Source of the DNA: Macrolepiota albuminosa
Taxonomy: Eukaryota > Basidiomycota > Agaricomycetes > Agaricales > Agaricaceae
Length of the DNA: 64,000 nucleotides
Direction of reading: 5' to 3'
Assembly: GCA_027475525.1 (NCBI GenBank)
Contig: JAMWFC010000037.1
Location: forward strand, 1,540,711 to 1,604,710
Part shown: positions 1 to 64,000 of the stretch, in pieces
Layout: the number at the start of each line of letters is the position of its first letter
Numbering within the stretch: position 1 is the first letter of the stretch
Notes under the pieces: model-generated
Told to the model about the DNA's origin: nothing
The model's database searches: none
The model's input: only the letters and a program-made list of their open reading frames with translations
Position numbers and translations under genes: made by a program

Positions 1-388
1 CTGGAATCAACGTTGCTACTGGCTTCCGGTTCAGCAGCTTCCAACTTGTCAGGAGTGGGCATTGTGGCAGTGTTAATGCTCGCAGGGGTCTTGAGCTGCG
101 GTCCTGGACCAGCATTCTCGATACGTGCATTTCCAGTCCCGGTTGCGGCCTGAGGGCGCTGCAAGGGACTGGTGTTGCGGATAGCCGTGGGGCTCAATCA
201 GCAGGCCAAGAGCCTCCCTTGCGGCTGAGTTCTTAATGTATATCTAGAAGTCATTGTTAGTAATAAATTGTGGTTGGGGTACTCACTACTATGGGTGTCC
301 TCGGATGATCAGACCAAGGGTTGCCAACAGACAGTGAGTGGGGTTTTTCGAAGCTAAAGTAAGCTAGAGCTTTGTCGCGTTCAAAATA
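1..388. other. Unassigned left edge
   Basis: No complete gene is visible. A short open frame on the minus strand runs off the window start (about 1-205) and is rich in Pro, Thr and Ala; it may be the end of a disordered protein or a retroelement remnant. The stretch directly abuts an LTR at 389, so it could be the 3' interior of the element owning that LTR. This is inference only. Confidence 0.3.
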
Positions 389-607
389 TGTAACCACAGT
401 GTGAGGTCACGGTGAGGTCACACAATAGAGAGTAGAGTCTTCACACAATAGAGAACGGGTGTAAGCTCTGGTATTGGGAAGAACTGGCTACGAGATACAG
501 TATCACAGTTTATATACCTGTAGCCCATCAATATATCAAACACGCCCTAACGGATAGGGGCGAGGTAAACAAATAGAAGTCCGATAATCTGGTCACGGGT
601 CGCTACA
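389..607 (+). repeat. LTR (TGTAACC...GCTACA family), probable 3' LTR
   Basis: The block starts TG and ends CA and is 219 bp long. A diverged copy lies at 59796-60010 and a more distant relative brackets the KDZ element (6175-6285 plus 44139-44222). The right flank begins GGTTGTCAC, which matches the right half of an uninterrupted copy of the target repeat at about 54070; the left flank of the 59796 copy matches the left half. This suggests the 389 copy is a 3' LTR and the 59796 copy a 5' LTR of the same family, inserted at GGTTG. CpG sites here are mostly TG or CA in the 59796 copy. Confidence 0.65.
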
Positions 608-857
608 GGTTGTCACGCCTCAAAATACGCCCCTCCTGCACTCCGTGCCTTCGTCACGCATACTGGCTGTAAGTCTTCTCCTTTCTCTTTTTCCTTACTG
701 CGACTTGACTCTGATTAATGACTACGTATAGAACTTCTTTGTTTCTCCTGTTTCTAGGTACAGAATACAGTGGCTTCTCGATAAAACGACACGCATAATG
801 AGGCTAACTTCTTTGTTTCTCCTGTTTCTAGTTTCTAGTTTCTAGGTCTCACAAGTG
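608..857. repeat. Flanking repeat fragment and gene-free stretch
   Basis: Bases 608-655 match 54070-54120, differing almost only at CpG sites, where the latter has TG or CA. The rest, to 857, shows pyrimidine-rich short direct repeats (a 24-base unit at about 732 and 806) and no supported gene. Confidence 0.5.
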
Positions 858-1298
858 TCAAGTCAATGTCGAGGGAAACAACTGAAGCTGTATGATGTGG
901 CTTGAATCATGTGATGGATTGGAAAGGTCGACAGGCACCATAATTGATGCAAGACCGTGAGCTCGCTCGGTGGTCTCTTCAAGGCTTGCCAGGCGGAGGC
1001 GCCCTACTTCCTCTAGGTCCACCATTACTCCATAGGCACTCAATCCAGGTGACTTCCCCACTGAGGATTTGGCGGAGTGTGCTTGCAGGCAGTTTTGTGC
1101 AACATGGCCCTCTTCTCGACACCGGAAGCACTTGTTCGAGGCGCGAAGAGTGGCTTCCTCCTCTTTACTGAGATGGTTCTTAGTCCGGGCATTGCGATCC
1201 CTCGTCTTAGTCCGTGTGTACTCCGGTCTGGGTTCAAAGTCTCCTAAACCAGCGGAGCATCCTCCCAAACCTACTACTACTACGCTAGATGTACACAC
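858..1298 (-). pseudogene. Gag zinc-knuckle fragment of an LTR retroelement
   Basis: The open frame has no ATG at its 5' end and reads into a CCHC zinc knuckle: CFRCREEGHVAQNC, i.e. C-x2-C-x4-H-x4-C, preceded by a charged stretch (LSKEEEATLRASNK) typical of the C-terminal nucleocapsid part of fungal Gag proteins. Such knuckles bind the element RNA during packaging. No capsid domain, protease or reverse transcriptase follows within the next kilobase on this strand, so I call it a detached fragment. The assignment rests on the knuckle and its context; the element family cannot be named. Confidence 0.6.
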
Positions 1299-1689
1299 TC
1301 ATATAAAGCCTGCTCTCGTGTTATCTGCATCTCCCTCTCCGCCTTCTTCCACTCAGCCTGCGCCCACTTCGATACCTCAGGAGAATCTTGTCCCTCCTGA
1401 ACCTATCATCATACCCCGCAAGCCTTCGCATCTATTGAGCAATCCTACTTCCCTGTCGTCGTCTCTCGACTCCGACGTCGCCTTGGTCCACGCGCCATCT
1501 CATTATAACTATGTCGCTTACGGGCCGCGTTCAGAGGATCCCGGAGAGGAAGTGCGCTTTACAGCCGAGCTTACACGCCTGGAAAATCTCGATACAACGT
1601 ACAGTCTCGATATACGTCGTCTCAAGGGTAATCTCCGAAGTTATAAGTTCCTGTATGATACCCTGCGAGAGTGTGTAAACATTCACTAA
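1069..1689 (+). CDS. Low-complexity open frame, possible 3' exon of an unknown gene
   Basis: A 206-codon open frame. The first part (to about 1298) is antisense to the Gag fragment and may be a shadow. From about 1240 the product is Pro/Ser/Thr-rich, followed by a more ordered acidic-basic stretch with a possible helix (TAELTRLENLDTTYSLDIRR). A GT dinucleotide followed by a CTAAC sequence and a CAG acceptor at about 1731 would allow an intron. No family is recognised. It could be a genuine gene end or chance coding potential. Confidence 0.25.
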   Translation: MAECACRQFCATWPSSRHRKHLFEARRVASSSLLRWFLVRALRSLVLVRVYSGLGSKSPKPAEHPPKPTTTTLDVHTHIKPALVLSASPSPPSSTQPAPTSIPQENLVPPEPIIIPRKPSHLLSNPTSLSSSLDSDVALVHAPSHYNYVAYGPRSEDPGEEVRFTAELTRLENLDTTYSLDIRRLKGNLRSYKFLYDTLRECVNIH

Positions 1690-2869
1690 CTAACGTCTCT
1701 TTCCTTTCGTGCTTACGGTCCGTTTGACAGACGCGCGGATCTCCATGCTACAACTTGACCATCCACCTGACCTTGCCTATCTTTCGAAATTATCCGTACT
1801 CGTGAATGCCCCCCTATGGGCTCCTGTTTGACTCTGTGCATTTTCAAACTTAAAGCTATCGACAAAATTTATGCGTTGCTTTGTATTCGCCTACCACGTT
1901 GCAGTAGCCGACATGACATGCCAATGTACGATTTTTAACGATGAGGAATTTATGAATTTAGGTTTTTGCACTTCACTGTCGTTTCCAAGTGAATTTCAGA
2001 GCATTTGCAAAGGAGTCTTTTTCTTCGATGGCTGGGAAAATACTTGAGTAGTAAAACTAGAAGCTCTGTTGTCATAAAGGTCCTGGACAAATTGCCAACG
2101 ATGGCTGAAGAAATTGCGAACAATCAGGCGTACTTCGAGGTGGATGGCCAAGTCAGGTTCAAGCCTTTGTTGGACCATACTAGTACGTCAGTGGCAACAG
2201 CATGTTGTCACTAGACACCATAATTATATCCACTGAAACGTGGAAATGGATATGCGCTTAATCACCAAGCGTAGTGGACCGAAACGAGCCAACAGAACGA
2301 AGCCAGAGTTATTTTCTTGATTCACAAGCGTGATGGGACCGTTGACTATGAAAGGACATGGACACGGATGATGACATATTTTTTGTACCGCGCTGTATAT
2401 TGATTATGTCTGATCAATTCAACCTTTGCCTATCAACATGCTCAACTGTCAGCGCTCAGCTTGTGTCGAAATTTCTTCTCAGTGTAACAATTTTAATATT
2501 GCGAATGTACCAGTAGCAGGGCTCTGATACATTGTGTTGGAATGTGACGATGTGAAGGGATACCACGCACCATTGTCAGGGCCACGCACTGGCCACAGTT
2601 GCGAAGTAGCTTATAACGGCACGGACAGTCATGAGTATCCTCAGTTCTGATTAGACACTACTGAAGACTGTTCACTTGCGGTGTATTGATATAGGTGTAG
2701 ACGACGATCTAAATACTGCTGCTTTGCTCTAGCTCTAACATATTGATCAATAATGACTATGAAAAAAGGACCTCCTCTGTGCTAAATGTCACTACATTTT
2801 CTGCATCTTCTGGCACGAGAAAGAAGCTAACGGAGAAAAGTCTTGATCATCCTAGGACAACTGATGGCG
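1690..2869. other. Gene-free stretch
   Basis: Only short open frames are seen (for example 69 codons at 2005-2214) with no recognisable motif, and no repeat shared with the rest of the window. It forms the 3' flank of the FunK1 gene. Confidence 0.4.
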
Positions 2870-5834
2870 TTATCGTGGGTTTTCGTCAAGGACGGGAGGC
2901 AGAAAAGTACGCAAACGCTTTTCCTTGTGCCGTTCCCTGCGGTCGAGTTCGGCTTGTTTAGCATTGGCATCATCAGGATGGTCCTTGAGATCCTCAATAG
3001 CTTCTTCGATGATGCGACGTATGTAGTAATGAATGTTATAGAATTCTTCTGCACGGTATCTGTAACCAAGCATGAGAGTTTTCCACCATTTGCACACATA
3101 GGGTTTCAACGGATCAAAGTAAGGATGGAAGTGTACGACAATTTCGTCTTCGAATAATTGCCAATTTTGGTGGAAGTGCACCTTTTTCTTCTTTATTTGG
3201 TTTTCACTGCCGTCGAATAGTTTGATAACGATGGCTCGGAGTTGATGGTTACATGATGGGGAATCCTGGTCCAATTCCTCTTGGCGTCGCATATTTAAAC
3301 CGGGGCCCTTTCGGGTTAAGCACAGGTAGACTAGGACCCAAAGAAGAGATTCTACATCGTGAATTGTCTGATGGACGAATGGTGCTCTATTGTACCAAGT
3401 GTGGAGGGAGTATCCAGTGATAACTTCTCCACTCATGAAAGGAAGAGTACCCTTTAAAAGGATCACTACCCATCTTACGTGCTCCAAAAAGAGAAAAAAA
3501 AACTGACTGTGCGCTCTTCACGGCCAATATTACGATGGGTAAAATTGGGCCATTGGAAAGATTGAGTTTTGTCCTTCTACATGGGCTGTGATAAAGTAGA
3601 ATGGTAATTGAAGGGATGCAGGCTTACCACATCAAACCATCCTAGATCATTCATGGATAAAAGCTTTCCTGAGACGTGGTTACTAGACTGGACAACATCT
3701 TCTATGTAGTCGGCAATACTCTGGAATTTGTGCCATTTCAAGGCCGTATCAAGAACATTGTCTTCTGCTTTTCGTCCAAAGACAAGCTTAAAGACTTGCT
3801 GGACAATCCGTCGTTGTTCCTTGACTTCTGATGGAGAAATGCCAACTAGCTTGGACTGTATTTCAACCCTACCACTTGCCTTCTTCGCATGGTCATAATC
3901 TATGATGCGCCCAAAATTCCTGCCTTTTCCTTTGGGATCTTCGAAAATTAAGAGATTTCCGGTGCTGATATCACGGTGGACTATCAGCCTGTTATGAGCA
4001 TACTCGAGTTCTAAGGTAGAGACGTTGAAAGCAAGGAAACATGGAGTGATGCACAAACACACCTCCATTATAGTCATAGAAACAGTATAAAAGCTCCAAT
4101 AAGCAGCAAAACGATTCAATTACTAAACCCATAGGCATGAGAATAGTTGTATGATAACGTTCGACAATAGTTGGAGGATCTGGGACAAGATATACCGACA
4201 CTTCACGCCTGTATAGGCGAAGTTCAGCAGCGTCATCAGTCTCGGCTATCCTGGCCCTTGGAAGTTTTAGAAGGGGTTCGATGGGGCGTTTATAAGGTTG
4301 AGAGTCCAACCCACAGCGACTCAGCTTGACTGTACTGTCCACTTCGCCATCAATCTTGTCATCGTGATAGAGGATAGCATGCTTCATTTCCTCTTCGACC
4401 TGTCCCTCATCTAGAATGTCGCAAATTTGACCTTCAGTTGGGTATAAGTCCCGGTTATCTGAGTCTGGCCGTATGGGCCTCCAGTAGCGCTTGAGCGCAT
4501 ATACCTGACAAAATGTTATCAATAAATGATCTGATAGAAGTCGTGTCCTGTTCTGACCTTCTTCGGCTCTTCTTTTTCATCAAACTCCACAACTTCATAG
4601 ACGACAGTAGCGCGGCTGCAGATTTCAGCCGAACGCAGTGCAGAGATGATGGCCACAGCAATATATTTCTTTACCTCCCCATCTTTTTCAACATCGATGA
4701 CCCAGTGGATGTTATGCCGCCCATTGCCGTCAACACCTCGACAGTTGTGGGCGACCTTATAAGAAGGTTTCACCTTGATCGGATCCTTCGTATGAGGGCT
4801 ATAAATTTGCATTGCTGTGTCCCAGCCAAGTTGTGCAGGCTTCATATGTGAAAACCCAGTTATGATTTGAACAAATTTCTCCCATTCCTACAAATAGTCA
4901 GTGAAAGATACTCATTACAAAGTGATTCCTTACTGTATGGATGTTGATTGGAGTCCTTGTCATCATCACTCCAGATCGATCACACAATACTAAGGTGAGC
5001 TCATCATATAGAAGAACGAAACCTAATACAAAGCGCCGATCCAACTGTTCCCTCAAGACACAACGCATGTAGCCCGAGAGTTGCATTACAGCATTGTACA
5101 GCTCTTTTTCTGATTTATTCCATTTGATTTCGTAAACGATATGGATGGACATCCACCATAATCTATACAGATCATACTAGGCACAAGTCAACAAAGCATC
5201 CACTGATAGAAATAATGAATACACTTACACGAGCTTCTTTCTCGTATTGTGCGGCACCGCTATGCATGCGAGACAGTTTTTTCTCAACACGTTCAACTAT
5301 CTCCTTTTCTAGTCCTTGAATATCAGCGTCAGGTTGAGCCCCTACACCATCAGGACGTCTGAGGGGTGATGTAGGGTCCTCTGATTTTGGAGTATTCCTG
5401 GAGCGATCCACATATGAGATGGATGTTTGAATGCCGCCTGGGAGCATAGTTCCAACAATCTTGTTCAGAATCACGGTCAAAGGCTTGTATATTGCTTTCT
5501 TGTTTACCTTCGATTTCGATTCTTCCGGATAGTCTTTCCACCGAGAGCCAGTGTAGATACCTTCGTCCTCCAACCTTTTAAGGCTCTCGCCCATTGTAGA
5601 AATCTTGGGAATTCTTCTTTCCAAGAATTCCTCGGTCGCGACGGTGAAGAAGGAAGTGTTCTCCATATCTTTCTCAAGGTCTGCTTTAATGTCAGCCATT
5701 AATGTCTTGTCGGATGTTACGTTAGTTGATGTTGCCGGTCTGTGAGGGGCATAGGTTATTGTTGCTAAGGAGAGGTGGCGGGAGCTGAAGGACCCAGAAA
5801 CACAAAGGACACGAGAGAGCCTAGATGAGGACAT
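2870..5834 (-). CDS. FunK1-type fungal protein kinase
   Basis: A six-exon gene with frame kept across every join: 5229-5834, 4934-5176, 4558-4887, 4063-4504, 3628-4010 and 2870-3451, giving about 861 residues, usual for the family. FunK1 kinases are multigene, mushroom-specific serine/threonine kinases of unknown substrates. Seen: the catalytic loop VHRDISTGNLL (HRD) in exon 5, the magnesium-loop equivalent RIIDYDHAKK, and the family stretches QLSGYMRCVLREQLDRRF (exon 2) and GTLPFMSGEV followed by TIHDVESLLWVLVY (exon 6). No in-frame stop is visible, unlike nearly every other gene here. The ATG at 5834 is chosen because it opens MSSSRLSRV, as in relatives; an upstream in-frame ATG at 5969 would add an unlikely hydrophobic extension. 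The last intron (176 nt) is the only long one. Whether it is expressed inside this repeat-rich area cannot be seen. Confidence 0.88.
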
Positions 5835-6174
5835 AAGGCTAATCATGAATTCAAAGGAGGCAATTGAAAGAACCGTAAAGGTAAAATAGCTAATTGAAAA
5901 GGCCAGGCCATAGTGGACAGAAGACTTCAAAAGGGGTAACAAAATACAAACCTCAAACTCAAGGCGCAAAGAGGAGAGCGGAAAGACGTCATTGGACGCG
6001 AATTACATAAAACAACTATGTACCAGATTGTTCAGCTGCCAAGCCCCTTGGAATATGACTGTATGGTAGAAACCAGTACATGGACAGTCTTAGGATGGTG
6101 CAGCTCCACAGACCAGCCAATTGGTAGGCGTGACCGCGTTTAGAACCTGCCTGTGAGAACAGCGTCTGTGACAG
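5835..6174. other. FunK1 upstream region
   Basis: An intergenic stretch between the kinase start and the old LTR that hosts the KDZ element. It would hold the kinase promoter, but I see no convincing TATA box. Confidence 0.35.
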
Positions 6175-6285
6175 TGTTACCACAACTTCACGCAATCGAG
6201 AGAACTGGGTTAAGTCCTGATAATTGGGAAGAAGCTACAGTACTCTAACTTTGTACTAGTTTATATAGTCCTGGTAACTAGAGTA
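6175..6285 (+). repeat. Left part of the LTR interrupted by the KDZ element
   Basis: Begins TGTTACCACA and resembles the 389-607 LTR through stretches such as ATTGGGAAGAA. It stops at the KDZ target duplication (6278-6285); the right part continues at 44139-44222 and ends GTTACA. Together they make one TG...CA LTR, so the KDZ transposon landed inside an older LTR. Confidence 0.6.
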
Positions 6286-6339
6286 CACCTAAGGCAGCAC
6301 ACTTCGTGCTTCTTGATGGCATCTTAGGGGGGTTACTTG
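6286..6339 (+). repeat. KDZ left terminal inverted repeat
   Basis: Shares TGCTTCTTGATGGCA and the following TTAGGG with the right end (44085-44138) and with both ends of the smaller element at 44380-46030. A partly self-complementary stretch follows at 6327-6362 (AGGGGGGTT and ACCCCCCT). Confidence 0.8.
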
Positions 6340-6364
6340 TGTTGACGGAAACCCCCCTAAGACA

Positions 6365-6510
6365 ACTGGAGGTTGGACGGACGTGCTTCTATTTCCCAAA
6401 ACGGAACCTCCCGAGATTTCCGATTTACCGCCTGACCTCCTTTGTACGTGACCTTCATACCTCCACACCTCTGCACCTCTGTACCTCCCAATATCCCCTC
6501 CACCAAATGT
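6365..6510 (+). promoter_or_regulatory. Subterminal ACCTCC/GGAGGT cluster
   Basis: At least five ACCTCC or GGAGGT hexamers occur in about 140 bp just inside the left end; a matching cluster lies at 43930-44000 inside the right end. Both ends of the non-autonomous relative have the same motif. Repeated subterminal motifs are commonly transposase-binding sites; that role here is inference. Confidence 0.45.
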
Positions 6511-6580
6511 ACTCAATACTCGATCAAATCATTGTATTAATCATCATTGTCTTGAATAACATTCATACATAGTATCTACG

Positions 6581-9500
6581 ATGATGGCTCCTCCTAAGTA
6601 TCCAACGCGCGCTCAACAGCCTTCGACGAGTGGCCTAGGAAAGCATTTTACGAGCCTGATGAAACGCCGCAACAAGTACAAAACCACTACGTATGTCAAG
6701 TATATGGTAAGGAGGAGGAAATGTCGAGGCTGAGGGCCAAATTTGAGATGCTTCAGCGGCAAGCAGCTGGACTCACCGATCCTTCGACATCTATTGCATC
6801 CCACGACTATCCTATGGACACCAATGGAGTTCCGCTTCCCGAGGAACCCGTTGCTGACAACTATAACTCCATTGATGACAATCTGCTCCCTGGCCCACAG
6901 AGCACCAACACGCCTCGAGAAAACGAACATGTTTCACGACGAACTGTGCTGAATCAGGCTGCAAAGGACTTATATTCGAATTGGATATCTCTTTTGGAAA
7001 GGCTTGCGAATCCTTTGATGGAATATATCTCAAATTCTATTGGGAAGGTCCCAGAAAGGGTGTTCAATCTGAGGTCCAGATGCAGGACCAACGGCAGCTG
7101 TATAGCAAAGAGGAACGAAGTACTTTGCCTGTTCCAGGACTGTGCGTTCAGGCCTGATCAGACCTGTGCCTACTTAATAGCTCATTCATTTACACAGGCT
7201 TTCAGAAGCTTTCTGTGGACTGGTGTAGCTGTGAAGACCTTCCTCATGTCCTTGTGGCAAATGGATTATTTCCTACTGCCCCTTTGTATCCTCGCATGGC
7301 AATTTCCGTCCATCTCCTTGACTTTTACTGTGCTCTCTTTGAAAAGTCATGCGATGCTGTGAATGCCATGGCAAGTGCCTTAAATGTGTTCTATAGACGC
7401 AGGGGTTTTATTATAAGGGATAAAAAGGTGTGTCTGCACTATAAATCCACCGTTAATGATTACTAAGTATACATGCAGGGTGTGCCGATTCAGGACGCTT
7501 TCCGTCGAGGCCTTGGTTATGCGGCACAGTGGTATGATAACCTACAAGTATGCATGGACAAGCAAGTGGATGCTGCCGTTCATAACTCAGATGCTCTAAT
7601 ACAGAGTAGCACTCTAACAATGCTCACTAAAACTGAGGTTGGACTGCCCAACCCTTCCAAGACTTCCTTGTTTCCTTTGCTTTCTGAACCTCCCCTTATT
7701 GCATTGCCATTCAGTAGTTCATCGGAACCTACAAAGCAGTCATTGCCTCAATTATATCCTGGAGAGTGCACGTGACTTCTACGACAGAGGTGCCCATGTT
7801 GCTTTGGAGGGGATCTCTTTGGGCGATCGTTGGACCACAAGTAAGTCTCCTTTAAGTCTTTGAAAGGATTTTGACTCACAATGACTTTCAGTGGTGGAGA
7901 TATTCATGTATGTCTCCATGGGAATTTTAATCATCAACATCTGCGGTCTGCAGGAGATTCACCCTACTTCTATGACCCCACCTATATTATTCCCAAAGAG
8001 TTTATTGATGAGGTTGGCACACAAATAGAAAATCTTCAAAGTACACATAAACCTTGCTGCTGCAAACCTGTTGTGCCTGATGAAGCAGTCAACAAGTGTG
8101 AATCATCACACATCGCTGGCAACGGATCCAATGTCAAGACAAATATGGAAAGATTTGATGACAGCGGTCTCATGGCTTTAGTTTGTCGCCATGATATCCT
8201 TATATTCCTGGCCAACATTGATACTCCTGGAGAACAACAGAAGTATGCGGTAGCAATGCTACAGTTTCTCTTTACTCTACTTCCTCCACAAGCGACTGTG
8301 GGTGTGCTTTATGATGTGGGATGTATGCTTGACCAAAGTCTTCACACAGTGAGTTTTTCTCTGCTTTACTATCATGAGCGTTACTAAACTGCACAGTATG
8401 ACTTCCTGTCGCCTAATATTACTCAGCAATTACTCTTAGCAACCAGTGTTATGCATGCTTTTGTCCATCAATGGGCCTGTCAGATTGTAAACAATCCTCG
8501 GATACGGACAGGGTTGGGCTTAACAGATGGGGAGGAGGTTGAGCGCCTGTGGTCACGGATGAGGAAACTGATTGCAGTCACAAGGGCATCTGGTGTTTGT
8601 ATTGTCATATTATCATGAATCACCTATTCTCTCCTCTGAAACTCTTTTCAGCACTCTCGCCGCATTTATCTCGTTGATCGGCAAGTAGCCTTGATTGGAA
8701 ATGAGTTGTGTGATGATTTTGGTGCATGGATTCGTTGTCAGCTCTCCAAAGGCATACAAGGTCAAGGTGCCAAGGCATGTGAGCTCTTAGAATCATGTGG
8801 GATCGAAAAAACAGTTTTGCAATCTGAATGGGAGCTCCAACGAGCATCTGAGCTGTCAGTCAGGGCTCGTAAATCTTTGCATCTTTTCAGAATTATCTTT
8901 TGTCTGATTTCAATCACAAAAGCACCTGCCCGTCTGAAGAAAGAGCTCGATATTGTTCTGGCTCTCCAGGGTGATCTCACGACATGTGAGAAAACTCTTC
9001 AAGCTACCCAATTAACGCTGTCAAAGACTGTACCATCCTCTAAATCGTTACAAATCTTCAGCAGTCTTCAAGAGAACCATAAGCAACTAAAAGATGATAT
9101 CGAAGAATTGTATTTGTCTCTCACTATCCAGGACTCATATCCTGAGCTATGTGGTGTTGATTTAGAATTTGTCAAGTGCCTCTTAATTGCTTATGATCTC
9201 AAAATCAATGTTCGCAAGCAGGCAATTGGAAGCTTCTTTGAGTGGGAATGACTTGACCAGGCTTTGGGTGGTCGAAACCAAGCACTGGGTCTGTTCTCAT
9301 TCTTTCACTTACTTCTCTTTTCTGTCTCCGCTCACTGTGCATTTATTTAGGCACCAAACTCCATCAAGCCACTCGCGCTGCCATCAAAAAGTGTGCTCCT
9401 GCACTTATGGCAGGATTGCAAAAGTATAACGACCTTTGTGCAACACTAGCGGCTATGTACAACTCAGAATGGGCCATTCCTCTCCCAGAACCTCTTTCAA

Positions 9501-10170
9501 CTGAGTTACGACTGCTATGTGATGCCCCCAACCTGATGGAGAATGTGTGGATTAGCCGCCCAACAGAGCAGGTACCACGTTGGCTCAGTGATAGTCAAGT
9601 GCAAGAAGGCATTCGTGCTATGTTAAAGGTTGATTGTTGTGCTGAGGAGTATCAGTGGCTTCAAATGGAAGCTGTCAACCTTACTCGATGGTTTTGCCAT
9701 GAACTTGCTGCCCTTGAGCTTGCCCTGATTGAACCTGCAAGTAAGTTTGTCCTATTCGTTACTCTGCAACTAGTACTAGACACATTATTAAACAGATGTA
9801 TGCCTTTGCATTCCTCTTCAACAGCACCGGTCACACCTCCTAACTCTGTGCTCTCTATGGTCAAGCCCGCTCATGCCTCAACACGTCTTTGACAGCCTTG
9901 TCATCCAAGCCACACAAATTGCACAATCACTTGGACCTGCTCATCCCACAAATGACATCAGTCTTAACAATCAACCACCCAGGCTATCCAATCTACCATT
10001 CATTTCCTTGGACCTGCTCATCCCACAAATGACATCAGTCTTAACAATCAACCACCCAGGCTATCCAATCTACCATTCATTTCTCAAGACCAAGCCGAAT
10101 ACTTCAAAGTTGAAGATGATGACAATCAGGCCATCACCACAAGTGCTGAGGAGATTTTGTTTGTCGACTA
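6581..10170 (+). pseudogene. KDZ transposase (CxC1-type cysteine-cluster protein)
   Basis: The multi-exon transposase of the surrounding element. In order: the cysteine-cluster region ending SVDWCSCEDLPHVL and VANGLFPTAP (about 7080-7300), AQWYDNLQ (7520), LRQRCPCCFGGDLFG (7776-7840), the core LHGNFNHQHLRSAGDSP (7920-7960), ALVCRHDILIFLANIDTPGE (8175-8235), LYDVGCMLD, HQWACQIV (8470), GLTDGEEVERLWSRMRKL (8517-8570) and RRIYLVDRQVALIGNEL (8650-8700). Introns of about 50-70 nt keep frame, e.g. 7141-7197 and 7430-7478. Damage: in-frame TGA at 7773 and 9249, each where a conserved Arg (CGA) is expected, and a 77-bp duplication at 9931. The first acidic residue of the expected DGNF motif is His. 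The N-terminus is uncertain because the ATG at 6581 is out of frame with the conserved region. After 10082 the frame runs on into the protease domain. Confidence 0.85.
9931..10084 (+). repeat. 77-bp tandem duplication 1 of 12
   Basis: Units 9931-10007 and 10008-10084. It shifts the transposase frame; reading one copy only gives a continuous frame (LPFIS into QDQAEYF). Confidence 0.9.
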
Positions 10171-11067
10171 TCTAGAAGAGACGATAGAGAATGATCAGAC
10201 TGTTGAAGTTGACTCTGTAGCTCCCAGTGTTGACATTACAATGATATGGCAACTACCAGTAGGTCAACATTGGGGTTTGCCAACATGCACACTGATTTCT
10301 TGACAGTCGGCCTTGAAGCATCATGACAACATCCTCCAGGAGCTGACGGTTCAGACCTTTTCGGAATTTGAGCCTCTCACCCAACCACGATACTTTTTCC
10401 ATCTTCAGAGGCATTTTATTTTCACTCCACGAAAACTAGCAATGTTAAACTCACAGAATGCTCGACTTAATGATGTATGTATCAATGGTATTTCTGCTTT
10501 ACTCGCACATCAGTTTTTGGAGCCCACCAGGATCACATCATGTGTTAGTCACTGCTGTGCCCTCTTCTCTACATACGAACTTCCCATGATGCGGTACAAT
10601 GCAAGTGATGCTGAAATTTGGCGACGAATACGGCATACCCAGTACTGGAAACACAATATATAGATCCTCCCTATTCATCGCCCTACCACAGAGCATTGGG
10701 TTATGTGCACTATTGTATCTTCGATCAGACAACTTCACCTCTTTGACAGTTTAGCACAGAAGGAGCCTTGGACAAGTGAAGTCAAGGTAAATTTTCATAT
10801 TTCTTTGTATTCTGAAATAAACTTTTCATTCAGGATATCATTGCTTTTGTTGTACGCCTTATCTTTTTGGCAAACAAACATGATAAACTACTTTGAGTTG
10901 TTACCTCGGATTGGATCGCTCGACCAACTGTCATATATCCACGACAAATAAATGGTGTTGATTGTGGCTTGTAGGTTCTTGCCAATATTGCTGCCATTCT
11001 TGCAGGGTTTCCAGTGACAGGGGCTCAAGAGCATCAGATTCCTATAGTTAGGACCTCACTTTTATAG
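10171..11067 (+). pseudogene. Ulp1-like cysteine protease domain of the KDZ element
   Basis: Reads in frame from the transposase C-terminus (EEILFVDYLEETIEN) through a phase-0 intron (donor at about 10259, acceptor before the codons for SALKHHDN). Seen: RLNDVCINGISALL (10470-10510), a histidine block EHWVMCTIVSS with the following LHLFDSLA (10690-10755), and the cysteine block INGVDCGL followed by VLANIAAILAGF (10945-11010). These match the His-Asp-Gln/Cys layout of Ulp1/SENP-type proteases, which KDZ elements are known to carry. The Trp codon normally after DCGL is TAG at 10972-10974, which would end the protein just after the catalytic Cys. An intron at about 10786-10832 is likely. The role in transposition is unknown; processing of SUMO-like conjugates is inferred from the family. 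Confidence 0.75.
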
Positions 11068-11175
11068 ATCTTATGTGCATTACCTGTTCATTAGTAGAAA
11101 ATATGCTCCTCTCTTTTTTTCATTTTTATTTTGAATGTGCACAAATGAGAGCTCTCTAAATGTCAACCAATATAT

Positions 11176-11956
11176 TTAAGTGAGCAGAGATTGATACAAT
11201 AACTCCTTTGATTTGTGCAATGTTGCCATATCTTGTCCCTCCAATGTCGTATACAGTACCAAGTCCTGTAGACACTTTGAGATGTCTGAAACACTTTTCA
11301 TCACCACTTCTGATCGTCTCCACTCCTCACCTGCCCCTGCTAACTGTAATATCTCTTCCTGATAGGTGACTATCTTCTTCTGATACCTTTCAGTGCGAAC
11401 TATGGCCTCAAAGATGGCCTCAGAATTGTAGCACGTTATGTACTGCTTGTATAAAGATTCAATATAGTTAAATGGTGATTTACCAACATGTTGTTCCAGC
11501 CTTTTCGCAATCTGTTCAACTCTAGTAGTCCAATATAACAGATGCTGGGGATTGTCTTTACATCAGGATAAGATATAAGTTCCCTTGTCAGTGTAAGAAG
11601 ACTTACACAGAAGATATTTCATCTATATGTCGAGGCTCATCATTGAGCAGACAAGATTTTGATGTAGACTTGTCATGAGCTACTTTCCTGGATACAATAG
11701 GCCTCATTTCCATTCTTCTGCATGTAAGTATCAAGCCAATGTATGCTTGAAGAGATATGCACTGTTCTGCTTTCTGCTTTTGATAATCATCCTGGCGACG
11801 AATGCTAATAGCTGCCTTGTTCCTGCATCCATTCATTAAGTACATTAGTAGAATTCCTGACAAATTAGAGACTCACTTGTGGTAACTTCTACAGCTCTTA
11901 GTATTGGCCACAATCCTTCGCTCCTCATCTGTGTGGTAGAGACGGTAGCGGCCCAT
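11176..11956 (-). CDS. KDZ cargo gene, small charged protein of unknown function
   Basis: Three exons keep frame exactly: 11877-11956, 11609-11822 and 11176-11544, encoding about 220 residues. The start MGRYRLYHTDEERRIVAN and the block NKAAISIRRQDDYQKQ are Arg/Lys/Glu-rich with a predicted helical character. The third exon (TRVEQIAKRLEQHVGK...) is also helix-like and ends KELLYQSLLT. No enzyme motif is visible. Proteins opening with an RRYHT-(P/D)-EE-like motif recur, as far as I recall, as hypothetical proteins in mushroom genomes. The gene is convergent with the protease domain (109 bp apart) and has no internal stop, unlike its neighbours. Confidence 0.65.
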
Positions 11957-13559
11957 ACTTGATGAGGGCTAATGCAAGTTTGTCGATCCTAATGCAAGTT
12001 TGTCGATCAAGATTAAGCACAAGCGTAAAGCAATTGCCAAACACTGTCTTACCTTTTTGATTTTTGTCTTACCTTTTGATTCTGGCATTGTGTCCTGAAT
12101 TCAACCTCACCAATAAATTTGTTAGCATTCTAAGAGTATCATAGATTCATTTTAAGGAGCTCTAGATAATTGTGAACCCTACAGAATGTAATTGAAATGT
12201 TCAGTTGCATCCAGGCCGCCAGTATGTGGCTGTGTGCATTGAGTGCTTATCAGTTTTTTTTGTCGTCTAAACTAGCTTGAACTCTTTTATCTCCCTCACA
12301 CATCAACCCTAGTAAAAATCGCGTCAGGCGACAATGAGCCAAAAGCCAAATTTCTATCAATCAAGTACTCGTGCAACGACCTCCTAGTGCTCGACTGAAG
12401 CCCAGCTATTTTTCCTAACGAAGAAAGGTAAAACGGCTGCCGCAAGGAAAGGGATGAATGGAAAGTGGGCTTTTACTGTCTTGTGATTGTCCTAACGAAG
12501 AAAGGTAAAACGGCTGCCGCAAGGAAAGGGATGAATGGAAAGTGGGCTTTTACTGTCTTGTGATTGTGCATGCTCTCATGCATATTCAGAACTTTTTGTA
12601 ACCAAGCATGGATCACTAAGCACTCCGATGATATTCAGATTGTCTTAATTGGTGTTTTTTATCTTATTGGCTAGTACAGGACTTCATATCTTTTCGTATC
12701 TTTTCCCCAAGTACCATGTACAAGTAGTAGACTAATACAGTTTAATAATTGAGCAATATCAAGCTGAGTAGAACCTATATGGCTTGATGCCACTAAATTT
12801 TGCTAGATAATAGTCCAGAAAGTTAAATTTCTCTTTGTCTGCTAAGTACGGAAAACCAACTCATCCAGAACCATCCAGACCACCTTACACGTGTCAGATA
12901 CCAGTCATTCTTACCTTCTATTGTCTCCTCCTACTCTCCTCTGTCATTTGTCTGACCACTATTGTTCTAATTCAATATCATGTATGTTATTTGAAACGCT
13001 CATTGAGCCTTGATCAGCCAGCTTTTTAACACTATTTTGCAGATGTAAGGCTGGTATCATTTTGCAGTCTAATTAAACCTTCTTCTCCACAGTACTTCTC
13101 TGTCACCTCACAACGTGTCATTATCAATCACTGCCTGCGACTCATTTCTCTTTCTATCTCTGGTATTTATTTAGTTTTTTCTGCATAGGTAAGGATATCA
13201 TACTCACCTTGAATCAGCAGTTGCAAATAATCATCTACATTATCTATTTCTCTATAATTTTACTATGCCTCATGGTATGTACCCACTCTGTAACTTATAC
13301 CATGACATCTGCCACATTATGGCCATGGCTTCTTTATCTGTCCTCTTTTACTAAAAGAAGAACGCAACTCCTACTAAACTGCACCTACAGCAATGCCATC
13401 AAATTGGTTCATTTATACGGGGACTTTTGCAACCTTTTCACATCTTACCTTTTGCACTCTACACATTTGCATGTGAAGAAAACCAATACTTTCAGGTATG
13501 TCTCTGGGATATTACGAGATGAAAATAGCATGACAATTGATCGATTAACTTGCTCTTAG
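11957..13559. other. KDZ interior without a supported gene
   Basis: AT-rich, many short open frames, no motif. It contains duplication 2 at 12414. A possible 5' exon of the downstream cargo gene (ATG at about 13266 followed by GTATGT) lies here but does not join in frame. Confidence 0.4.
12414..12567 (+). repeat. 77-bp tandem duplication 2 of 12
   Basis: Units 12414-12490 and 12491-12567, identical by eye, in non-coding KDZ interior. Confidence 0.9.
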
Positions 13560-13769
13560 ATGCAAAATCCCAGCAATTATGTGGACAATCTACCCTCTCC
13601 CAACTCCACAGTCATGTATGACAATGCTGAACGTGGAGGTGATGGTTTTATGGAGGAAAGTTCACCAAACCCTCTCCCAACTCCACAGTCATGTATGACA
13701 ATGCTGAACGTGGAGGTGATGGTTTTATGGAGGAAAGTTCACCAAAAGACAATGTAACTTACTATGGAC
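13560..13769 (+). pseudogene. KDZ plus-strand cargo gene, part 1 of 3
   Basis: Begins ATGCAAAATCCCAGC right after an acceptor-like CTTAG, so an upstream exon is possible. With one copy of the 77-bp duplication ignored, the frame runs NYVDNLPSPNSTVMYDN...MEESSPKDNVTYYGP and continues across the E1 insertion (TSD counted once) into IPAPLFKQLGGGRG at 38669. E1 thus split an open gene. The product of this part is Asn/Ser/Gly-rich and probably disordered. Confidence 0.7.
13593..13746 (+). repeat. 77-bp tandem duplication 3 of 12
   Basis: Units 13593-13669 and 13670-13746; ignoring one copy restores the cargo-gene frame. Confidence 0.9.
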
Positions 13770-13774
13770 CAATA

Positions 13775-14009
13775 TGTAACGAAGTTACGAAGTTTAGAGA
13801 GCTTAGTGTGCACACACGACACTGAATCAGACCAGACCGGTCTATTGACAATGTAGTATACACGAAAAATAAGCTGCTTTGTAAGCAGCTGGGTAACTAA
13901 TTATATACGAATGTAAATAATATTATATTATAATAAATATAATATAATATTTACTACTATACAGTAAGTAAAGCTATGTGGCCAACGCCACATAGCGGAC
14001 TACGCTACA
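13775..14009 (-). repeat. E1 3' LTR
   Basis: 235 bp, TG...CA, preceded by CAATA. It lacks the 77-bp duplication present in the partner LTR. Confidence 0.9.
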
Positions 14010-14054
14010 CACCCCCCAATCAGACCGAGCTACGGTCTCGAGATAATACGACGG

Positions 14055-15080
14055 TCATGCCGTCGGTAAGTCTGGGACGGGGGCAATGGGAGAGTCCCCA
14101 GGCTCCCGGAATGGATCGGCAGTCGCGTCGTCCATGTCGTAGTCGAGGAGTTCATCCTCGGGTGCGGGCGCGTAAGAAGTGCCCGAAGGCCCTGCTACTG
14201 GCAGGGAATCGTCGTAGTCCCGGAGGGGGGACAGTGTAAGATTGGGGTCGATGGTCGACCCCGAGACGGTTGGTTGGGGATCAGGCAGATCCCCGGTGTC
14301 GGACAGGTACTGGCGCGTCCAGATTTCGCGGGCATGAATGTCTTGCCCGATAGAGAGGTACATCCCCTTGGCGAGCGCGTCGTCGTATGCACGATGACTG
14401 TCCTGCTGCTGGAGCATCAGGCGTTGACGATTGCCGATGGTGGCCTCGCGCCACCCATCCCACTGAGGGATGGACTGGGGTGTACCGTAGTGATCGAGGC
14501 GTTGTAGCCTCTCGTCGTCGATAGCAGCCGCCTCGTTGTAGAGCCGGCTGTCGCTGAAGAATAGATGGGCCAAGTAGGTGACCCCATAAGTGTACGCGTG
14601 GTCAGCCCAGCTGACCGGGATTTGATTGTGAAGAAGGACACGTAACGCGTCCGAAGTGGAGAACACGGAAGCTGACGCTTCCAGAATGTCCACAGCCCGA
14701 ACCTCGAAGGTAGGGTCGTCGGCGTGGATGGGCTCAAAGACTCGCCCCGTGGCTGCCTCGTACTCGGCCACGGCCTCTTTATAGAGGCCTGGCCTGGCGA
14801 AGACGTAGGCCAGGTACTTGTGTACCGTGGCCTTAGAGGGGCGGCTGGCGCTGAGGGCGCGTACAAGCGCAAACCCAAAGAGGCTGCGCCAATGAATGCG
14901 CATGGCTCGGTCCATGGCCAGACCGGTCCACACATTGGACGTCCCAGGACGTCCATAGAGGAGGGCGTATGAGCCCAGGTAGTCCAAAGCAAATGGTTGC
15001 TTTGGATCAGGGGGGGTAAGGCTGATGAAGGCAATCTTCCCTCCCTCTTTGCGGCGATAGAGCCGTGACGGCACAATCAT
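14055..15080 (-). CDS. E1 post-pol frame 2 (unknown protein, 341 aa)
   Basis: Starts ATG immediately after the TGA of the upstream frame and in the same phase, so it is either a second cistron or the C-terminal part of one about 1,079-residue protein cut by a CGA-to-TGA change. The N-terminal 200 residues look globular and helix-rich (FALDYLGSYALLYG, KYLAYVFARPGLYKEAV, YTYGVTYLAHLFFSDSRLY, QSIPQWDGWREA); the last 70 residues are acidic and Pro/Asp-rich. I recognise no domain. There is no signal peptide or transmembrane segment, so the env-like position is not matched by env-like features. It ends 46 bp before the 3' LTR. Confidence 0.6.
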   Translation of the reverse strand: MIVPSRLYRRKEGGKIAFISLTPPDPKQPFALDYLGSYALLYGRPGTSNVWTGLAMDRAMRIHWRSLFGFALVRALSASRPSKATVHKYLAYVFARPGLYKEAVAEYEAATGRVFEPIHADDPTFEVRAVDILEASASVFSTSDALRVLLHNQIPVSWADHAYTYGVTYLAHLFFSDSRLYNEAAAIDDERLQRLDHYGTPQSIPQWDGWREATIGNRQRLMLQQQDSHRAYDDALAKGMYLSIGQDIHAREIWTRQYLSDTGDLPDPQPTVSGSTIDPNLTLSPLRDYDDSLPVAGPSGTSYAPAPEDELLDYDMDDATADPFREPGDSPIAPVPDLPTA

Positions 15081-17294
15081 TCACAGGAAACTCTCCCGCT
15101 CCTCTGGACTCGCGAAGGGTACCGCGATAGTCCTATACTCGACCTCGTCGAGTAAATGAGACATAGCTCTGTCTCGGGCCGTAGGGTGGCAGTTGAGCGC
15201 CACCCGCTTGAATTTGTTGAGCAAGAGGTAGCCCAACTGACGCTGACGAAGCAGCGTAAACTGGTTGTTGACCAGTGCGTGAAGTCTGCGGACTTCTCGA
15301 GGGCTGCGGGGAAACCCGCGAGGTGCAACTTGGTACACCTTACTGTTGTGGGGCGTTGCGGCGGCGTTGCCCGGTTTGTCGTCCTCGAAGGACCTGGCTG
15401 CGCGGGCTTCTTGCCCGACAAAGATGGTATTGGTCATTGGCGACCAATAGAATTGGGGAGCCAACCCCGCGCCAAAGAATGAGTTCTGGCGCTCAATAGT
15501 GTGATCACGGTAGATTACCACACCGAGCGCATCAGGAATGCGCCCGGTTTCGTCCTCAAGGAGGGCGGCCCCTCGTTTGGCGCTGTTCTGCGCCCGACGC
15601 TCCATCTTGGCTCGTCGATTGCTGTTGCGCCGTTCGCACGCCATACGCTGTGCCGCCGTCTCGTGCGGCACTGGGGATTCCATACGAGCCTCTTCAGGCT
15701 CCTCATACCAATCGTCGTCGGAGGGAGGGGAAGGCAGCCTCTCCGGCTCCGACTTCTCAGATTGTGGGTCCATTGCCCACACACACCGCGGGAGTCGGGC
15801 TGGCAGGCCCTCTACCAGTATAGCGGGTAAAAAGGGGATGTTAGCCCCTGGGGCCCCTTTCGGGGCATCCTCGGGGAAGTGCACGTTGACGTAGGCGCGC
15901 ACTTCCGGTTGCTTACCCCGACAATCCTTTCGGGGTTGTGAGGCCTTGGCCTCAGTGGGGCGTGTGCTCACGCCCCTGGAACTCTGCTCCCCAGAGTACG
16001 TGGTGGATACCACGGATACTGGTCGCAAAGACGCGACCTCAGACGCGCCGCTGGCGAGGCGCTGGATAAGCCGGGGGGCGGCTGGAGCAGGAACATCTTC
16101 ATAAGGGAGGATGTCCTGTCCTAGACCGGCCTCCCGGCCGGGGGCAGCAACGCTCGACTTAATCGAGCGGGAGGGCACGTCCTCCACTCCTTGCCGACGC
16201 GCCCTTTTGCTGGAGTCGGTGTCCCGACTCGGGGGTGTAGACTGCTGCTTACGAGCGGCCGAGAGGGCAAGGAGATCAGTTTTGCGCTGAGCGCGCATGT
16301 GATCCATGTCGTCCATCATCCGGCAGATGAGGACGACTGCCTCCGCATTGCGGAGGAATGATGACTCTGCGGGTACATCGTACCCATTATCTCCCAGTCG
16401 TTGGAGAAGGGTAGCCAGGACTAAGTCCTGGCTGTGAGTGGGCTCGACAGCCCGTGCTTTTCCTTTGTCGCGTCGAGGACGCGACTCTTCTTCCGAGCTG
16501 GGCTCGGATTGGTGCGGCATTTCCAGCCGCTGTAGCAAGGAGAGCTTGGCCAGGCTCTCCGTCGGCGCATTGGACGATGAACCGACGCTTCGTTCTGTAT
16601 TGAGAGTTTCTGCTCTCTCAATGGCCGCGGTGGCCTGCACGAGGGATGCTCGGCGTCCCTCTAGGTTATCGGTTGGTACTGTGGTCGACAGGGAAATCGA
16701 CCGGCCTCCCTTGGCTTGCGACTCATGCGAGTCGCTGTACTGGGGCATTGCGCCCCAAGCCCCCATCCAAGCCGGGGGGTACGGCATCATTACGGGCACA
16801 CCACCCATCCCAGGGTAGTGCGCCGGGGCGGTAAACTGGGGAAAAGGATGTGTCCCCAGTTGCCCTGTTGCCGGTACAGGGGCAAGCTGCCTCCATGCCG
16901 ACGCTGCTTGGGGGCTGACTAGCCCCCCGTAGGCCTGTTGCTGGAATTGGCCCTCGGTGTGATGTGGCGCATAAGCGCCCGGTGCTGGTTGTTGGGGCTG
17001 ATAGCCGCCCGCAGGTGCGTTCTGGGGCATGAAGTTGCCCTGCATGGTTTGAAGTGGCGGATAGCCACTGATCACCGGCTGCTGCGGCGGGTAGCCCGCC
17101 GCTGGTTGTTGCTGCTGCTGTGGGAAGCCCACCGCCTGTTGCGATTGTCCCCACTGGGGCGCATTTTGGGTCAGCGGGGGAGCCATCTGCCCCCCCCCTT
17201 CAGCCAACGGTAAGACCGACGGCGTACTCTCAAATTGCTGCTGCTGTAGCTGCTGCTGCTGCTGGTCACTCACGTCCACGGGCATGCTGTCCAT
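15081..17294 (-). CDS. E1 post-pol frame 1 (Gln/Pro-rich unknown protein, 737 aa)
   Basis: Begins ATG at 17294, about 100 bp after the chromodomain stop. Residues 1-200 are Gln/Pro/Gly/Tyr-rich (QQQQQLQQQQ, GYPPQQP and related repeats), 200-530 are charged and disordered, and the last 200 residues look ordered (HTIERQNSFFGAGLAPQFYW, FPRSPREVRRLHALVNNQF, LGYLLLNKFKRVALNCHPT). No retroviral or enzymatic domain is recognised. Position and strand make it an accessory gene of E1, expressed either from the genomic RNA or from a subgenomic one. Its uninterrupted 737 codons, in an element whose gag-pol frame has four stops, hint at either constraint or chance. Confidence 0.65.
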   Translation of the reverse strand: MDSMPVDVSDQQQQQLQQQQFESTPSVLPLAEGGGQMAPPLTQNAPQWGQSQQAVGFPQQQQQPAAGYPPQQPVISGYPPLQTMQGNFMPQNAPAGGYQPQQPAPGAYAPHHTEGQFQQQAYGGLVSPQAASAWRQLAPVPATGQLGTHPFPQFTAPAHYPGMGGVPVMMPYPPAWMGAWGAMPQYSDSHESQAKGGRSISLSTTVPTDNLEGRRASLVQATAAIERAETLNTERSVGSSSNAPTESLAKLSLLQRLEMPHQSEPSSEEESRPRRDKGKARAVEPTHSQDLVLATLLQRLGDNGYDVPAESSFLRNAEAVVLICRMMDDMDHMRAQRKTDLLALSAARKQQSTPPSRDTDSSKRARRQGVEDVPSRSIKSSVAAPGREAGLGQDILPYEDVPAPAAPRLIQRLASGASEVASLRPVSVVSTTYSGEQSSRGVSTRPTEAKASQPRKDCRGKQPEVRAYVNVHFPEDAPKGAPGANIPFLPAILVEGLPARLPRCVWAMDPQSEKSEPERLPSPPSDDDWYEEPEEARMESPVPHETAAQRMACERRNSNRRAKMERRAQNSAKRGAALLEDETGRIPDALGVVIYRDHTIERQNSFFGAGLAPQFYWSPMTNTIFVGQEARAARSFEDDKPGNAAATPHNSKVYQVAPRGFPRSPREVRRLHALVNNQFTLLRQRQLGYLLLNKFKRVALNCHPTARDRAMSHLLDEVEYRTIAVPFASPEERESFL

Positions 17295-17397
17295 GGTTGG
17301 GGAAAAAAGGCGAAAAAGAAATTTCGCCTTTTAAGACGTGTTTCAGCCACAGCTGCTGACCAACTCAGCCAAGCCGCAATCGGCACTGCCGATCAAA

Positions 17398-17634
17398 TTA
17401 AGCGCCGGCACGCTTACTTAATTGATGTGGGCGCTTAATGCCCTTCAACTCCAAATAACGGTCAAGTGCCGCTAGCTTGGAGCAATGGGAGTGTGGCTCC
17501 CATGTTGTGTCCCCCAGGGACCATCGTACCTCAAACTCGAGCGTGTTACGCTCAGTCCACCGGTGCCCAATTATGCACTCGACGAACCATTCGTCATCGT
17601 CTCGAGCCCCAAAATCATAGGGGCCCGGGGTCGC
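17398..17634 (-). CDS. E1 chromodomain, pol C-terminus (separated from integrase by E2)
   Basis: Encodes DEWFVECIIGHRW, then LEFEVRWSLGDTTWEPHS and AALDRYLELKGI, a chromodomain with the aromatic residues (F/W near the start, W in RW, W in TWEP) that bind methylated histone H3 tails in chromoviruses and steer integration to heterochromatin. Joining 31270 to 17634 with TSD TCGC counted once keeps frame: ALFPNRA into TPGPYDFGARDDDEW. So this is the original pol end, displaced 13.6 kb from its integrase. Stop at 17398-17400. Confidence 0.9.
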   Translation of the reverse strand, partial: ATPGPYDFGARDDDEWFVECIIGHRWTERNTLEFEVRWSLGDTTWEPHSHCSKLAALDRYLELKGIKRPHQLSKRAGA

Positions 17635-18677
17635 TGATGACGCCAACTGTGGTTGGGTGCGCTGGACGTATACGCAGTACAACGCCGTCTCCAGCGCCTG
17701 GCGTACGGGTTTGTGAGGAGTCCCGGCAGGGTCCCGGTGTGCTTGAGCAGAGGTGATAGAGCGATGCGCTAGACGATAGCGCCTCGGATGCTACCTAGCA
17801 AGTGGTAAGCGTCGTAGTTTAGGGGAAGTTATAGAGAAAGAAACGAATAGCGCAGCGTAGCATGCCCGTAGGTGGCACCGTAAACGACGAAGACGAGATA
17901 GACGAAGCTAGCGCCGAACTTGGTGGCAAAGTCAGGCAACGCTAGCGCGATTTGAACGCTAAGTGTAACTGGGTGCTCAAGAGGTTACGATTCGTTGTTA
18001 TATACATGGCAAGTAGCTAGTTTTTATACTATGCGCTACATTATTTCCAAAATAAGTCCATTGACGGCGCTACCAATTAGTGCCTCTCTTCGTGACTGTA
18101 GCTAACGGCCACCTGTCAACGGCGACCTGCAGCGCATGGGTGACGGCGACCAACGGCGACTCTAAAACTACTTAGAAGTGGTACGAGTTTGCTCACTTTT
18201 TGATGTAATTTAATTGGCCATGCCATCTCGGGGTATGGTCGGGGAATCCTCGACAGACGCCGTGAGCGCTAATTCCGGCGCTAAACATTGTACCATATTT
18301 TGATAGATTTAAATGTCGGGTCTGCGTGTATCCTGTCTCATCGTCATTGATTCTTTTAGACTTCTGATTGAGGTGCCTCGGTGATTGACAGCGCCAATTG
18401 CTAACTCCTTCCAGTACTGATCGGGGTTTGGTCAGAGTCCCCTCCCGCCGTTATGCTAGCGCTATGAGTCCTGAGTCTTCTTGGTCTTCAAAGTAACTGA
18501 GTGGAGTGCGCTGAGGGGCTGATGCTGGTGATTGAGATGAATGGATAAGTCTTGCCATAGAGCGCCCGTGCTAGGGCTGCTCTGTACCCAAGGCTGGTCG
18601 CTAGAGCCTTTAGTGTGTCAAGTGTTGGTCGGCCTATAATGTCCCTTGATGCGCTCAGTCCGAGTAGAAGCCTATCA
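17635..18677 (-). repeat. E2 3' LTR
   Basis: 1,043 bp, about four transitions from the 5' LTR. It contains TATAAAAA on the minus strand at 18021-18028. Confidence 0.93.
18021..18028 (-). promoter_or_regulatory. LTR TATA box (3' LTR copy)
   Basis: TATAAAAA on the minus strand, conserved in the partner LTR (30613-30620) and, as TATAAAAG, in the diverged solo LTR near 42820, which supports function as the E2 promoter. Confidence 0.6.
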
Positions 18678-18766
18678 TCTCCCCCCAACTGAAAAATTGA
18701 CTGTCCTCAGTCAAACGCCGTCGTTAATTTAACTGCGCTACGGTCCGTATAATGCCGCCGGCGCCT

Positions 18767-18773
18767 TATAAAA
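18767..18773 (+). promoter_or_regulatory. TATA box of E2 antisense gene 1
   Basis: TATAAAA, 51 bp before the ATG at 18824 and about 90 bp outside the 3' LTR, facing opposite to the element's gag-pol. An ATG at 18752 lies upstream of the box and is unlikely to be used. Confidence 0.6.
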
Positions 18774-18823
18774 GTCGTTTTCCGTACTTCACCTTCCCGT
18801 GTTTTCCTTCCCATCTTCCCAGT

Positions 18824-21423
18824 ATGTCCACTTCTTTCGACGCCTCTGCTCTCCGCAATTTCCTGGCTAAGGCCTCCTATTTATTTGATCGCGCTAAGTC
18901 TGTCGGTCCCGCCGATGCGCCACAAACCGTCCCTGGTATTATGCAACTCTATCGGCGCTGGCTTGTGGTCCGCGGCTCCGACAGTTCCTGGGAGCGGGGT
19001 GACGAAGTTCGTGAGTGGTGCGTGGCCCGGTACCGTGAGTATGAGGGTGCCGATTGGTTGCGCCCTTTCGTGGACCTTTTCGTAAGTTTTCTAAGTTTGA
19101 TTTTGGCGTTGTGGCGCTAAGGTTCAGCGCCCATACTAGGCTCCCTCCTTATCTGACGAGATCGACGCGTTGTTGGCTAGCACCGAGGTCAGCGAAGTAA
19201 GTCCTTCCTTCTCCTCCCCCTTTTTTCCACTGTTAATCCTTGAGTAGTCGGTTGCTACGTCTCCCACCGTCGCCAGTCTTCCTACTGCCCCCTCGGCCTC
19301 TACTGTCCCTTCTGTTCCTACCGCCCCTCCTTCTTCGACTTCTGTTCCGCCTTCTTCCGTTCTTGGCAGCCCTTTTCGTGGCGCTACTTCTTCCACTCGC
19401 CCTGCCCCAAGCGCTGCTTCTCCCGTCCGTACTGCCCCTCCCCATTCGGCCATCAAACGTATTGCCGTTTCTCTCGCCCTGCCCCAAGCGCTGCTTCTCC
19501 CGTCCGTACTGCCCCTCCCCATTCGGCCATCAAACGTATTGCCGTTTCTCATAGCGAGCCACGACCCGGCCCAACGCGCCCAACTTCTCACGGTCCTCCG
19601 CGTAATTTCGCCATTGTTATTGAACGAGCGCCTCCTGCTCGTGCTAGTTCTCCTCCCAAACGTACTGTGCGTTCTTTTCCTATCTTCCTTACTCCATTTT
19701 TCTGACTTCTCCCCCTTCCAGATCAATCTCCCTGCTCGTGTTCCCCCTTTGTATGTCGTAAGTGCTTTGCTTGTTGTCGCTAGACTTTAGCGCCTAAATG
19801 TTAATGTCGATAGGCGCCTAACCAGACCATGTTCACCGATGCGGAGCTTCGCGACCTTTTGCGTCTTCGCCGTGATACTACCGTCATTGATACCGGCGTT
19901 CCGGCTGGTGTCCAAGTACTGGGCGGCAAGAAGAAGGTTACCGTTGCGCCCTTGGAGCGTCGCGCGTTTAGGGCAAAGATTGGCGCGGTAAGCACTGTTT
20001 TGCCCCTTTGGAGGTTCATGCCGTCGCTGACTTCTTTCTTAGTGTGACAAGTGTTGGTCTGAGAACGACCCTGAGGGCTGCTGGTTTCCTACCGCGTCTC
20101 TGCCTTGCTATCGGTGCGATGCGTTGAAACGAGGCTGCGCCTTCAACGGGATTCGTACTCGTGAACGTGGTAGGGACGCCATTATGCAAAGGAACTATGA
20201 GCGCGCAGTGTTGGTTCGTAACGCCCAGGACTTCGTGCTGCAGCAACGTGATCTGGCGGCTACTCACCAACCCACGGTAATCAGCGCAGCCAGCCTGGCG
20301 CTGCCGACTACCCAGGATGGTACTACCGTGGCGGCACCTTTTGCTCGCTCTCCTCGTCGTCCCGTTCTTTCGAAACGTAAGCCTGTTGTCACGTCTCCTG
20401 GCAAGAGCCCTGGTAAGCGCCGCGAGCTAGCGCCTGCTACGCCTGTGGTTTTGTCTTCGACCGAGTCTTCTACGGATGAGGGGGAGGGCACCGAGAGGGA
20501 TGCCGAGGGAGAGGATGATGATGAAGCTGAGCCCGTTGTTGATGCCGATGCGCTATTGGCGGTACGCGCTCTCCTGCTTCGCCTTACTCCCCCTATCGCC
20601 GCTAACCCTCGTCAGAGTGGCGCCAGTGGTAACCAGTACGCATTTTCCTAACTTCTTTTTCCTTCGCGTGCTAACTTCTTGACTGATAGGTCCCCCACTC
20701 CCGTTCCCGTCGTCGTGGCTATCCCTGCTGCCAAAGATGTCGTTATGTCTGATGCTGGTGCTACCCCCGCCCCCGAGTCGGTTGCGGCTAGCGACCCTCC
20801 GGTTGCTCTCCCTATCACTCCGTCCCTTACTCCTCCCCACAGCTCCTCTTCTTTTCCTAGTAGTCGCGAGACTTCTGCGGCGCCGGAATCCGAAGGAACC
20901 CTGGTGCCGGAAGGTGAGCGTCGTCGCCGCTGGAGATACTTGCCTCCCTACGGCATCCATCTTTCTTCCACCAGAGCTATGTCCCCCGGCGACGAGCGCC
21001 ATGAGTGGACACCCCGTGTGCCTGTAACTGTCCGGGTACGTCCGTTTTTGTTTGTTCCCCCTTTTCTCCCCTTTTCTAACCTTCCATAAGTTCGATCCCT
21101 TTTGGACTCCCCCTCCTGCCATGCGAGTTTCTGGTGACGCCTTCCCTTGGCTCGGGGACGAGTTCTCCTATCCTGTTACCCCTCTCCGCCCTTCTGCCGA
21201 CCTTCGCCAGCAACTCCGCCATATCGAGGATGCGACCGAAGCCGTTGGTCGCGAACTTGCCAACCTGCGTCCTCGCGTTTCCACCTTAGCTCGCCGCGAG
21301 CGCCTCCTTCTCGAGCTTCATGACGATATTACAGCTGCGCTTGAGTGGCAAGCGAGTAACTCGATCCAGGACGGGGACTTGCTTCCTTTGGGCGATCCCG
21401 CCCTTCCCGAGTATGATCCGTAG
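18824..21423 (+). CDS. E2 antisense gene 1: six-cysteine (Zn2Cys6-like) protein
   Basis: Multi-exon, on the strand opposite to gag-pol. Exons with exact phase-0 joins: 18824-19081, 19140-19196, 19248-19666, 19722-19757, 19814-19987, then 20043 onward; further exons at about 20688-21032 and 21090-21423. Exon 3 has a multiple of three only if one 77-bp duplication copy is ignored. The product begins MSTSFDASALRNFLAKAS; a Pro/Ser/Thr linker follows, then FTDAELRDLLRLRRDTTV. Exon 6 opens with the cluster C-x2-C-x8-C-x8-C-x2-C-x6-C (CDKCW...GCW, PCYRCDALKRGCAF), like the fungal Zn2Cys6 DNA-binding cluster but with x8 where x6 is usual. An acidic stretch follows, and the C-terminus has a coiled-coil-like helix (LRQQLRHIEDATEAVGREL). 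The join near 20640 does not keep frame by my reading. DNA binding is inferred. Confidence 0.7.
19396..19549 (+). repeat. 77-bp tandem duplication 4 of 12
   Basis: Units 19396-19472 and 19473-19549 in exon 3 of antisense gene 1. The exon is 419 nt; 342 without one copy, which is in frame. Confidence 0.92.
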
Positions 21424-21944
21424 TTGCCGACCCTTAGCGCTTTTAAACTTTTATGGACTTAGTCTTTTTGATACAAACTTTGTAGTATGTGATCCTATAA
21501 TAAACGCCTCCCTTGGCTTCAAATCGTCAGTTTGTAAGTAATCAAAAGAAAATAAGTAAAAGGGGAAACGCTCAGTAGATCATCATGGCGCAAAAACCCC
21601 TGTTGCTGGCGCGGCCCAATAGCCATTACCACGCCAGCCTAAGTAGAAAATAGGAACTGTCTGGAAATAAATAAGCGGATCCATGTAAGAAGTAACGTGT
21701 ATAAAGAAATAGAAAACCAGTGATCGCTTTGTGGCTATTCGGTGATGGTGAGCATAAGCGCTAGGTCTAGAATGGCGATTTCCTTTCTGCGCGGTCCAAC
21801 CATGAGTCAAGCGCCTCTCATTGGCTAGTATCTTCGTCAGGGTCCTCGTTCTTTGTGAAACGTCCTCCCACGCTGTCGCCGTTCTAACTCTAGCCGTGTC
21901 CTATAAATTGCATATGCATCAACTGGATCTCATCAGTCTTCGCG
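21424..21944. other. Spacer between antisense genes 1 and 2
   Basis: No open frame of note. It contains an AATAAAC-like sequence just after gene 1 (about 21498) that could serve polyadenylation, and ends with the promoter of gene 2. Confidence 0.4.
21902..21908 (+). promoter_or_regulatory. TATA box of E2 antisense gene 2
   Basis: TATAAAT, 37 bp before the ATG at 21945. Confidence 0.55.
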
Positions 21945-22460
21945 ATGACCAGCCCGACCGGCCTGGTGTGGACTCCCCGCTGTGATCGTGCTCACGTCAT
22001 GATGGACCCTCCAACTTTCCTAGAGCGTGTCACCTCTTTCCTTCACCACTATCCTGCTGGCAGCGTGCCAGAACTGGACGATGGCGCCCTCGAATTAAGT
22101 CGTCGCTGCCGGTTGCTGCGTGCGGCCTGTGAGATCTGGTCGGATAGCAAACCTCTGATGCAGTTTGGTATGGAGAAGGCCTGGAGTCGCATTTTTCAGG
22201 TGCGCTCCTGCCTTTTTCGCCCTCTTCTTTGCTGACAGTCGCTAATTAAAGCAAATTCCTCCCACCTCCACGCGAGAGCGTCTTGAGCTGCTGCTGGAAG
22301 AAAGCCACTATCTGGTCCGTCTGTCCTTACCCCGTTACTCCTTTCTTTTCCTGTCTAACCGCGCCTTCTTCACCAGTCTCCTCGTTCTTCTACCGGTGGT
22401 CGCCTCTTTCGTGGCCCCTCTGACGGAGGGACGCGTCTCCTCCTGTTGCCCGCTCCTTGA
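21945..22460 (+). CDS. E2 antisense gene 2: small unknown protein (133 aa)
   Basis: Three exons keep frame exactly: 21945-22199 (85 codons), 22252-22314 (21 codons) and 22377-22460 (27 codons and stop). The first intron has a CTAAT branch-like site. The core TFLERVTSFLHHYPAGSVPE followed by LSRRCRLLRAACEIWSDS resembles that of antisense gene 3 (ILDRIEHFLAIMPTGGFPHE, then LVRRYRILLDASTEWMID), so the two look like diverged duplicates. No known domain is recognised and there is no signal peptide. TATAAAT lies 37 bp upstream. Confidence 0.65.
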
Positions 22461-22513
22461 TTTGCTTCCACCTCCCATGTCGTTTATGTAAGGTGATCTT
22501 CCCTTCTCCGTAG

Positions 22514-22667
22514 CGCCACAGAACTGACAGATTTTAGATTCTTGATTTCCAATGTCGTCGTATATTAAATGCATCGTTGTTGTCGCCCCCCGCCACAGAA
22601 CTGACAGATTTTAGATTCTTGATTTCCAATGTTGTCGTATATTAAATGCATCGTTGTTGTCGCCCCC
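22514..22667 (+). repeat. 77-bp tandem duplication 5 of 12
   Basis: Units 22514-22590 and 22591-22667, with one C/T difference; they lie in the 3' flank of antisense gene 2. Confidence 0.88.
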
Positions 22668-22778
22668 CCCCCTCGTGATTGTTTCGCCCATGTAAAAGTT
22701 CCTAAGTCGCTGCGACCCTGCAAGTAGCTAGAGATATTTTATGGGCTCTGCCGCCCTTAAGTTTGTTAGTATTTCATC

Positions 22779-23497
22779 ATGCCAGCACCCTCCATACTTC
22801 TCCCAGATCCGGAACTTCCTCACCGCCCCGCGATCTTGGATCGTATTGAACACTTCCTGGCTATTATGCCTACGGGGGGTTTCCCTCATGAAAACGGAAA
22901 TACCATGACCCTGGTGCGCCGATATCGCATCCTGTTGGACGCCTCCACCGAATGGATGATAGACCAGGATGAGTCTCTGGTCACGGTTCGCCTCCTGTTA
23001 GCGCGTATCTTGTTTGTTGCTCATGTGTTCGCAGTCGACTATTACGCCTAGCGCAGCAAGTTTGGCGAGCCTTCTTCGGGAGACTGGCAGTTTGGTTAGT
23101 CAATAGCTCTTTCCTTCTGACCTTGGGTTGCTAATTCCATGCCGTTGCCAAGAGCCTTTCATGGCTTCCCCTTCCGCTCCTGGTTGAGTCCCGTGCCCGT
23201 AGGGCAGTCCTCGACCGCGTGGTCTTTCCTTTCCCGCCCTCGCTTCAGCCCTCCTACGGGGAGTGGGACCTTTCCCCCGAACTCGCTGCCCCTCCTCCAG
23301 GCGCTCCTCCTGCGCCAACTCCTAGCGCTCCAGTACCTTCATCCTGCATTCCTCCCGCCGTACCTCGCAACGCGCCGCCTTCGAGCACTCCGGTGCCTAC
23401 ACCAGGCGCCCCTCTTCCTCCTTCAGGCGGTCCTCCCTCCTTTAGGCGGCCCAGGGAGCGAGTCCGAGGTTCTCGTCGCCGGTCTTCTTCGGCGTAG
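22779..23497 (+). CDS. E2 antisense gene 3: Pro-rich unknown protein (206 aa)
   Basis: Three exons join in frame: 22779-23011, 23052-23094 and 23153-23497, with GT-AG introns. The N-terminal 80 residues (ILDRIEHFLAIMPTGGFPHE, LVRRYRILLDASTEW) parallel antisense gene 2. The C-terminal half is Pro/Ala/Ser-rich (APPPGAPPAPTPSAPVPSS) and ends in a basic tail (RRPRERVRGSRRRSSSA) that could bind nucleic acid or act as a nuclear signal. The stop lies 148 bp from the integrase stop, in tail-to-tail arrangement. Function unknown. The frame-preserving splicing argues against a chance antisense open frame. Confidence 0.65.
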
Positions 23498-23644
23498 CTC
23501 GTAACGTAGTAGCCGTAGTTGATTTTGTGTCCTCGCCTGTACCATAGCTATTTATGCCATCCAATATGCCTTCCGAAAGGGAAACATGACCTAAGTTTAC
23601 TTAACGGGGGCGCTAACACCTAGCGCCTCGTCCTTCGCCTTCAT

Positions 23645-24571
23645 TTACTGTTCTTCGTCGTCGTCAACAGGGGTCTCGTCATCATCCACTAACTCCGTTT
23701 CTTCCAGTTCTCGTAGTTTAGCCGTGTCAATGTCCAGCGCCGACGAAGGTAAGGGAATGTGTTCCCGCGCTAAGTAGGGGATGAGTCGAAACGCCGCTAC
23801 TGGTCGATGCAAAACTGAGCCGTCCAACTCGCAGAGTACATAGGCGCCTCCCCTATTGCGGGAAACCACTATTAGGGGTCCCAGATACCGAGGTCGCATC
23901 TTTTTGTTATGGGTAACTTCGATCTTTGAGTTGCACATTAGTACGAGGGCGCCAGAGGTGAAGTTGTAGTCTCTAATCGTGGCGCTGTGCTCGCTTTCAA
24001 ATCGTAGCGCAGCTTGTCGTCTAGTTTGAAATACTACTTCGTGTAAGCGCTCGAGATCCTCCATGCGTCGCTGTAAGTCTATAGCGCGCCTAGCAATCAT
24101 GTCGGTGGAAGATAGTATCGAATTCGGGGGTGGCTGTAAGTAAGTAGCTTCCACTATGTCGGCCGGGAGGAGTGGATGGGTGCCGGTCGCCGCGTAGTAG
24201 GGTGAACAACCCATCCTTTTTCGTACGGTAACCCTTTCCGACCAGAAGACCGAATAAGTCGCTTCGCTCCAGCGACTTTCGTCACCATCGACCGCCTTAA
24301 ATAGCGCCTGTCGAACGTCAAAATGAGGCCTTTCTACGATTCCGTTGGCGCGCTTGTTGTAACCAGAAACCCGTATGTGTTGAATGTTGTACTTCTTGGC
24401 AAGATAAGTGAGCGCCTTAACTATCGGCGCTCCATTGTCTGTGACGATCTCGTGAAGGGCTCCCCATCTGCAGATAACGTCCTCAAAGAGCCACTTAGCT
24501 ATAGCGTCTGTATTTTCTCGTTGGAGCATACGGAACTCCGGCCAATGTACCAAGGAACACCTTCCAGCCAC
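23645..24571 (-). pseudogene. E2 integrase core and C-terminus
   Basis: Carries the second and third catalytic acids in IVTDNGAPIV and ANGIVERPHFDVRQAL and ends in an acidic tail (VDDDETPVDDDEEQ). The zinc-binding HHCC part and first Asp (IYIDTMHMPKSGRY) lie in the upstream frame (24645-24850). The two are separated by the 77-bp duplication and a one-base frame slip at its edge. Integrase inserts the element DNA copy; E2 leaves 4-bp target duplications. Confidence 0.85.
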
Positions 24572-24644
24572 TTAGCTATAGCGTCTGTATTTTCTCGTTG
24601 GAGCATACGGAACTCCGGCCAATGTACCAAGGAACACCTTCCTG
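24491..24644 (-). repeat. 77-bp tandem duplication 6 of 12
   Basis: Units 24491-24567 and 24568-24644, splitting the integrase frame. Even with one copy ignored, the frame seems one base short at the 24644 edge. Confidence 0.9.
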
Positions 24645-27076
24645 AATGATATACTTGTAGCGCCCTGACTTGGGCATGTGCATGGTGTCGATATATATTT
24701 TTCCAAATAGCGGCGCTGGAGTCGCTACTGTTGGGGGAATAAGAACCTGACGTGTCTGCTGGATTTGACAGAGATGACAAGTGCGAATATACCACGCAAT
24801 ATCGGCGCTAACTTGAGGCCACCAGAAGCGCTCCAAAAGGTTCGCTCTTGTTGCGTAGAGTCCACGGTGTCCCAAGTCATCGTGCATAGCGCGTAGAATT
24901 CTAATTCGATTGTCCGGTTTAATTACTAGCTTGTGGGCGCCATCTCTATTTCGTCGCCAAAGTCGGTTTTCCACTACAAAGAAGGTCGTCGCGTATTGAA
25001 TGAAGGTGGCGTATTCCGTATCCGTAAGGTCTGATGGTCGTCGCAAATCCTGTAGCCACTTCCTAACCTGGTCCACCCGCTGATCTTCTGACTTAGCTTT
25101 GGCGCTTCGAGGTACCGCCGAATATGGCAGGTTCTGACTGTCTTCTCTTAAGGGTCTTGGTTCCTCGACTATCTTTAGATCGTTAGATGGCTTAGCGACG
25201 TTATAGATACTGGCCGTGTAAAAAGTTGATGACGCCTGATATGGTCGGGGCTGGTACGGAACAATAGGGTGAAGCCAATTTGAAACTGGTTGGTCTTCGC
25301 GAAGCGCCGGAATAGGCAGCTGAATGATGTGCATGAAACCATGCAATCGATCGATCCAATCGTCAAATACATCGTTGTCGCTATCGTCTAGCGCTTCATC
25401 TTCCGGTTGTCTGGGTCGCCTAGATAATCCGTCCGGCCCGTGAAATGCACTTCTGACGTGTACTAACTCGAAGTGAAACATTAATATCGCTACTACCCAG
25501 CGGTTCATACTGGCCGACGGTTGAATATCAGGGTTCTGAAGCATTCCTTTGATGTATCGTGCGTCGACCTCGACAATGAGATTTTGTACCCCAATGAGGT
25601 ACATGCGCAGCGCCTGAAACGATCGAAACAAGCCATATAACTCTAGCTTGGGCTGACTGTAGCGCGATTCTCGGTCGTTAAGGGTAATCGATCCGAAACG
25701 ATTGTGGCGCCTGATTTTCCGGTTTGCGCTATCACACTGGCATAAGAAGAAGCCAACGGCGATATATGATGTGTCAACAGCAAGTATAACGGGATCGGCG
25801 GTAGTATAGTCAATGGGTACCAATGGTTTCGCTTCCTGTAGCGCCTTTACTAAGTCCTTCTGGGCATTGATTTGATCAGGTCCGAATTCGAAGGGGACCC
25901 CTGAACGGGTTAGGCAATTAAGGGCGTTTGCGCGATGAGAAAAATGGTGTATGAACATGCGCAGCACCCCTACAGTGCCCAAGAACGTGCGAACTTCCGA
26001 GAGGTTATGACAGACCCCCCATTTCTCCAACAGCGCTAATCGGCTCTTTTCTGGAATCCTGCCTTCTGGCGTGCAAACGTGCCCCAAAATTTTAAACTGC
26101 GGTGCGCAAAGAACGAGCTTGTGCCCTGAAAACATCCCGCCACAATACTTCATGCGCTGAAGTACTCGGTTAACCAGTTGAAAGAATTCCCATAGCGCCA
26201 TGCGAATATTAGGATTTTCCGGGTGAACTTCGGGCTTGCCATCCACCAACCGCCAATCCTTCGGGCCTTTAACTCCTACGTCGTCTATGAAACTGAGCAC
26301 ATGGTGGGGTATTTTGGGCTGTAGGATAAACGTAATATCGTCGTGAAATATCGGTACCGAGTTTGTCCATCCCATAGGAAGTGTGACTAGTCGTAGCGCC
26401 CCAAACGGTGTTTGAAATGTCGTCAAGTCGCGAGAGGAAGGATGGATTAAGCGCTCGTCATAGCCTACGTACAAATCCAGGGTAGCGCCACATATTCGTC
26501 CCGCAAAAGATTCAGCGACGTGATCGGGAAATGGCGGTACCCCTGAATGACGAATGGTGACTTTGTTTAGCGGTTCTAGGCTGTGAACTATACGTAGCTT
26601 CCCGTTTTTCTTTAGTACGCAGAACCACCTCGAGCGGTAGGCCGAGTTAGAAGGCTCGTATACACCTGCCGCTATCTTGGAGCGAATAATTTGGCAGACT
26701 TCGGCTTTGATGCCCGGGGGTATGGGTCGGTTATGCTCAGTCCAGGGTACGTGCGGTATGGTTGGGATGACCACTGGTGGAAAAAAGTCAGTTCTAAGTT
26801 TACTGCGTTCTGAGTCCTCCCATGCAAAAGCCTCATTCTGTTTTTGCATGATGTCGACTAGTACGTTCATTTCCTCCGTCGAGAGGAAGCCGGTATTGTG
26901 GGCGCTAAGAAATAGCGCCTTTCGTTCTTCTGTAAATCGTCCTGTTGGTTCAAAGGGTGGTGGATTCGGATCGAGTTTTGGCAGGGTAGCCAAAGGGTCG
27001 CCTATTATTTTTCTTTCGATGCGAAATTCCTCGGGTACGGCGCTTGCTACCGGTTTTGTTTTAAGCGCTACGGGTT
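24645..27076 (-). CDS. E2 reverse transcriptase, RNase H and integrase zinc finger
   Basis: Reading leftwards: the RT with WFCVLKKNGKLRIVHSLEPLN, a motif-A region ATLDLYVGYDE, LVTLPMGWTNSVPIFHDDI and the active site SFIDDVGVKGP (Asp pair); RNase H with ILAVDTSYIAVGFFLC, KLELYGLFRSFQALRMYL and VEVDARYIKGML; then the integrase zinc finger with CHLCQ and the first catalytic Asp in YIDTMHM. The FIDD active site is typical of this mushroom Gypsy lineage. About 800 codons are open without a stop, notable beside the broken gag. The N-terminal boundary is blurred by the duplication at 27077. Confidence 0.88.
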
Positions 27077-27230
27077 TATATTTCTTCTTGACCTGAACCC
27101 CTTTGCGCTTAGGGGTACTATTGTTAGCAAACGTATTATAAATAGAGTCATGGTATATTTCTTCTTGACCTGAACCCCTTTGCGCTTAGGGGTACTATTG
27201 TTAGCAAACGTATTATAAATAGAGTCATGG
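27077..27230 (-). repeat. 77-bp tandem duplication 7 of 12
   Basis: Units 27077-27153 and 27154-27230, at the protease to reverse-transcriptase transition of E2. Confidence 0.9.
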
Positions 27231-28463
27231 TTCTAGCGAAACCTGATATCAAAGATTCTTTAGAGTCGGGAGTAGAAACGAAATAAGTGTCTGTTGAAAG
27301 GTTTTCAGTAATATCTGACGCAGTGAGGTATAAGTAGGATAACGCGTCACTAGTAAGCGACGAAGAAGAATTCAAGATTTCATGGGCTAAAGGGGTATAG
27401 GATATAAAGTTTACTTGCCCAGTCCGATGGTTATAGTCCAAGATAAGCGCTTCATCTCCATGATCCTCATCACTCATCTCCTCGATGGCGCCGGAAAACA
27501 CTCGCAAGGGTTGTCGCTAACGTAAGGTCGCTTTCTCGGTCCCGGTTTCTGGAATTTCCCCCGTGGAAACGTTGGTACCGTTCTTCTGACGCCTGAGTTA
27601 GGGTCGCTAATAGTTAGCGTCGTTTCGTCTTCAGACGTCGTCTTGACTACTGATCGGGCTAAGACGTCGAAGGGCCTTCCTAATAATAAGTCGTACGCAG
27701 GCGACCTAAGAATGTGTATTTGAAGGTAAAACGTAAGATCGCCAACAGCGCATGGCACGTTACGAGCCATTCCCAAGGATCGATCAATAGTGCCATTAGC
27801 GCTTTGCATATTAAGAATGATGGTCGGGTCGTAAATGATGCCAAGCTCGTTAGCGACGTCGGCAGCCATTGAAATAATCTGTGATCCGCTGTCCACTATA
27901 GATTCTATCTCGCTTTTTCCATCAACTGTCAACATAATCGAGCGAATCGCGTGAGAGTCTTGGGCTACAGTGAGGACGGCGGGATCGTTGCTAGATCTTA
28001 GCGACTTAAGGTAAGTTTCAACCGGGTCAATGGACGTAGCTTCTTTAGGTGGGGCGGCCTCTTCTTTGATTTCCGACGTGACCGTCTTGGTTATGTATGC
28101 GAATCCAGGTAGCGCGTCGTCGCATTCGTCCACCGCCGTTACATTGTTAGCTACGTTCCGTCGAGGGGTTACCGCTGTACGCATCTGATTCCTGACGTCT
28201 GGCGCCACACTGCATAGCTCCCCTACCGACATCGTGACTTGACTTTTCATAATACGATCGAATACTTGCTTAGATTTTTCTATGTCGTAGATTGGTGCCG
28301 TTGGTCGGTAGCCTCCTGCTGGCTTGTCTGGCGCTCCAAAGTTTCAATTGATAGGCGGAGCGTAGTTACCGGCAAGTCCTGAATACGGGTGTAGTGGCGG
28401 TTCCGTGCTAGCTGGCGCTTTGGCCGTATCAGGTGTGTCGTCGTTGATACTGGAATTCGAAGG
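27148..28463 (-). pseudogene. E2 aspartic protease and linker
   Basis: The protease core SIVDSGSQIISMAADVANELGI gives the DSG active site, followed by YDLLLGRPFDVLARSVV (the LLGRP flap-end motif). The upstream frame has a TGA at 28344-28346 in PIN-stop-NFGAPDKPAGG, where Arg (CGA) is likely. The protease frame (to 27474) overlaps by 34 nt the next frame (27148-27507, RVFSGAIEEMSDEDHGDEA), so either a frameshift is used or an indel is present. Retroviral-type proteases cleave the Gag-Pol polyprotein. Confidence 0.8.
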
Positions 28464-28617
28464 CTTTGCAGGTGCTGGATCGGTCGTAGCGCCTGAAGGT
28501 CTATAGTCTTTCAACGGTTGCTTGCTCTTTTTAATCTCGACTTTGCAGGTGCTGGATCAGTCGTAGCGCCTGAAGGTCTATAGTCTTTCAACGGTTGCTT
28601 GCTCTTTTTAATCTCGA
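28464..28617 (-). repeat. 77-bp tandem duplication 8 of 12
   Basis: Units 28464-28540 and 28541-28617, with one G/A difference, at the gag-protease border of E2. Confidence 0.88.
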
Positions 28618-30147
28618 CCCATCGAAAACCTGATTCTTTAGCGACTTTAGCTCCCTTTCCAACGTCTCAATCCTCTCCTCTCGTGACAACGTCGGTCGCT
28701 CGCTAACAGCATTAAGCTGGAGTACTTCATGGATTAGCGCCTGTTGTGGAGTTGTTTCTGCCTCCGCTGCGGCCGTACTATTGAGATTGCCCGTCGCTAA
28801 GTTCCCAGGGTTACGTCGATGCCATTCATCAATTCGCCCCTGGAAGGTTCGGTGCTCAGGATATAGAGGGATGTTAGCGCCGGAGGGTAGGACTATTTTC
28901 CCGTCGGCGCCTCGGCGTGCTCTTCCTTGGCGCAGGTATTGTTCGAGGATAGCGCAGCGTCCGCGAGTCATCGTATGTCCTGCCTCACCACAGAAGTGAC
29001 AAGGGCCGGATTGCATATTACCTCATGGCGCATTAAGGCTAGTCAAGATTAACGTTTCCAATTTGCTCATAACGTTTGCGACAGCCGTGTTGACTGCGTT
29101 TTCCAGGTCCTCCTTCTTGACAAAACCTCCCTGATTGTTAGTTGCGCTAGGTGCGGGCGCCGCAACAGGTGGCGCCTTTCCTCCGTTATCAGTGCTAGAA
29201 GGTCGCTGGAAGGGGATGCCAGTATCCGTGCCTTTCAGTATCCATTTACCTGCTTCAAAGACGTCTTCTATATTGTAGGGTTCCTCAGGATGGTGGTCGG
29301 ACTTAAGAATTTCTAAGCGACGAGCTATACGAGTCCAAAGTGATGTGGGAATGCCTTGTTGAAACAAGCGCCGTTCCTCGTTCCTGTAGAGTTTGCCATT
29401 CTGCACTAGCCATCTTGCAATTCGCTGGAAGTCTCGATAATAAGTAGATAGCGTGCCTAGTGTATAAATGCCCGTTGCGAAGGTATCCTGTACCAGTTTC
29501 TGGATTTCAAGGACGGTATAGCGCATGGATTCCTCAGTGCCAGGGTACAGTTTAATGATCGCCTTTTTCCATTCCTCGTAGGTAAACGCCCTTGGCACCG
29601 CCTCTCATGTTAATCCTTGAAACTCATCCAGTCCCGTCCAGGATTCCGCGGTGTCGTAGGAAACGTATCTGGCGGCGTATTCTTTCATTTGTGTGTTGTC
29701 GGTGACTCGGCAGTCGCGTAATAAATATTCCAATTCTTGGAAATACTGTGTTAGCTCGCGAGGTTTCGTCTCGTCCCATTTTGGCGACGAGAAGTGGTTT
29801 CTTGGCGGCATACGCGGTGTGTTTGCCTGCTCCATACTAGCTGGCGTCGATGTCGTGGTGGGAATAGTAGTGTTAGTGGTAGTTTCGCTTGGCGTAGTTG
29901 TAGTCGGTACTGGCTCGGGTAATTCTGAGTCGCTAGGTTCTGGCGATAATGACCTAGACAGCTCTTCCAAAGGAGTAAGCAGTGTATGGTTTTCACCTGC
30001 TAAGTATTTGAACGGTCGGGAAAATGGAAAGAAGCTTTCAGCCAAGCTATCTGGAGCGGCTTCAAGCTCCTGATCTAAAGTCTGCCTTGGTAGCGCGCCT
30101 GGTAAGTGTGGTGACTCAGTTAAGGTTTGTTCAAACGCGCTCTCCAA
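28618..30147 (-). pseudogene. E2 gag (capsid and zinc knuckle)
   Basis: One phase broken by TGA at 29605-29607 (GLT-stop-EAVPRAF) and 29023-29025 (NAP-stop-GNMQSG), both consistent with CGA to TGA. The first part has a disordered Thr-rich stretch and the capsid-like PPRNHFSSPKWDETKPRELT, YFQELEYLLRDCRV and AARYVSYDTAESWTGL; the middle has FTYEEWKKAIIKLYPGTE and LSTYYRDFQRIARWLV; the end has the zinc knuckle CHFCGEAGHTMTRGRC (C-x2-C-x4-H-x5-C) and a short coiled coil. Gag builds the virus-like particle and packages RNA. The layout is that of a gag family common in mushroom Gypsy elements. Confidence 0.82.
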
Positions 30148-30226
30148 TAGGAGGCGGCGCTGTCGCTGGGCTCGAGTTTCCGGCGGAATTCTGCCTCAAT
30201 AGAACCCCTCGCGGTGGGCTCCAAAA

Positions 30227-31269
30227 TGATGACGCCAACTGTGGTTGGGTGCGCTGGACGTATACGCAGTACAACGCCGTCTCCAGCGCCTGGCATACGG
30301 GTTTGTGAGGAGTCCCAGCAGGGTCCCGGTGTGCTCGAGCAGAGGTGATAGAGCGATGCGCTAGACGATAGCGCCTCGGATGCTACCTAGCAAGTGGTAA
30401 GCGTCGTAGTTTAGGGGAAGTTATAGAGAAAGAAACGAATAGCGCAGCGTAGCATGCCCGTAGGTGGCACCGTAAACGACGAAGACGAGATAGACGAAGC
30501 TAGCGCCGAACTTGGTGGCAAAGTCAGGCAACGCTAGCGCGATTTGAACGCTAAGTGTAACTGGGTGCTCAAGAGGTTACGATTCGTTGTTATATACATG
30601 GCAAGTAGCTAGTTTTTATACTATGCGCTACATTATTTCCAAAATAAGTCCATTGACGGCGCTACCAATTAGTGCCTCTCTTCGTGACTGTAGCTAACGG
30701 CCACCTGTCAACGGCGACCTGCAGCGCATGGGTGACGGCGACCAACGGCGACTCTAAAACTACTTAGAAGTGGTACGAGTTTGCTCACTTTTTGATGTAA
30801 TTTAATTGGCCATGCCATCTCGGGGTATGGTCGGGGAATCCTCGACAGACGCCGTGAGCGCTAATTCCGGCGCTAAACATTGTACCATATTTTGATAGAT
30901 TTAAATGTCGGGTCTGCGTGTATCCTGTCTCATCGTCATTGATTCTTTTAGACTTCTGATTGAGGTGCCTCGGTGATTGACAGCGCCAATTGCTAACTCC
31001 TTCCAGTACTGATCGGGGTTTGGTCAGAGTCCCCTCCCGCCGTTATGCTAGCGCTATGAGTCCTGAGTCTTCTTGGTCTTCAAAGTAACTGAGTGGAGTG
31101 CGCTGAGGGGCTGATGCTGGTGATTGAGATGAATGGATAAGTCTTGCCATAGAGCGCCCGCGCTAGGGCTGCTCTGTACCCAAGGCTGGTCGCTAGAGCC
31201 TTTAGTGTGTCAAGTGTTGGTCGGCCTATAATGTCCCTTGATGCGCTCAGTCCGAGTAGAAGCCTATCA
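30227..31269 (-). repeat. E2 5' LTR
   Basis: 1,043 bp. It begins TGATGACGCC at 30227 and is followed inward (minus strand) by the tRNA-complementary primer site. The TATA box is at 30613-30620. Confidence 0.93.
30613..30620 (-). promoter_or_regulatory. LTR TATA box (5' LTR copy)
   Basis: TATAAAAA on the minus strand; it should drive leftward transcription of E2. Confidence 0.6.
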
Positions 31270-33421
31270 TCGCCCTGTTAGGGAACAGCGCATCGTCAGA
31301 CGCGCTATAAGGTCGCAACAGCGATACATGAAACTTAGGAATGATGCGTCGTTCCTGTAATGCCAGAGGCAGCTCCAACACGTAGTTGGAGGTACTTGGC
31401 TCCGCGTCTAGGACGCGGTACGGGCCTACCCATTTCGGGCAGAGTTTACTCGCCCGTCCCTTCGGGAGCCTCAGATTACGCGTTGATAAGTATACCAACG
31501 CTCCTACAGCTATTGGCGGGTCTGTTCGCCTACGGTGATTGGCGTTCTTCGCCTGAAAGACTCGCGCCTCTATGATGGCGTCATGCGCCGCCGTGATGTT
31601 CTCCAGGGCCTGCCTGGCGAACTCGACAACTCCACGGTGAGCTACCGTATCAGCACGAACTTCGTGCAGCATGGAGGGCAAGTACCCTCCGTTGAGTTCA
31701 AAGGGCGCATACCCTGTGGTCTCCGAGATACTCGCGTTAATCACGAACTCAGTGAGTGGACACCAGTCCACCCAGTCCCGTTGGTCAGGGCGAACAACTG
31801 CCCTCAAAATCTGACCTATACTGCGGTTAACCCGCTCTGTCTGCCCATCCGTCTGCGGATGGAAGGACGTCGACATGAGGAGTCGCGCTCCTAGCAGTTT
31901 GTGGAGTTCTCTCCACCATTGAGACGTGAACTTTGAGTCACGATCGCTCACAATGGTGCTAGGCAGCCCATGCAGCCTAACGATCTCCCTCAGGTAGATC
32001 CACGACAGCTCCTTAGCCGTCAGCGTAGTTCGCACCGGTATGAGGTGCACCATGCTTGTCATACGACATATGACTACCCAGAGGTAATCGAACCCTCTGG
32101 ACTCGGGAAAGGGACCTACGAAGTCCATTCCAATTGAGTCCCAGGGTTTCACCGGCACGGGTAGCTGGTGTAGCTTCCCGAGAGGGGATCCAGGGGGCAA
32201 CTTTGCCCTCTGACACGCTGCGCAGGACGCGCAAAACTTAGTCACTTCTTGGGCCATACGTGGCCACCAATACCATCGCCGGATGTAGCCCAATGTCCGG
32301 GCGGCACCAAAGTGCCCCACCAGGGCATGGGCCTGGTCCAAGACCCACGTAACAATGGTACGCGTACGGGGGAGGCATACCACTGCCACCCCTTGACAGT
32401 TCTCCGTCGTGATGAGTCCACCAGGCTCATGCCTGAACCAAGGATGGTCGTCAGGATTGGCGATTATCTCGGCGAAGAGAGGATCATCGCCATAGTCCTG
32501 CACCACCTCCTGCCGGAAGTCGTCATCGACCAGGCTAGGAGGCTGGGATGAAGGCAATTCGCCTTCGAGCATCTCCGCAAGCGTAACGGGTACATCGTGG
32601 CGCTCGTGCTCCCTAGTGGATGCTGGGTCCACGGTTTCATGCTCCTTGAGCAACTGGGCGGCTACGTCCCGTTCTTCATGCTGCTCTCTGAGGCGAGTGC
32701 TTCGCCTCCGTTCATCGTCACGCATAGCGCGTACTTCCAGGACATGCTCCCTGAGCTCCTGGTATCGGTGGAGAGGTAAATCCTCTCCATCAGGGTCTAT
32801 GCGGCAGTCTGCCTGCACATACTCATGAGGCTCGTGAGCCTCCCCGACTACATCACTCTCAAAGTAGCGTGACAAGCAGTCTGCCACTTTGTTGAGTTCA
32901 CCTTTAACATAGGTGATGTCGAACTGGTATCTCGACATGTAGTCTATCCACCGTCGCTGACGCGGCGACAAGTTCACCTGAGTTTTAAAGAACTCAAGGG
33001 CCTTGTGGTCCGTTATGATGTGGATGGGGTATCCCATCAGCTTATCCTCCCACTTGAGGAGAGCCTCGAGTATGGCAAGAGTCTCCAACTCGTGCACCGC
33101 ATAGTTTTGCTGGGCCGTCGTGAACTTCTTCGACATGAACCCTGCTGGGCGGCACGTCTGCCAGCTGCTTCCCTGGCCGTACATGGCCCCGACGCCTGTC
33201 TTGGACGCGTCGCAAATGAGCCATATAGGCTCGTCCCGTCTAGGGTCGATTGGTCGAATCACCGGAGTCTTCGTACAGATCCGTTTGACCATCTCGAAGC
33301 ACCGCTGGTGCAACGGCCTCCAATTGAACGGTGACCCGTTCTGCGTCATGGCCATAAGTGGCCCAGTATAGGCTGTGACATCGGGCAAGAAGCTCGATAT
33401 GTAGTTGACAAGGCCAACGAA
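31270..33421 (-). pseudogene. E1 RT thumb, RNase H and integrase
   Basis: After the TGA at 33422 the same phase continues FVGLVNYISSFLPDVTAY, then RNase H (PIWLICDASKTGVGAMYG, HELETLAILEALLKWED, IITDHKALEFF, KVADCLSRY), the integrase zinc finger (VGHFGAARTLGYIRRWYWWP with CASCAACQ) and the catalytic core with Asp in SIGMDFVGPFP, Asp in IVSDRDSKFTSQWW and Glu in GQTERVNRSIGQ. It continues to IIPKFHVSLLRPYS and is interrupted by E2 at ALFPNRA, whose continuation is the chromodomain at 17634. All catalytic residues are present, so the damage is limited to stops and the insertion. Confidence 0.92.
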
Positions 33422-34666
33422 TCATTGGATGTCATTGTAGTTTCGGGGCGTGCGCCACTCCCGAATACGATCGAGCTTGTCCTGATCAGGGTGGATACCC
33501 CGCTCGTCTATGACATGCCCTAGGCAGTCTATACTCTGAGCGTAGAGCTCACATTTTTTCCACTTCAAGTACAACTTGTACTTGCGCAGTCGTTCGAATA
33601 CGACTCTGAGGTGCTGCTCATGCTCCTCCATGGTATCCGAGTAGATGAATATGTCATCTAAGTAGACGTGCATGAAACGTCCTATTACGTCTCGGAAGAT
33701 AGAGGTCATTAGCCTCTGGAAAGTTGCTGGAGCATTGCAGTCTCCAATCTGCATTATATTGCTCGTGAATGTACCCATGATCGACGCAAATACGGTCTTG
33801 GGTACGTCCTCGGTGCGAATGCGCACCTGCTCGTAAGCGTCAGTAAGGTCAATCTTCGAGCGATACTTCGCCCGAGCCACGTCTTCCCGGATCACCTCTT
33901 GATCTGGTAAAGGAGTTACATCCTTTATGGTATTGTCATTGCGCTGACGTGCATCAAGAGCTGTTTGAAGGGTTCCATCCTTCTTCGGGATGCACAATAA
34001 CGGTGCAGCTTGAGCGGTGGTGCATGGGGACCACCATTGAGCATTCAAATAGCGATTAGTCTTATCGCATAGTTGCTCCTGGAGGGCGCGCGGACAGCGC
34101 GGCAAGTGGTACTTATACTGCTTGCTCTCGTCTATGAGATTAATCTCATGGTTCACCTCCCGCCATGGCGGCAGCTCCTCCTTGGTCCCGTTGACCATGT
34201 CGGCGAATTCTTCTTGCCATTGCTGACGCAACCGAGGAATATCTTCCTCACGAAGGCTTGTCGCCTTCTGCTTCCCCTTCATACGCACCAGGGGAAGTAA
34301 TTCCACCGTCTCTGAGGGTGGCCGAGGCGGCGGTGCATACTGCTCGCGCATTGCGAGCACCCGATTGACACTGTCATCAGGTATATGTAGTCTCAGCGGA
34401 GCACCCGCTACCGCTGCCTTACAAGCCACGAGGCTTCTTCCCTCACGTACAAGCGAGTACGCTACAGATACCTCGTCCGGGGCTGGCTGGCGATACACTG
34501 GTTTGACGGTCATCCATCTCTGGTGCGCATTTCGCGCACACGTGGCTGCCACCAGCTCGTTCCACTCTTGCGGCATTCGGGGGTCATATGCCCAGTCGTA
34601 CTCCGGTAGGGGAGCTGGTCGCTCCCATAGGGACCGTGTGTCCCCCTCTACTGAGGCTTCCGCCTC
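33422..34666 (-). pseudogene. E1 reverse transcriptase
   Basis: Reads LLCIPKKDGTLQTALDARQ, the motif-A stretch YRSKIDLTDAYEQVRI, TFTSNIMQIGDCNAPATFQR and the active site VYLDDIFIYSD (YLDD), then CLGHVIDERGIHPDQDKLD. The frame ends at a TGA (33422-33424) in YNDIQ-stop-FVGLVNY, where Gypsy relatives have Arg; CGA to TGA is the simplest reading. At the N-terminal side the phase is continuous with the preceding segment except for the TGA at 34667. Confidence 0.9.
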
Positions 34667-36433
34667 TCAGATGCTGTCTTTCAAGTCTTCCAACTTGACT
34701 CGTGAGGACGTAGGTGGGCATACATCCACTGAGTCCTCCCGTCGTCTCGCCTTTCGATGGCGTTTGTCCGGAGGCCTTGCGCCTCGAATCTCAGGAGCGA
34801 TTATTTGCTCGTTGCTCCTCTTGGAGGTTTGATACTCCTCCTCGCTCATCATTACCACGTTGTGGTCTGCTCTCAGTCCAGGCATAGCCTGCACTTCCTC
34901 CTTCACATCCTCCACGGCCGGCACTCTGCGCCGGCCAAGTCATGGAGAGTCCTTGCGTTTCTCCGTAGTGCGATGACGTCGCAGACGATTATCAGTGTCG
35001 TCTGCTGTTGCTCGTTCGGCTGGGATCACTTTCCCATTCACTAGTACCTGACATTGGTCAAAGTCTAGTATGACTTTGTTACGCCGCATGAATGGCGTTC
35101 CCAGTATCATGTCGTAGCGATCGAAGTTCGCTACATCCATGTATTCACGGCTACGTGAGCCCGGCGTTTGGACATTCACATTTGTCCCGTACTGCACCAT
35201 GGCTTGGCTCCCTACGGTGCCCAGCTGTAACGCCAATGGCGTATCCAACTCCTGCACGGATATTCCGTACACATGGGCGAACTGGGGCGTTATGCCCGAT
35301 GTGGTACTCCCAGAGTCCCATAGGGTCCATGCCTTGTGGCCATCTACGTCCACATACGAGACCAGGCACTCCTTGTCTGCTCGCTTCAATGTAGGGTGCT
35401 GCAAAGTGCCCTCTGCACGACGAAGGGTCACCTTCTTCATCCGAACCACGTTATTCCGTTCGGGGTCATTTGTGGACGGCCAATCTGTCATCGCCGCTAG
35501 GCACTCAGAGTCGCTGTCGCGACTGTAATACTCATTGTCGTAGACGTCGTCATATACGTCGACTGTGACGTACTCCTCCCCCTCCATGACCACACTCTCG
35601 GGCTCGGCGCCCGATGCCTCCTCTGGGGGCTCCTGGTCGTTTGTGGGGTTCTCCGCCTCAGACTCGGCAGATACATCTCCGTCACTCCCACTCGCGGCTG
35701 CAGTATGTGCAGCTCGAAGGTGGGCGCGGGGGGTATACCCCTTCCTCAGGGCTCCCGGCTTTGCGGGGCAGTTGGTAGCGTAGTGGCCTGGTTGGCCACA
35801 CGCGAAACAAGTCCCCGTCTGACCTGGTGGGTTGGCCGGTTTGAAGTCCGGCCTTGATTTAGGGCGTTCTCCGTCCGGCGCCCGCTCTGGGCGTGGGCGG
35901 CTCCGCCCTCGGTTCGCAACAGGGGTCTTGCGTACAACAAACCGCGTGTTGCGGTCACGATCCAAATCGGTCTTCCTGGCCAGGAAGGTCCCCACATGCT
36001 GACCCCGTGAGGGCGTCCCACCAGGCGGTAGTCGCCTGGATCCCCCTTTGTGTCCACTCTGATGTTTGTAGTGGTTAGCAGTCTTCAGAGACTGCTCATA
36101 CCGGATGGCATATGCCACGAATTCTTCCACATCGTTGACTTCTGGGGACAAGCCGTCCTCACGTATCAAATAGCGGCGCATATCCGCTGGAATGCCATCC
36201 AAGAACGTTTCGAGCATTGTATACCCGTCCGGGTATACTGCCATGTTCTGGGCATGGTCATTAAGGGTATCATAGAACCCTTGTACTCCCAACTTCTCGG
36301 TGTACTTGGCGGACTGGAAGTCCCGCCTTGCATCCTGGAGCGTTGAGGGGTGTACGAATCGATCGTACAGTCCTGTAAGGACTCCTTTAAACGTCCAGTC
36401 ATATTGGACACGATTGACGTGCAGTACTGCCCG
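34667..36433 (-). pseudogene. E1 gag end (zinc knuckle) and aspartic protease
   Basis: The capsid C-terminus (FYDTLNDHAQNMAVYPDGY, FLDGIPADMRRYL) is followed by the zinc knuckle CFACGQPGHYATNC (C-x2-C-x4-H-x4-C), an acidic linker and the protease WTLWDSGSTTSGITPQFAHV ... FDRYDMILGTPFMRRNKVI (DSGS active site and ILGTP flap motif). TGA codons at 34940-34942 (KDSP-stop-LGRR) and 34667-34669 (DSI-stop-EAEASV) interrupt an otherwise single phase into the RT; both fit CGA decay. Confidence 0.88.
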
Positions 36434-37111
36434 TCAAAACCAACCCATGGCCTCTCCGGCCAAGAACTCAGGCAGAACGAAAATTCGTTCTTGTTCCATA
36501 CGGTCACCTCCGTATAAGCACATGGCAAGATGGGTGCATACATCCATCGCCCAATCTTCCAGGTCGCTGAACTTGGACGCGCCTGTATAGGCGCGAATGT
36601 GCCTACTGTCTGCTTTACGCAGCTTCACTCCGTCTGGTAACCGTAAGGTTACGCCCAGGGCATCATCGACTACTTGATGCAGGCGATCGTGCATGGCTTC
36701 ACGATGCATTCGGATGGCTTCCCGCTGACCCGGGGATCTAGTCGCCAAATCAGCGGCATGGGGAAGTGACTTTCCCCGTCCACCTTGCGGGGGACGTCCC
36801 GAGCCTCCTCGACTGTGGGCATAATTGCCCTCGTCTCGAGGAATCGACCTAGGGCCGTCATCCCGGCCATTACCAGGGACATCACGTCTTGTGGCGCCAT
36901 CTCGATCGAGGAAGTCTCCTCGATCATGATCATTGCGCCGCCCTGGACCTGGAGAAGCTTGATTCTCCTGACCCTGCGTGACGAATTGACGACGCATCTC
37001 GTCAATGGGCTTAGTGCCCTCGAATACGATGCCCTGATTGTCTATAAGGGACTGTCCCTTAGTCCTGAGGTCGCCATTGCGCATACGTTGGTACGCGACT
37101 CTGTCGCTCAA
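36434..37111 (-). pseudogene. E1 gag (N-terminal and capsid part)
   Basis: An Arg/Asp/Gly-rich N-terminal stretch is followed by the capsid-like LHQVVDDALGVTLRLPDG, IRAYTGASKFSDLEDWAMDV and LPEFLAGEAMGWF, then a TGA (36434-36436), after which the phase continues RAVLHVNRVQYDWTFKGVL into the zinc-knuckle segment. The first usable ATG is uncertain. The preceding frame (37108-38220) overlaps by four bases in another phase. Confidence 0.8.
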
Positions 37112-38220
37112 CGTTTCCCGCTTTCCACTTTGAGCACAGTGCTATCGTGCCCATCCGGACCTGACATATCTGTCCTACAGTCATGGTTACGCATGTGCGG
37201 GGGCTCCTCACGCCACCCTTGTCCTGCTGGAGTATAAAAAGTACTCACCGGTCTTACTTTGGGCACTTCTTGCGCCCGTGCTAGTGCCTCCACTAGCTCG
37301 ATTCCGACGTCTTGATTGCGTCGTGCTGAGCATTCCTCGGACGTGTGGCTCCAGGGGGTCGAGACCCCCGATTGCCGTGTGGCCTTACGCTGCACATACA
37401 TTTGCAGCTCCATAGTGAGCACTCTCACCATCAAATCAGTATATTTCGTACTGAATACATTGGGCACTTCGTGCCCTTGTCGCCTAAGTGCTACTATATG
37501 GGCTGACGCGTAGCGCTCGAGTCGCGCTTGGGTGGTGTATTTCATCACCTCTGGGTGCAAGTCCCAGAACACCCGCAAGCGCACGGTGTACGCGGTTTTC
37601 AGCTGCTGTTCCTCTGCTCCAACGTCGTCGTCACTTGACGACTCCATCACCTCCTCTGGAAGCTCTACAACCTCCGGAGCTTCCTCCACTGCTGGTGTGC
37701 GCGGAAATCGATCTTCCGCGCTGTATCCTTCAGGCCTTGCAGCCTCCTCCGGTACCTCTTCTAAGCGGGCTTCCGCTACTTTAGAAGGCATTGGGCCCGC
37801 TGTGGACCGCCTGGTCCCACTGCTCCGGCTCGCAGGGAGGGTTCTCCCAGTCCGTACTGACGACTCGGCGTCTCCTGGGGCGCCATAGGCGCCGGTTGAC
37901 TGTCGGCCGTCCTGCGGGGGTCCTTTGGAAGCCAATCGGCTAGACCGTCGCGGTCCTCCTGGCAACTGCGTAACTGGGGGCGTTAATCCCCCGGGCATCT
38001 TGTCTTGGAGGCGTTGCGGACCGTCCTGCTGTGAGCTTTCAGCTCTCCGGGCCTCGCTCTCATTCCCGGCTAGGTCAGTACTCTGACCTCGGTCTCGAGC
38101 CTTGGGTCTTACCTGACCCGCATTGGACGCTGACGCGTCCTGAGTGTCTGCTGGGTCTCCCCGTAGGTCGTGGGCATTTCGCCCGCCGTCAGTGGGCGCT
38201 GCAGGTATGGGATTACTCAT
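37108..38220 (-). CDS. E1 pre-gag frame (unknown, 370 aa)
   Basis: Opens at ATG 38220 about 130 bp inside the 5' LTR. The first 200 residues are disordered and charged. A short ordered block (YTVRLRVFWDLHPEVMKYTT, ERYASAHIVALRRQGHEVPN, DLMVRVLTMELQMYVQR) follows and looks helical. The TGA at 37108-37110 overlaps the start of the gag phase (minus-one relation), so gag could follow by reinitiation or frameshift, or this may be the true N-terminus of Gag with an indel. I recognise no domain. Confidence 0.6.
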   Translation of the reverse strand: MSNPIPAAPTDGGRNAHDLRGDPADTQDASASNAGQVRPKARDRGQSTDLAGNESEARRAESSQQDGPQRLQDKMPGGLTPPVTQLPGGPRRSSRLASKGPPQDGRQSTGAYGAPGDAESSVRTGRTLPASRSSGTRRSTAGPMPSKVAEARLEEVPEEAARPEGYSAEDRFPRTPAVEEAPEVVELPEEVMESSSDDDVGAEEQQLKTAYTVRLRVFWDLHPEVMKYTTQARLERYASAHIVALRRQGHEVPNVFSTKYTDLMVRVLTMELQMYVQRKATRQSGVSTPWSHTSEECSARRNQDVGIELVEALARAQEVPKVRPVSTFYTPAGQGWREEPPHMRNHDCRTDMSGPDGHDSTVLKVESGKR

Positions 38221-38351
38221 CGATCCCCTGTTTGAAATTTGCACGGTGTGGCTGTGCAAGAAGCTCAAGAAGCTGATAGAGTTCTGTCAACGAACTCAAC
38301 GACTGACGTCGGATGCTAGGCAATAGATCCTAGCTGGCGGATTCAAAAAAA

Positions 38352-38663
38352 TGTAACGAAGTTACGAAGTTTAGAGAGCTTAGTGTGCACACACGACACT
38401 GAATCAGACCAGACCGGTCTATTGACAATGTAGTATACACGAAAAATAAGCTGCTTTGTAAGCAGCTGGGTAACTAATTATATACGAATGTAAATAATAT
38501 TATATTATAATAAATATAATATAATATTTACTACTATACAGTAAGTAAAGCTATGTGGCCAACGCCACATAGCGGACTACGCTACACAAAATATAATATA
38601 ATATTTACTACTATACAGTAAGTAAAGCTATGTGGCCAACGCCACATAGCGGACTACGCTACA
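38352..38663 (-). repeat. E1 5' LTR (with extra 77 bp)
   Basis: Matches 13775-14009 but carries an extra 77-bp copy, 312 bp against 235 bp. It is followed by TSD CAATA. Confidence 0.92.
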
Positions 38664-38665
38664 CA
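38512..38665 (-). repeat. 77-bp tandem duplication 9 of 12
   Basis: Units 38512-38588 and 38589-38665. The unit ends two bases outside the LTR, inside the target duplication, and is absent from the other LTR, so the copying is unrelated to LTR boundaries. Confidence 0.92.
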
Positions 38666-38668
38666 ATA

Positions 38669-41600
38669 CCAGCGCCCTTATTCAAGCAGTTGGGAGGTGG
38701 ACGTGGTCAATCGAATGAAGCAGCTCCAGGGCTCTTATTTGAGCAGTTGGGAGGTTGTGGATCATCAAATGATGCTGCAAACAATGATCCTCAAACGCCT
38801 AGTTCTATTCCATGGAATTTCCATCAACGTATTCCTCTCACTCTGTTGGGTTCTGGGACTGAAGAGGGCCGCAACTTTGCACATCATCATGCCAGAGTGG
38901 CTCCTCCTTGCCAGTCTCCCAAAACGATTAGTCCTGAGCCTCCTGCCTCACAAGATGCTGCATCTCTCAATGAATTTCTCAAGGGCATTGACAACAGCAT
39001 TATAGCCAGCCTGGCGCATGATCACTCATCCAACTTCTCATTGAGTCCTGACCTCCCTGTCAACACTTGCCCAGAAGACAAAGTTACTCCTTTCAAAAAC
39101 AATGCTAGACCTGTTGAGGAGGGTGTGGCACCTCAGGAAAAGGAAGAGCTTGTGGCATGTTCTCTTCTAGAGGACTTTTATCTGGCAGGCGAGTTTGAGG
39201 AGATTGCTCTGCTGCCTAGTCCCAAGTCTCCTAACACTCTGAGCACTATGCTTTCCAGCTCCTCGTCAAACCCATTCATTGTGGACTCTAATGCCAAGGA
39301 TTCAGCACTTTCTCTTGCTAGCACTCCACAGCAACAGCTTCAGCCTATAGCAGATGGGCCTCCCACTCCACTGCATTGGGGGCCTCCCACTCAGCAAGAG
39401 TCCCCTTCTAATGGCCATCCATTGTACTCCTCCTTGGAAAAATGTCAAAAAACCTTTGCATGTATTGAGGACAACTTCATCGACCTTGCTCACTTAGTGA
39501 ATCGTCCTGTTTCACAAGTCAAAAAATGGTTCTTTTCCGGTCTGAAGTTCTCATGAAACACAAGTGACTGGAATCTATATCAGGCTTATTTCAAGAAGCA
39601 TCATGATGTCGAACTCAAGCGGTGTGGACTGGAGGATGGCAAAGATATGCAGTCTGATTTCTTTAATCTTGTCTTTTCTAACCATAGATACAGATACCGA
39701 TTGTTGGCTGAGTTTTCAATCACTACATGGAGACAATACTGAATCCTTCCTCTGTACGGTGCTGGAACTTGACCGCACCATCAACCAAAAAGAAACTCTG
39801 CAACAATGATCCTAAAATTTTCAAAAACACTGCACCAAGATTGAAAAGCTTGTAGGTTCCTGCCTATTTTCTTTTCTTTCTTTTCAAGTACTTAATTTTG
39901 TTTTAGAATCAAGAAGGTGTCAAAAATAGATTCCAGGCATTGACTATTGTTGTTGGTGACTGTGTCCAAGAAGACCAGAGTCTGAGCACTATTCTTTCAA
40001 CCCCAGGTTTGGCCAACGTGCATGACAATATCATTTTATTTACGATCTATACTGAATCTATAACAGTTCATTTTTAACCGCCTCAAGCTTAAGGATGATA
40101 TGGTATTGGGCTTGGCAAAGTGCGAGGCCTAGTAAGTTGCAATTAGTTGTACAGATTCTGGGTCTAATTTGACATCCATCTAGTGATACAATTGCCAATA
40201 AGGTTTCTAATACTATCGATCCAGAACAACTGGTTAATGATCTCAACAAAGCATTTGATGCTATTGAGGCAGAATTCAAACAACCTACTGTCATCCCTGC
40301 AGAGGAAAAAGAAGATGACTTAACAATGGAGGACGATTCAAATGTTATTTCTAGTTGCAAGAAACACCTCATTCAGCTGCTCAGTGAGTTCCAATGTTTT
40401 TTACCTACTTCATGGACTTATATATTGTGCAGAAGCTGCCTCAGAGGATGCGGGTCAGCGATGGTCAGGAGATCAACTGCCCTGGACTACCCTTCCTAAC
40501 CATCTCGTCACAATATCTCATGTCATCACAGGGTGGCCTCCCAGCTGTGCAATGCTGAATGAGACAAGCAAGCGAGGAAAGGGAAAACAAGGGATCAAAG
40601 ATCTTGGCAGCAAGGATGGGCAAGTTCTTCTGAATGCGCTTCAAAGCGGTGATCTCAAGATCTGTAAGGCTAATCTAGAGAAGATCAAGATGAACAATAT
40701 TGCAGTCATCACAACTGCCAGTCCAACTACTAGTGACGCACCTGAAGTCTGTTCCCAAGCCCTCTATGCCAGCAGAAAAATGTGGTATGGCGAATCCGCC
40801 CCCAAAAGTGCTGCACTCACACATGTCAAACGCAAAAAGGCTTCCAAATCAGCAATCAAAGTCAGGTCTGACACTGAAGAGCCAAACTTGAACAAGCAGT
40901 CTGATTTACACCATCCCTCCCCTGCTACAAAGCAGCCTTTGCGCTCTAAAAGTGTTGTCACAATTAGTAGTAGTTCCAATGATGACTCTCTACTCATGGA
41001 GAAAGATGCACCAAATCAACCCCTCCCTCTTGCCTCTCGAAGGCAGACTCAACCAACGCATATTCCTACTGTCAACAGTGAGACCAACATTGATGCTACT
41101 GCAGTGAAGAAAAAAAACCCCTTACCCTCAAAGCCACATCATTCTACTGTCAGCAGCGAGTGGGATGTTATCCCTGCAGCAAAGAAGGACAAACCTCTGT
41201 CATTGAAGCAGGTCGACATTCCTGGAGTGAAGAAAGACAAGCTTGCCCAATCTAAGCAGTCATTCACCAAAAAGCGCATCACCATTGCTTCGACAGACTC
41301 TGAAAATGATGAACTCCCCTCTGACTCCAACAAGCATCGCCATATTTCTCTGCCTGATGCTAGTGAAGACTCTGTGGGCTCCAGCGATGATTACCAGGAG
41401 GGACAGGACAATGATGAGTCCAAGGGTGGTGTTGTATCTTCTCCTCACACATGTCACACTCGCAAGCCTAAGGGGAGGAATGCAAAGGGAAAAGAGAAGG
41501 AGAAGGAGAGAGAGAACACTTTAAGTCATACTGAGTCTACTGCGACGTTGGCAAACATGCCATCCATGGCAGTACCATTGCACCCCAAGCCAAACTGCAC

Positions 41601-42140
41601 TGCTGCCACCACATCCAATTCTTTCGCTCCATCTCAAGGCTCAGATCGATTGCGCTTGAGCAGTAAGCCCACAACAGCGTTGGAAGTCTCTACTGCTAAG
41701 CAGCAATTCCTGGCTATATCCAAGACACCTGCGCTGCCTACTGATCCAGGTAAATCCCGCACCAACACTAAGCCTATGGCAGCTCTGGAACCTTCTACAA
41801 TGGCTACTGGCACTAAACTGCAGGCTGCATCTGGTGTAAAAACCTTGAACGCACCACCTGCATGGAAGGCTTCTGCGTCTGGACCGCCATCCAATACTTT
41901 ACTCTCACGACAGAAGGTGCCCCCAAACACCACGATGCCCATGACCTCTGCTCTACAAGCTGCAGTTGTTATGCACCCAACCTTAGTAGCCCGTCACCCC
42001 AAAACTGAGCAAGACATTGTGGATAGCTTCTCCCCCCTGACGCTCAAGTCTCCCACTGGGCCCAAGTCTGCACCGCCAACTGATAGGACTGCGCCAGAAG
42101 ACTCTGCACTCCCTCAGTCTTCCAATTCCTTATCCAATGC
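38669..42140 (+). pseudogene. KDZ plus-strand cargo gene, part 2 of 3 (homeodomain-like helix)
   Basis: Continues from 13769 in frame. 38669-39556 encodes a Gln/Asn/Pro-rich region ending CIEDNFIDLAHLVNRPVSQV then KKWFFSGLKF, which resembles the third helix of a homeodomain (V-x-x-WF). A TGA at 39554-39556 interrupts; the phase goes on NTSDWNLYQAYFKKHHDVEL. Further exons are likely at about 39725-39850 (CNNDPKIFKNTAPRL) and 39906-40010 (NRFQALTIVVGDCVQEDQ). From about 40440 a long frame begins (RWSGDQLPWTTLPNHLVTIS, GWPPSCAMLNE, GKGKQGIKDLGSKDGQVLLN) and becomes a Ser/Lys/Pro-rich disordered region to the solo LTR at 42141. DNA binding is inferred from the WF helix. Similar proteins accompany KDZ transposases in mushrooms as far as I recall. 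Confidence 0.7.
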
Positions 42141-43211
42141 TGATAGGCTTCTACTCAGACTGAGCGCATCAAGAGGTACACTACAGGTCTACGGACACAG
42201 GCTATACTTGAGACCCTAGCAATCCTCTTGGACACAGAAAACCACGGATCTTGGTGCTCAATTATAGGTGCTGGTTATTAGTCTTAACTACCATGACCAG
42301 GCCTTCAGCATATACCATTCATTGACCTTGGAGGATTAGGAGACCAGGGACTCAGGGCGCTAGCAAGACGGCAGGGACATGACTTTGACCAAACTCCGAT
42401 CAGTTCCATAAAGGGGTTAGCATTAGGCGCTGCCATTGGACAAGGCACTTTAATCAGAAGTCTAAAGAATCAGCAGCGACAAAACAGAATATACTCTAGC
42501 CCAACATTCTATTCATCAAAAATTGATACTAGATTTAGCGCCGGCAGCAGGACTCATGGTGTCTGTCAAGGATTTTCTGACCATACCCTGCCAAAGGCCT
42601 GGCCAATCGGAATTACACTAAAAAGTGAGCAGACTCCTACAAAAGTTTTAAGTCAGTTTGGAGTTGCCATGGCCAATGGGCTATAACGCCATTGGTTGCT
42701 GTTGCTCTATGTGTACTGGTCGCCATTGACAGGTCGCCGTTAGCTACAACCATGAGGAGAGGCGCTAATTGGTAGCGCCGCTAATGGACTCATTTTAAAA
42801 ATATAATAGCGCATAGTATAAAAGATAGCTACTTTGGATGTACATAGCAACAAATCGTAACTTCTTGAGCACCCAAGTTATCCTTAGCGTTCAAATCGAG
42901 CTAGCTTGCTCAAACTTTGTCACTAAGTTGGGTGCTAGCCTCGTTTATCCCATCTTTGTCGTTTACAGTGCCACCTACGGGCACACTACGCTGCGCTACT
43001 CACCTTTTCTTCTATATCTTTGTGAAAACTACGACACTTACCGCTAGCCAGGTAGCATGCAAGGCGCTATCCTCTAGCGTGTCATTTTATCACCTTTGCT
43101 TGAGCACACTGGGACTCTGTTGGGACTCCTCATAACTACGCACACCAAGCGCTGGAGACGGCGTTGTACTGCATATACGTCCAGCGCACCCAACTACAGT
43201 TGGCATCATCA
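42141..43211 (+). repeat. Solo LTR of the E2 family (diverged)
   Basis: Reverse-complement relation to the E2 LTRs as written in the window: starts TGATAGGCTTCTACTC and ends GGCATCATCA. The 4-bp duplication ATGC flanks it (42137-42140, 43212-43215), as for E2. It is clearly older than E2: many substitutions and lost CpGs. It retains TATAAAAG near 42820. It interrupts the cargo gene in frame. Confidence 0.88.
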
Positions 43212-43813
43212 ATGCTACTGATATGCAGTCCGATAGGGATGCCACATCATCTTTCCCTTAATTACCGGAGCCAGGCACCTTTGAGATTCCAATGGAGGAA
43301 CATCCCTATTTTGGCCAGGGCTACAACGAAGACTATTTTTCTTATGACGCAGAGATATATACTCCAGAGATGTATAACAATGTGGGCTATCCTGTGTAAC
43401 TACCATATGCAAACTTCAACATGCGCAATGGACCAGGACAACAATACCACACCCTTCCTCACCGCTATCCAAATGCTCCTCCCAGAGCTCATGTGAGGTA
43501 TGCAGCTGCCCATCCATACTCATGTCAAGGCTCTAACAGTGCCTCGCAATACCCACCTCCCCCTCAAGGAGTTCGTTCCCATCCTGTAATGCGCTATGGG
43601 CCACAACATGGGCTACTTCGTGGTCATGGAGCATCCAATATTGGTCCTTCATGTCATCCACCTGCCCCATCAAACGTGGGCCCTTCTCACAATTAAGCCT
43701 TGCCTTCAATGTATGATGGAAGCGAGCAGTTTGATGGAAGTAAGCAGTTCTGGAGTTCGTCGGGTCAATATGGACAGGAGGATGACAGTGTAGATTCTAA
43801 TATGCTCAGCTAA
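43212..43813 (+). pseudogene. KDZ plus-strand cargo gene, part 3 of 3 (C-terminus)
   Basis: Joining 42140 to 43216 (TSD once) keeps frame: SLSNA into TDMQSDRDATSSFP. The region is Pro/Tyr/Gly/His-rich (HPYFGQGYNEDYFSYDAEIY, GQQYHTLPHRYPNAPPRA) and ends VDSNMLS at 43811-43813. TAA codons at about 43258, 43397 and 43694 interrupt the phase, each explained by CAA to TAA. Low-complexity aromatic and Pro-rich tails of this kind often act as disordered regulatory segments; function unknown. Confidence 0.6.
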
Positions 43814-43859
43814 ACCTGAAATTTTCTTGTAGCTTCTTGATGTGCACTGTAAAAGTCGA

Positions 43860-44138
43860 GTTTTTTTTTGATAGCATTTGTAAATTGGTGAATGTTATTT
43901 TTTTTTTGACATCATAGGTTATAGTATCATAACCTCTGAACCTCCAGACCTCCAAATGCCAAATCTCTGAACCTCCTGACCTGGAACTGTCCTACCAACT
44001 GCAAAAGAGTTCTGAAAGGACCCGATCGTGATCTCTGGACTGAGAGGTTGTGCAGTCAGCATGCTTAGGATACTTTTCATCAGCATAAATACCACCCTAA
44101 TGTGCCATCAAGAAGCATGTACCATCCTGCCAGGGGTG
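43860..44138 (+). repeat. KDZ right subterminal region and inverted repeat
   Basis: T-runs, then an ACCTCC cluster (43930-44000), then the terminal repeat (about 44085-44138) ending GCCAGGGGTG. Confidence 0.75.
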
Positions 44139-44222
44139 TTAGAGTACCTGGTGCAATGAAAATCACAAGGTAGCAGTAACAAAAGAAAGGATTGAATAAC
44201 TAATGGGGTCATGGCCGTTACA
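44139..44222 (+). repeat. Right part of the LTR interrupted by the KDZ element
   Basis: Starts with the KDZ target duplication and ends GTTACA. The following sequence resembles that after the 59796 LTR (ACGCCCT..AGGTATC), i.e. the interior start of that LTR family. Confidence 0.6.
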
Positions 44223-44379
44223 TACGCCCTAGGTATCGAGAACAGGTGATGGATACTTAATTGAAACTGAAGCGAAATAATGGTGCAAGTAAACGTGATC
44301 CATAAACAATGAAAAAATAAATGATTGTGTGAGATTCAAATGCAAGACCTCTTGTTAGACGGAAAATAGCAAGAGATTG
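44223..44379. other. Short gap between KDZ-type elements
   Basis: Probably the interior remnant of the old LTR element; no gene. It ends in the duplication AGAGATTG (44372-44379). Confidence 0.4.
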
Positions 44380-46030
44380 CACCCCTGGCAGGACAGTATA
44401 TGCTTCTTGATGGCACTTTAGGGGGGTTTCTCTTGCTGACGGTAAGTACCCTAAGCATATTGACCATATTTCATCTCAAATCTAAGATCAATGATCTGAC
44501 CTGGTCTAGAACTGCTGAGGTTGGTAGAAAGGTCCCAGCGGTGGAGAGGTTGGGAGGTTCCAGGAGAGGTTTGGAGGTTATGAGGTCTCAAACTTCTTGA
44601 CCAGACTACACTGTTGATGAATTAGTTTGTTTTTGTGGAATATCTTGACCAGACCAGAATTCCATGAATATTTTGGATGACCATTGAATTAGTTTGTCTT
44701 TGTAGACTATCAAATTCATTTGTTTTTATGGAATATCAGACATTTATCTGTTGAATTAGTTTGTTTTTATGGAAAATTAGTGTGTGATGCGAAGAAAAGA
44801 ATAACATTTGTAGTTACATGAAACATTATAAAAAAAACTCAGCTATGATCAGGAAGCTACAAGAAATGTTGACTTCAACTGAGCATGTTTGGGTCTATAT
44901 CATTGTCCTCTTATGTATACCAGTCCGACAGACCCCAGAACAGTTCACCAGCATATGGCACATGTAAAGAACTTGCATTGTATGCTCCACAGCTCTGAGA
45001 TGGTGGTGGTGGGCACATGTTGTGAGAAAGCAAAATGGTACCAGGATGAAAAAGGTCAGACAAAATTGAAAAGGTAAGATAGGATTTGGCAAATACTTTC
45101 AACTTGGGCTTAACTTCGATCCACCAACTTCTGTTTTGCTTCCTCAAGTATGGGATGCCAGTGCCTCTACAACACCAAAGAAGAGTGTCAGAATAGAATC
45201 ATCGCTGTGGTGGCAGCGTGTCGGTTACTTCCTGGCATCTCAAGTTTTTGTTTTTATTTTCTTTGTTTTACCTACTTATATTCTTCTCTAGGACGATCGT
45301 GGTTGATTGTCCTATATAGTTATTTAGCCACTATCCTCCCTTAGTAGGAGAGACCCCTTTTACTAGCCCTCAGTTCTTTTACCAAAGACTGAGGGTACGT
45401 TACTTTACCTCCCGCTTACCCTAGCCCATACTTACATTTGACCTGTAGCATTAAGACTTACTTCGTATTACAGAGAGGAGGCTTGCAGCAAATGCTAAAA
45501 GCCCATACTTATATTTGACCTATAGCATTAAGACTTACTTCGTATTACAGAGAGGAGGCTTGCAGCAAATGCTAAAAGCTGTAGAAGCTACTATAAGTGA
45601 GTTTTCTAGTCCAATAGTTTGTAACATATACTGAATTTATAAATATAGAAATAAGTCATTCATTAGTACACAAAATCCAAAGTACAATGAAAATAATCTC
45701 AGACTCATGAAATGTTCCTCTAAGGCAGTAGTTGGGGCTGCATGTTGGGTACTTGGGTCGGGCTATTGAATATCTATGTTCATTGTCAGGAAGGAGGTTG
45801 ATAAGTATGAGGGTATAGAGGTATGGAGGTTTAAAGGTATGGCGGTATGGAGGTATGGAGCTATAGAAGATGAGGTCAACAGTAGATTGGAGATCTCAGG
45901 AGGTGCTATTTTGGTAAATAGAAGCATGACCATACAAGTACAACCTCCTGACGTCTTAGGGTACTTACTGTAAGCACAGATAACTCCCCTAAAGTGCCAT
46001 CAAGAAGCACAAAGTGTCCTGCCTTAGGTG
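44380..46030. mobile_element. Non-autonomous KDZ-related element
   Basis: 1,651 bp bounded by inverted repeats CACCCCTGGCAGGACA...TGCTTCTTGATGGCACT and the reverse complement of CACCTAAGGCAGGACA...TGCTTCTTGATGGCACT, with a perfect 8-bp duplication AGAGATTG (44372-44379, 46031-46038). The ends match those of the big KDZ element, and GGAGGT/ACCTCC clusters occur at 44515-44590 and 45785-45960. No transposase frame is present, so it would depend on a KDZ transposase in trans. It contains duplication 10 at 45424. Confidence 0.82.
45424..45577 (+). repeat. 77-bp tandem duplication 10 of 12
   Basis: Units 45424-45500 and 45501-45577, with two transitions between copies. Confidence 0.88.
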
Positions 46031-46369
46031 AGAGATTGCCGATCTTTGACTTTGCCACTTGCTCAATTTAAACAGTTGCTAGTACAATATAATACGGTTA
46101 TTGTAACAAGATCATGGCTTTGTGAGTTTGTATTGTTTATTGTATTGGTGTTCAGGTGAGACACCTTGCTGGTGCTCCAAACCCTCGCGACTGGTAGCAA
46201 GATTTGAAAGTTTAATGTCCTGGATAGCAAATGCATTAGCCGCGATTCTTCACTTGAATTTAGGAGGCCACAACGCAACGTTTGGATACTAAGCTGGATT
46301 CCCATCGAAATCCTAGCATGGCTCCTTGCATGGACTGAAGAGAATGCTTTACTCACCAAGATTTGCTCA

Positions 46370-48207
46370 TTATTTTCTGAACATGAGCGTTAATCTCAAG
46401 AAAGATTCGTGTAAAGCAGGTACAGCTTGCAAATAGGGAGCAAGGATTTGCTCATGCTTGGATAGATATCCATAAAAAGTGTTGCTGGACCAGCAACCTA
46501 TAGTCTTCATGGCTTCAAAAGGTACTCCTCTCAGCAGATATTCTAATGTGGCACCAATGCGAATCTCATTGTCATGACCCACAGCATCATGACACTGGAT
46601 ACTGCTTAAATAGTGCCTGCAACATGTCAAGCCAGGCTTGACATTGTGGCCTTTTAGCCCAGTTGGTAGATCACTTCTATTGCAGGAGTTGTGGTCATCA
46701 CAGAATGTCAAGCCTAAAAGGTCAAGCGTTCAACTCCCTGAGTTGGCAGATTCTGGGTGGTCCAGAATTGTTGCATTGGGGTCTCTCTGAACAATTGGCT
46801 TACTGGCAGGGGTCAGGGGGCCTACTATTTAACAAGGCAGAATGCCAGGAGCTTGGACTAGAGACTGAGAGTCCTTGTGTTTCCCAGTTGGGCAGCTGAC
46901 AGGCAGTCAGAAGGGGCCGACGGTACTTTCACAAGTCAGACCCTGTGTTTCCCAGTTGGGCAGCTGACAGGCAGTCAGAAGGGGCCGACGGTACTTTCAC
47001 AGGCATCTCGAGGGCTCGATGCTTAAAGAGAGGGCACTGTCATGACCCACAGCATCATGACACTGGATACTGCTTAAATAGTGCCTGCAACATGTCAAGC
47101 CAGGCTTGACATTGTGGCCTTTTAGCCCAGTTGGTAGATCACTTCTATTGCAGGAGTTGTGGTCATCACACTCATGACCTTGTAGCGGTTCCAGGTTTGT
47201 GGCTCTAGCTGCCTTGGTAAGTACTTTGAGGAACTTCTTTTTTGTCAGAGGCACTGACTTTCTTTCTTGTTCTTGTAAGCAAACAGTGGACCATTTGGAG
47301 CGGAGTTGTTTATGCTCAGGTGTTTCTCTAAAGCCCCTTTTGGGTCTGATGAGTCACTTTGTGCTCCCCATGATATGATTTTCCCATGTACTGCAGTTTT
47401 AGTCCTTTGGAGGAAGAAGGATGTAGTCTGGAGGCCTGACTAGTCAGTAGAAGACAATACATCACTCAACTTTACATGGATGAGGGGGTCGAATGCTGAT
47501 AGAGTGGGAATGATAAACTCTCCTAACCAAGCTGCACTGTAAAAGCATGTTGTTGCACATGCAAAAACAGCTACATTGAGTGGTTCTGGGTGCAGAAAGT
47601 CTATGCTCAGCTGGTCCCATATTGTTCTTAGGAACTTGACTGTGCAGGGATGTCTCTTTTTCCTTTTGGAGGCAGTGGTAGCTAACCTCTCTGCCACTTT
47701 TAGGAGGGTATGCATGCGAGTGTTGTCTATTTCTCAGCTCACACTATGCAACAGGTGCCATGCCCTAATCCCGGCTAGAAAATTCTCAATCATGGTTTTA
47801 GAGTAAGCCCCTGTGGAGGCTGCTATGAAGGCTTCAAGTATCTCCAGAATGATGGGAGCCCGTTGCTCTTCTGATATGCTCCTGAAGTCGCAAAACACGT
47901 GGAAAGGCAATAGTCCTGTGCCATAGGTCTCCTTGGTAGAGTCAGCCCAGGTGGCATTCATCACTGTGAAGACTCTAGCAAGATCGTCTTTGGATAGAAT
48001 GCTGGGAGCAGAGTGATTTGTCAAGACGTTGGATGATTGTGCTGGTCTCCACAAGTGGAGTTTTTCTCTAGCCATGACATGAGGGTGTAGTGGGAACCAT
48101 GCTGGTGTCAAACCTGCAGAGTATGGCATTGGCTTCCTCCTTTTCTCTCCAGGTACGGAGTCATGCGACTCATTGGTAGCACTACGGTTTCCACCAGGAT
48201 TTAGCAT
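46370..48207 (-). pseudogene. E4 tyrosine recombinase
   Basis: N-terminal part: TWADSTKETYGTGLLPFHVF (about 47950-47890). Central part: LNVAVFACATTCFYSAAWLG followed by EFIIPTLSAFDP. C-terminal part: LEPLQGHE | IRIGATLEYLLRG (box with His and Arg), then AMKTIGCWSSNTFYGYLSKH with the presumptive nucleophile Tyr. Changes: the expected Arg before LGEF is Trp (CGG to TGG), GRWSS is GCWSS, a TGA replaces Trp at about 47736, and a 601-bp TRIM lies exactly between GHE and IRIG. Such recombinases insert circular cDNA without target duplications; this copy must be dead. Confidence 0.82.
46570..47170. mobile_element. TRIM-like miniature LTR element with a Pol III A-box in its LTRs
   Basis: Two direct repeats of 133 bp, identical by eye (46570-46702 and 47038-47170), start TGTCATGACC and end GGTCATCACA (short inverted ends, TG...CA) and bracket 335 bp without coding potential. 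A 5-bp duplication CTCAT flanks it (46565-46569, 47171-47175). It interrupts the E4 recombinase; removal rejoins GHE with IRIG in frame. Each repeat contains TAGCCCAGTTGG, a perfect match to the Pol III A-box consensus TRGYNNARNNGG; a B-box-like GTTCAACTCC occurs once in the interior (about 46728). The interior also has a 68-bp period duplication at 46875-47005. It resembles terminal-repeat retrotransposons in miniature, which depend on other elements. Confidence 0.8.
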
Positions 48208-50450
48208 AGGTGAGCCACTTGTCAGTTTGACATTGGATTGCCTTGTCTTGATGTTTGAGCGTCAATTCATTTGGCTCCATGCTTCTGCTAGCAGTTTTTT
48301 TTTGCTTTCCTCTGCGCTCAGGCTCTGCTGTGAGAATCAATTCACCAATGTTGACAACGTATTTTGCAATCTTGCTAGGGATGGGTACTGTTGGCAGTAA
48401 AGGCTTTTGTATTGGGAACTCTCCTCTAGAGGGCCTGTCTGCGGGGTTGTATTCACTTGGAACATATCTGGTGCATACTGCGATGTTGTATTGCTTGCAT
48501 GTGCGGTGAACAAGTTTGAAAATCTCGTTGACTTGTTTATTCTGACTTCTCCCCATCCACCAGCCTTCCACAACCCCTTGGTTATTGCCAAAGACCTTGA
48601 TGCGGCATTTGATGTGCCTGGATTGTGGAATCAATGAGACCATAAGGAAAAATCCCACTGCTTTCTCCCAGCCAATATCTCTTCCTTTGCCCTTCCACCC
48701 TGGTACAAGACTCCACGCCCTCCACTCATCTCCGATAATGACTCCAATTCCGGTTTCAGAGCTTGCATCTGAATAAGCTTTGATGTTTGCATAGGCTCAC
48801 AGTTCCAGAATCAGCCTTGCCACTGGTTCATGAAGTACTCGCTGCCACCAGTGCAGGTTGTCATTGGTTTCTTTTGAAGGATGGCATAGCATGAACGGAC
48901 AATCGTGGAAGATGCACATGAAGGCTTCCAGATGGGTAAGGTAGGCTCTGCCACTTGGAACCATGTAGCAGGAATGTAGTAACTTCCCGTAGAGCTTCTG
49001 GGCTTTTTAAGCATGTGGTGCTTTGATTTTCCTCAATTGGCAATTGCTTGTAAGTATTTTTCTCTTTTTGGTTTGGGAATGCTAACTTCTTGCTGCCTAA
49101 CGTTCCAGAGAAAGCCAATATATATGACAGCGTCACAGAATTTGATATCTTTGGACTTTTCCCAGGAGATACTCAGGATTTCAGATATTGTGTCAATGTT
49201 TTGTTTGGCATATGAGTATTCTCTGTCACTCTTGGATCTAGGAGACATCCTGGAAAGGTCGTTGATTGAGAACTGCATATTCTCGTCATATTCGTTCCAC
49301 CCATCTTCAACATTTTTTGCTACTTGATACCAGATTCTGCCTCCTCTGTGCACTCTTCTGCTTCCTGCTTGTGCATCCTTGGCCCATCTCTCCCAGGCTT
49401 TATTGTAATTGTCCAGGTATTCAAGCTTAATTTGGAAGAAAATGTGATCGTCCACTCATTTTGACATTGGGCCCATTCTGTTTGCCCTGAGAATCTCAAC
49501 CCCTACATCACCCACAATGCCATAACATCCACAGCCTGAACCCAGCCTGAAACAATCCATTGTATCAATGGTAAAAGAGTCTGGCTCCCGCAGTTTGACG
49601 ACAAGGCCAGGCCACTGTGCCGGTTTAATTGGCATGGTTTGGTATGCCTCTTTAACATCACATGTTGCTGCTTGCGAGTCCAGGGGCAATCTGGAGATGA
49701 GTAGATAAATGCTGTTAAAAGTTCCTAATGTACATGGAAATTGCACTGAGTCAATTGCACTATTGATAGATTGCATACTGATGTTTGTGTTTGACGTGTA
49801 AGAGTGTGATAGGTTTTGTATAAGCCTGTAGTTCCCTGGCTTATTGGACTTAGGGATGATGCTGAGCGGTGACGTCTGAAAGTTTCCAATGATGTCCTCA
49901 ACTTGCTGGTGAGTGAAGGGCGCCAGATGATGTCCTTTGAGCAGCTCTGCCTTAATGATTGCATCAAACTGGATTGATAAGTCATTGACTGAGTCTCTGT
50001 TTGGTGGGGTGAAAGTTTGTGCAACTGGTGGTATTCCAGCATCAAACCCAAATTTGATGTCATGTGCAAGAGATGGGAAAAATTTGGAGAGCCCAGCTTT
50101 GGTAATTTCTGAATTCCATGCTTGGTGTTTGTAAGGAGTGGCAAACTTGCAGCTGTTGTGCGAGAGGGCATCTTTGAGCACCATGATCCTTTTTTTCGCA
50201 TCCAGAGCACTTGTGTTTGTGCTCATGCAACAAAATTCAACACTCTTGCAGTTTCTGCCAATTGGTGCAGAGTTCTTAGCCTTCAGGGCTGATGAGTCTC
50301 CCTCCTTTGTTTCAGGATATGTAAGCCTTTTGGCTGTTTCATAAGTCTCAAGCAGAACAGTGCCAGATATTGTGTGTGTGATGACCAAGGCATACTGTGC
50401 AGGATGCATTGGTCATGGTGGCCATGCCTGAGGTTGAACCTGCACATTGG
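48182..50450 (-). pseudogene. E4 reverse transcriptase and RNase H
   Basis: The RT has SPLSIIPKSNKPGNYRLIQN, the motif-A stretch DSQAATCDVKEAYQTMPIKP, GSGCGCYGIVGDVG and the active site VDDHIFF, whose preceding Trp codon is TGA (49456-49458). RNase H-like: KAYSDASSETGIGVIIGDEW, FFLMVSLIPQSRHI and FGNNQGVVEGWW, then CTRYVPSEYNPADRPSRGEF, the usual end of DIRS-type RNase H. A TGA at 50413-50415 (WPP-stop-PMHPAQYA) fits CGA decay. Several phase changes occur between 49033 and 48658, so this is not one open frame. Confidence 0.82.
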
Positions 50451-51013
50451 GGAAAAAACGTCTCCCTGGATCTCTCCTTTTGTGCTTTGCATTATGCTTA
50501 TATTGGGATGCTTTATCGTGTGTGGGAGATGGGAATCTTTTGCGCTTTCCTCAGTTAGTGCTGTTCCAGCTTGCTGCATCATTTTTCAGTGTGGTCAGCT
50601 CTGGAGATGTGTGCACACAATGCATAAGATTACTAACCCAATGTGGTTTTGAAGATTTGCATTCATCATGTGAGTTAGCGACCAATACATCATGGTGCAC
50701 AAAGGTAATAAGCATAGAGTTCCGAGCCAATTAATGCAAATCAGGCAGACCATGTGTTCCATGGCAGTAAAGCAATATATATGTGCACAATTATAGCATT
50801 GTTTGCATGAGCCACAGATAATGCAGAGTAAAGCATTAATAAAGCATGGGGAACAAATATCTGTATGCATGTGGAGTGTCCATCAAGTCCCATAATTTAA
50901 TGCAGATAAAGCAGTTAAAGCATGATGTCCGAAGACAATAAAGCCGGTGCAAGTACGCCATATGCATGATTGACAGACAGAGCCCAGAAATTGATAACGC
51001 AAGTGTAAGGACA

Positions 51014-52006
51014 TTACTGAGACAACAGGGGAGGAGACATAAGATACCTGAAAGAAAACCAGTTCATGGCAGAATAGGTGAGTGAAGAAAGCCCAGACCT
51101 GGTCAGAAGAGGGATGTCAGGCCTGATTAACTGCTCACCTGATATCACTGCATTTTTCTTAGCATCGTACACTTGGTCTTTCAGAGTCCTTAAAACTCTG
51201 TTGTTGATCAATCCGATATCGAAGATTCCCGCTTTGGGAGGATTCTTGATCTGATGGTGCCATTCCCTCCTGACATGTGCTTGGTACAGAAGAAGTACCT
51301 TCAGCCTGTCTGGTCCTTTGTTTTGCAGCCAGTGGTTGGTTAAGCAGATGAAGAAGGTGTGCACTGCATCTATCATGTTATTTGGTCATTCCTCCTGTAC
51401 AATGTTTTCAAGAAAGTTAGTTGACGCTATGCACAGTTGATCCCATCCAAGGTCCTTGTCTTGAGTTGCCTTTCCTTTGGACCCCTTGAAGTTTATGATA
51501 GGCTTTAGAGCCAGAACGTCTTCTTCCTTAGCTAAGGTGAATACGTCGCTCACCGACACCAATTCATTCTTTGTGGCCTTGGCATGGCCTTCAGTGGTAA
51601 AGTAACTCAATTCAATATATTTGTGCTCCTTTAACTTCTTTATAGTGAAGCGCGCAGACGGATACTTGATTACATTGGGCACAGGCATTCCCGCAACTAG
51701 ATTTGGAGCTTTTTCTCCTACTTCTGGAGAGTGTGGTCTGGACAGCCTTGACTGTAGCCTTTCATCATCTGCTGTGAATCTTGGCAGGTTACCTCTGTCA
51801 ATTGGTTCCTGAGGTCTATTTTCTGCTTTTCTCTCCTCATGCTCCACTTCCCACACTGCTTTCCTTCTTTTGCACTCTGCGTTCCACAGATTAAGTAGAG
51901 TTTCTGCTGCTTGGTTGTTGGACATTCCATCCCTGGTGAACCTGTGTTCATCTGTGGTAAAGTCTGGCACTACTTCCATGTTAGGGTCGACAGTGAGTGT
52001 AATCAT
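51014..52006 (-). pseudogene. E4 gag-like frame
   Basis: Opens MITLTVDPNMEVVPDFTTDE and has a helical charged block (WNAECKRRKAVWEVEHEERK), followed by an ordered part (YPSARFTIKKLKEHKYIELS). A TGA at 51386-51388 (VQEE-stop-PNNMID) interrupts, and the phase continues AVHTFFICLTNHWLQNKG and LLLYQAHVRREWHHQI. Its position before the RT suggests Gag. No zinc knuckle is visible, which is usual for DIRS-type gag. Confidence 0.65.
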
Positions 52007-52010
52007 GATT

Positions 52011-53667
52011 TTTCTTTATAGAGGACACTTAGGGACTACTAATGAATGATAAGAAAATTTTTGCCCACAGGATGTGTGAGCGCTGAAGCATGGCGAAGGA
52101 TTGTGAGAGTGATAGTCATGAAGAAAGAAAAGTTACTCATGACTTCACAGCCACCTCACTCAAAGACAACACCCTGTCTGTCCCTTTGTTCTTTATAACT
52201 TGACAAGGCCAACTCTCTTTAGGCAACGGCTTTAAAGAATGTGGAGTCGATGGTCATTTCCTCTTGTGGGTTGAACTTCTTCACTGACTTGTAGTTCAGT
52301 AGCATCCACATTGATTTTAGTGGGCATCATAAGGTTGTTACTACTCATGATATCAGATGCATGGTTGGTATTTAGTATTTCAAAGTGCTGCAGAAGTCCT
52401 GTGTTATATACTGCAGTAGGGCTTAATTGGCGAACAGGTCTTCTAGCTTTTACAGTTTAATGAAAATATCTAGTAGACATTGTTAATAAAAAGGTTTTGA
52501 GTAGGTGACTCATAAAGAGAACTGGGTTAAGTCCTGATAATTTCTGCTACTTTAGTAGTCAGTTTATAGTATGCAAACAACATCTGTAGTCTCACCATTG
52601 ATCACATGCATTTGACTAAGATGTCCTATCTTTTCCAACATAGGGGATCATTTTTTCCATCTCTTTTTTTCATTTTTTTTTTCACATGGTTCTTCAGCGT
52701 TGTTTTCCATCATGCTTTGTTTTAATTTTGGAGGTATTTATAACTGAAACACCCTCTTTCTTGTGGTTTTTACGACATAGGAGTTTTTTTCCCTTTTTGT
52801 TTATTCTGCCTTACTCTTATTTTGACTTTCTGGCTTTATTTGTTTGTTTCTGTTTCTCTTGGGTCAAAGTTTTCAACTGTATTCCCCTTCTTTATCTTTG
52901 ATTCTAGGGATTCTTCTCTGTCAGGTGCTTGCCAGCTAGTATTGCTTATGACTTTGTTTCATTCTCAAATATTGTTGTCTTGTGTTTTGCCTTTCACTAT
53001 TTTGGTCTCTGGCTTTATTGTGACACTCAGTCTCAATTGATTTGTACAATACCGCTTTCATTTCACTTCGTGAATTTCTATCTTCTTGTCTAGACATATC
53101 TTTTGTTGACTTCCTGAACATAATTATCTCTTACCTTTCAATGGTTTGTTCTTTTTTTAAGCCTTTCTTGACTTTTTTTCAGGTTCTGTTTCATCTGGTC
53201 CATGTTTGGTGTCAATTCCTGACTATGGAAGTTTTTCTTCTGAAATAACTCCATCCTTGATTTCATTTTTTATCATTTTTGTCAAAAAAAACTATGAATA
53301 TCATATTTTCTGCCAGATACAGCAATATGTTTATGTTGTCAACATTGTGTAATGATGTGTTGTATGAAGCACTTGCTGCCTATAGTTTATTGAGACAAGG
53401 GACTGTTCTTAATAACCAGAATTTATTTGCCTCAGTTGGAACCCTGTTTTTGATTTAGACAATGAATGTGAAAGATGGATTTTACAGTAATTGTTACTAT
53501 ACAGACTGCTTTTGCATATGGGACTTGTCAGAATAAAATGAGATTCACTGCCAACCAAGTTGTCCTCTCAAAAGTAGTGGGCAGTGTGGCTGCAGGGCAC
53601 CCTTGAAACATTATTGAGAAGTATTGGACTTTAGGGTCTGCTCTTCTTTATTTGTCATGTGTAGACT
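52011..53667. other. Gene-free, strongly T-rich stretch
   Basis: Bases 52640-53280 are markedly T-rich on the plus strand, with several short hydrophobic open frames that I regard as composition effects. An LTR-like fragment (AGAGAACTGGGTTAAGTCC at about 52518) matches 6197. Possibly the 5' region of E4. Confidence 0.4.
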
Positions 53668-53900
53668 ACTATTTTGAGTGTGTTCTAGGAGTGACACAAT
53701 AGATTCACCTTCCAAATATATCTTTATGAATAATATCTATTCAGCCTGCATACAAATCCCTGTGATGGGTAAGAGTCCTCCCCTCCCCAAGATGGTAAGC
53801 TGTTCCACCATAAACAACCTTATGGAATTCTCAGCTAGAAAGTCTGCAAAAAAGGAGAGTGGTCTGAGATTCATCTATGAGTCAGAGCTAGTCTGACCTC
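53668..53900 (+). repeat. Direct repeat, copy 1
   Basis: Shares about 80 percent identity by eye with 54128-54358. Each copy holds a 72-codon open frame in the same phase (KYIFMNNIYSACIQIPVMGK in this copy) ending just after a shared CAGAGC...GTCTGACC. No family recognised. Confidence 0.55.
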
Positions 53901-53999
53901 CAGATGAAAAAGAAAGAATATGCAGACTCATAAAACAACAAAAGTCAAAAACATAAACCTAGACAGTGAGACATTGAAGAAGTAGATAGGTGGGCAAAA

Positions 54000-54126
54000 A
54001 TAAAAGCTACTGAATATAAAGATATGCAGAGGCTGATGGGAGTCTCCACTTAAGATGTAAAGTCACACTGGTTGTCACACCTCAAAATACACCTCTTCTG
54101 CACTCTGTGCCTTTGTTTGGAAGGTT
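54000..54126 (+). repeat. Target repeat with the LTR-free (empty) site
   Basis: Matches 59721-59795 on its left half (AAGTCACACTGGTTG) and 608-655 on its right half (GGTTGTCAC...CACTC). Here the two halves are uninterrupted, i.e. the empty site of the LTR family seen at 389 and 59796. Confidence 0.6.
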
Positions 54127-54127
54127 G

Positions 54128-54358
54128 CTATTTTGAGTGTGTTTCAAGAGTGACTCAATAGTTTCACCTTTTAAATATATCTTTATAAATAATATTTATT
54201 CAGCCTGCATACAAATCCCTGTAATGGGTAAGAGTCTTCCTCCCCCCAAGGCGGTAAGCTGTTTCGCTGAAAACAACCTTATGGAGTTCCTAGCTGGAAA
54301 GCCTGCAAATAAGGAGAGTGGTCTGGAATTCATCTACAAGTCAGAGCAGGTCTGACCC
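54128..54358 (+). repeat. Direct repeat, copy 2
   Basis: Second copy of the 53668 repeat with the parallel 72-codon open frame (KYIFINNIYSACIQIPVMGK). Differences are mostly transitions. Confidence 0.55.
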
Positions 54359-54833
54359 ACCCTGGATGATGAAAGTCACTCAGAATGACGTGATGAATTT
54401 CATTTGGGAGGCTAAACTCTATTTAAATAGGACATAACAGGATGCAAGAGTTCTACATATATAGTGCAATAAGTTCAAGCTGATGCCAATATCTGAGAAA
54501 GGTGTCAGAGGTCTATTGGTCCATGCTCTTAACCACATTGGAGGGAACTCCCTTTAGCAGCAAAGCTGTAGTTCTGCCAATACAAAAACAGTGCCCAGTG
54601 ATTCTCAGCAAACCATGCCATTTTAAAATGAGGCTGATAATGAAAAGGAGCTTTCAAACTGTGAGACCCACTTTCTTCCCTTGATCATTGAAATAGCAAC
54701 AAATTGGGTCAACTTTAGATGTAGCAGTTATCCAGGCATGATTCGAGAGAGCAGCAATGGGATCACAATTGTTTTTTTTATCTAATGACTGTCTCTCCCC
54801 TTTGACCAGCAGTTTTTGTATGAGGCAAGAACA
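54359..54833. other. Gene-free stretch
   Basis: AT-rich, no supported frame. It ends with the target duplication GAACA (54829-54833). Confidence 0.4.
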
Positions 54834-55332
54834 TGTAAGGGTGACCTCTAGAGGCTGTGGCTCAGTCACACAGCTGGCAGAGGGAGATCCAAAGTGTATT
54901 AGAATATATACTGACAATATCAAGGTAGCTACTCACCTGGCAGAGGGAGATCCAAAGAGAACAAGTCTAGGGATTCCCTATGCCAGGTTGGACGCTTCTG
55001 GGGCCTCTGAAGCATGGGAAACAACTGTACAGTACAACAAAACCTTAAAAACTCGAAAATTGCCTACACAAACACTTGTACAAATAAGGGGCAAACTCTG
55101 GCAAACTCTGGCTTATATAAGCAGTCTGGAAGCGGTGCTGAGTGGGCCCACACTTGTCTGAATGGTGGCTAAAGAACCAGAGCATCTCAAGGGCTGAGAG
55201 TAGTACTAACAGATAGTGTTGAAAGAATAGAAACAGTAAAATGAAATAATGTCAGAAGAAATAAGAGAATGAATGGAAGGAGAGTGAAGAGATAAGGAGT
55301 AAGAAAAGGAAGAAATGAGGAGTCCCCTGACA
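54834..55332 (-). repeat. Solo LTR of the E3 family
   Basis: 499 bp, the reverse complement of the E3 5' LTR (61569-62066) with moderate divergence. It starts TGTAAGGGTG and ends CCCCTGACA and is flanked by the 5-bp duplication GAACA (54829-54833, 55333-55337). It includes TATATAA near 55116. The loss of the interior is explained by LTR-LTR recombination. Confidence 0.9.
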
Positions 55333-55560
55333 GAACAAAGATTGCAAACCTGTATCATTAGAAAGCCCAAAATTTTCTCAACTGGGCACCATAGATGTGT
55401 CAAAGTCCTGCTCTTGAGGGGGAAGAAATTTCTTTAGCTGAATCTGGCTCCACAGAGATGTTGTTGTGACAGCCCACACACAGGCATGCAATGAGTTGAA
55501 TAAATCAAGATTTTCCTTAATGACTTTTAACATTTCTAGTGAAACCAGCAGGTGCCTGTC

Positions 55561-58345
55561 TTAGAAGGAAAAATCTGGCTGAAGATTTTTCATTCTCCTT
55601 ATGGTATGTTTCAATCTAATAGAATCTGGCCATGGCAAATCATGCTGAATATGCCATGCCCTCAAGCTTGAAATCCTGTTGGATACTGCCTGACCAGACA
55701 GAGAACCTGTTATGGATGCCACATAGAAGCAAAGAAGTCCTTTTGAAGCTAGCAAGGCAGATTGATGAGAAATTTAATGATGATTGTAAAAAGTCAGAAA
55801 AGCTGTAACAGCTGAATTGTAATGCTTGGCAGTCAAAGGAGCCCATGAGTGAGTGACAACAGAGTCAACCAGAGCTCTCTGAGCATCAGTCAAGGTTACT
55901 GATAGATTGTATTCTGGCTGAACACCATGCCAATCAGAGACAGATGCTGTTGCAGGTCAACTGCAGATATCAGAGGAGAAAGGATAAGGATGGTGGAAAT
56001 GTGAAAATGAAAGATAGTGATGATGTCATCTTATTGAACAAGGCCTGTTTTGTAAAATCAAAGACAAGTGCAGGGGCATAGTTATGAGAGTAGCTGACAA
56101 TCTCTAGCTAGTAAGAAGAGAACCATAGCTGTATAGTATACACATAATACAAATACAATTACAGGTGCAAAGCATATTGAAACATGCAATGCCAAACAGA
56201 GATGAGGAACATGATGACTGTAATGAGACGTGCAATGGCAAATGGAGACAAGGAACATAAAATGCCACACAAAGGCACATCTGCTAAATTGTCTTCAGAA
56301 GAGACCTACACCAATGAAACCCATATTAAATTGAAATGAAAAATGTCAACAATATGACATAGGACTGCATTTTGCTGCATGCTTTGTGAATGTCCAGCTG
56401 ACAAGGCCCCAATGACTCCTGAGTTGTTCAATTTTAAGACAATGTAACAGTTTTTATAGCCTGCTCTGACCAATGCATGGACAGACAAGTCAACAGCCAC
56501 CATTTCTGCCCACCCAATGTCACAACCATCTGATTTCCAGCCCTGACCAATGCATGGACAGACAAGTCAACAGCCACCATTTCTGCCCACCCAATGTCAC
56601 AACCATCTGATTTCCAGCCCTCTTATAGTTGTCATGGTAACTACTCCTCGATGCAAGAAGATTTTAACAATGGCATCTGCAACATGACAAAATACTCCAG
56701 GCACAGAAGAAGCTCCAAAATTCAATCTAAAGTTATAATGAATGTTGTTATCAATGAAAATAGCAAGTTTTGGCCAGTTTACAGGCCTAGTAGATATATT
56801 TTGGATGGCATAGTCCACATCAAAGACTGCAGCCTGAGTTCCAGGAGGGGAGTCTGTGACTGGAAGCCAGCAGGCAGAGAATGATCCCCAATTGCATGGA
56901 TAGTCATCTGAATCAATATAAGAGTTGATTGAAAAACTACAAGAGTTGTTACAGGGAAAAGACAAATTGAGAGTAGCTCTGAGTTTGCCACTAGTACTCA
57001 TCACAATGTTCAGAGGGGCAGATCAAAATGACCCAAATAAATACTCAGTTAGAGCAGGTGGAAATGCTGGAAAAACCCTCTCCAGGGCAATTTCAAAAGA
57101 ATATTAAAAAATGATAAATAAGCAAGCTTCAGGGGTGCAAAAGTGATTTTGAGGAGAATATGATTCAGACAAGGATAAAGAATTTATACCAATATCAAAC
57201 TCATGATGGAGGCCTTTTCGAACCTCTGCAAACTGGTCCAAAACCTCAGTATCCTGCAAGGCAGTTTTCCAGCAGTCAGCATGCAATGGGGTGGACACTG
57301 AGAAGACTGATTCAAGCAGAACAGGTCTGGGCCCCATGCACAGAAGCTCTGCACAGAGAATAAACATGGAAATAGACACATTTTGAAAATTTATCACATC
57401 CTGAGAATCCATTGAAGGCAAAGCAGATGAAAGAGCCTGACACAGCATTATAGCAAATAACAATGTATTTGTGTACAGTAATAGATAACATTTAAACTGG
57501 AGTCAAATATTAAGAGATGATATGACTCCAGGATGCAACATGATATTTATAGCCATGTATATAAGAATATCATAATAAAAGCATTATAATGAGATAATAG
57601 AAAAATATAGATATATATGATATAAGAATGATGTCATAGGTGACATCTCAAAGCTATGCATCATATTCCTCAACAGAGCCACTAGAAGTATACCACAAAC
57701 ACCCCTCTCCGTAAAGAAACCAGTAAAGTGCACAAGATCACATGAAAACAGGAACTGTGCTTGCAAAACAAGAGACACAGTGCCTATGTATGCAAAGCAC
57801 CAAACAAGATGACTCAAATTGGCAAATGGAACTAACTGTATGCGCAAGGCATCAACTATATGCACACAGTGCCAATAAAGATGTGCAAAGCATCAAACAA
57901 GATGGCTCATAAAATATAATTATATGTACAAAGCGCCAATAAAGATGTCCCATAACAGTTAAAAAGGGGACCATAAAGGACAACACAGAATCAATGCAGG
58001 CTGCACCACATCAAAAAACGTTCAAAGACATCTGGAAACTCACTTCAGCAATCTAAATCAAAACCGTGAGTCCATCAAAGTAATTACACACAGCTTGCTA
58101 GTGTCATTGAATGAGGCTCCTTCTGAGTAGGAAGTTTTCCATCTGTAAATATCAGGCAAAGGACTTTTACAATTTAATTTGAGTACTGTCAAAGCCCTGG
58201 CGGATGCAGAAGCCTCCCAATGAAATGCAGGTCCCGGTATCCTAAGGGCGCTATCTTTGACAAAAATCAGCACGGTGTCTTGCATATATGCATTGGCAGC
58301 TAGGAAATATACCTGCACTGACCTCCATCTCAGCAGATGCATCAA
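55561..58345 (-). pseudogene. E5: second DIRS-like element remnant (gag?, RT, RNase H, recombinase)
   Basis: Scattered but ordered fragments on the minus strand: a possible gag end at 58058-58345 (IPGPAFHWEASASARALTVL); an RT N-terminal part at 57104-57463; the RT core at 56597-57004 with GTQAAVFDVDYAIQNIST (motif A) and LNFGASSVPGVFCHV (motif B); RNase H at 56306-56503 (LKLNNSGVIGALSAGHSQS); and a recombinase N-terminal part at 55561-55920 (LTDAQRALVDSVVTHSWAPL and NRISSLRAWHIQHDLPW). Sequence differs clearly from E4, so this is another DIRS-like family. Frames are broken many times and CpG is nearly absent; an old fossil. Confidence 0.7.
56466..56619 (-). repeat. 77-bp tandem duplication 11 of 12
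   Basis: Units 56466-56542 and 56543-56619 in the E5 RT region. Confidence 0.9.
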
Positions 58346-58670
58346 CCACCATGGTATGTCTGGTCTTGGGTCACTTTGACAATGATTCAGGCATGACAGA
58401 TATCTGGTGCACCGCCAGAATTGTATGAGAGGTGGGGGACCCTGTAGGTTTGTTCTTGGGGAGTTCTACAATTGATGCTGTAGTACTTGGTGTAAGTATT
58501 ACTGATAGTTCTGGGGCTTTCTTAAAGTCTTAGAAAGTTTCCTCTAAGCCACACTGGTGCTTGATGATAAGGTTGATGTATTGAATGCTTTACAGAATAA
58601 GTATCCTGCAATGCAGAAGAAGGTTCTCAACAAACTCCAGCCTAAGTAGTTCACTCTCTGGGAACCACCA
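58346..58670. other. Gene-free stretch
   Basis: No supported feature. An older, diverged copy of the repeat unit at 58671 occurs at about 58622-58670. Confidence 0.35.
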
Positions 58671-58824
58671 AGCCTTTGTCTATCAATAGACTTCCAATAA
58701 GAGGTGTTCAATAAACTCTAGCCTAAGTGATTCACTCTTTGAGAACCAGCCTTTGTCTATCAATAGACTTCCAATAAGAGGTGTTCAATAAACTCTAGCC
58801 TAAGTGATTCACTCTTTGAGAACC
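58671..58824 (+). repeat. 77-bp tandem duplication 12 of 12
   Basis: Units 58671-58747 and 58748-58824, next to an older diverged copy of part of the unit. Confidence 0.88.
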
Positions 58825-59720
58825 ACCGAGCCTTTGTCTATCAAATGCCTCTCTATTCTCTACTAAACTTGGGCTATTTATACTGTTTTTCTGGTGCACA
58901 GACCACTAGCTACACATGACTCTTTGTTGTAAACTCCCCAGCCTTCAAAATATATTTGATAGTCCAATTTCCCTTTTGAGAGGCCTGTTTTGGTGCCACC
59001 AGTTCCACTATTCAACTTCTTGTTCCATCATTCTTCCGAATATCTCTAATTGCCACTTCTCCATTTGCTTGAGCTCCATTTAGCATGATCCTATTCATAG
59101 ATCCTTCTTTTTTCTTTTAGCGCTTCCCTGCATTTCATGCTTCTTTTCTTTTCCCTTTCAGTTGTGTCATTGTCAGATCTGATCTTTGATTCAGATCACC
59201 ACAATTTAATCCCATTTCATCACTTCTGCCAGGCTCCCATGCTTCCCCTCCCCATTACAGTAGTTGGACTATTGTTGAGCTGATAGTTTGAGCTGGTCCC
59301 TGCCTGTTGTTCTGTACTTTTCTGTGTATTTATTGGGGTGTTTTTAGAGATATAATTTGTTGAGACTACTACGAGGAGGCTTACAGTTTTCAGCCCATAA
59401 TTAAATGTTTATTTTGACTTTTGGTGTATGGTGTGTCTCTGACTGCTGGTACAGCATTGTATCAATGCCTCAGGTAATCATCCATCAACGTCAACTTCCC
59501 TCTGCGCTCCTTCAGCAGATAGCACAGCCAAATAGACAAGCCAAAGGGAGTTCTCTTCTGAGGAAGTGGAAGTGATGGTCAAAGAGTGCACCAAAGTGTG
59601 AAATGCGGTAGAAGTACTAAAATGCATTTTCCTAAAACTAGTAGTGTTAATGCCTAACATATTAAGGATAGTTATTGTTCAGAGCATCAGAGAAGAACCA
59701 GTATAGATGACACTGCAAAG
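58825..59720. other. Gene-free stretch
   Basis: AT-rich, CpG-poor, short open frames only. An AAATATAT-like and several T-runs are present; nothing else is recognised. Confidence 0.4.
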
Positions 59721-59795
59721 ATAAAAGCTACTGAATGTAAAAATATGCGGAGGCTGATGGAGGTCCCCACTTAAAATGTAAAGTCACACTGGTTG
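59721..59795 (+). repeat. Left half of the target repeat
   Basis: Matches 54001-54074 and stops at GGTTG where the LTR at 59796 begins. Confidence 0.55.
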
Positions 59796-60010
59796 TGTAA
59801 CCACAGCATGAGGTCACACAATAGAGAGTAGAGTCTTCACACAATAGAGAATGGATATAAGCTTTGATATTGGGAAGAACTGGCTACGAGATACAGTATC
59901 ACAGTTTATATACCTGTAGCCCATCAATATATCAAACATGTCCCTAATTAATAGAGGCAAGGTAAACAAATAGAAGTCCAAAAGAGCATAATCTGGTCAT
60001 GGTTGCTACA
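59796..60010 (+). repeat. LTR (TGTAACC...GCTACA family), probable 5' LTR
   Basis: 215 bp, a close relative of 389-607 with CpGs mostly changed to TG or CA. The sequence after it (ATGCCCTCCAGGTATC) resembles that after the 44222 LTR end, consistent with an element interior to the right. Confidence 0.6.
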
Positions 60011-60233
60011 TATGCCCTCCAGGTATCAAGAGCAGAGTGAGGAATGCCTTGTAATGAGTGTGTATCATGAGTAAAAAAGGTCAAAAGAAGTAAAGAATGG
60101 TATCCTCTTGGGTTTAAACAAGCAAGATCTTGATTTCAAGCAAATGCAATGACATGGGTTTATGGTGCCAGGTGCAGGTGAATGTAACAATAAGGGTGTC
60201 AAAGAAGATTGATGGGGGGTGCAGGCAATCAAG

Positions 60234-60894
60234 CAGATGAAGAGTCTTTGCCCATTGGTTTATTGTCTTCATTGTCTCCCTCTGCATCAAGGTCCAAGAA
60301 GGAAGGGCTCTTACCCTTCCAGAAGTGGCAGCCTTTCTGGGGTTGAGATGATGAGCTACCAACAGTGAAGCTCTGGAGGTGTGCTTCCTCAAAGTGCCTC
60401 TTCTTGTTGGCCTTTTCTTTATGGCAAGATTTGACACAGGCCTGGTTTCAGATGGCCTTGCAGCTGGGCTGGAGAAGGGCATCCTTAGTCATGTCCCAGC
60501 AGGAAGTGTCAATGTCACTGTTGGACTTAATGAGGCCAAAGACATGGAACTTGTTGTAGCAAGAATCACAATAAAGGAATGTCAACAGACTGGATGGGAT
60601 GGCAAAGTTATCAATGTTGTAGGAGGAAGTGGTCTCATCTCATGTAGTGAACTTGCACAGGTTGTTATCTTTGAAGGTGTTATAGGCAGCTGCAAACTCA
60701 GCGTAATCTGTTGGTATATAAGTGTTGACAGTGACATTGCGACGATGAACCTTATTGTCATAGCGAATGAATTTTTGTAGCTGTAGGGAATGTACCACAA
60801 GGTTGGGGTCAACAGATGCAAGCTGGATCAGGCCATCAGGGCATGCAGCAAGGAGGGGGTGAGGCTTATAATAATCTTTAGGATAGAAGAACAT
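60234..60894 (-). pseudogene. Unknown gene remnant with cysteine pairs
   Basis: One phase from ATG 60892-60894 to TGA 60234, broken by TGA at 60640-60642 (KFTT-stop-DETTSS) and 60448-60450 (CKAI-stop-NQACVKS). The product reads MFFYPKDYYKPHPLLAACPD, FIRYDNKVHRRNVTVNTYIP, SSLLTFLYCDSCYNKFHVFG and a C-terminal Lys/Ser-rich tail with FWKGKSPSFLDLDAEGDNED. Cys-x2-Cys and nearby cysteines could bind metal. I do not recognise the family. It lies inside or beside the LTR element starting at 59796 and may be its cargo or a fossil host gene. Confidence 0.5.
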
Positions 60895-61568
60895 TGATAG
60901 AATGGGCTTTGACGATAGAATGTCGGAATGAGGAAAGGAGCTGGAAGTACTGGGTGGTTTATATAGTGAAAATTGCAGGACCCCAAGAAATACCTGAGGA
61001 TTATCTGAGGGGGGCTTTCTAGTCCCAGTAGTGAGTTTGGAAATGTTATTAATTTCTTATGCCTTAAAGTAAGGTTGCAATAAGTTGAGATCCCTGACCT
61101 GATCATAGGCAAGCCAGGTTTTGTTTTCATGATGCCACAGTACTTCAAAAATTGAATCAGTCCCTAATCCAGCATGCTGGATAATCTTATCAGCAGCTCA
61201 CTTATTCTCATGTTCAGGCTTGGTTTCTGCTACAATCTGGGAATATAAACGACCTGGAAATCATTGGTCATTATTAGGGTGGTGTATGCACAGGAGAGAG
61301 GCATGGTATACATCATGTATCCTGCATCACAGCATGTGGGTAGGTAATTACACTTTGAATAAAAAGTTTCCATAATCCTTTAGAAGTAAATACAGTGATG
61401 ATGCCCAAAGTTTGGTCAGTAACAAATATAGCAATAGTGTTACTGTACCAAAAAGCTTGCATTGGGCATGCTAAAAGTGATGTGAGGAGTCCCAGGCAGG
61501 TCCCAGAGAACATGCCTCTGAAAATAAGGTAAAGTCAGAAAAGGGGTCGGCAAGTATCAAGCGCTAAG
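60895..61568. other. Gene-free stretch before E3
   Basis: No supported frame. It ends CTAAG, the putative left target-site copy of E3. Confidence 0.35.
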
Positions 61569-62066
61569 TGTCAGGGGACTCCTCATTTCTTCCTTTTCTC
61601 ACTCCTTATCTCTTCACTCTCCTTTCATTCATTCTCTTATTTCTTCTGACATTATTTCATTTTACTGTTTCTATTCTTTCAACACTATCTGTCAGTACCA
61701 CTCTCAGCCCTTGAGATGCTCTGGTTCTTTAGCCACCATTCAGACAAGTGTGGGCCCACTCAGCACCGCTTCCAGACCGCTTATATAAGCCAGAGTTTGC
61801 CAGAGTTTGCCCCTTATTTGTACAAGTGTTTGTGTAGGCAATTTTTGAGTTTTTAAGGTTTTATTGTACTGTACAGTTGTTCCCACGCTTCAGAGGCCCC
61901 AGAAGCGTCCAACCTGGCATAGGAAATCCCTAGACTTGTTCTCTTTGGATCTCCCTCTGCCAGGTGAGTAGCTACCTTGATATTGTCAGTATATATTCTA
62001 ATACACTTTGGATCTCCCTCTGCCAGCTGTGTGACTGAGCCACAGCCTCTAGAGGTCGCCCTTACA
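61569..62066 (+). repeat. E3 5' LTR
   Basis: Starts TGTCAGGGGACTCC and ends CGCCCTTACA. It contains TTATATAAG near 61780 as a likely TATA box and an internal CAGAGTTTGC doublet next to it. No clear tRNA primer site follows. Confidence 0.9.
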
Positions 62067-62180
62067 GCAGAACAAGTCTCTACATTTCGGTCTGGGAGCC
62101 CCCTTCAGCCTGCTTGAGCCCTCTCTTGCCCCTTTAGGTCCCTCCCCCACTGGATTACTCCCTGCCCCTCTGTTGCTTCT

Positions 62181-63446
62181 ATGACCCAACTAGCCCCCTC
62201 AGACACTCCCCTGGACGCTTCTGCCCCTCAGGATGATGCCTGGGGTCGCTTGCTTGCTCTGGAGACTCAGGTGCAGACCACTCAAGCTTCCCTCACCCTC
62301 CACACCACCGAACTTGCTGGATTACGTCAGGCCACAGACACTATCTCCCATTCCCTTCAGGCCCTCTTAGAGCGCCTCCCTCTCACTCCTACCCCTCTCC
62401 AGGCACCTCCAGTTAGGGCTGGCACACCCCCAGTCCCTTGCTTTGGGGCCTCCCCCCCAGTTCATGCCAATATTCCTCGCCCAGCACTCCCAGACGCATT
62501 CAATGGTGACCGAGCGATAGGCAAGCGTTTCCTGCAGTCCTGCATCACCTATATTCAGCTCAGTGGTGAGGCTTTCCCCTCTGACGCTCTCAAAATCGCT
62601 TGGGTTCTTTCTTACATGAAGTCTGGGCAAGCTTTGACATACACGCTACGAGTCTTTTAACGCCCTGGAGGAGTAGAGAGTTTTGGAAGTTGGGATCAGT
62701 TTGAGAAGGAGTTTCGGACAGAGTTCTTCCTCTTGGACCCTGCTAAAGTGGCAGCCCTCACTCTCCGAGATCCTCATCGATATGGGCAGGGGAAGCGGAC
62801 CCTAGATGAGTACATCGACTCCTTCAGAGCTCTTGCTGAACAGGCCTGTTATCCGGATGGTCTTCAGCTCTGTCTCACCTTCTGAGATGGCCTCCTTCCC
62901 TCTCTCATGGATCGGATCGACAGCATGGCTGAGGGACGACCTGATGACACGAGTATTGAGACCTGGTATCAGGTAGCACGTGATCAGTGGCAGCTCATGG
63001 AGTTACGACGTGAGCTCCACTGTGGAACTGCCCCTCGCTCCACCCCACAGGCATCTTTTTCTGCTTGTCATCCCATCCAGCCCTCCCTTCCATTTTGCGC
63101 TCCACCCCCAGCTCAGGTACCTGCGGCACGTCCTCTTCCTTTTGGAGTACCTATGGATGTTGATGCCTCTCGTCAACGTTCCTCCCTTCCTCTCCTCTGC
63201 CGTCGCTGTGGAAAGCCTGGTCACTTCGCTCGGTATTGTCCTCAGGGGTTAGAGGTGCGCTATCTCTCAGCTTCAGAGCAGGAGGAGCTCCTTCTCCAGC
63301 TCCTTGCTGTCCGAGACGTTCGAGGAAACCCCTCCCCAGATGTACAGACTGAAGCAGAACCCTTGGAGGAGTCCTTGGGTCCTGTGGAAGCTGTAGCAGA
63401 ACCATCGGATGGGTCCTTTGGTTCTGCAGAGGAGGGTTTTCAATAG
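62181..63446 (+). pseudogene. E3 gag
   Basis: Opens MTQLAPSDTPLDASAPQDDA, then a coiled coil (LALETQVQTTQASLTLHTTE), the capsid with RPALPDAFNGDRAIGKRFLQ, AFPSDALKIAWVLSYMKSGQ, FEKEFRTEFFLLDPAKVAAL and GQGKRTLDEYIDSFRALAEQ, and the zinc knuckle CRRCGKPGHFARYC (C-x2-C-x4-H-x4-C). Stops: TAA at 62658-62660 and TGA at 62883-62885 (LTF-stop-DGL, CGA expected). The gag frame ends TAG at 63444-63446, and pol starts nine bases later in another phase. This is a very common mushroom Gypsy gag type, as far as I recall. Confidence 0.88.
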
Positions 63447-63454
63447 AGCAACAG

Positions 63455-64000
63455 ATGAGTTGTACGCCTCCGCCGCCTAGTGCTAATCAGTTTACATGTC
63501 AATCAGTAGAGTCTTCTAATGTATTGCTCCCTGCTCCTGATTCTCTGACTGAAACTGTAAGCACCCCCTCCGACATACAAAATACCCCCTTGGTCCAAGC
63601 CTCAGCTAAGACTTCTTCTCCTCCTTCTCCTGTCCAACGACCACGTGTCCCAGCTTGGGAACGACGCCTTCCCCGTCGCTATGTTGTTGCTTCTACTCCC
63701 TCTCCCAACTCTCTGCGTCTGAATGTGGAGATCGAGACAACTGACACTCAGCAGACTCGAAGCGTCATAGCTCTCTTGGACAGTGGCACTACTGGACTCT
63801 TCCTAGACACCCATTATGTGGAACAACACCGGCTCACTACCCGTCCCCTCTCTCACCCTATTCCAGTCTATAACATTGACGGTACGCTCAATGAAGCTGG
63901 ATCCATCCGCTCAGTGGTGGATTTAGTCCTTTGTTATCAGACTCATTCTGAGCGTGCAGTCTTTGCAGTTACCAGCCTAGGAAAGCAGGACATGATACTT
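63455..64000 (+). CDS. E3 pol N-terminus: aspartic protease (partial)
   Basis: Opens ATG at 63455 in the plus-two phase relative to gag, and stays open to the window end. A Pro/Ser-rich leader is followed by LRLNVEIETTDTQQTRSVIA and the active site LLDSGTTGLFLDTHYVEQHR (DSGTT), then PIPVYNIDGTLNEAGSI. The reverse transcriptase is expected beyond the window. The uninterrupted frame contrasts with the two stops in gag. Confidence 0.85.
   Translation, partial: MSCTPPPPSANQFTCQSVESSNVLLPAPDSLTETVSTPSDIQNTPLVQASAKTSSPPSPVQRPRVPAWERRLPRRYVVASTPSPNSLRLNVEIETTDTQQTRSVIALLDSGTTGLFLDTHYVEQHRLTTRPLSHPIPVYNIDGTLNEAGSIRSVVDLVLCYQTHSERAVFAVTSLGKQDMIL

Follow-up and report, generated by a model that had tools for sequence, protein, structure and literature searches.

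The window, a 64,000-nucleotide stretch of the Macrolepiota albuminosa genome, contains an LTR retrotransposon, E2, which lies in the minus orientation and carries three plus-strand genes between the stop side of its minus-strand integrase (near 23645) and its 3' LTR (Table 1). BLAST searches followed by trimming to TG...CA ends delineated two LTRs of 1043 bp each with 4 differences between them (before trimming, the 3' LTR aligned with 30227-31275 over 1049 nt, ungapped, at 99.5% identity). The element is bounded by a 4-bp target-site duplication, TCGC, at 17631-17634 and 31270-31273. On the minus strand the Pfam matches follow the Ty3/Gypsy order Asp_protease_2/gag-asp_proteas, RT_RNaseH and Integrase_H2C2; the reverse transcriptase core and the integrase catalytic core fell below the Pfam cut-off in this copy, in which 77-nt duplications at 24489 and 27077 interrupt the pol frame. 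Its paired TG...CA LTRs, target-site duplication and domain order mark E2 as a Ty3/Gypsy-type element, and a young one given the few LTR differences. A TGGAGCCCACCGCGAGG stretch, the putative primer binding site, sits 3 nt inside the 5' LTR. At the other end, the polypurine tract is adjoined by an inverted repeat, TTGACTG-TCCT-CAGTCAA, and this block is nearly invariant across lineages, whereas both of its flanks differ between those lineages. A 17-mer of the block is found exactly in 28 of the 30 loci L009-L038, with one mismatch each in L031 and L036, and occurs once in the window against 0.04 matches expected.

Table 1. Features of E2, in window positions
Feature	Position	Strand	Details
E2, Ty3/Gypsy-type LTR retrotransposon	17635-31269	-	element orientation
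3' LTR	17635-18677	-	BLAST and TG...CA trimming
Polypurine tract (minus strand), then inverted repeat	18678-18714		reads TCTCCCCCC on the plus strand
TATAAA of gene 1	18767-18772	+	begins 57 nt before the ATG
Gene 1	18824-21423	+	8 exons, 7 introns of 51-58 nt
Gene 1, exons 1-4	18824-19081, 19140-19196, 19248-19666, 19722-19757	+
Gene 1, exons 5-8	19814-19987, 20043-20635, 20690-21035, 21091-21423	+
Six-cysteine cluster, gene 1 exon 6	20043-20150	+	C-X2-C-X8-C-X8-C-X2-C-X6-C
TATAAA of gene 2	21902-21907	+	begins 43 nt before the ATG
Gene 2	21945-22460	+	3 exons, introns of 52 and 62 nt, 133 aa
Gene 2, exons	21945-22199, 22252-22314, 22377-22460	+
Gene 3	22779-23497	+	3 exons, introns of 49 and 58 nt, 203 aa
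Gene 3, exons	22779-22985, 23035-23094, 23153-23497	+
pol (protease, RNase H, integrase zinc-binding)	23645-28250	-	Pfam matches
5' LTR	30227-31269	-	BLAST and TG...CA trimming

Gene models of the antisense module

The exon models confirm the proposal of the first-pass annotation that three plus-strand genes occupy this interval, two of them preceded by TATA boxes; TATAAA precedes genes 1 and 2, and a scan of the E2 copy recovered none upstream of gene 3. The gene 2 box is retained in 6 of 7 aligned copies, L034 being the deviating one, and TTATAAAA was found upstream of gene 1 in all 8 copies compared. That annotation had joined only the first six exons of gene 1 in frame. In fact, the exon-6 donor AACCA|GTACGC, in phase 2, allows exons 7 and 8 to continue in frame to the stop at 21423, giving eight in-frame exons with a product of 712 aa in an undisturbed copy, and the exon 6-8 splice sites are identical in copy L016 and the window copy. 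All 11 introns of the module are 49-62 nt long and bounded by GT-AG, and branch-like sites of the form CTNAY are seen in 8 of them.

As assembled, gene 1 of the window is out of frame due to a 77-nt duplication in exon 3 (19391/19468), which agrees with the earlier observation that one exon reads through only if a 77-bp copy is removed; the duplication itself is probably an assembly artefact. Counting tandem duplications of 30-200 bp with at least 95% identity over the whole period, we found a period of exactly 77 in 12 of 12 cases in the window, and 34 such duplications in the loci L009-L037 (228 kb), where every other listed period was seen at most twice. The dominance of this period led us to reject a biological repeat, and uncollapsed contig overlaps of k=77 would be a candidate cause; a literature search for such a 77-bp assembly artefact returned nothing relevant. 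At 46870 there is also a less exact repeat of 64 nt, spaced at 68 nt, which falls below the above cut-off.

Selection on the spliced frames

Comparison of copies L016 and L032, the latter being locally duplicated within intron 2 (322 nt as aligned), revealed strikingly uneven divergence in gene 1: at non-CpG sites 9.0%, 4.7% and 30.3% of codon positions 1, 2 and 3 differ, as against 35.1% in the introns. Genes 2 and 3 display the same codon-position pattern. The respective dN/dS values, which the first-pass annotation had proposed to compute on the copies, are 0.094, 0.19 and 0.24 for genes 1, 2 and 3, with dS for genes 2 and 3 above 1 and near saturation. Of the 351 exon differences between these two copies, 252 occupy annotated third positions, and only 3 of 6561 phase assignments equal the annotated one in third-position excess, so that chance frames or free fitting of introns can be rejected; the continuous unspliced frame has no third-position excess (123/210/138). 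Env-like sense ORFs are likewise rejected, given that selection fits the plus-strand spliced frame in every exon of sufficient size for per-exon counts, which leaves aside the short exons 2 and 4 of gene 1. Across 13 aligned copies GT..AG is kept in 89 of 91 introns, both exceptions being in decayed copies; nine of these copies retain whole codons with no internal stop and four are broken. Since the changes are concentrated at third codon positions and in introns, the spliced frames are real and selected. We hence consider it nearly certain from these patterns that the spliced module is a selected coding module, and highly probable that it is expressed by splicing.

Distribution, lineages and products of the module

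All relatives considered here are copies within one genome, and were drawn from 150 scored matches, the best 61 of 2477 candidates and the best 34 of 575, making all copy counts lower bounds. At 128 integrase places, gene 1 or gene 3 was recovered antisense on the expected side within 9 kb in at least 110 cases, and no module gene was found on the wrong side. In the subset with integrase identity of at least 98%, the module is antisense on the expected side in 28 of 28 places. Of the 18 places without a listed module part, the one examined, L038, has gene 1. The order LTR-gene 1-gene 2-gene 3-integrase is seen in all 19 near copies L009-L027; these were chosen by their module match, and the count thus tests their neighbours. 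On the strength of this repeated position, a nested DNA transposon or a single capture is rejected. Together with presence in most copies and purifying selection, both expected of antisense accessory ORFs, the conserved splice sites and single geometry with respect to the integrase bear out the central claim of the first-pass annotation, namely a retrotransposon carrying its own antisense, intron-bearing module.

The search for relatives lacking the region or its conserved frames, envisaged earlier as a test, turned up a second lineage. It keeps gene 1, at 40-57% identity per matched stretch, with five introns and six invariant cysteines; genes 2 and 3 were not detected in it. Its copy L035 has a complete six-exon gene 1 with five introns of 48-56 nt and all six cysteines, although it is uncertain where intron 2 begins and ends (the model has phase 2, L016 phase 0); introns 6 and 7 are present in one lineage and absent from L035, the one copy of the second lineage modelled. 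Gene 2 and gene 3 are themselves homologous at the N-terminus (hhalign E 1.2e-6). Between L016 and L028/L029 they form the most diverged part of the element, with 49-72% identity per 300-bp bin; the corresponding values are 92-99% for gene 1, 90-100% for the LTR and 85-94% for the integrase. Judging from these alignments, gene 1 is the core of the module, kept in both lineages, to which one lineage has added genes 2 and 3, a pair that seems to behave as a strongly diverged, exchanged cassette.

Exon 1 of gene 1 encodes a domain that AlphaFold predicts as four helices (pLDDT 85.7, pTM 0.76), a fold for which MIT, VPS35-like and other helical types were considered. Beyond this, the product has basic and acidic stretches and the six-cysteine cluster of exon 6, all cysteines of which are invariant in 8 of 8 aligned sequences of the two lineages and are also read in L038. 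In the fungal Zn2Cys6 regulators, too, the six cysteines form two halves, each with a CX2C, and a basic stretch comes next; the spacing of X8 in gene 1 differs from the X6 of that family. The spliced products of genes 1-3 matched no Pfam family at an E-value cut-off of 1, and thus not Transposase_28 (PF04195) of Retand TRP28 either; the L035 exon 6 frame was also without a match. For the cysteine region, all 8 sequences searched were without a Pfam match even with E allowed up to 10, the Zn_clus profile (PF00172) included; a PDB sequence search gave no match, and the model of this region is poor (pLDDT 53.4). It is therefore the cysteine spacing alone that points to nucleic-acid binding, and the likeliest role of the gene 1 product would be that of a nuclear regulator binding DNA or RNA.

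Functional interpretation and relation to known systems

Position, orientation, exon structure, purifying selection and conservation across lineages are direct observations. The family emerging from these comparisons appears large and recently active, with an antisense accessory module in the interval between pol and the 3' LTR. Host RNA polymerase II would transcribe the module from internal promoters just inside the 3' LTR, and the spliceosome would excise its short introns. The introns would survive replication because the genomic RNA is presumably the opposite strand, leaving them in place. As selection has kept the module genes intact, their proteins probably help the element. We regard it as reasonably probable that this is a Ty3/Gypsy family with an antisense accessory module, comprising gene 1 as the core and genes 2 and 3 as an add-on cassette; the narrower proposal that it encodes a nuclear regulator of the element is more tentative. 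The inverted repeat next to the polypurine tract is an unlikely site of action for the gene 1 product; its role may be limited to plus-strand priming or to folding into an RNA hairpin. Equally speculative is a scheme of a regulatory unit on the strand never read as RNA in replication, and thus expressible only from integrated nuclear copies. Under it, the Cys6 regulator of gene 1 would bind the inverted repeat and couple replication, transcription and copy number, with genes 2 and 3 as an exchangeable, fast-diverging cassette setting specificity between co-resident subfamilies.

Alternatively, the antisense genes could help the element to enter the nucleus or to choose its integration sites, a role suggested for plant antisense ORFs, where a nuclear Grande gene 23 protein is reported and DNA binding of Retand TRP28 is predicted in the consulted parts of PMC7264820 and PMC11963269. 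E2-family insertions have CpG-centred target sites in 21 of 21 outer flanks, a strictness implying that something targets them. However, target choice is normally set by the integrase, and no homology to the Grande gene 23 or Retand TRP28 proteins was found, leaving this explanation rather doubtful. Improbable, though worth weighing, is counter-defence, in which the fast-evolving proteins encoded by genes 2 and 3, perhaps along with that of gene 1, would protect the element from host silencing and not regulate it. It accords with the divergence of the cassette and with a gene 3 dN/dS reaching 0.38 (dS for genes 2 and 3 being near saturation); furthermore, CpG changes are over-represented in decayed copies, which may reflect host action on these. 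The antisense transcripts might themselves function by pairing with the genomic RNA and tuning copy number via small RNAs or interference, the proteins being secondary. Such control is discussed for plant elements (PMC7264820, in part), and the gene orientation would give transcription toward the integrase, but strong amino-acid constraint with free third positions and introns is unexpected for base pairing alone, and we hold this quite unlikely. A gene-model artefact, a chance set of frames, or the nesting of a host gene or DNA transposon in a single Gypsy copy might have been suggested by the window alone, with its one copy, duplication-broken frame and freely fittable short introns. These readings can be dismissed given the recurrence of module parts in the same place at no fewer than 110 integrase places and in two lineages, and the rarity of equivalent phase assignments.

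The preferred reading of a selected antisense module has clear precedents, and its description as little-described needs qualification: both the Gypsy elements of plants and the fungal element Boty are already known to have antisense accessory ORFs at this position (PMC7264820). The plant examples (aORF-3R, between pol and the 3' LTR) include maize Grande gene23, rice RIRE2, Silene Retand/TRP28 and Phaseolus PvRetro13, and in Grande, gene23 is reported to have its own upstream promoter and to yield a nuclear product (available text of PMC7264820). E2 shares with these the position, the antisense orientation and the presence in most copies, and differs in having three genes, the longest with eight exons, whose products match neither Transposase_28 nor any other Pfam family. 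The portions of PMC7264820 and PMC11963269 consulted make no mention of introns in antisense genes. Boty/BcGypsy1 of Botrytis cinerea, also a fungal Gypsy element, is cited for one additional antisense gene, brtn (Zhao et al. 2011, through passages of PMC7264820 and PMC8365987), as against three here. In Didymium a nuclear group I intron carries a homing endonuclease gene on its antisense strand; this gene has a 47-nt spliceosomal intron and its expression has been shown (PMC9548176, in part); like the E2 module it is a protein gene of a mobile element opposite the element's own RNA, though element class and function differ and it has just one intron. HTLV-1 HBZ is a further antisense retroelement gene with a nuclear product (excerpts of PMC11963269); the HTLV antisense promoter is located inside the 3' LTR (PMC7264820, same portions), whereas the gene 1 TATA box is about 90 bp inside E2. 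What stands of the novelty claim is that no multi-exon, multi-gene antisense set in Gypsy elements was found in the literature partially covered.

A 2020 review urged examination of possible antisense and spliced transcripts (PMC7264820, in the part seen). As a high-copy, apparently young family, E2 offers a direct test case for what the antisense accessory genes in LTR retrotransposons do, with introns that supply unambiguous splice junctions. Its many copies and two lineages provide natural variation, namely gene 1 alone versus genes 1-3, with measurable selection. The introns also bear on the origin of the module, fitting DNA-level capture or birth, or later intron gain.

Gene models and protein-level selection

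Three multi-exon plus-strand genes lie between the integrase of E2, a minus-strand Ty3/Gypsy-type retrotransposon, and its 3' LTR. In L016, an undisturbed reference copy elsewhere in the genome that is free of the 77-bp duplication, the eight exons of gene 1 form a single frame of 712 aa, and its seven introns, all GT-AG, measure 51–58 nt; gene 1 of the window has the same splice sites. The introns of genes 2 and 3 measure 49–62 nt. The three spliced genes of the first-pass annotation thus stand, while its joining of gene 1 over six exons gives way to the eight-exon model. Its proposal that one exon requires removal of a 77-bp copy agrees with the window copy as assembled, in which 77-bp duplications disrupt exon 3 of gene 1 and the frame of pol.

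Features of E2 and its module in the window
Feature	Coordinates	Description
E2 LTRs	17635-18677 and 30227-31269	minus-strand element; 4 differences in 1043 positions
Target-site duplication	17631-17634 and 31270-31273	TCGC, 4 bp
Direct repeat, 241 bp	13771-14011 and 38348-38588	copies flank E2
TTGACTGTCCTCAGTCA		inverted-repeat core beside polypurine tract, upstream of predicted gene 1 promoter
Gene 1	18824-21423	plus strand
Gene 2	21945-22460	133 aa; three exons, two introns
Gene 3	22779-23497	203 aa; three exons, two introns
77-bp duplications	9930, 12410, 13592, 19391, 22514, 24489, 27077, 28464, 38512, 45423, 56460, 58671	

Between L016 and the main diverged comparison copy, L032, non-CpG sites of gene 1 differ at 45/501, 27/579 and 154/508 of codon positions 1, 2 and 3, and at 94/268 intron sites. 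Annotated third positions hold 252 of the 351 changes, a count that 3 of 6561 phase assignments reach (exons 2 and 4, with 4/0/5 and 3/0/2 changes, are too short for single judgement), and the unspliced frame has no third-position excess. The dN/dS comparison across copies (Nei-Gojobori), which had been proposed as a check, bore out the gene models, with 0.094, 0.186 and 0.235 for genes 1, 2 and 3 in this pair; for gene 1, L016 gave 0.044 with L028, 0.074 with L024 and 0.34 with L029. The values for L016 against L028/L029 in gene 2 (0.18–0.20) and gene 3 (0.36–0.38) are unreliable, as dS exceeds 1.6 there, and those of the close window-L016 pair (0.66 and 0.33) come from 6 and 21 changes, too small a number to interpret. 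GT..AG is kept in 89 of 91 gene 1 introns from 13 copies; the other two are from decayed copies, L031 with a GC donor and L033 with the acceptor lost. Gene 1 has whole codons and no internal stop in 9 of the 13 aligned copies (L030, L031, L033 and L034 are broken), a biased fraction, as the near copies in the set (L015–L019, L024) were hand-picked from plus-oriented loci.

In the decayed gene 1 copies L031, L033 and L034, first-position changes relative to L016 amount to 18–24% at CpG versus 10–15% elsewhere, and first positions of the intact L032 have no CpG enrichment of changes. This pattern suggests methylation-linked decay in the genome.

Association with the integrase and lineage structure

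Among the matches listed there are 128 integrase places (129 rows, with a copy listed in two pieces counted once), and the module was counted present when gene 1 lay at most 9 kb, or gene 3 at most 4 kb, from the integrase. It lies antisense on the expected side at at least 110 of these; by integrase identity, among the matches listed, it is present at 28/28 places at 98–100%, 68/72 at 90–96% and 14/28 at 87–88%. No opposite-strand module match on the wrong side within 9 kb of an integrase was found among the matches listed, which include same-strand matches for gene 1 of lineage I, the E2-like copies (3), gene 1 of lineage II, the lineage at 87–88% integrase identity (4), and gene 3 (3). One of the 18 places without a listed module part was inspected, and the adjoining L038 has gene 1; the 18 are at least partly unlisted copies. 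The order LTR-gene 1-gene 2-gene 3-integrase was recovered by blastn in 21 of the 29 loci L009–L037, all 19 near copies (L009–L027) among them; gene 3 in L028–L030 was detected by tblastn only, and L031–L033 gave no blastn match to integrase within the stretch fetched. This placement and order uphold the claim that the module belongs to the retrotransposon itself. The genes are antisense coding genes with conserved introns, under protein-level selection and tied to one element family, and the reality of an antisense spliced module in E2 is strongly supported.

Whether all three genes always lie between integrase and LTR had been put as a check; they do so in all 19 near copies and appear not to in lineage II, where gene 1 was present in all three copies inspected (L035, L037, L038) and genes 2 and 3 were found in none of them. 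Relatives without the region, or with unconserved frames, had been named as counter-evidence; lineage II is without detected genes 2 and 3, yet it keeps gene 1, with a complete frame in L035. There gene 1 has six exons and five introns of 48–56 nt (boundaries of intron 2 uncertain) and is without introns 6 and 7 of lineage I, a case of introns gained or lost within an antisense gene of a retroelement. It shares 40–57% identity with L016 over matched stretches. The C-terminal part of the L038 protein is 57% identical to that of L035 and 32% to that of L016. Unlike this part, the N-termini of L035, L037 and L038 are nearly identical by eye, which would fit a mosaic gene 1. Every one of 8 gene 1 sequences keeps the six cysteines of C-X2-C-X8-C-X8-C-X2-C-X6-C. 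Homology between genes 2 and 3 spans 47 columns (hhalign E 1.2e-6, probability 90.8%; 0/1000 shuffles in the control), and comparison did not establish homology of gene 1 to either. Next to the lineage II element of L035 we recognised by eye an RT-like ORF (21-1661, +) followed by a tyrosine-recombinase-like ORF (1822-3003, +), a pair looking like a DIRS-type element.

In 300-bp bins, L016 and L028/L029 are 90–100% identical in the LTR, 92–99% in gene 1, 82–83% in the bin between genes 1 and 2, 49–72% in genes 2–3 and 85–94% in the integrase. Template switching between co-packaged RNAs during reverse transcription could have exchanged genes 2–3 as a cassette.

Target sites, surroundings and assembly duplications

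E2 is a complete LTR element whose protease, RNase H and integrase zinc-binding domains follow the Gypsy order. Since copies of a direct repeat flank it, it is probably nested in an older element. An inverted LTR-like copy at 42141-43211, matching the E2 LTR at about 74% identity and with plus-strand ORFs nearby (38630-42219), is a diverged relative or solo LTR. An E2-type LTR in opposite orientation (L028:1595-2640, 97.7% identical), within the gene 3-integrase interval, is apparently a nested insertion.

Immediately beyond the LTR end, the flanking 4 bp are NCGN in 21/21 outer flanks found (L010–L030 and L036), two of them being matches 77 bp apart in L021, and also in the window; two further flank matches ending AAAA were set aside as inner LTR ends. 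As CG accounts for 4.1% of the window's dinucleotides (1.9% when 13700-43300 is left out), the E2 family appears to be strict in its choice of target, integrating at 4-bp sites centred on CpG.

The window contains 12 tandem duplications of 30–200 bp (at least 95% along the full period), and the period is 77 in every one of them. Loci L009–L037 (228 kb) add another 34 of this period, and any other listed period is seen there at most twice. Exact 77-bp tandem duplications also occur on other contigs of this 100 Mb, 129-contig genome. The simplest reading of them is an artefact of assembly, probably k=77 contig overlaps left uncollapsed, and many gene models of the assembly will be broken by them.

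Proposed mechanism and relation to known systems

From established biology, polymerase II would transcribe the antisense genes, the transcripts would be spliced, and the introns would survive the replication cycle of the element. Function is the weakest step of this mechanism. The gene 1 N-terminal domain gave a confident four-helix model (pLDDT 85.7, pTM 0.76), for which no clear structural relative was found, and no Pfam family matched the spliced proteins of genes 1–3. The cysteine cluster suggests nucleic-acid binding; because it had no match to Pfam Zn_clus, it is not assigned to that family. TTGACTGTCCTCAGTCA, which 28 of 30 loci keep unchanged and two with one mismatch, amid neighbouring sequence that differs between the lineages, may take part in plus-strand priming, form an RNA hairpin or be bound by the gene 1 product.

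Accessory ORFs antisense to pol, placed between it and the 3' LTR, are described for plant Gypsy elements such as maize Grande (PMC7264820, PMC11963269), and the fungal element Boty of Botrytis cinerea is cited as having a single extra gene in antisense (PMC7264820, PMC8365987). In the available text of PMC7264820 and PMC11963269 words starting 'intron' are absent, as is 'antisense' in that of 'LTR Retrotransposons in Fungi' (PMC3248453), and the titles and abstract openings listed from open-licence papers yielded no fungal Gypsy element with a set of multi-exon antisense genes. A Didymium homing endonuclease is described (PMC9548176) as likewise a spliced gene antisense within a mobile element, albeit of a different type. 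The general kind is already known; what would be new to a specialist is the multi-gene, multi-exon form of the antisense module, its lineage structure and the cassette exchange.
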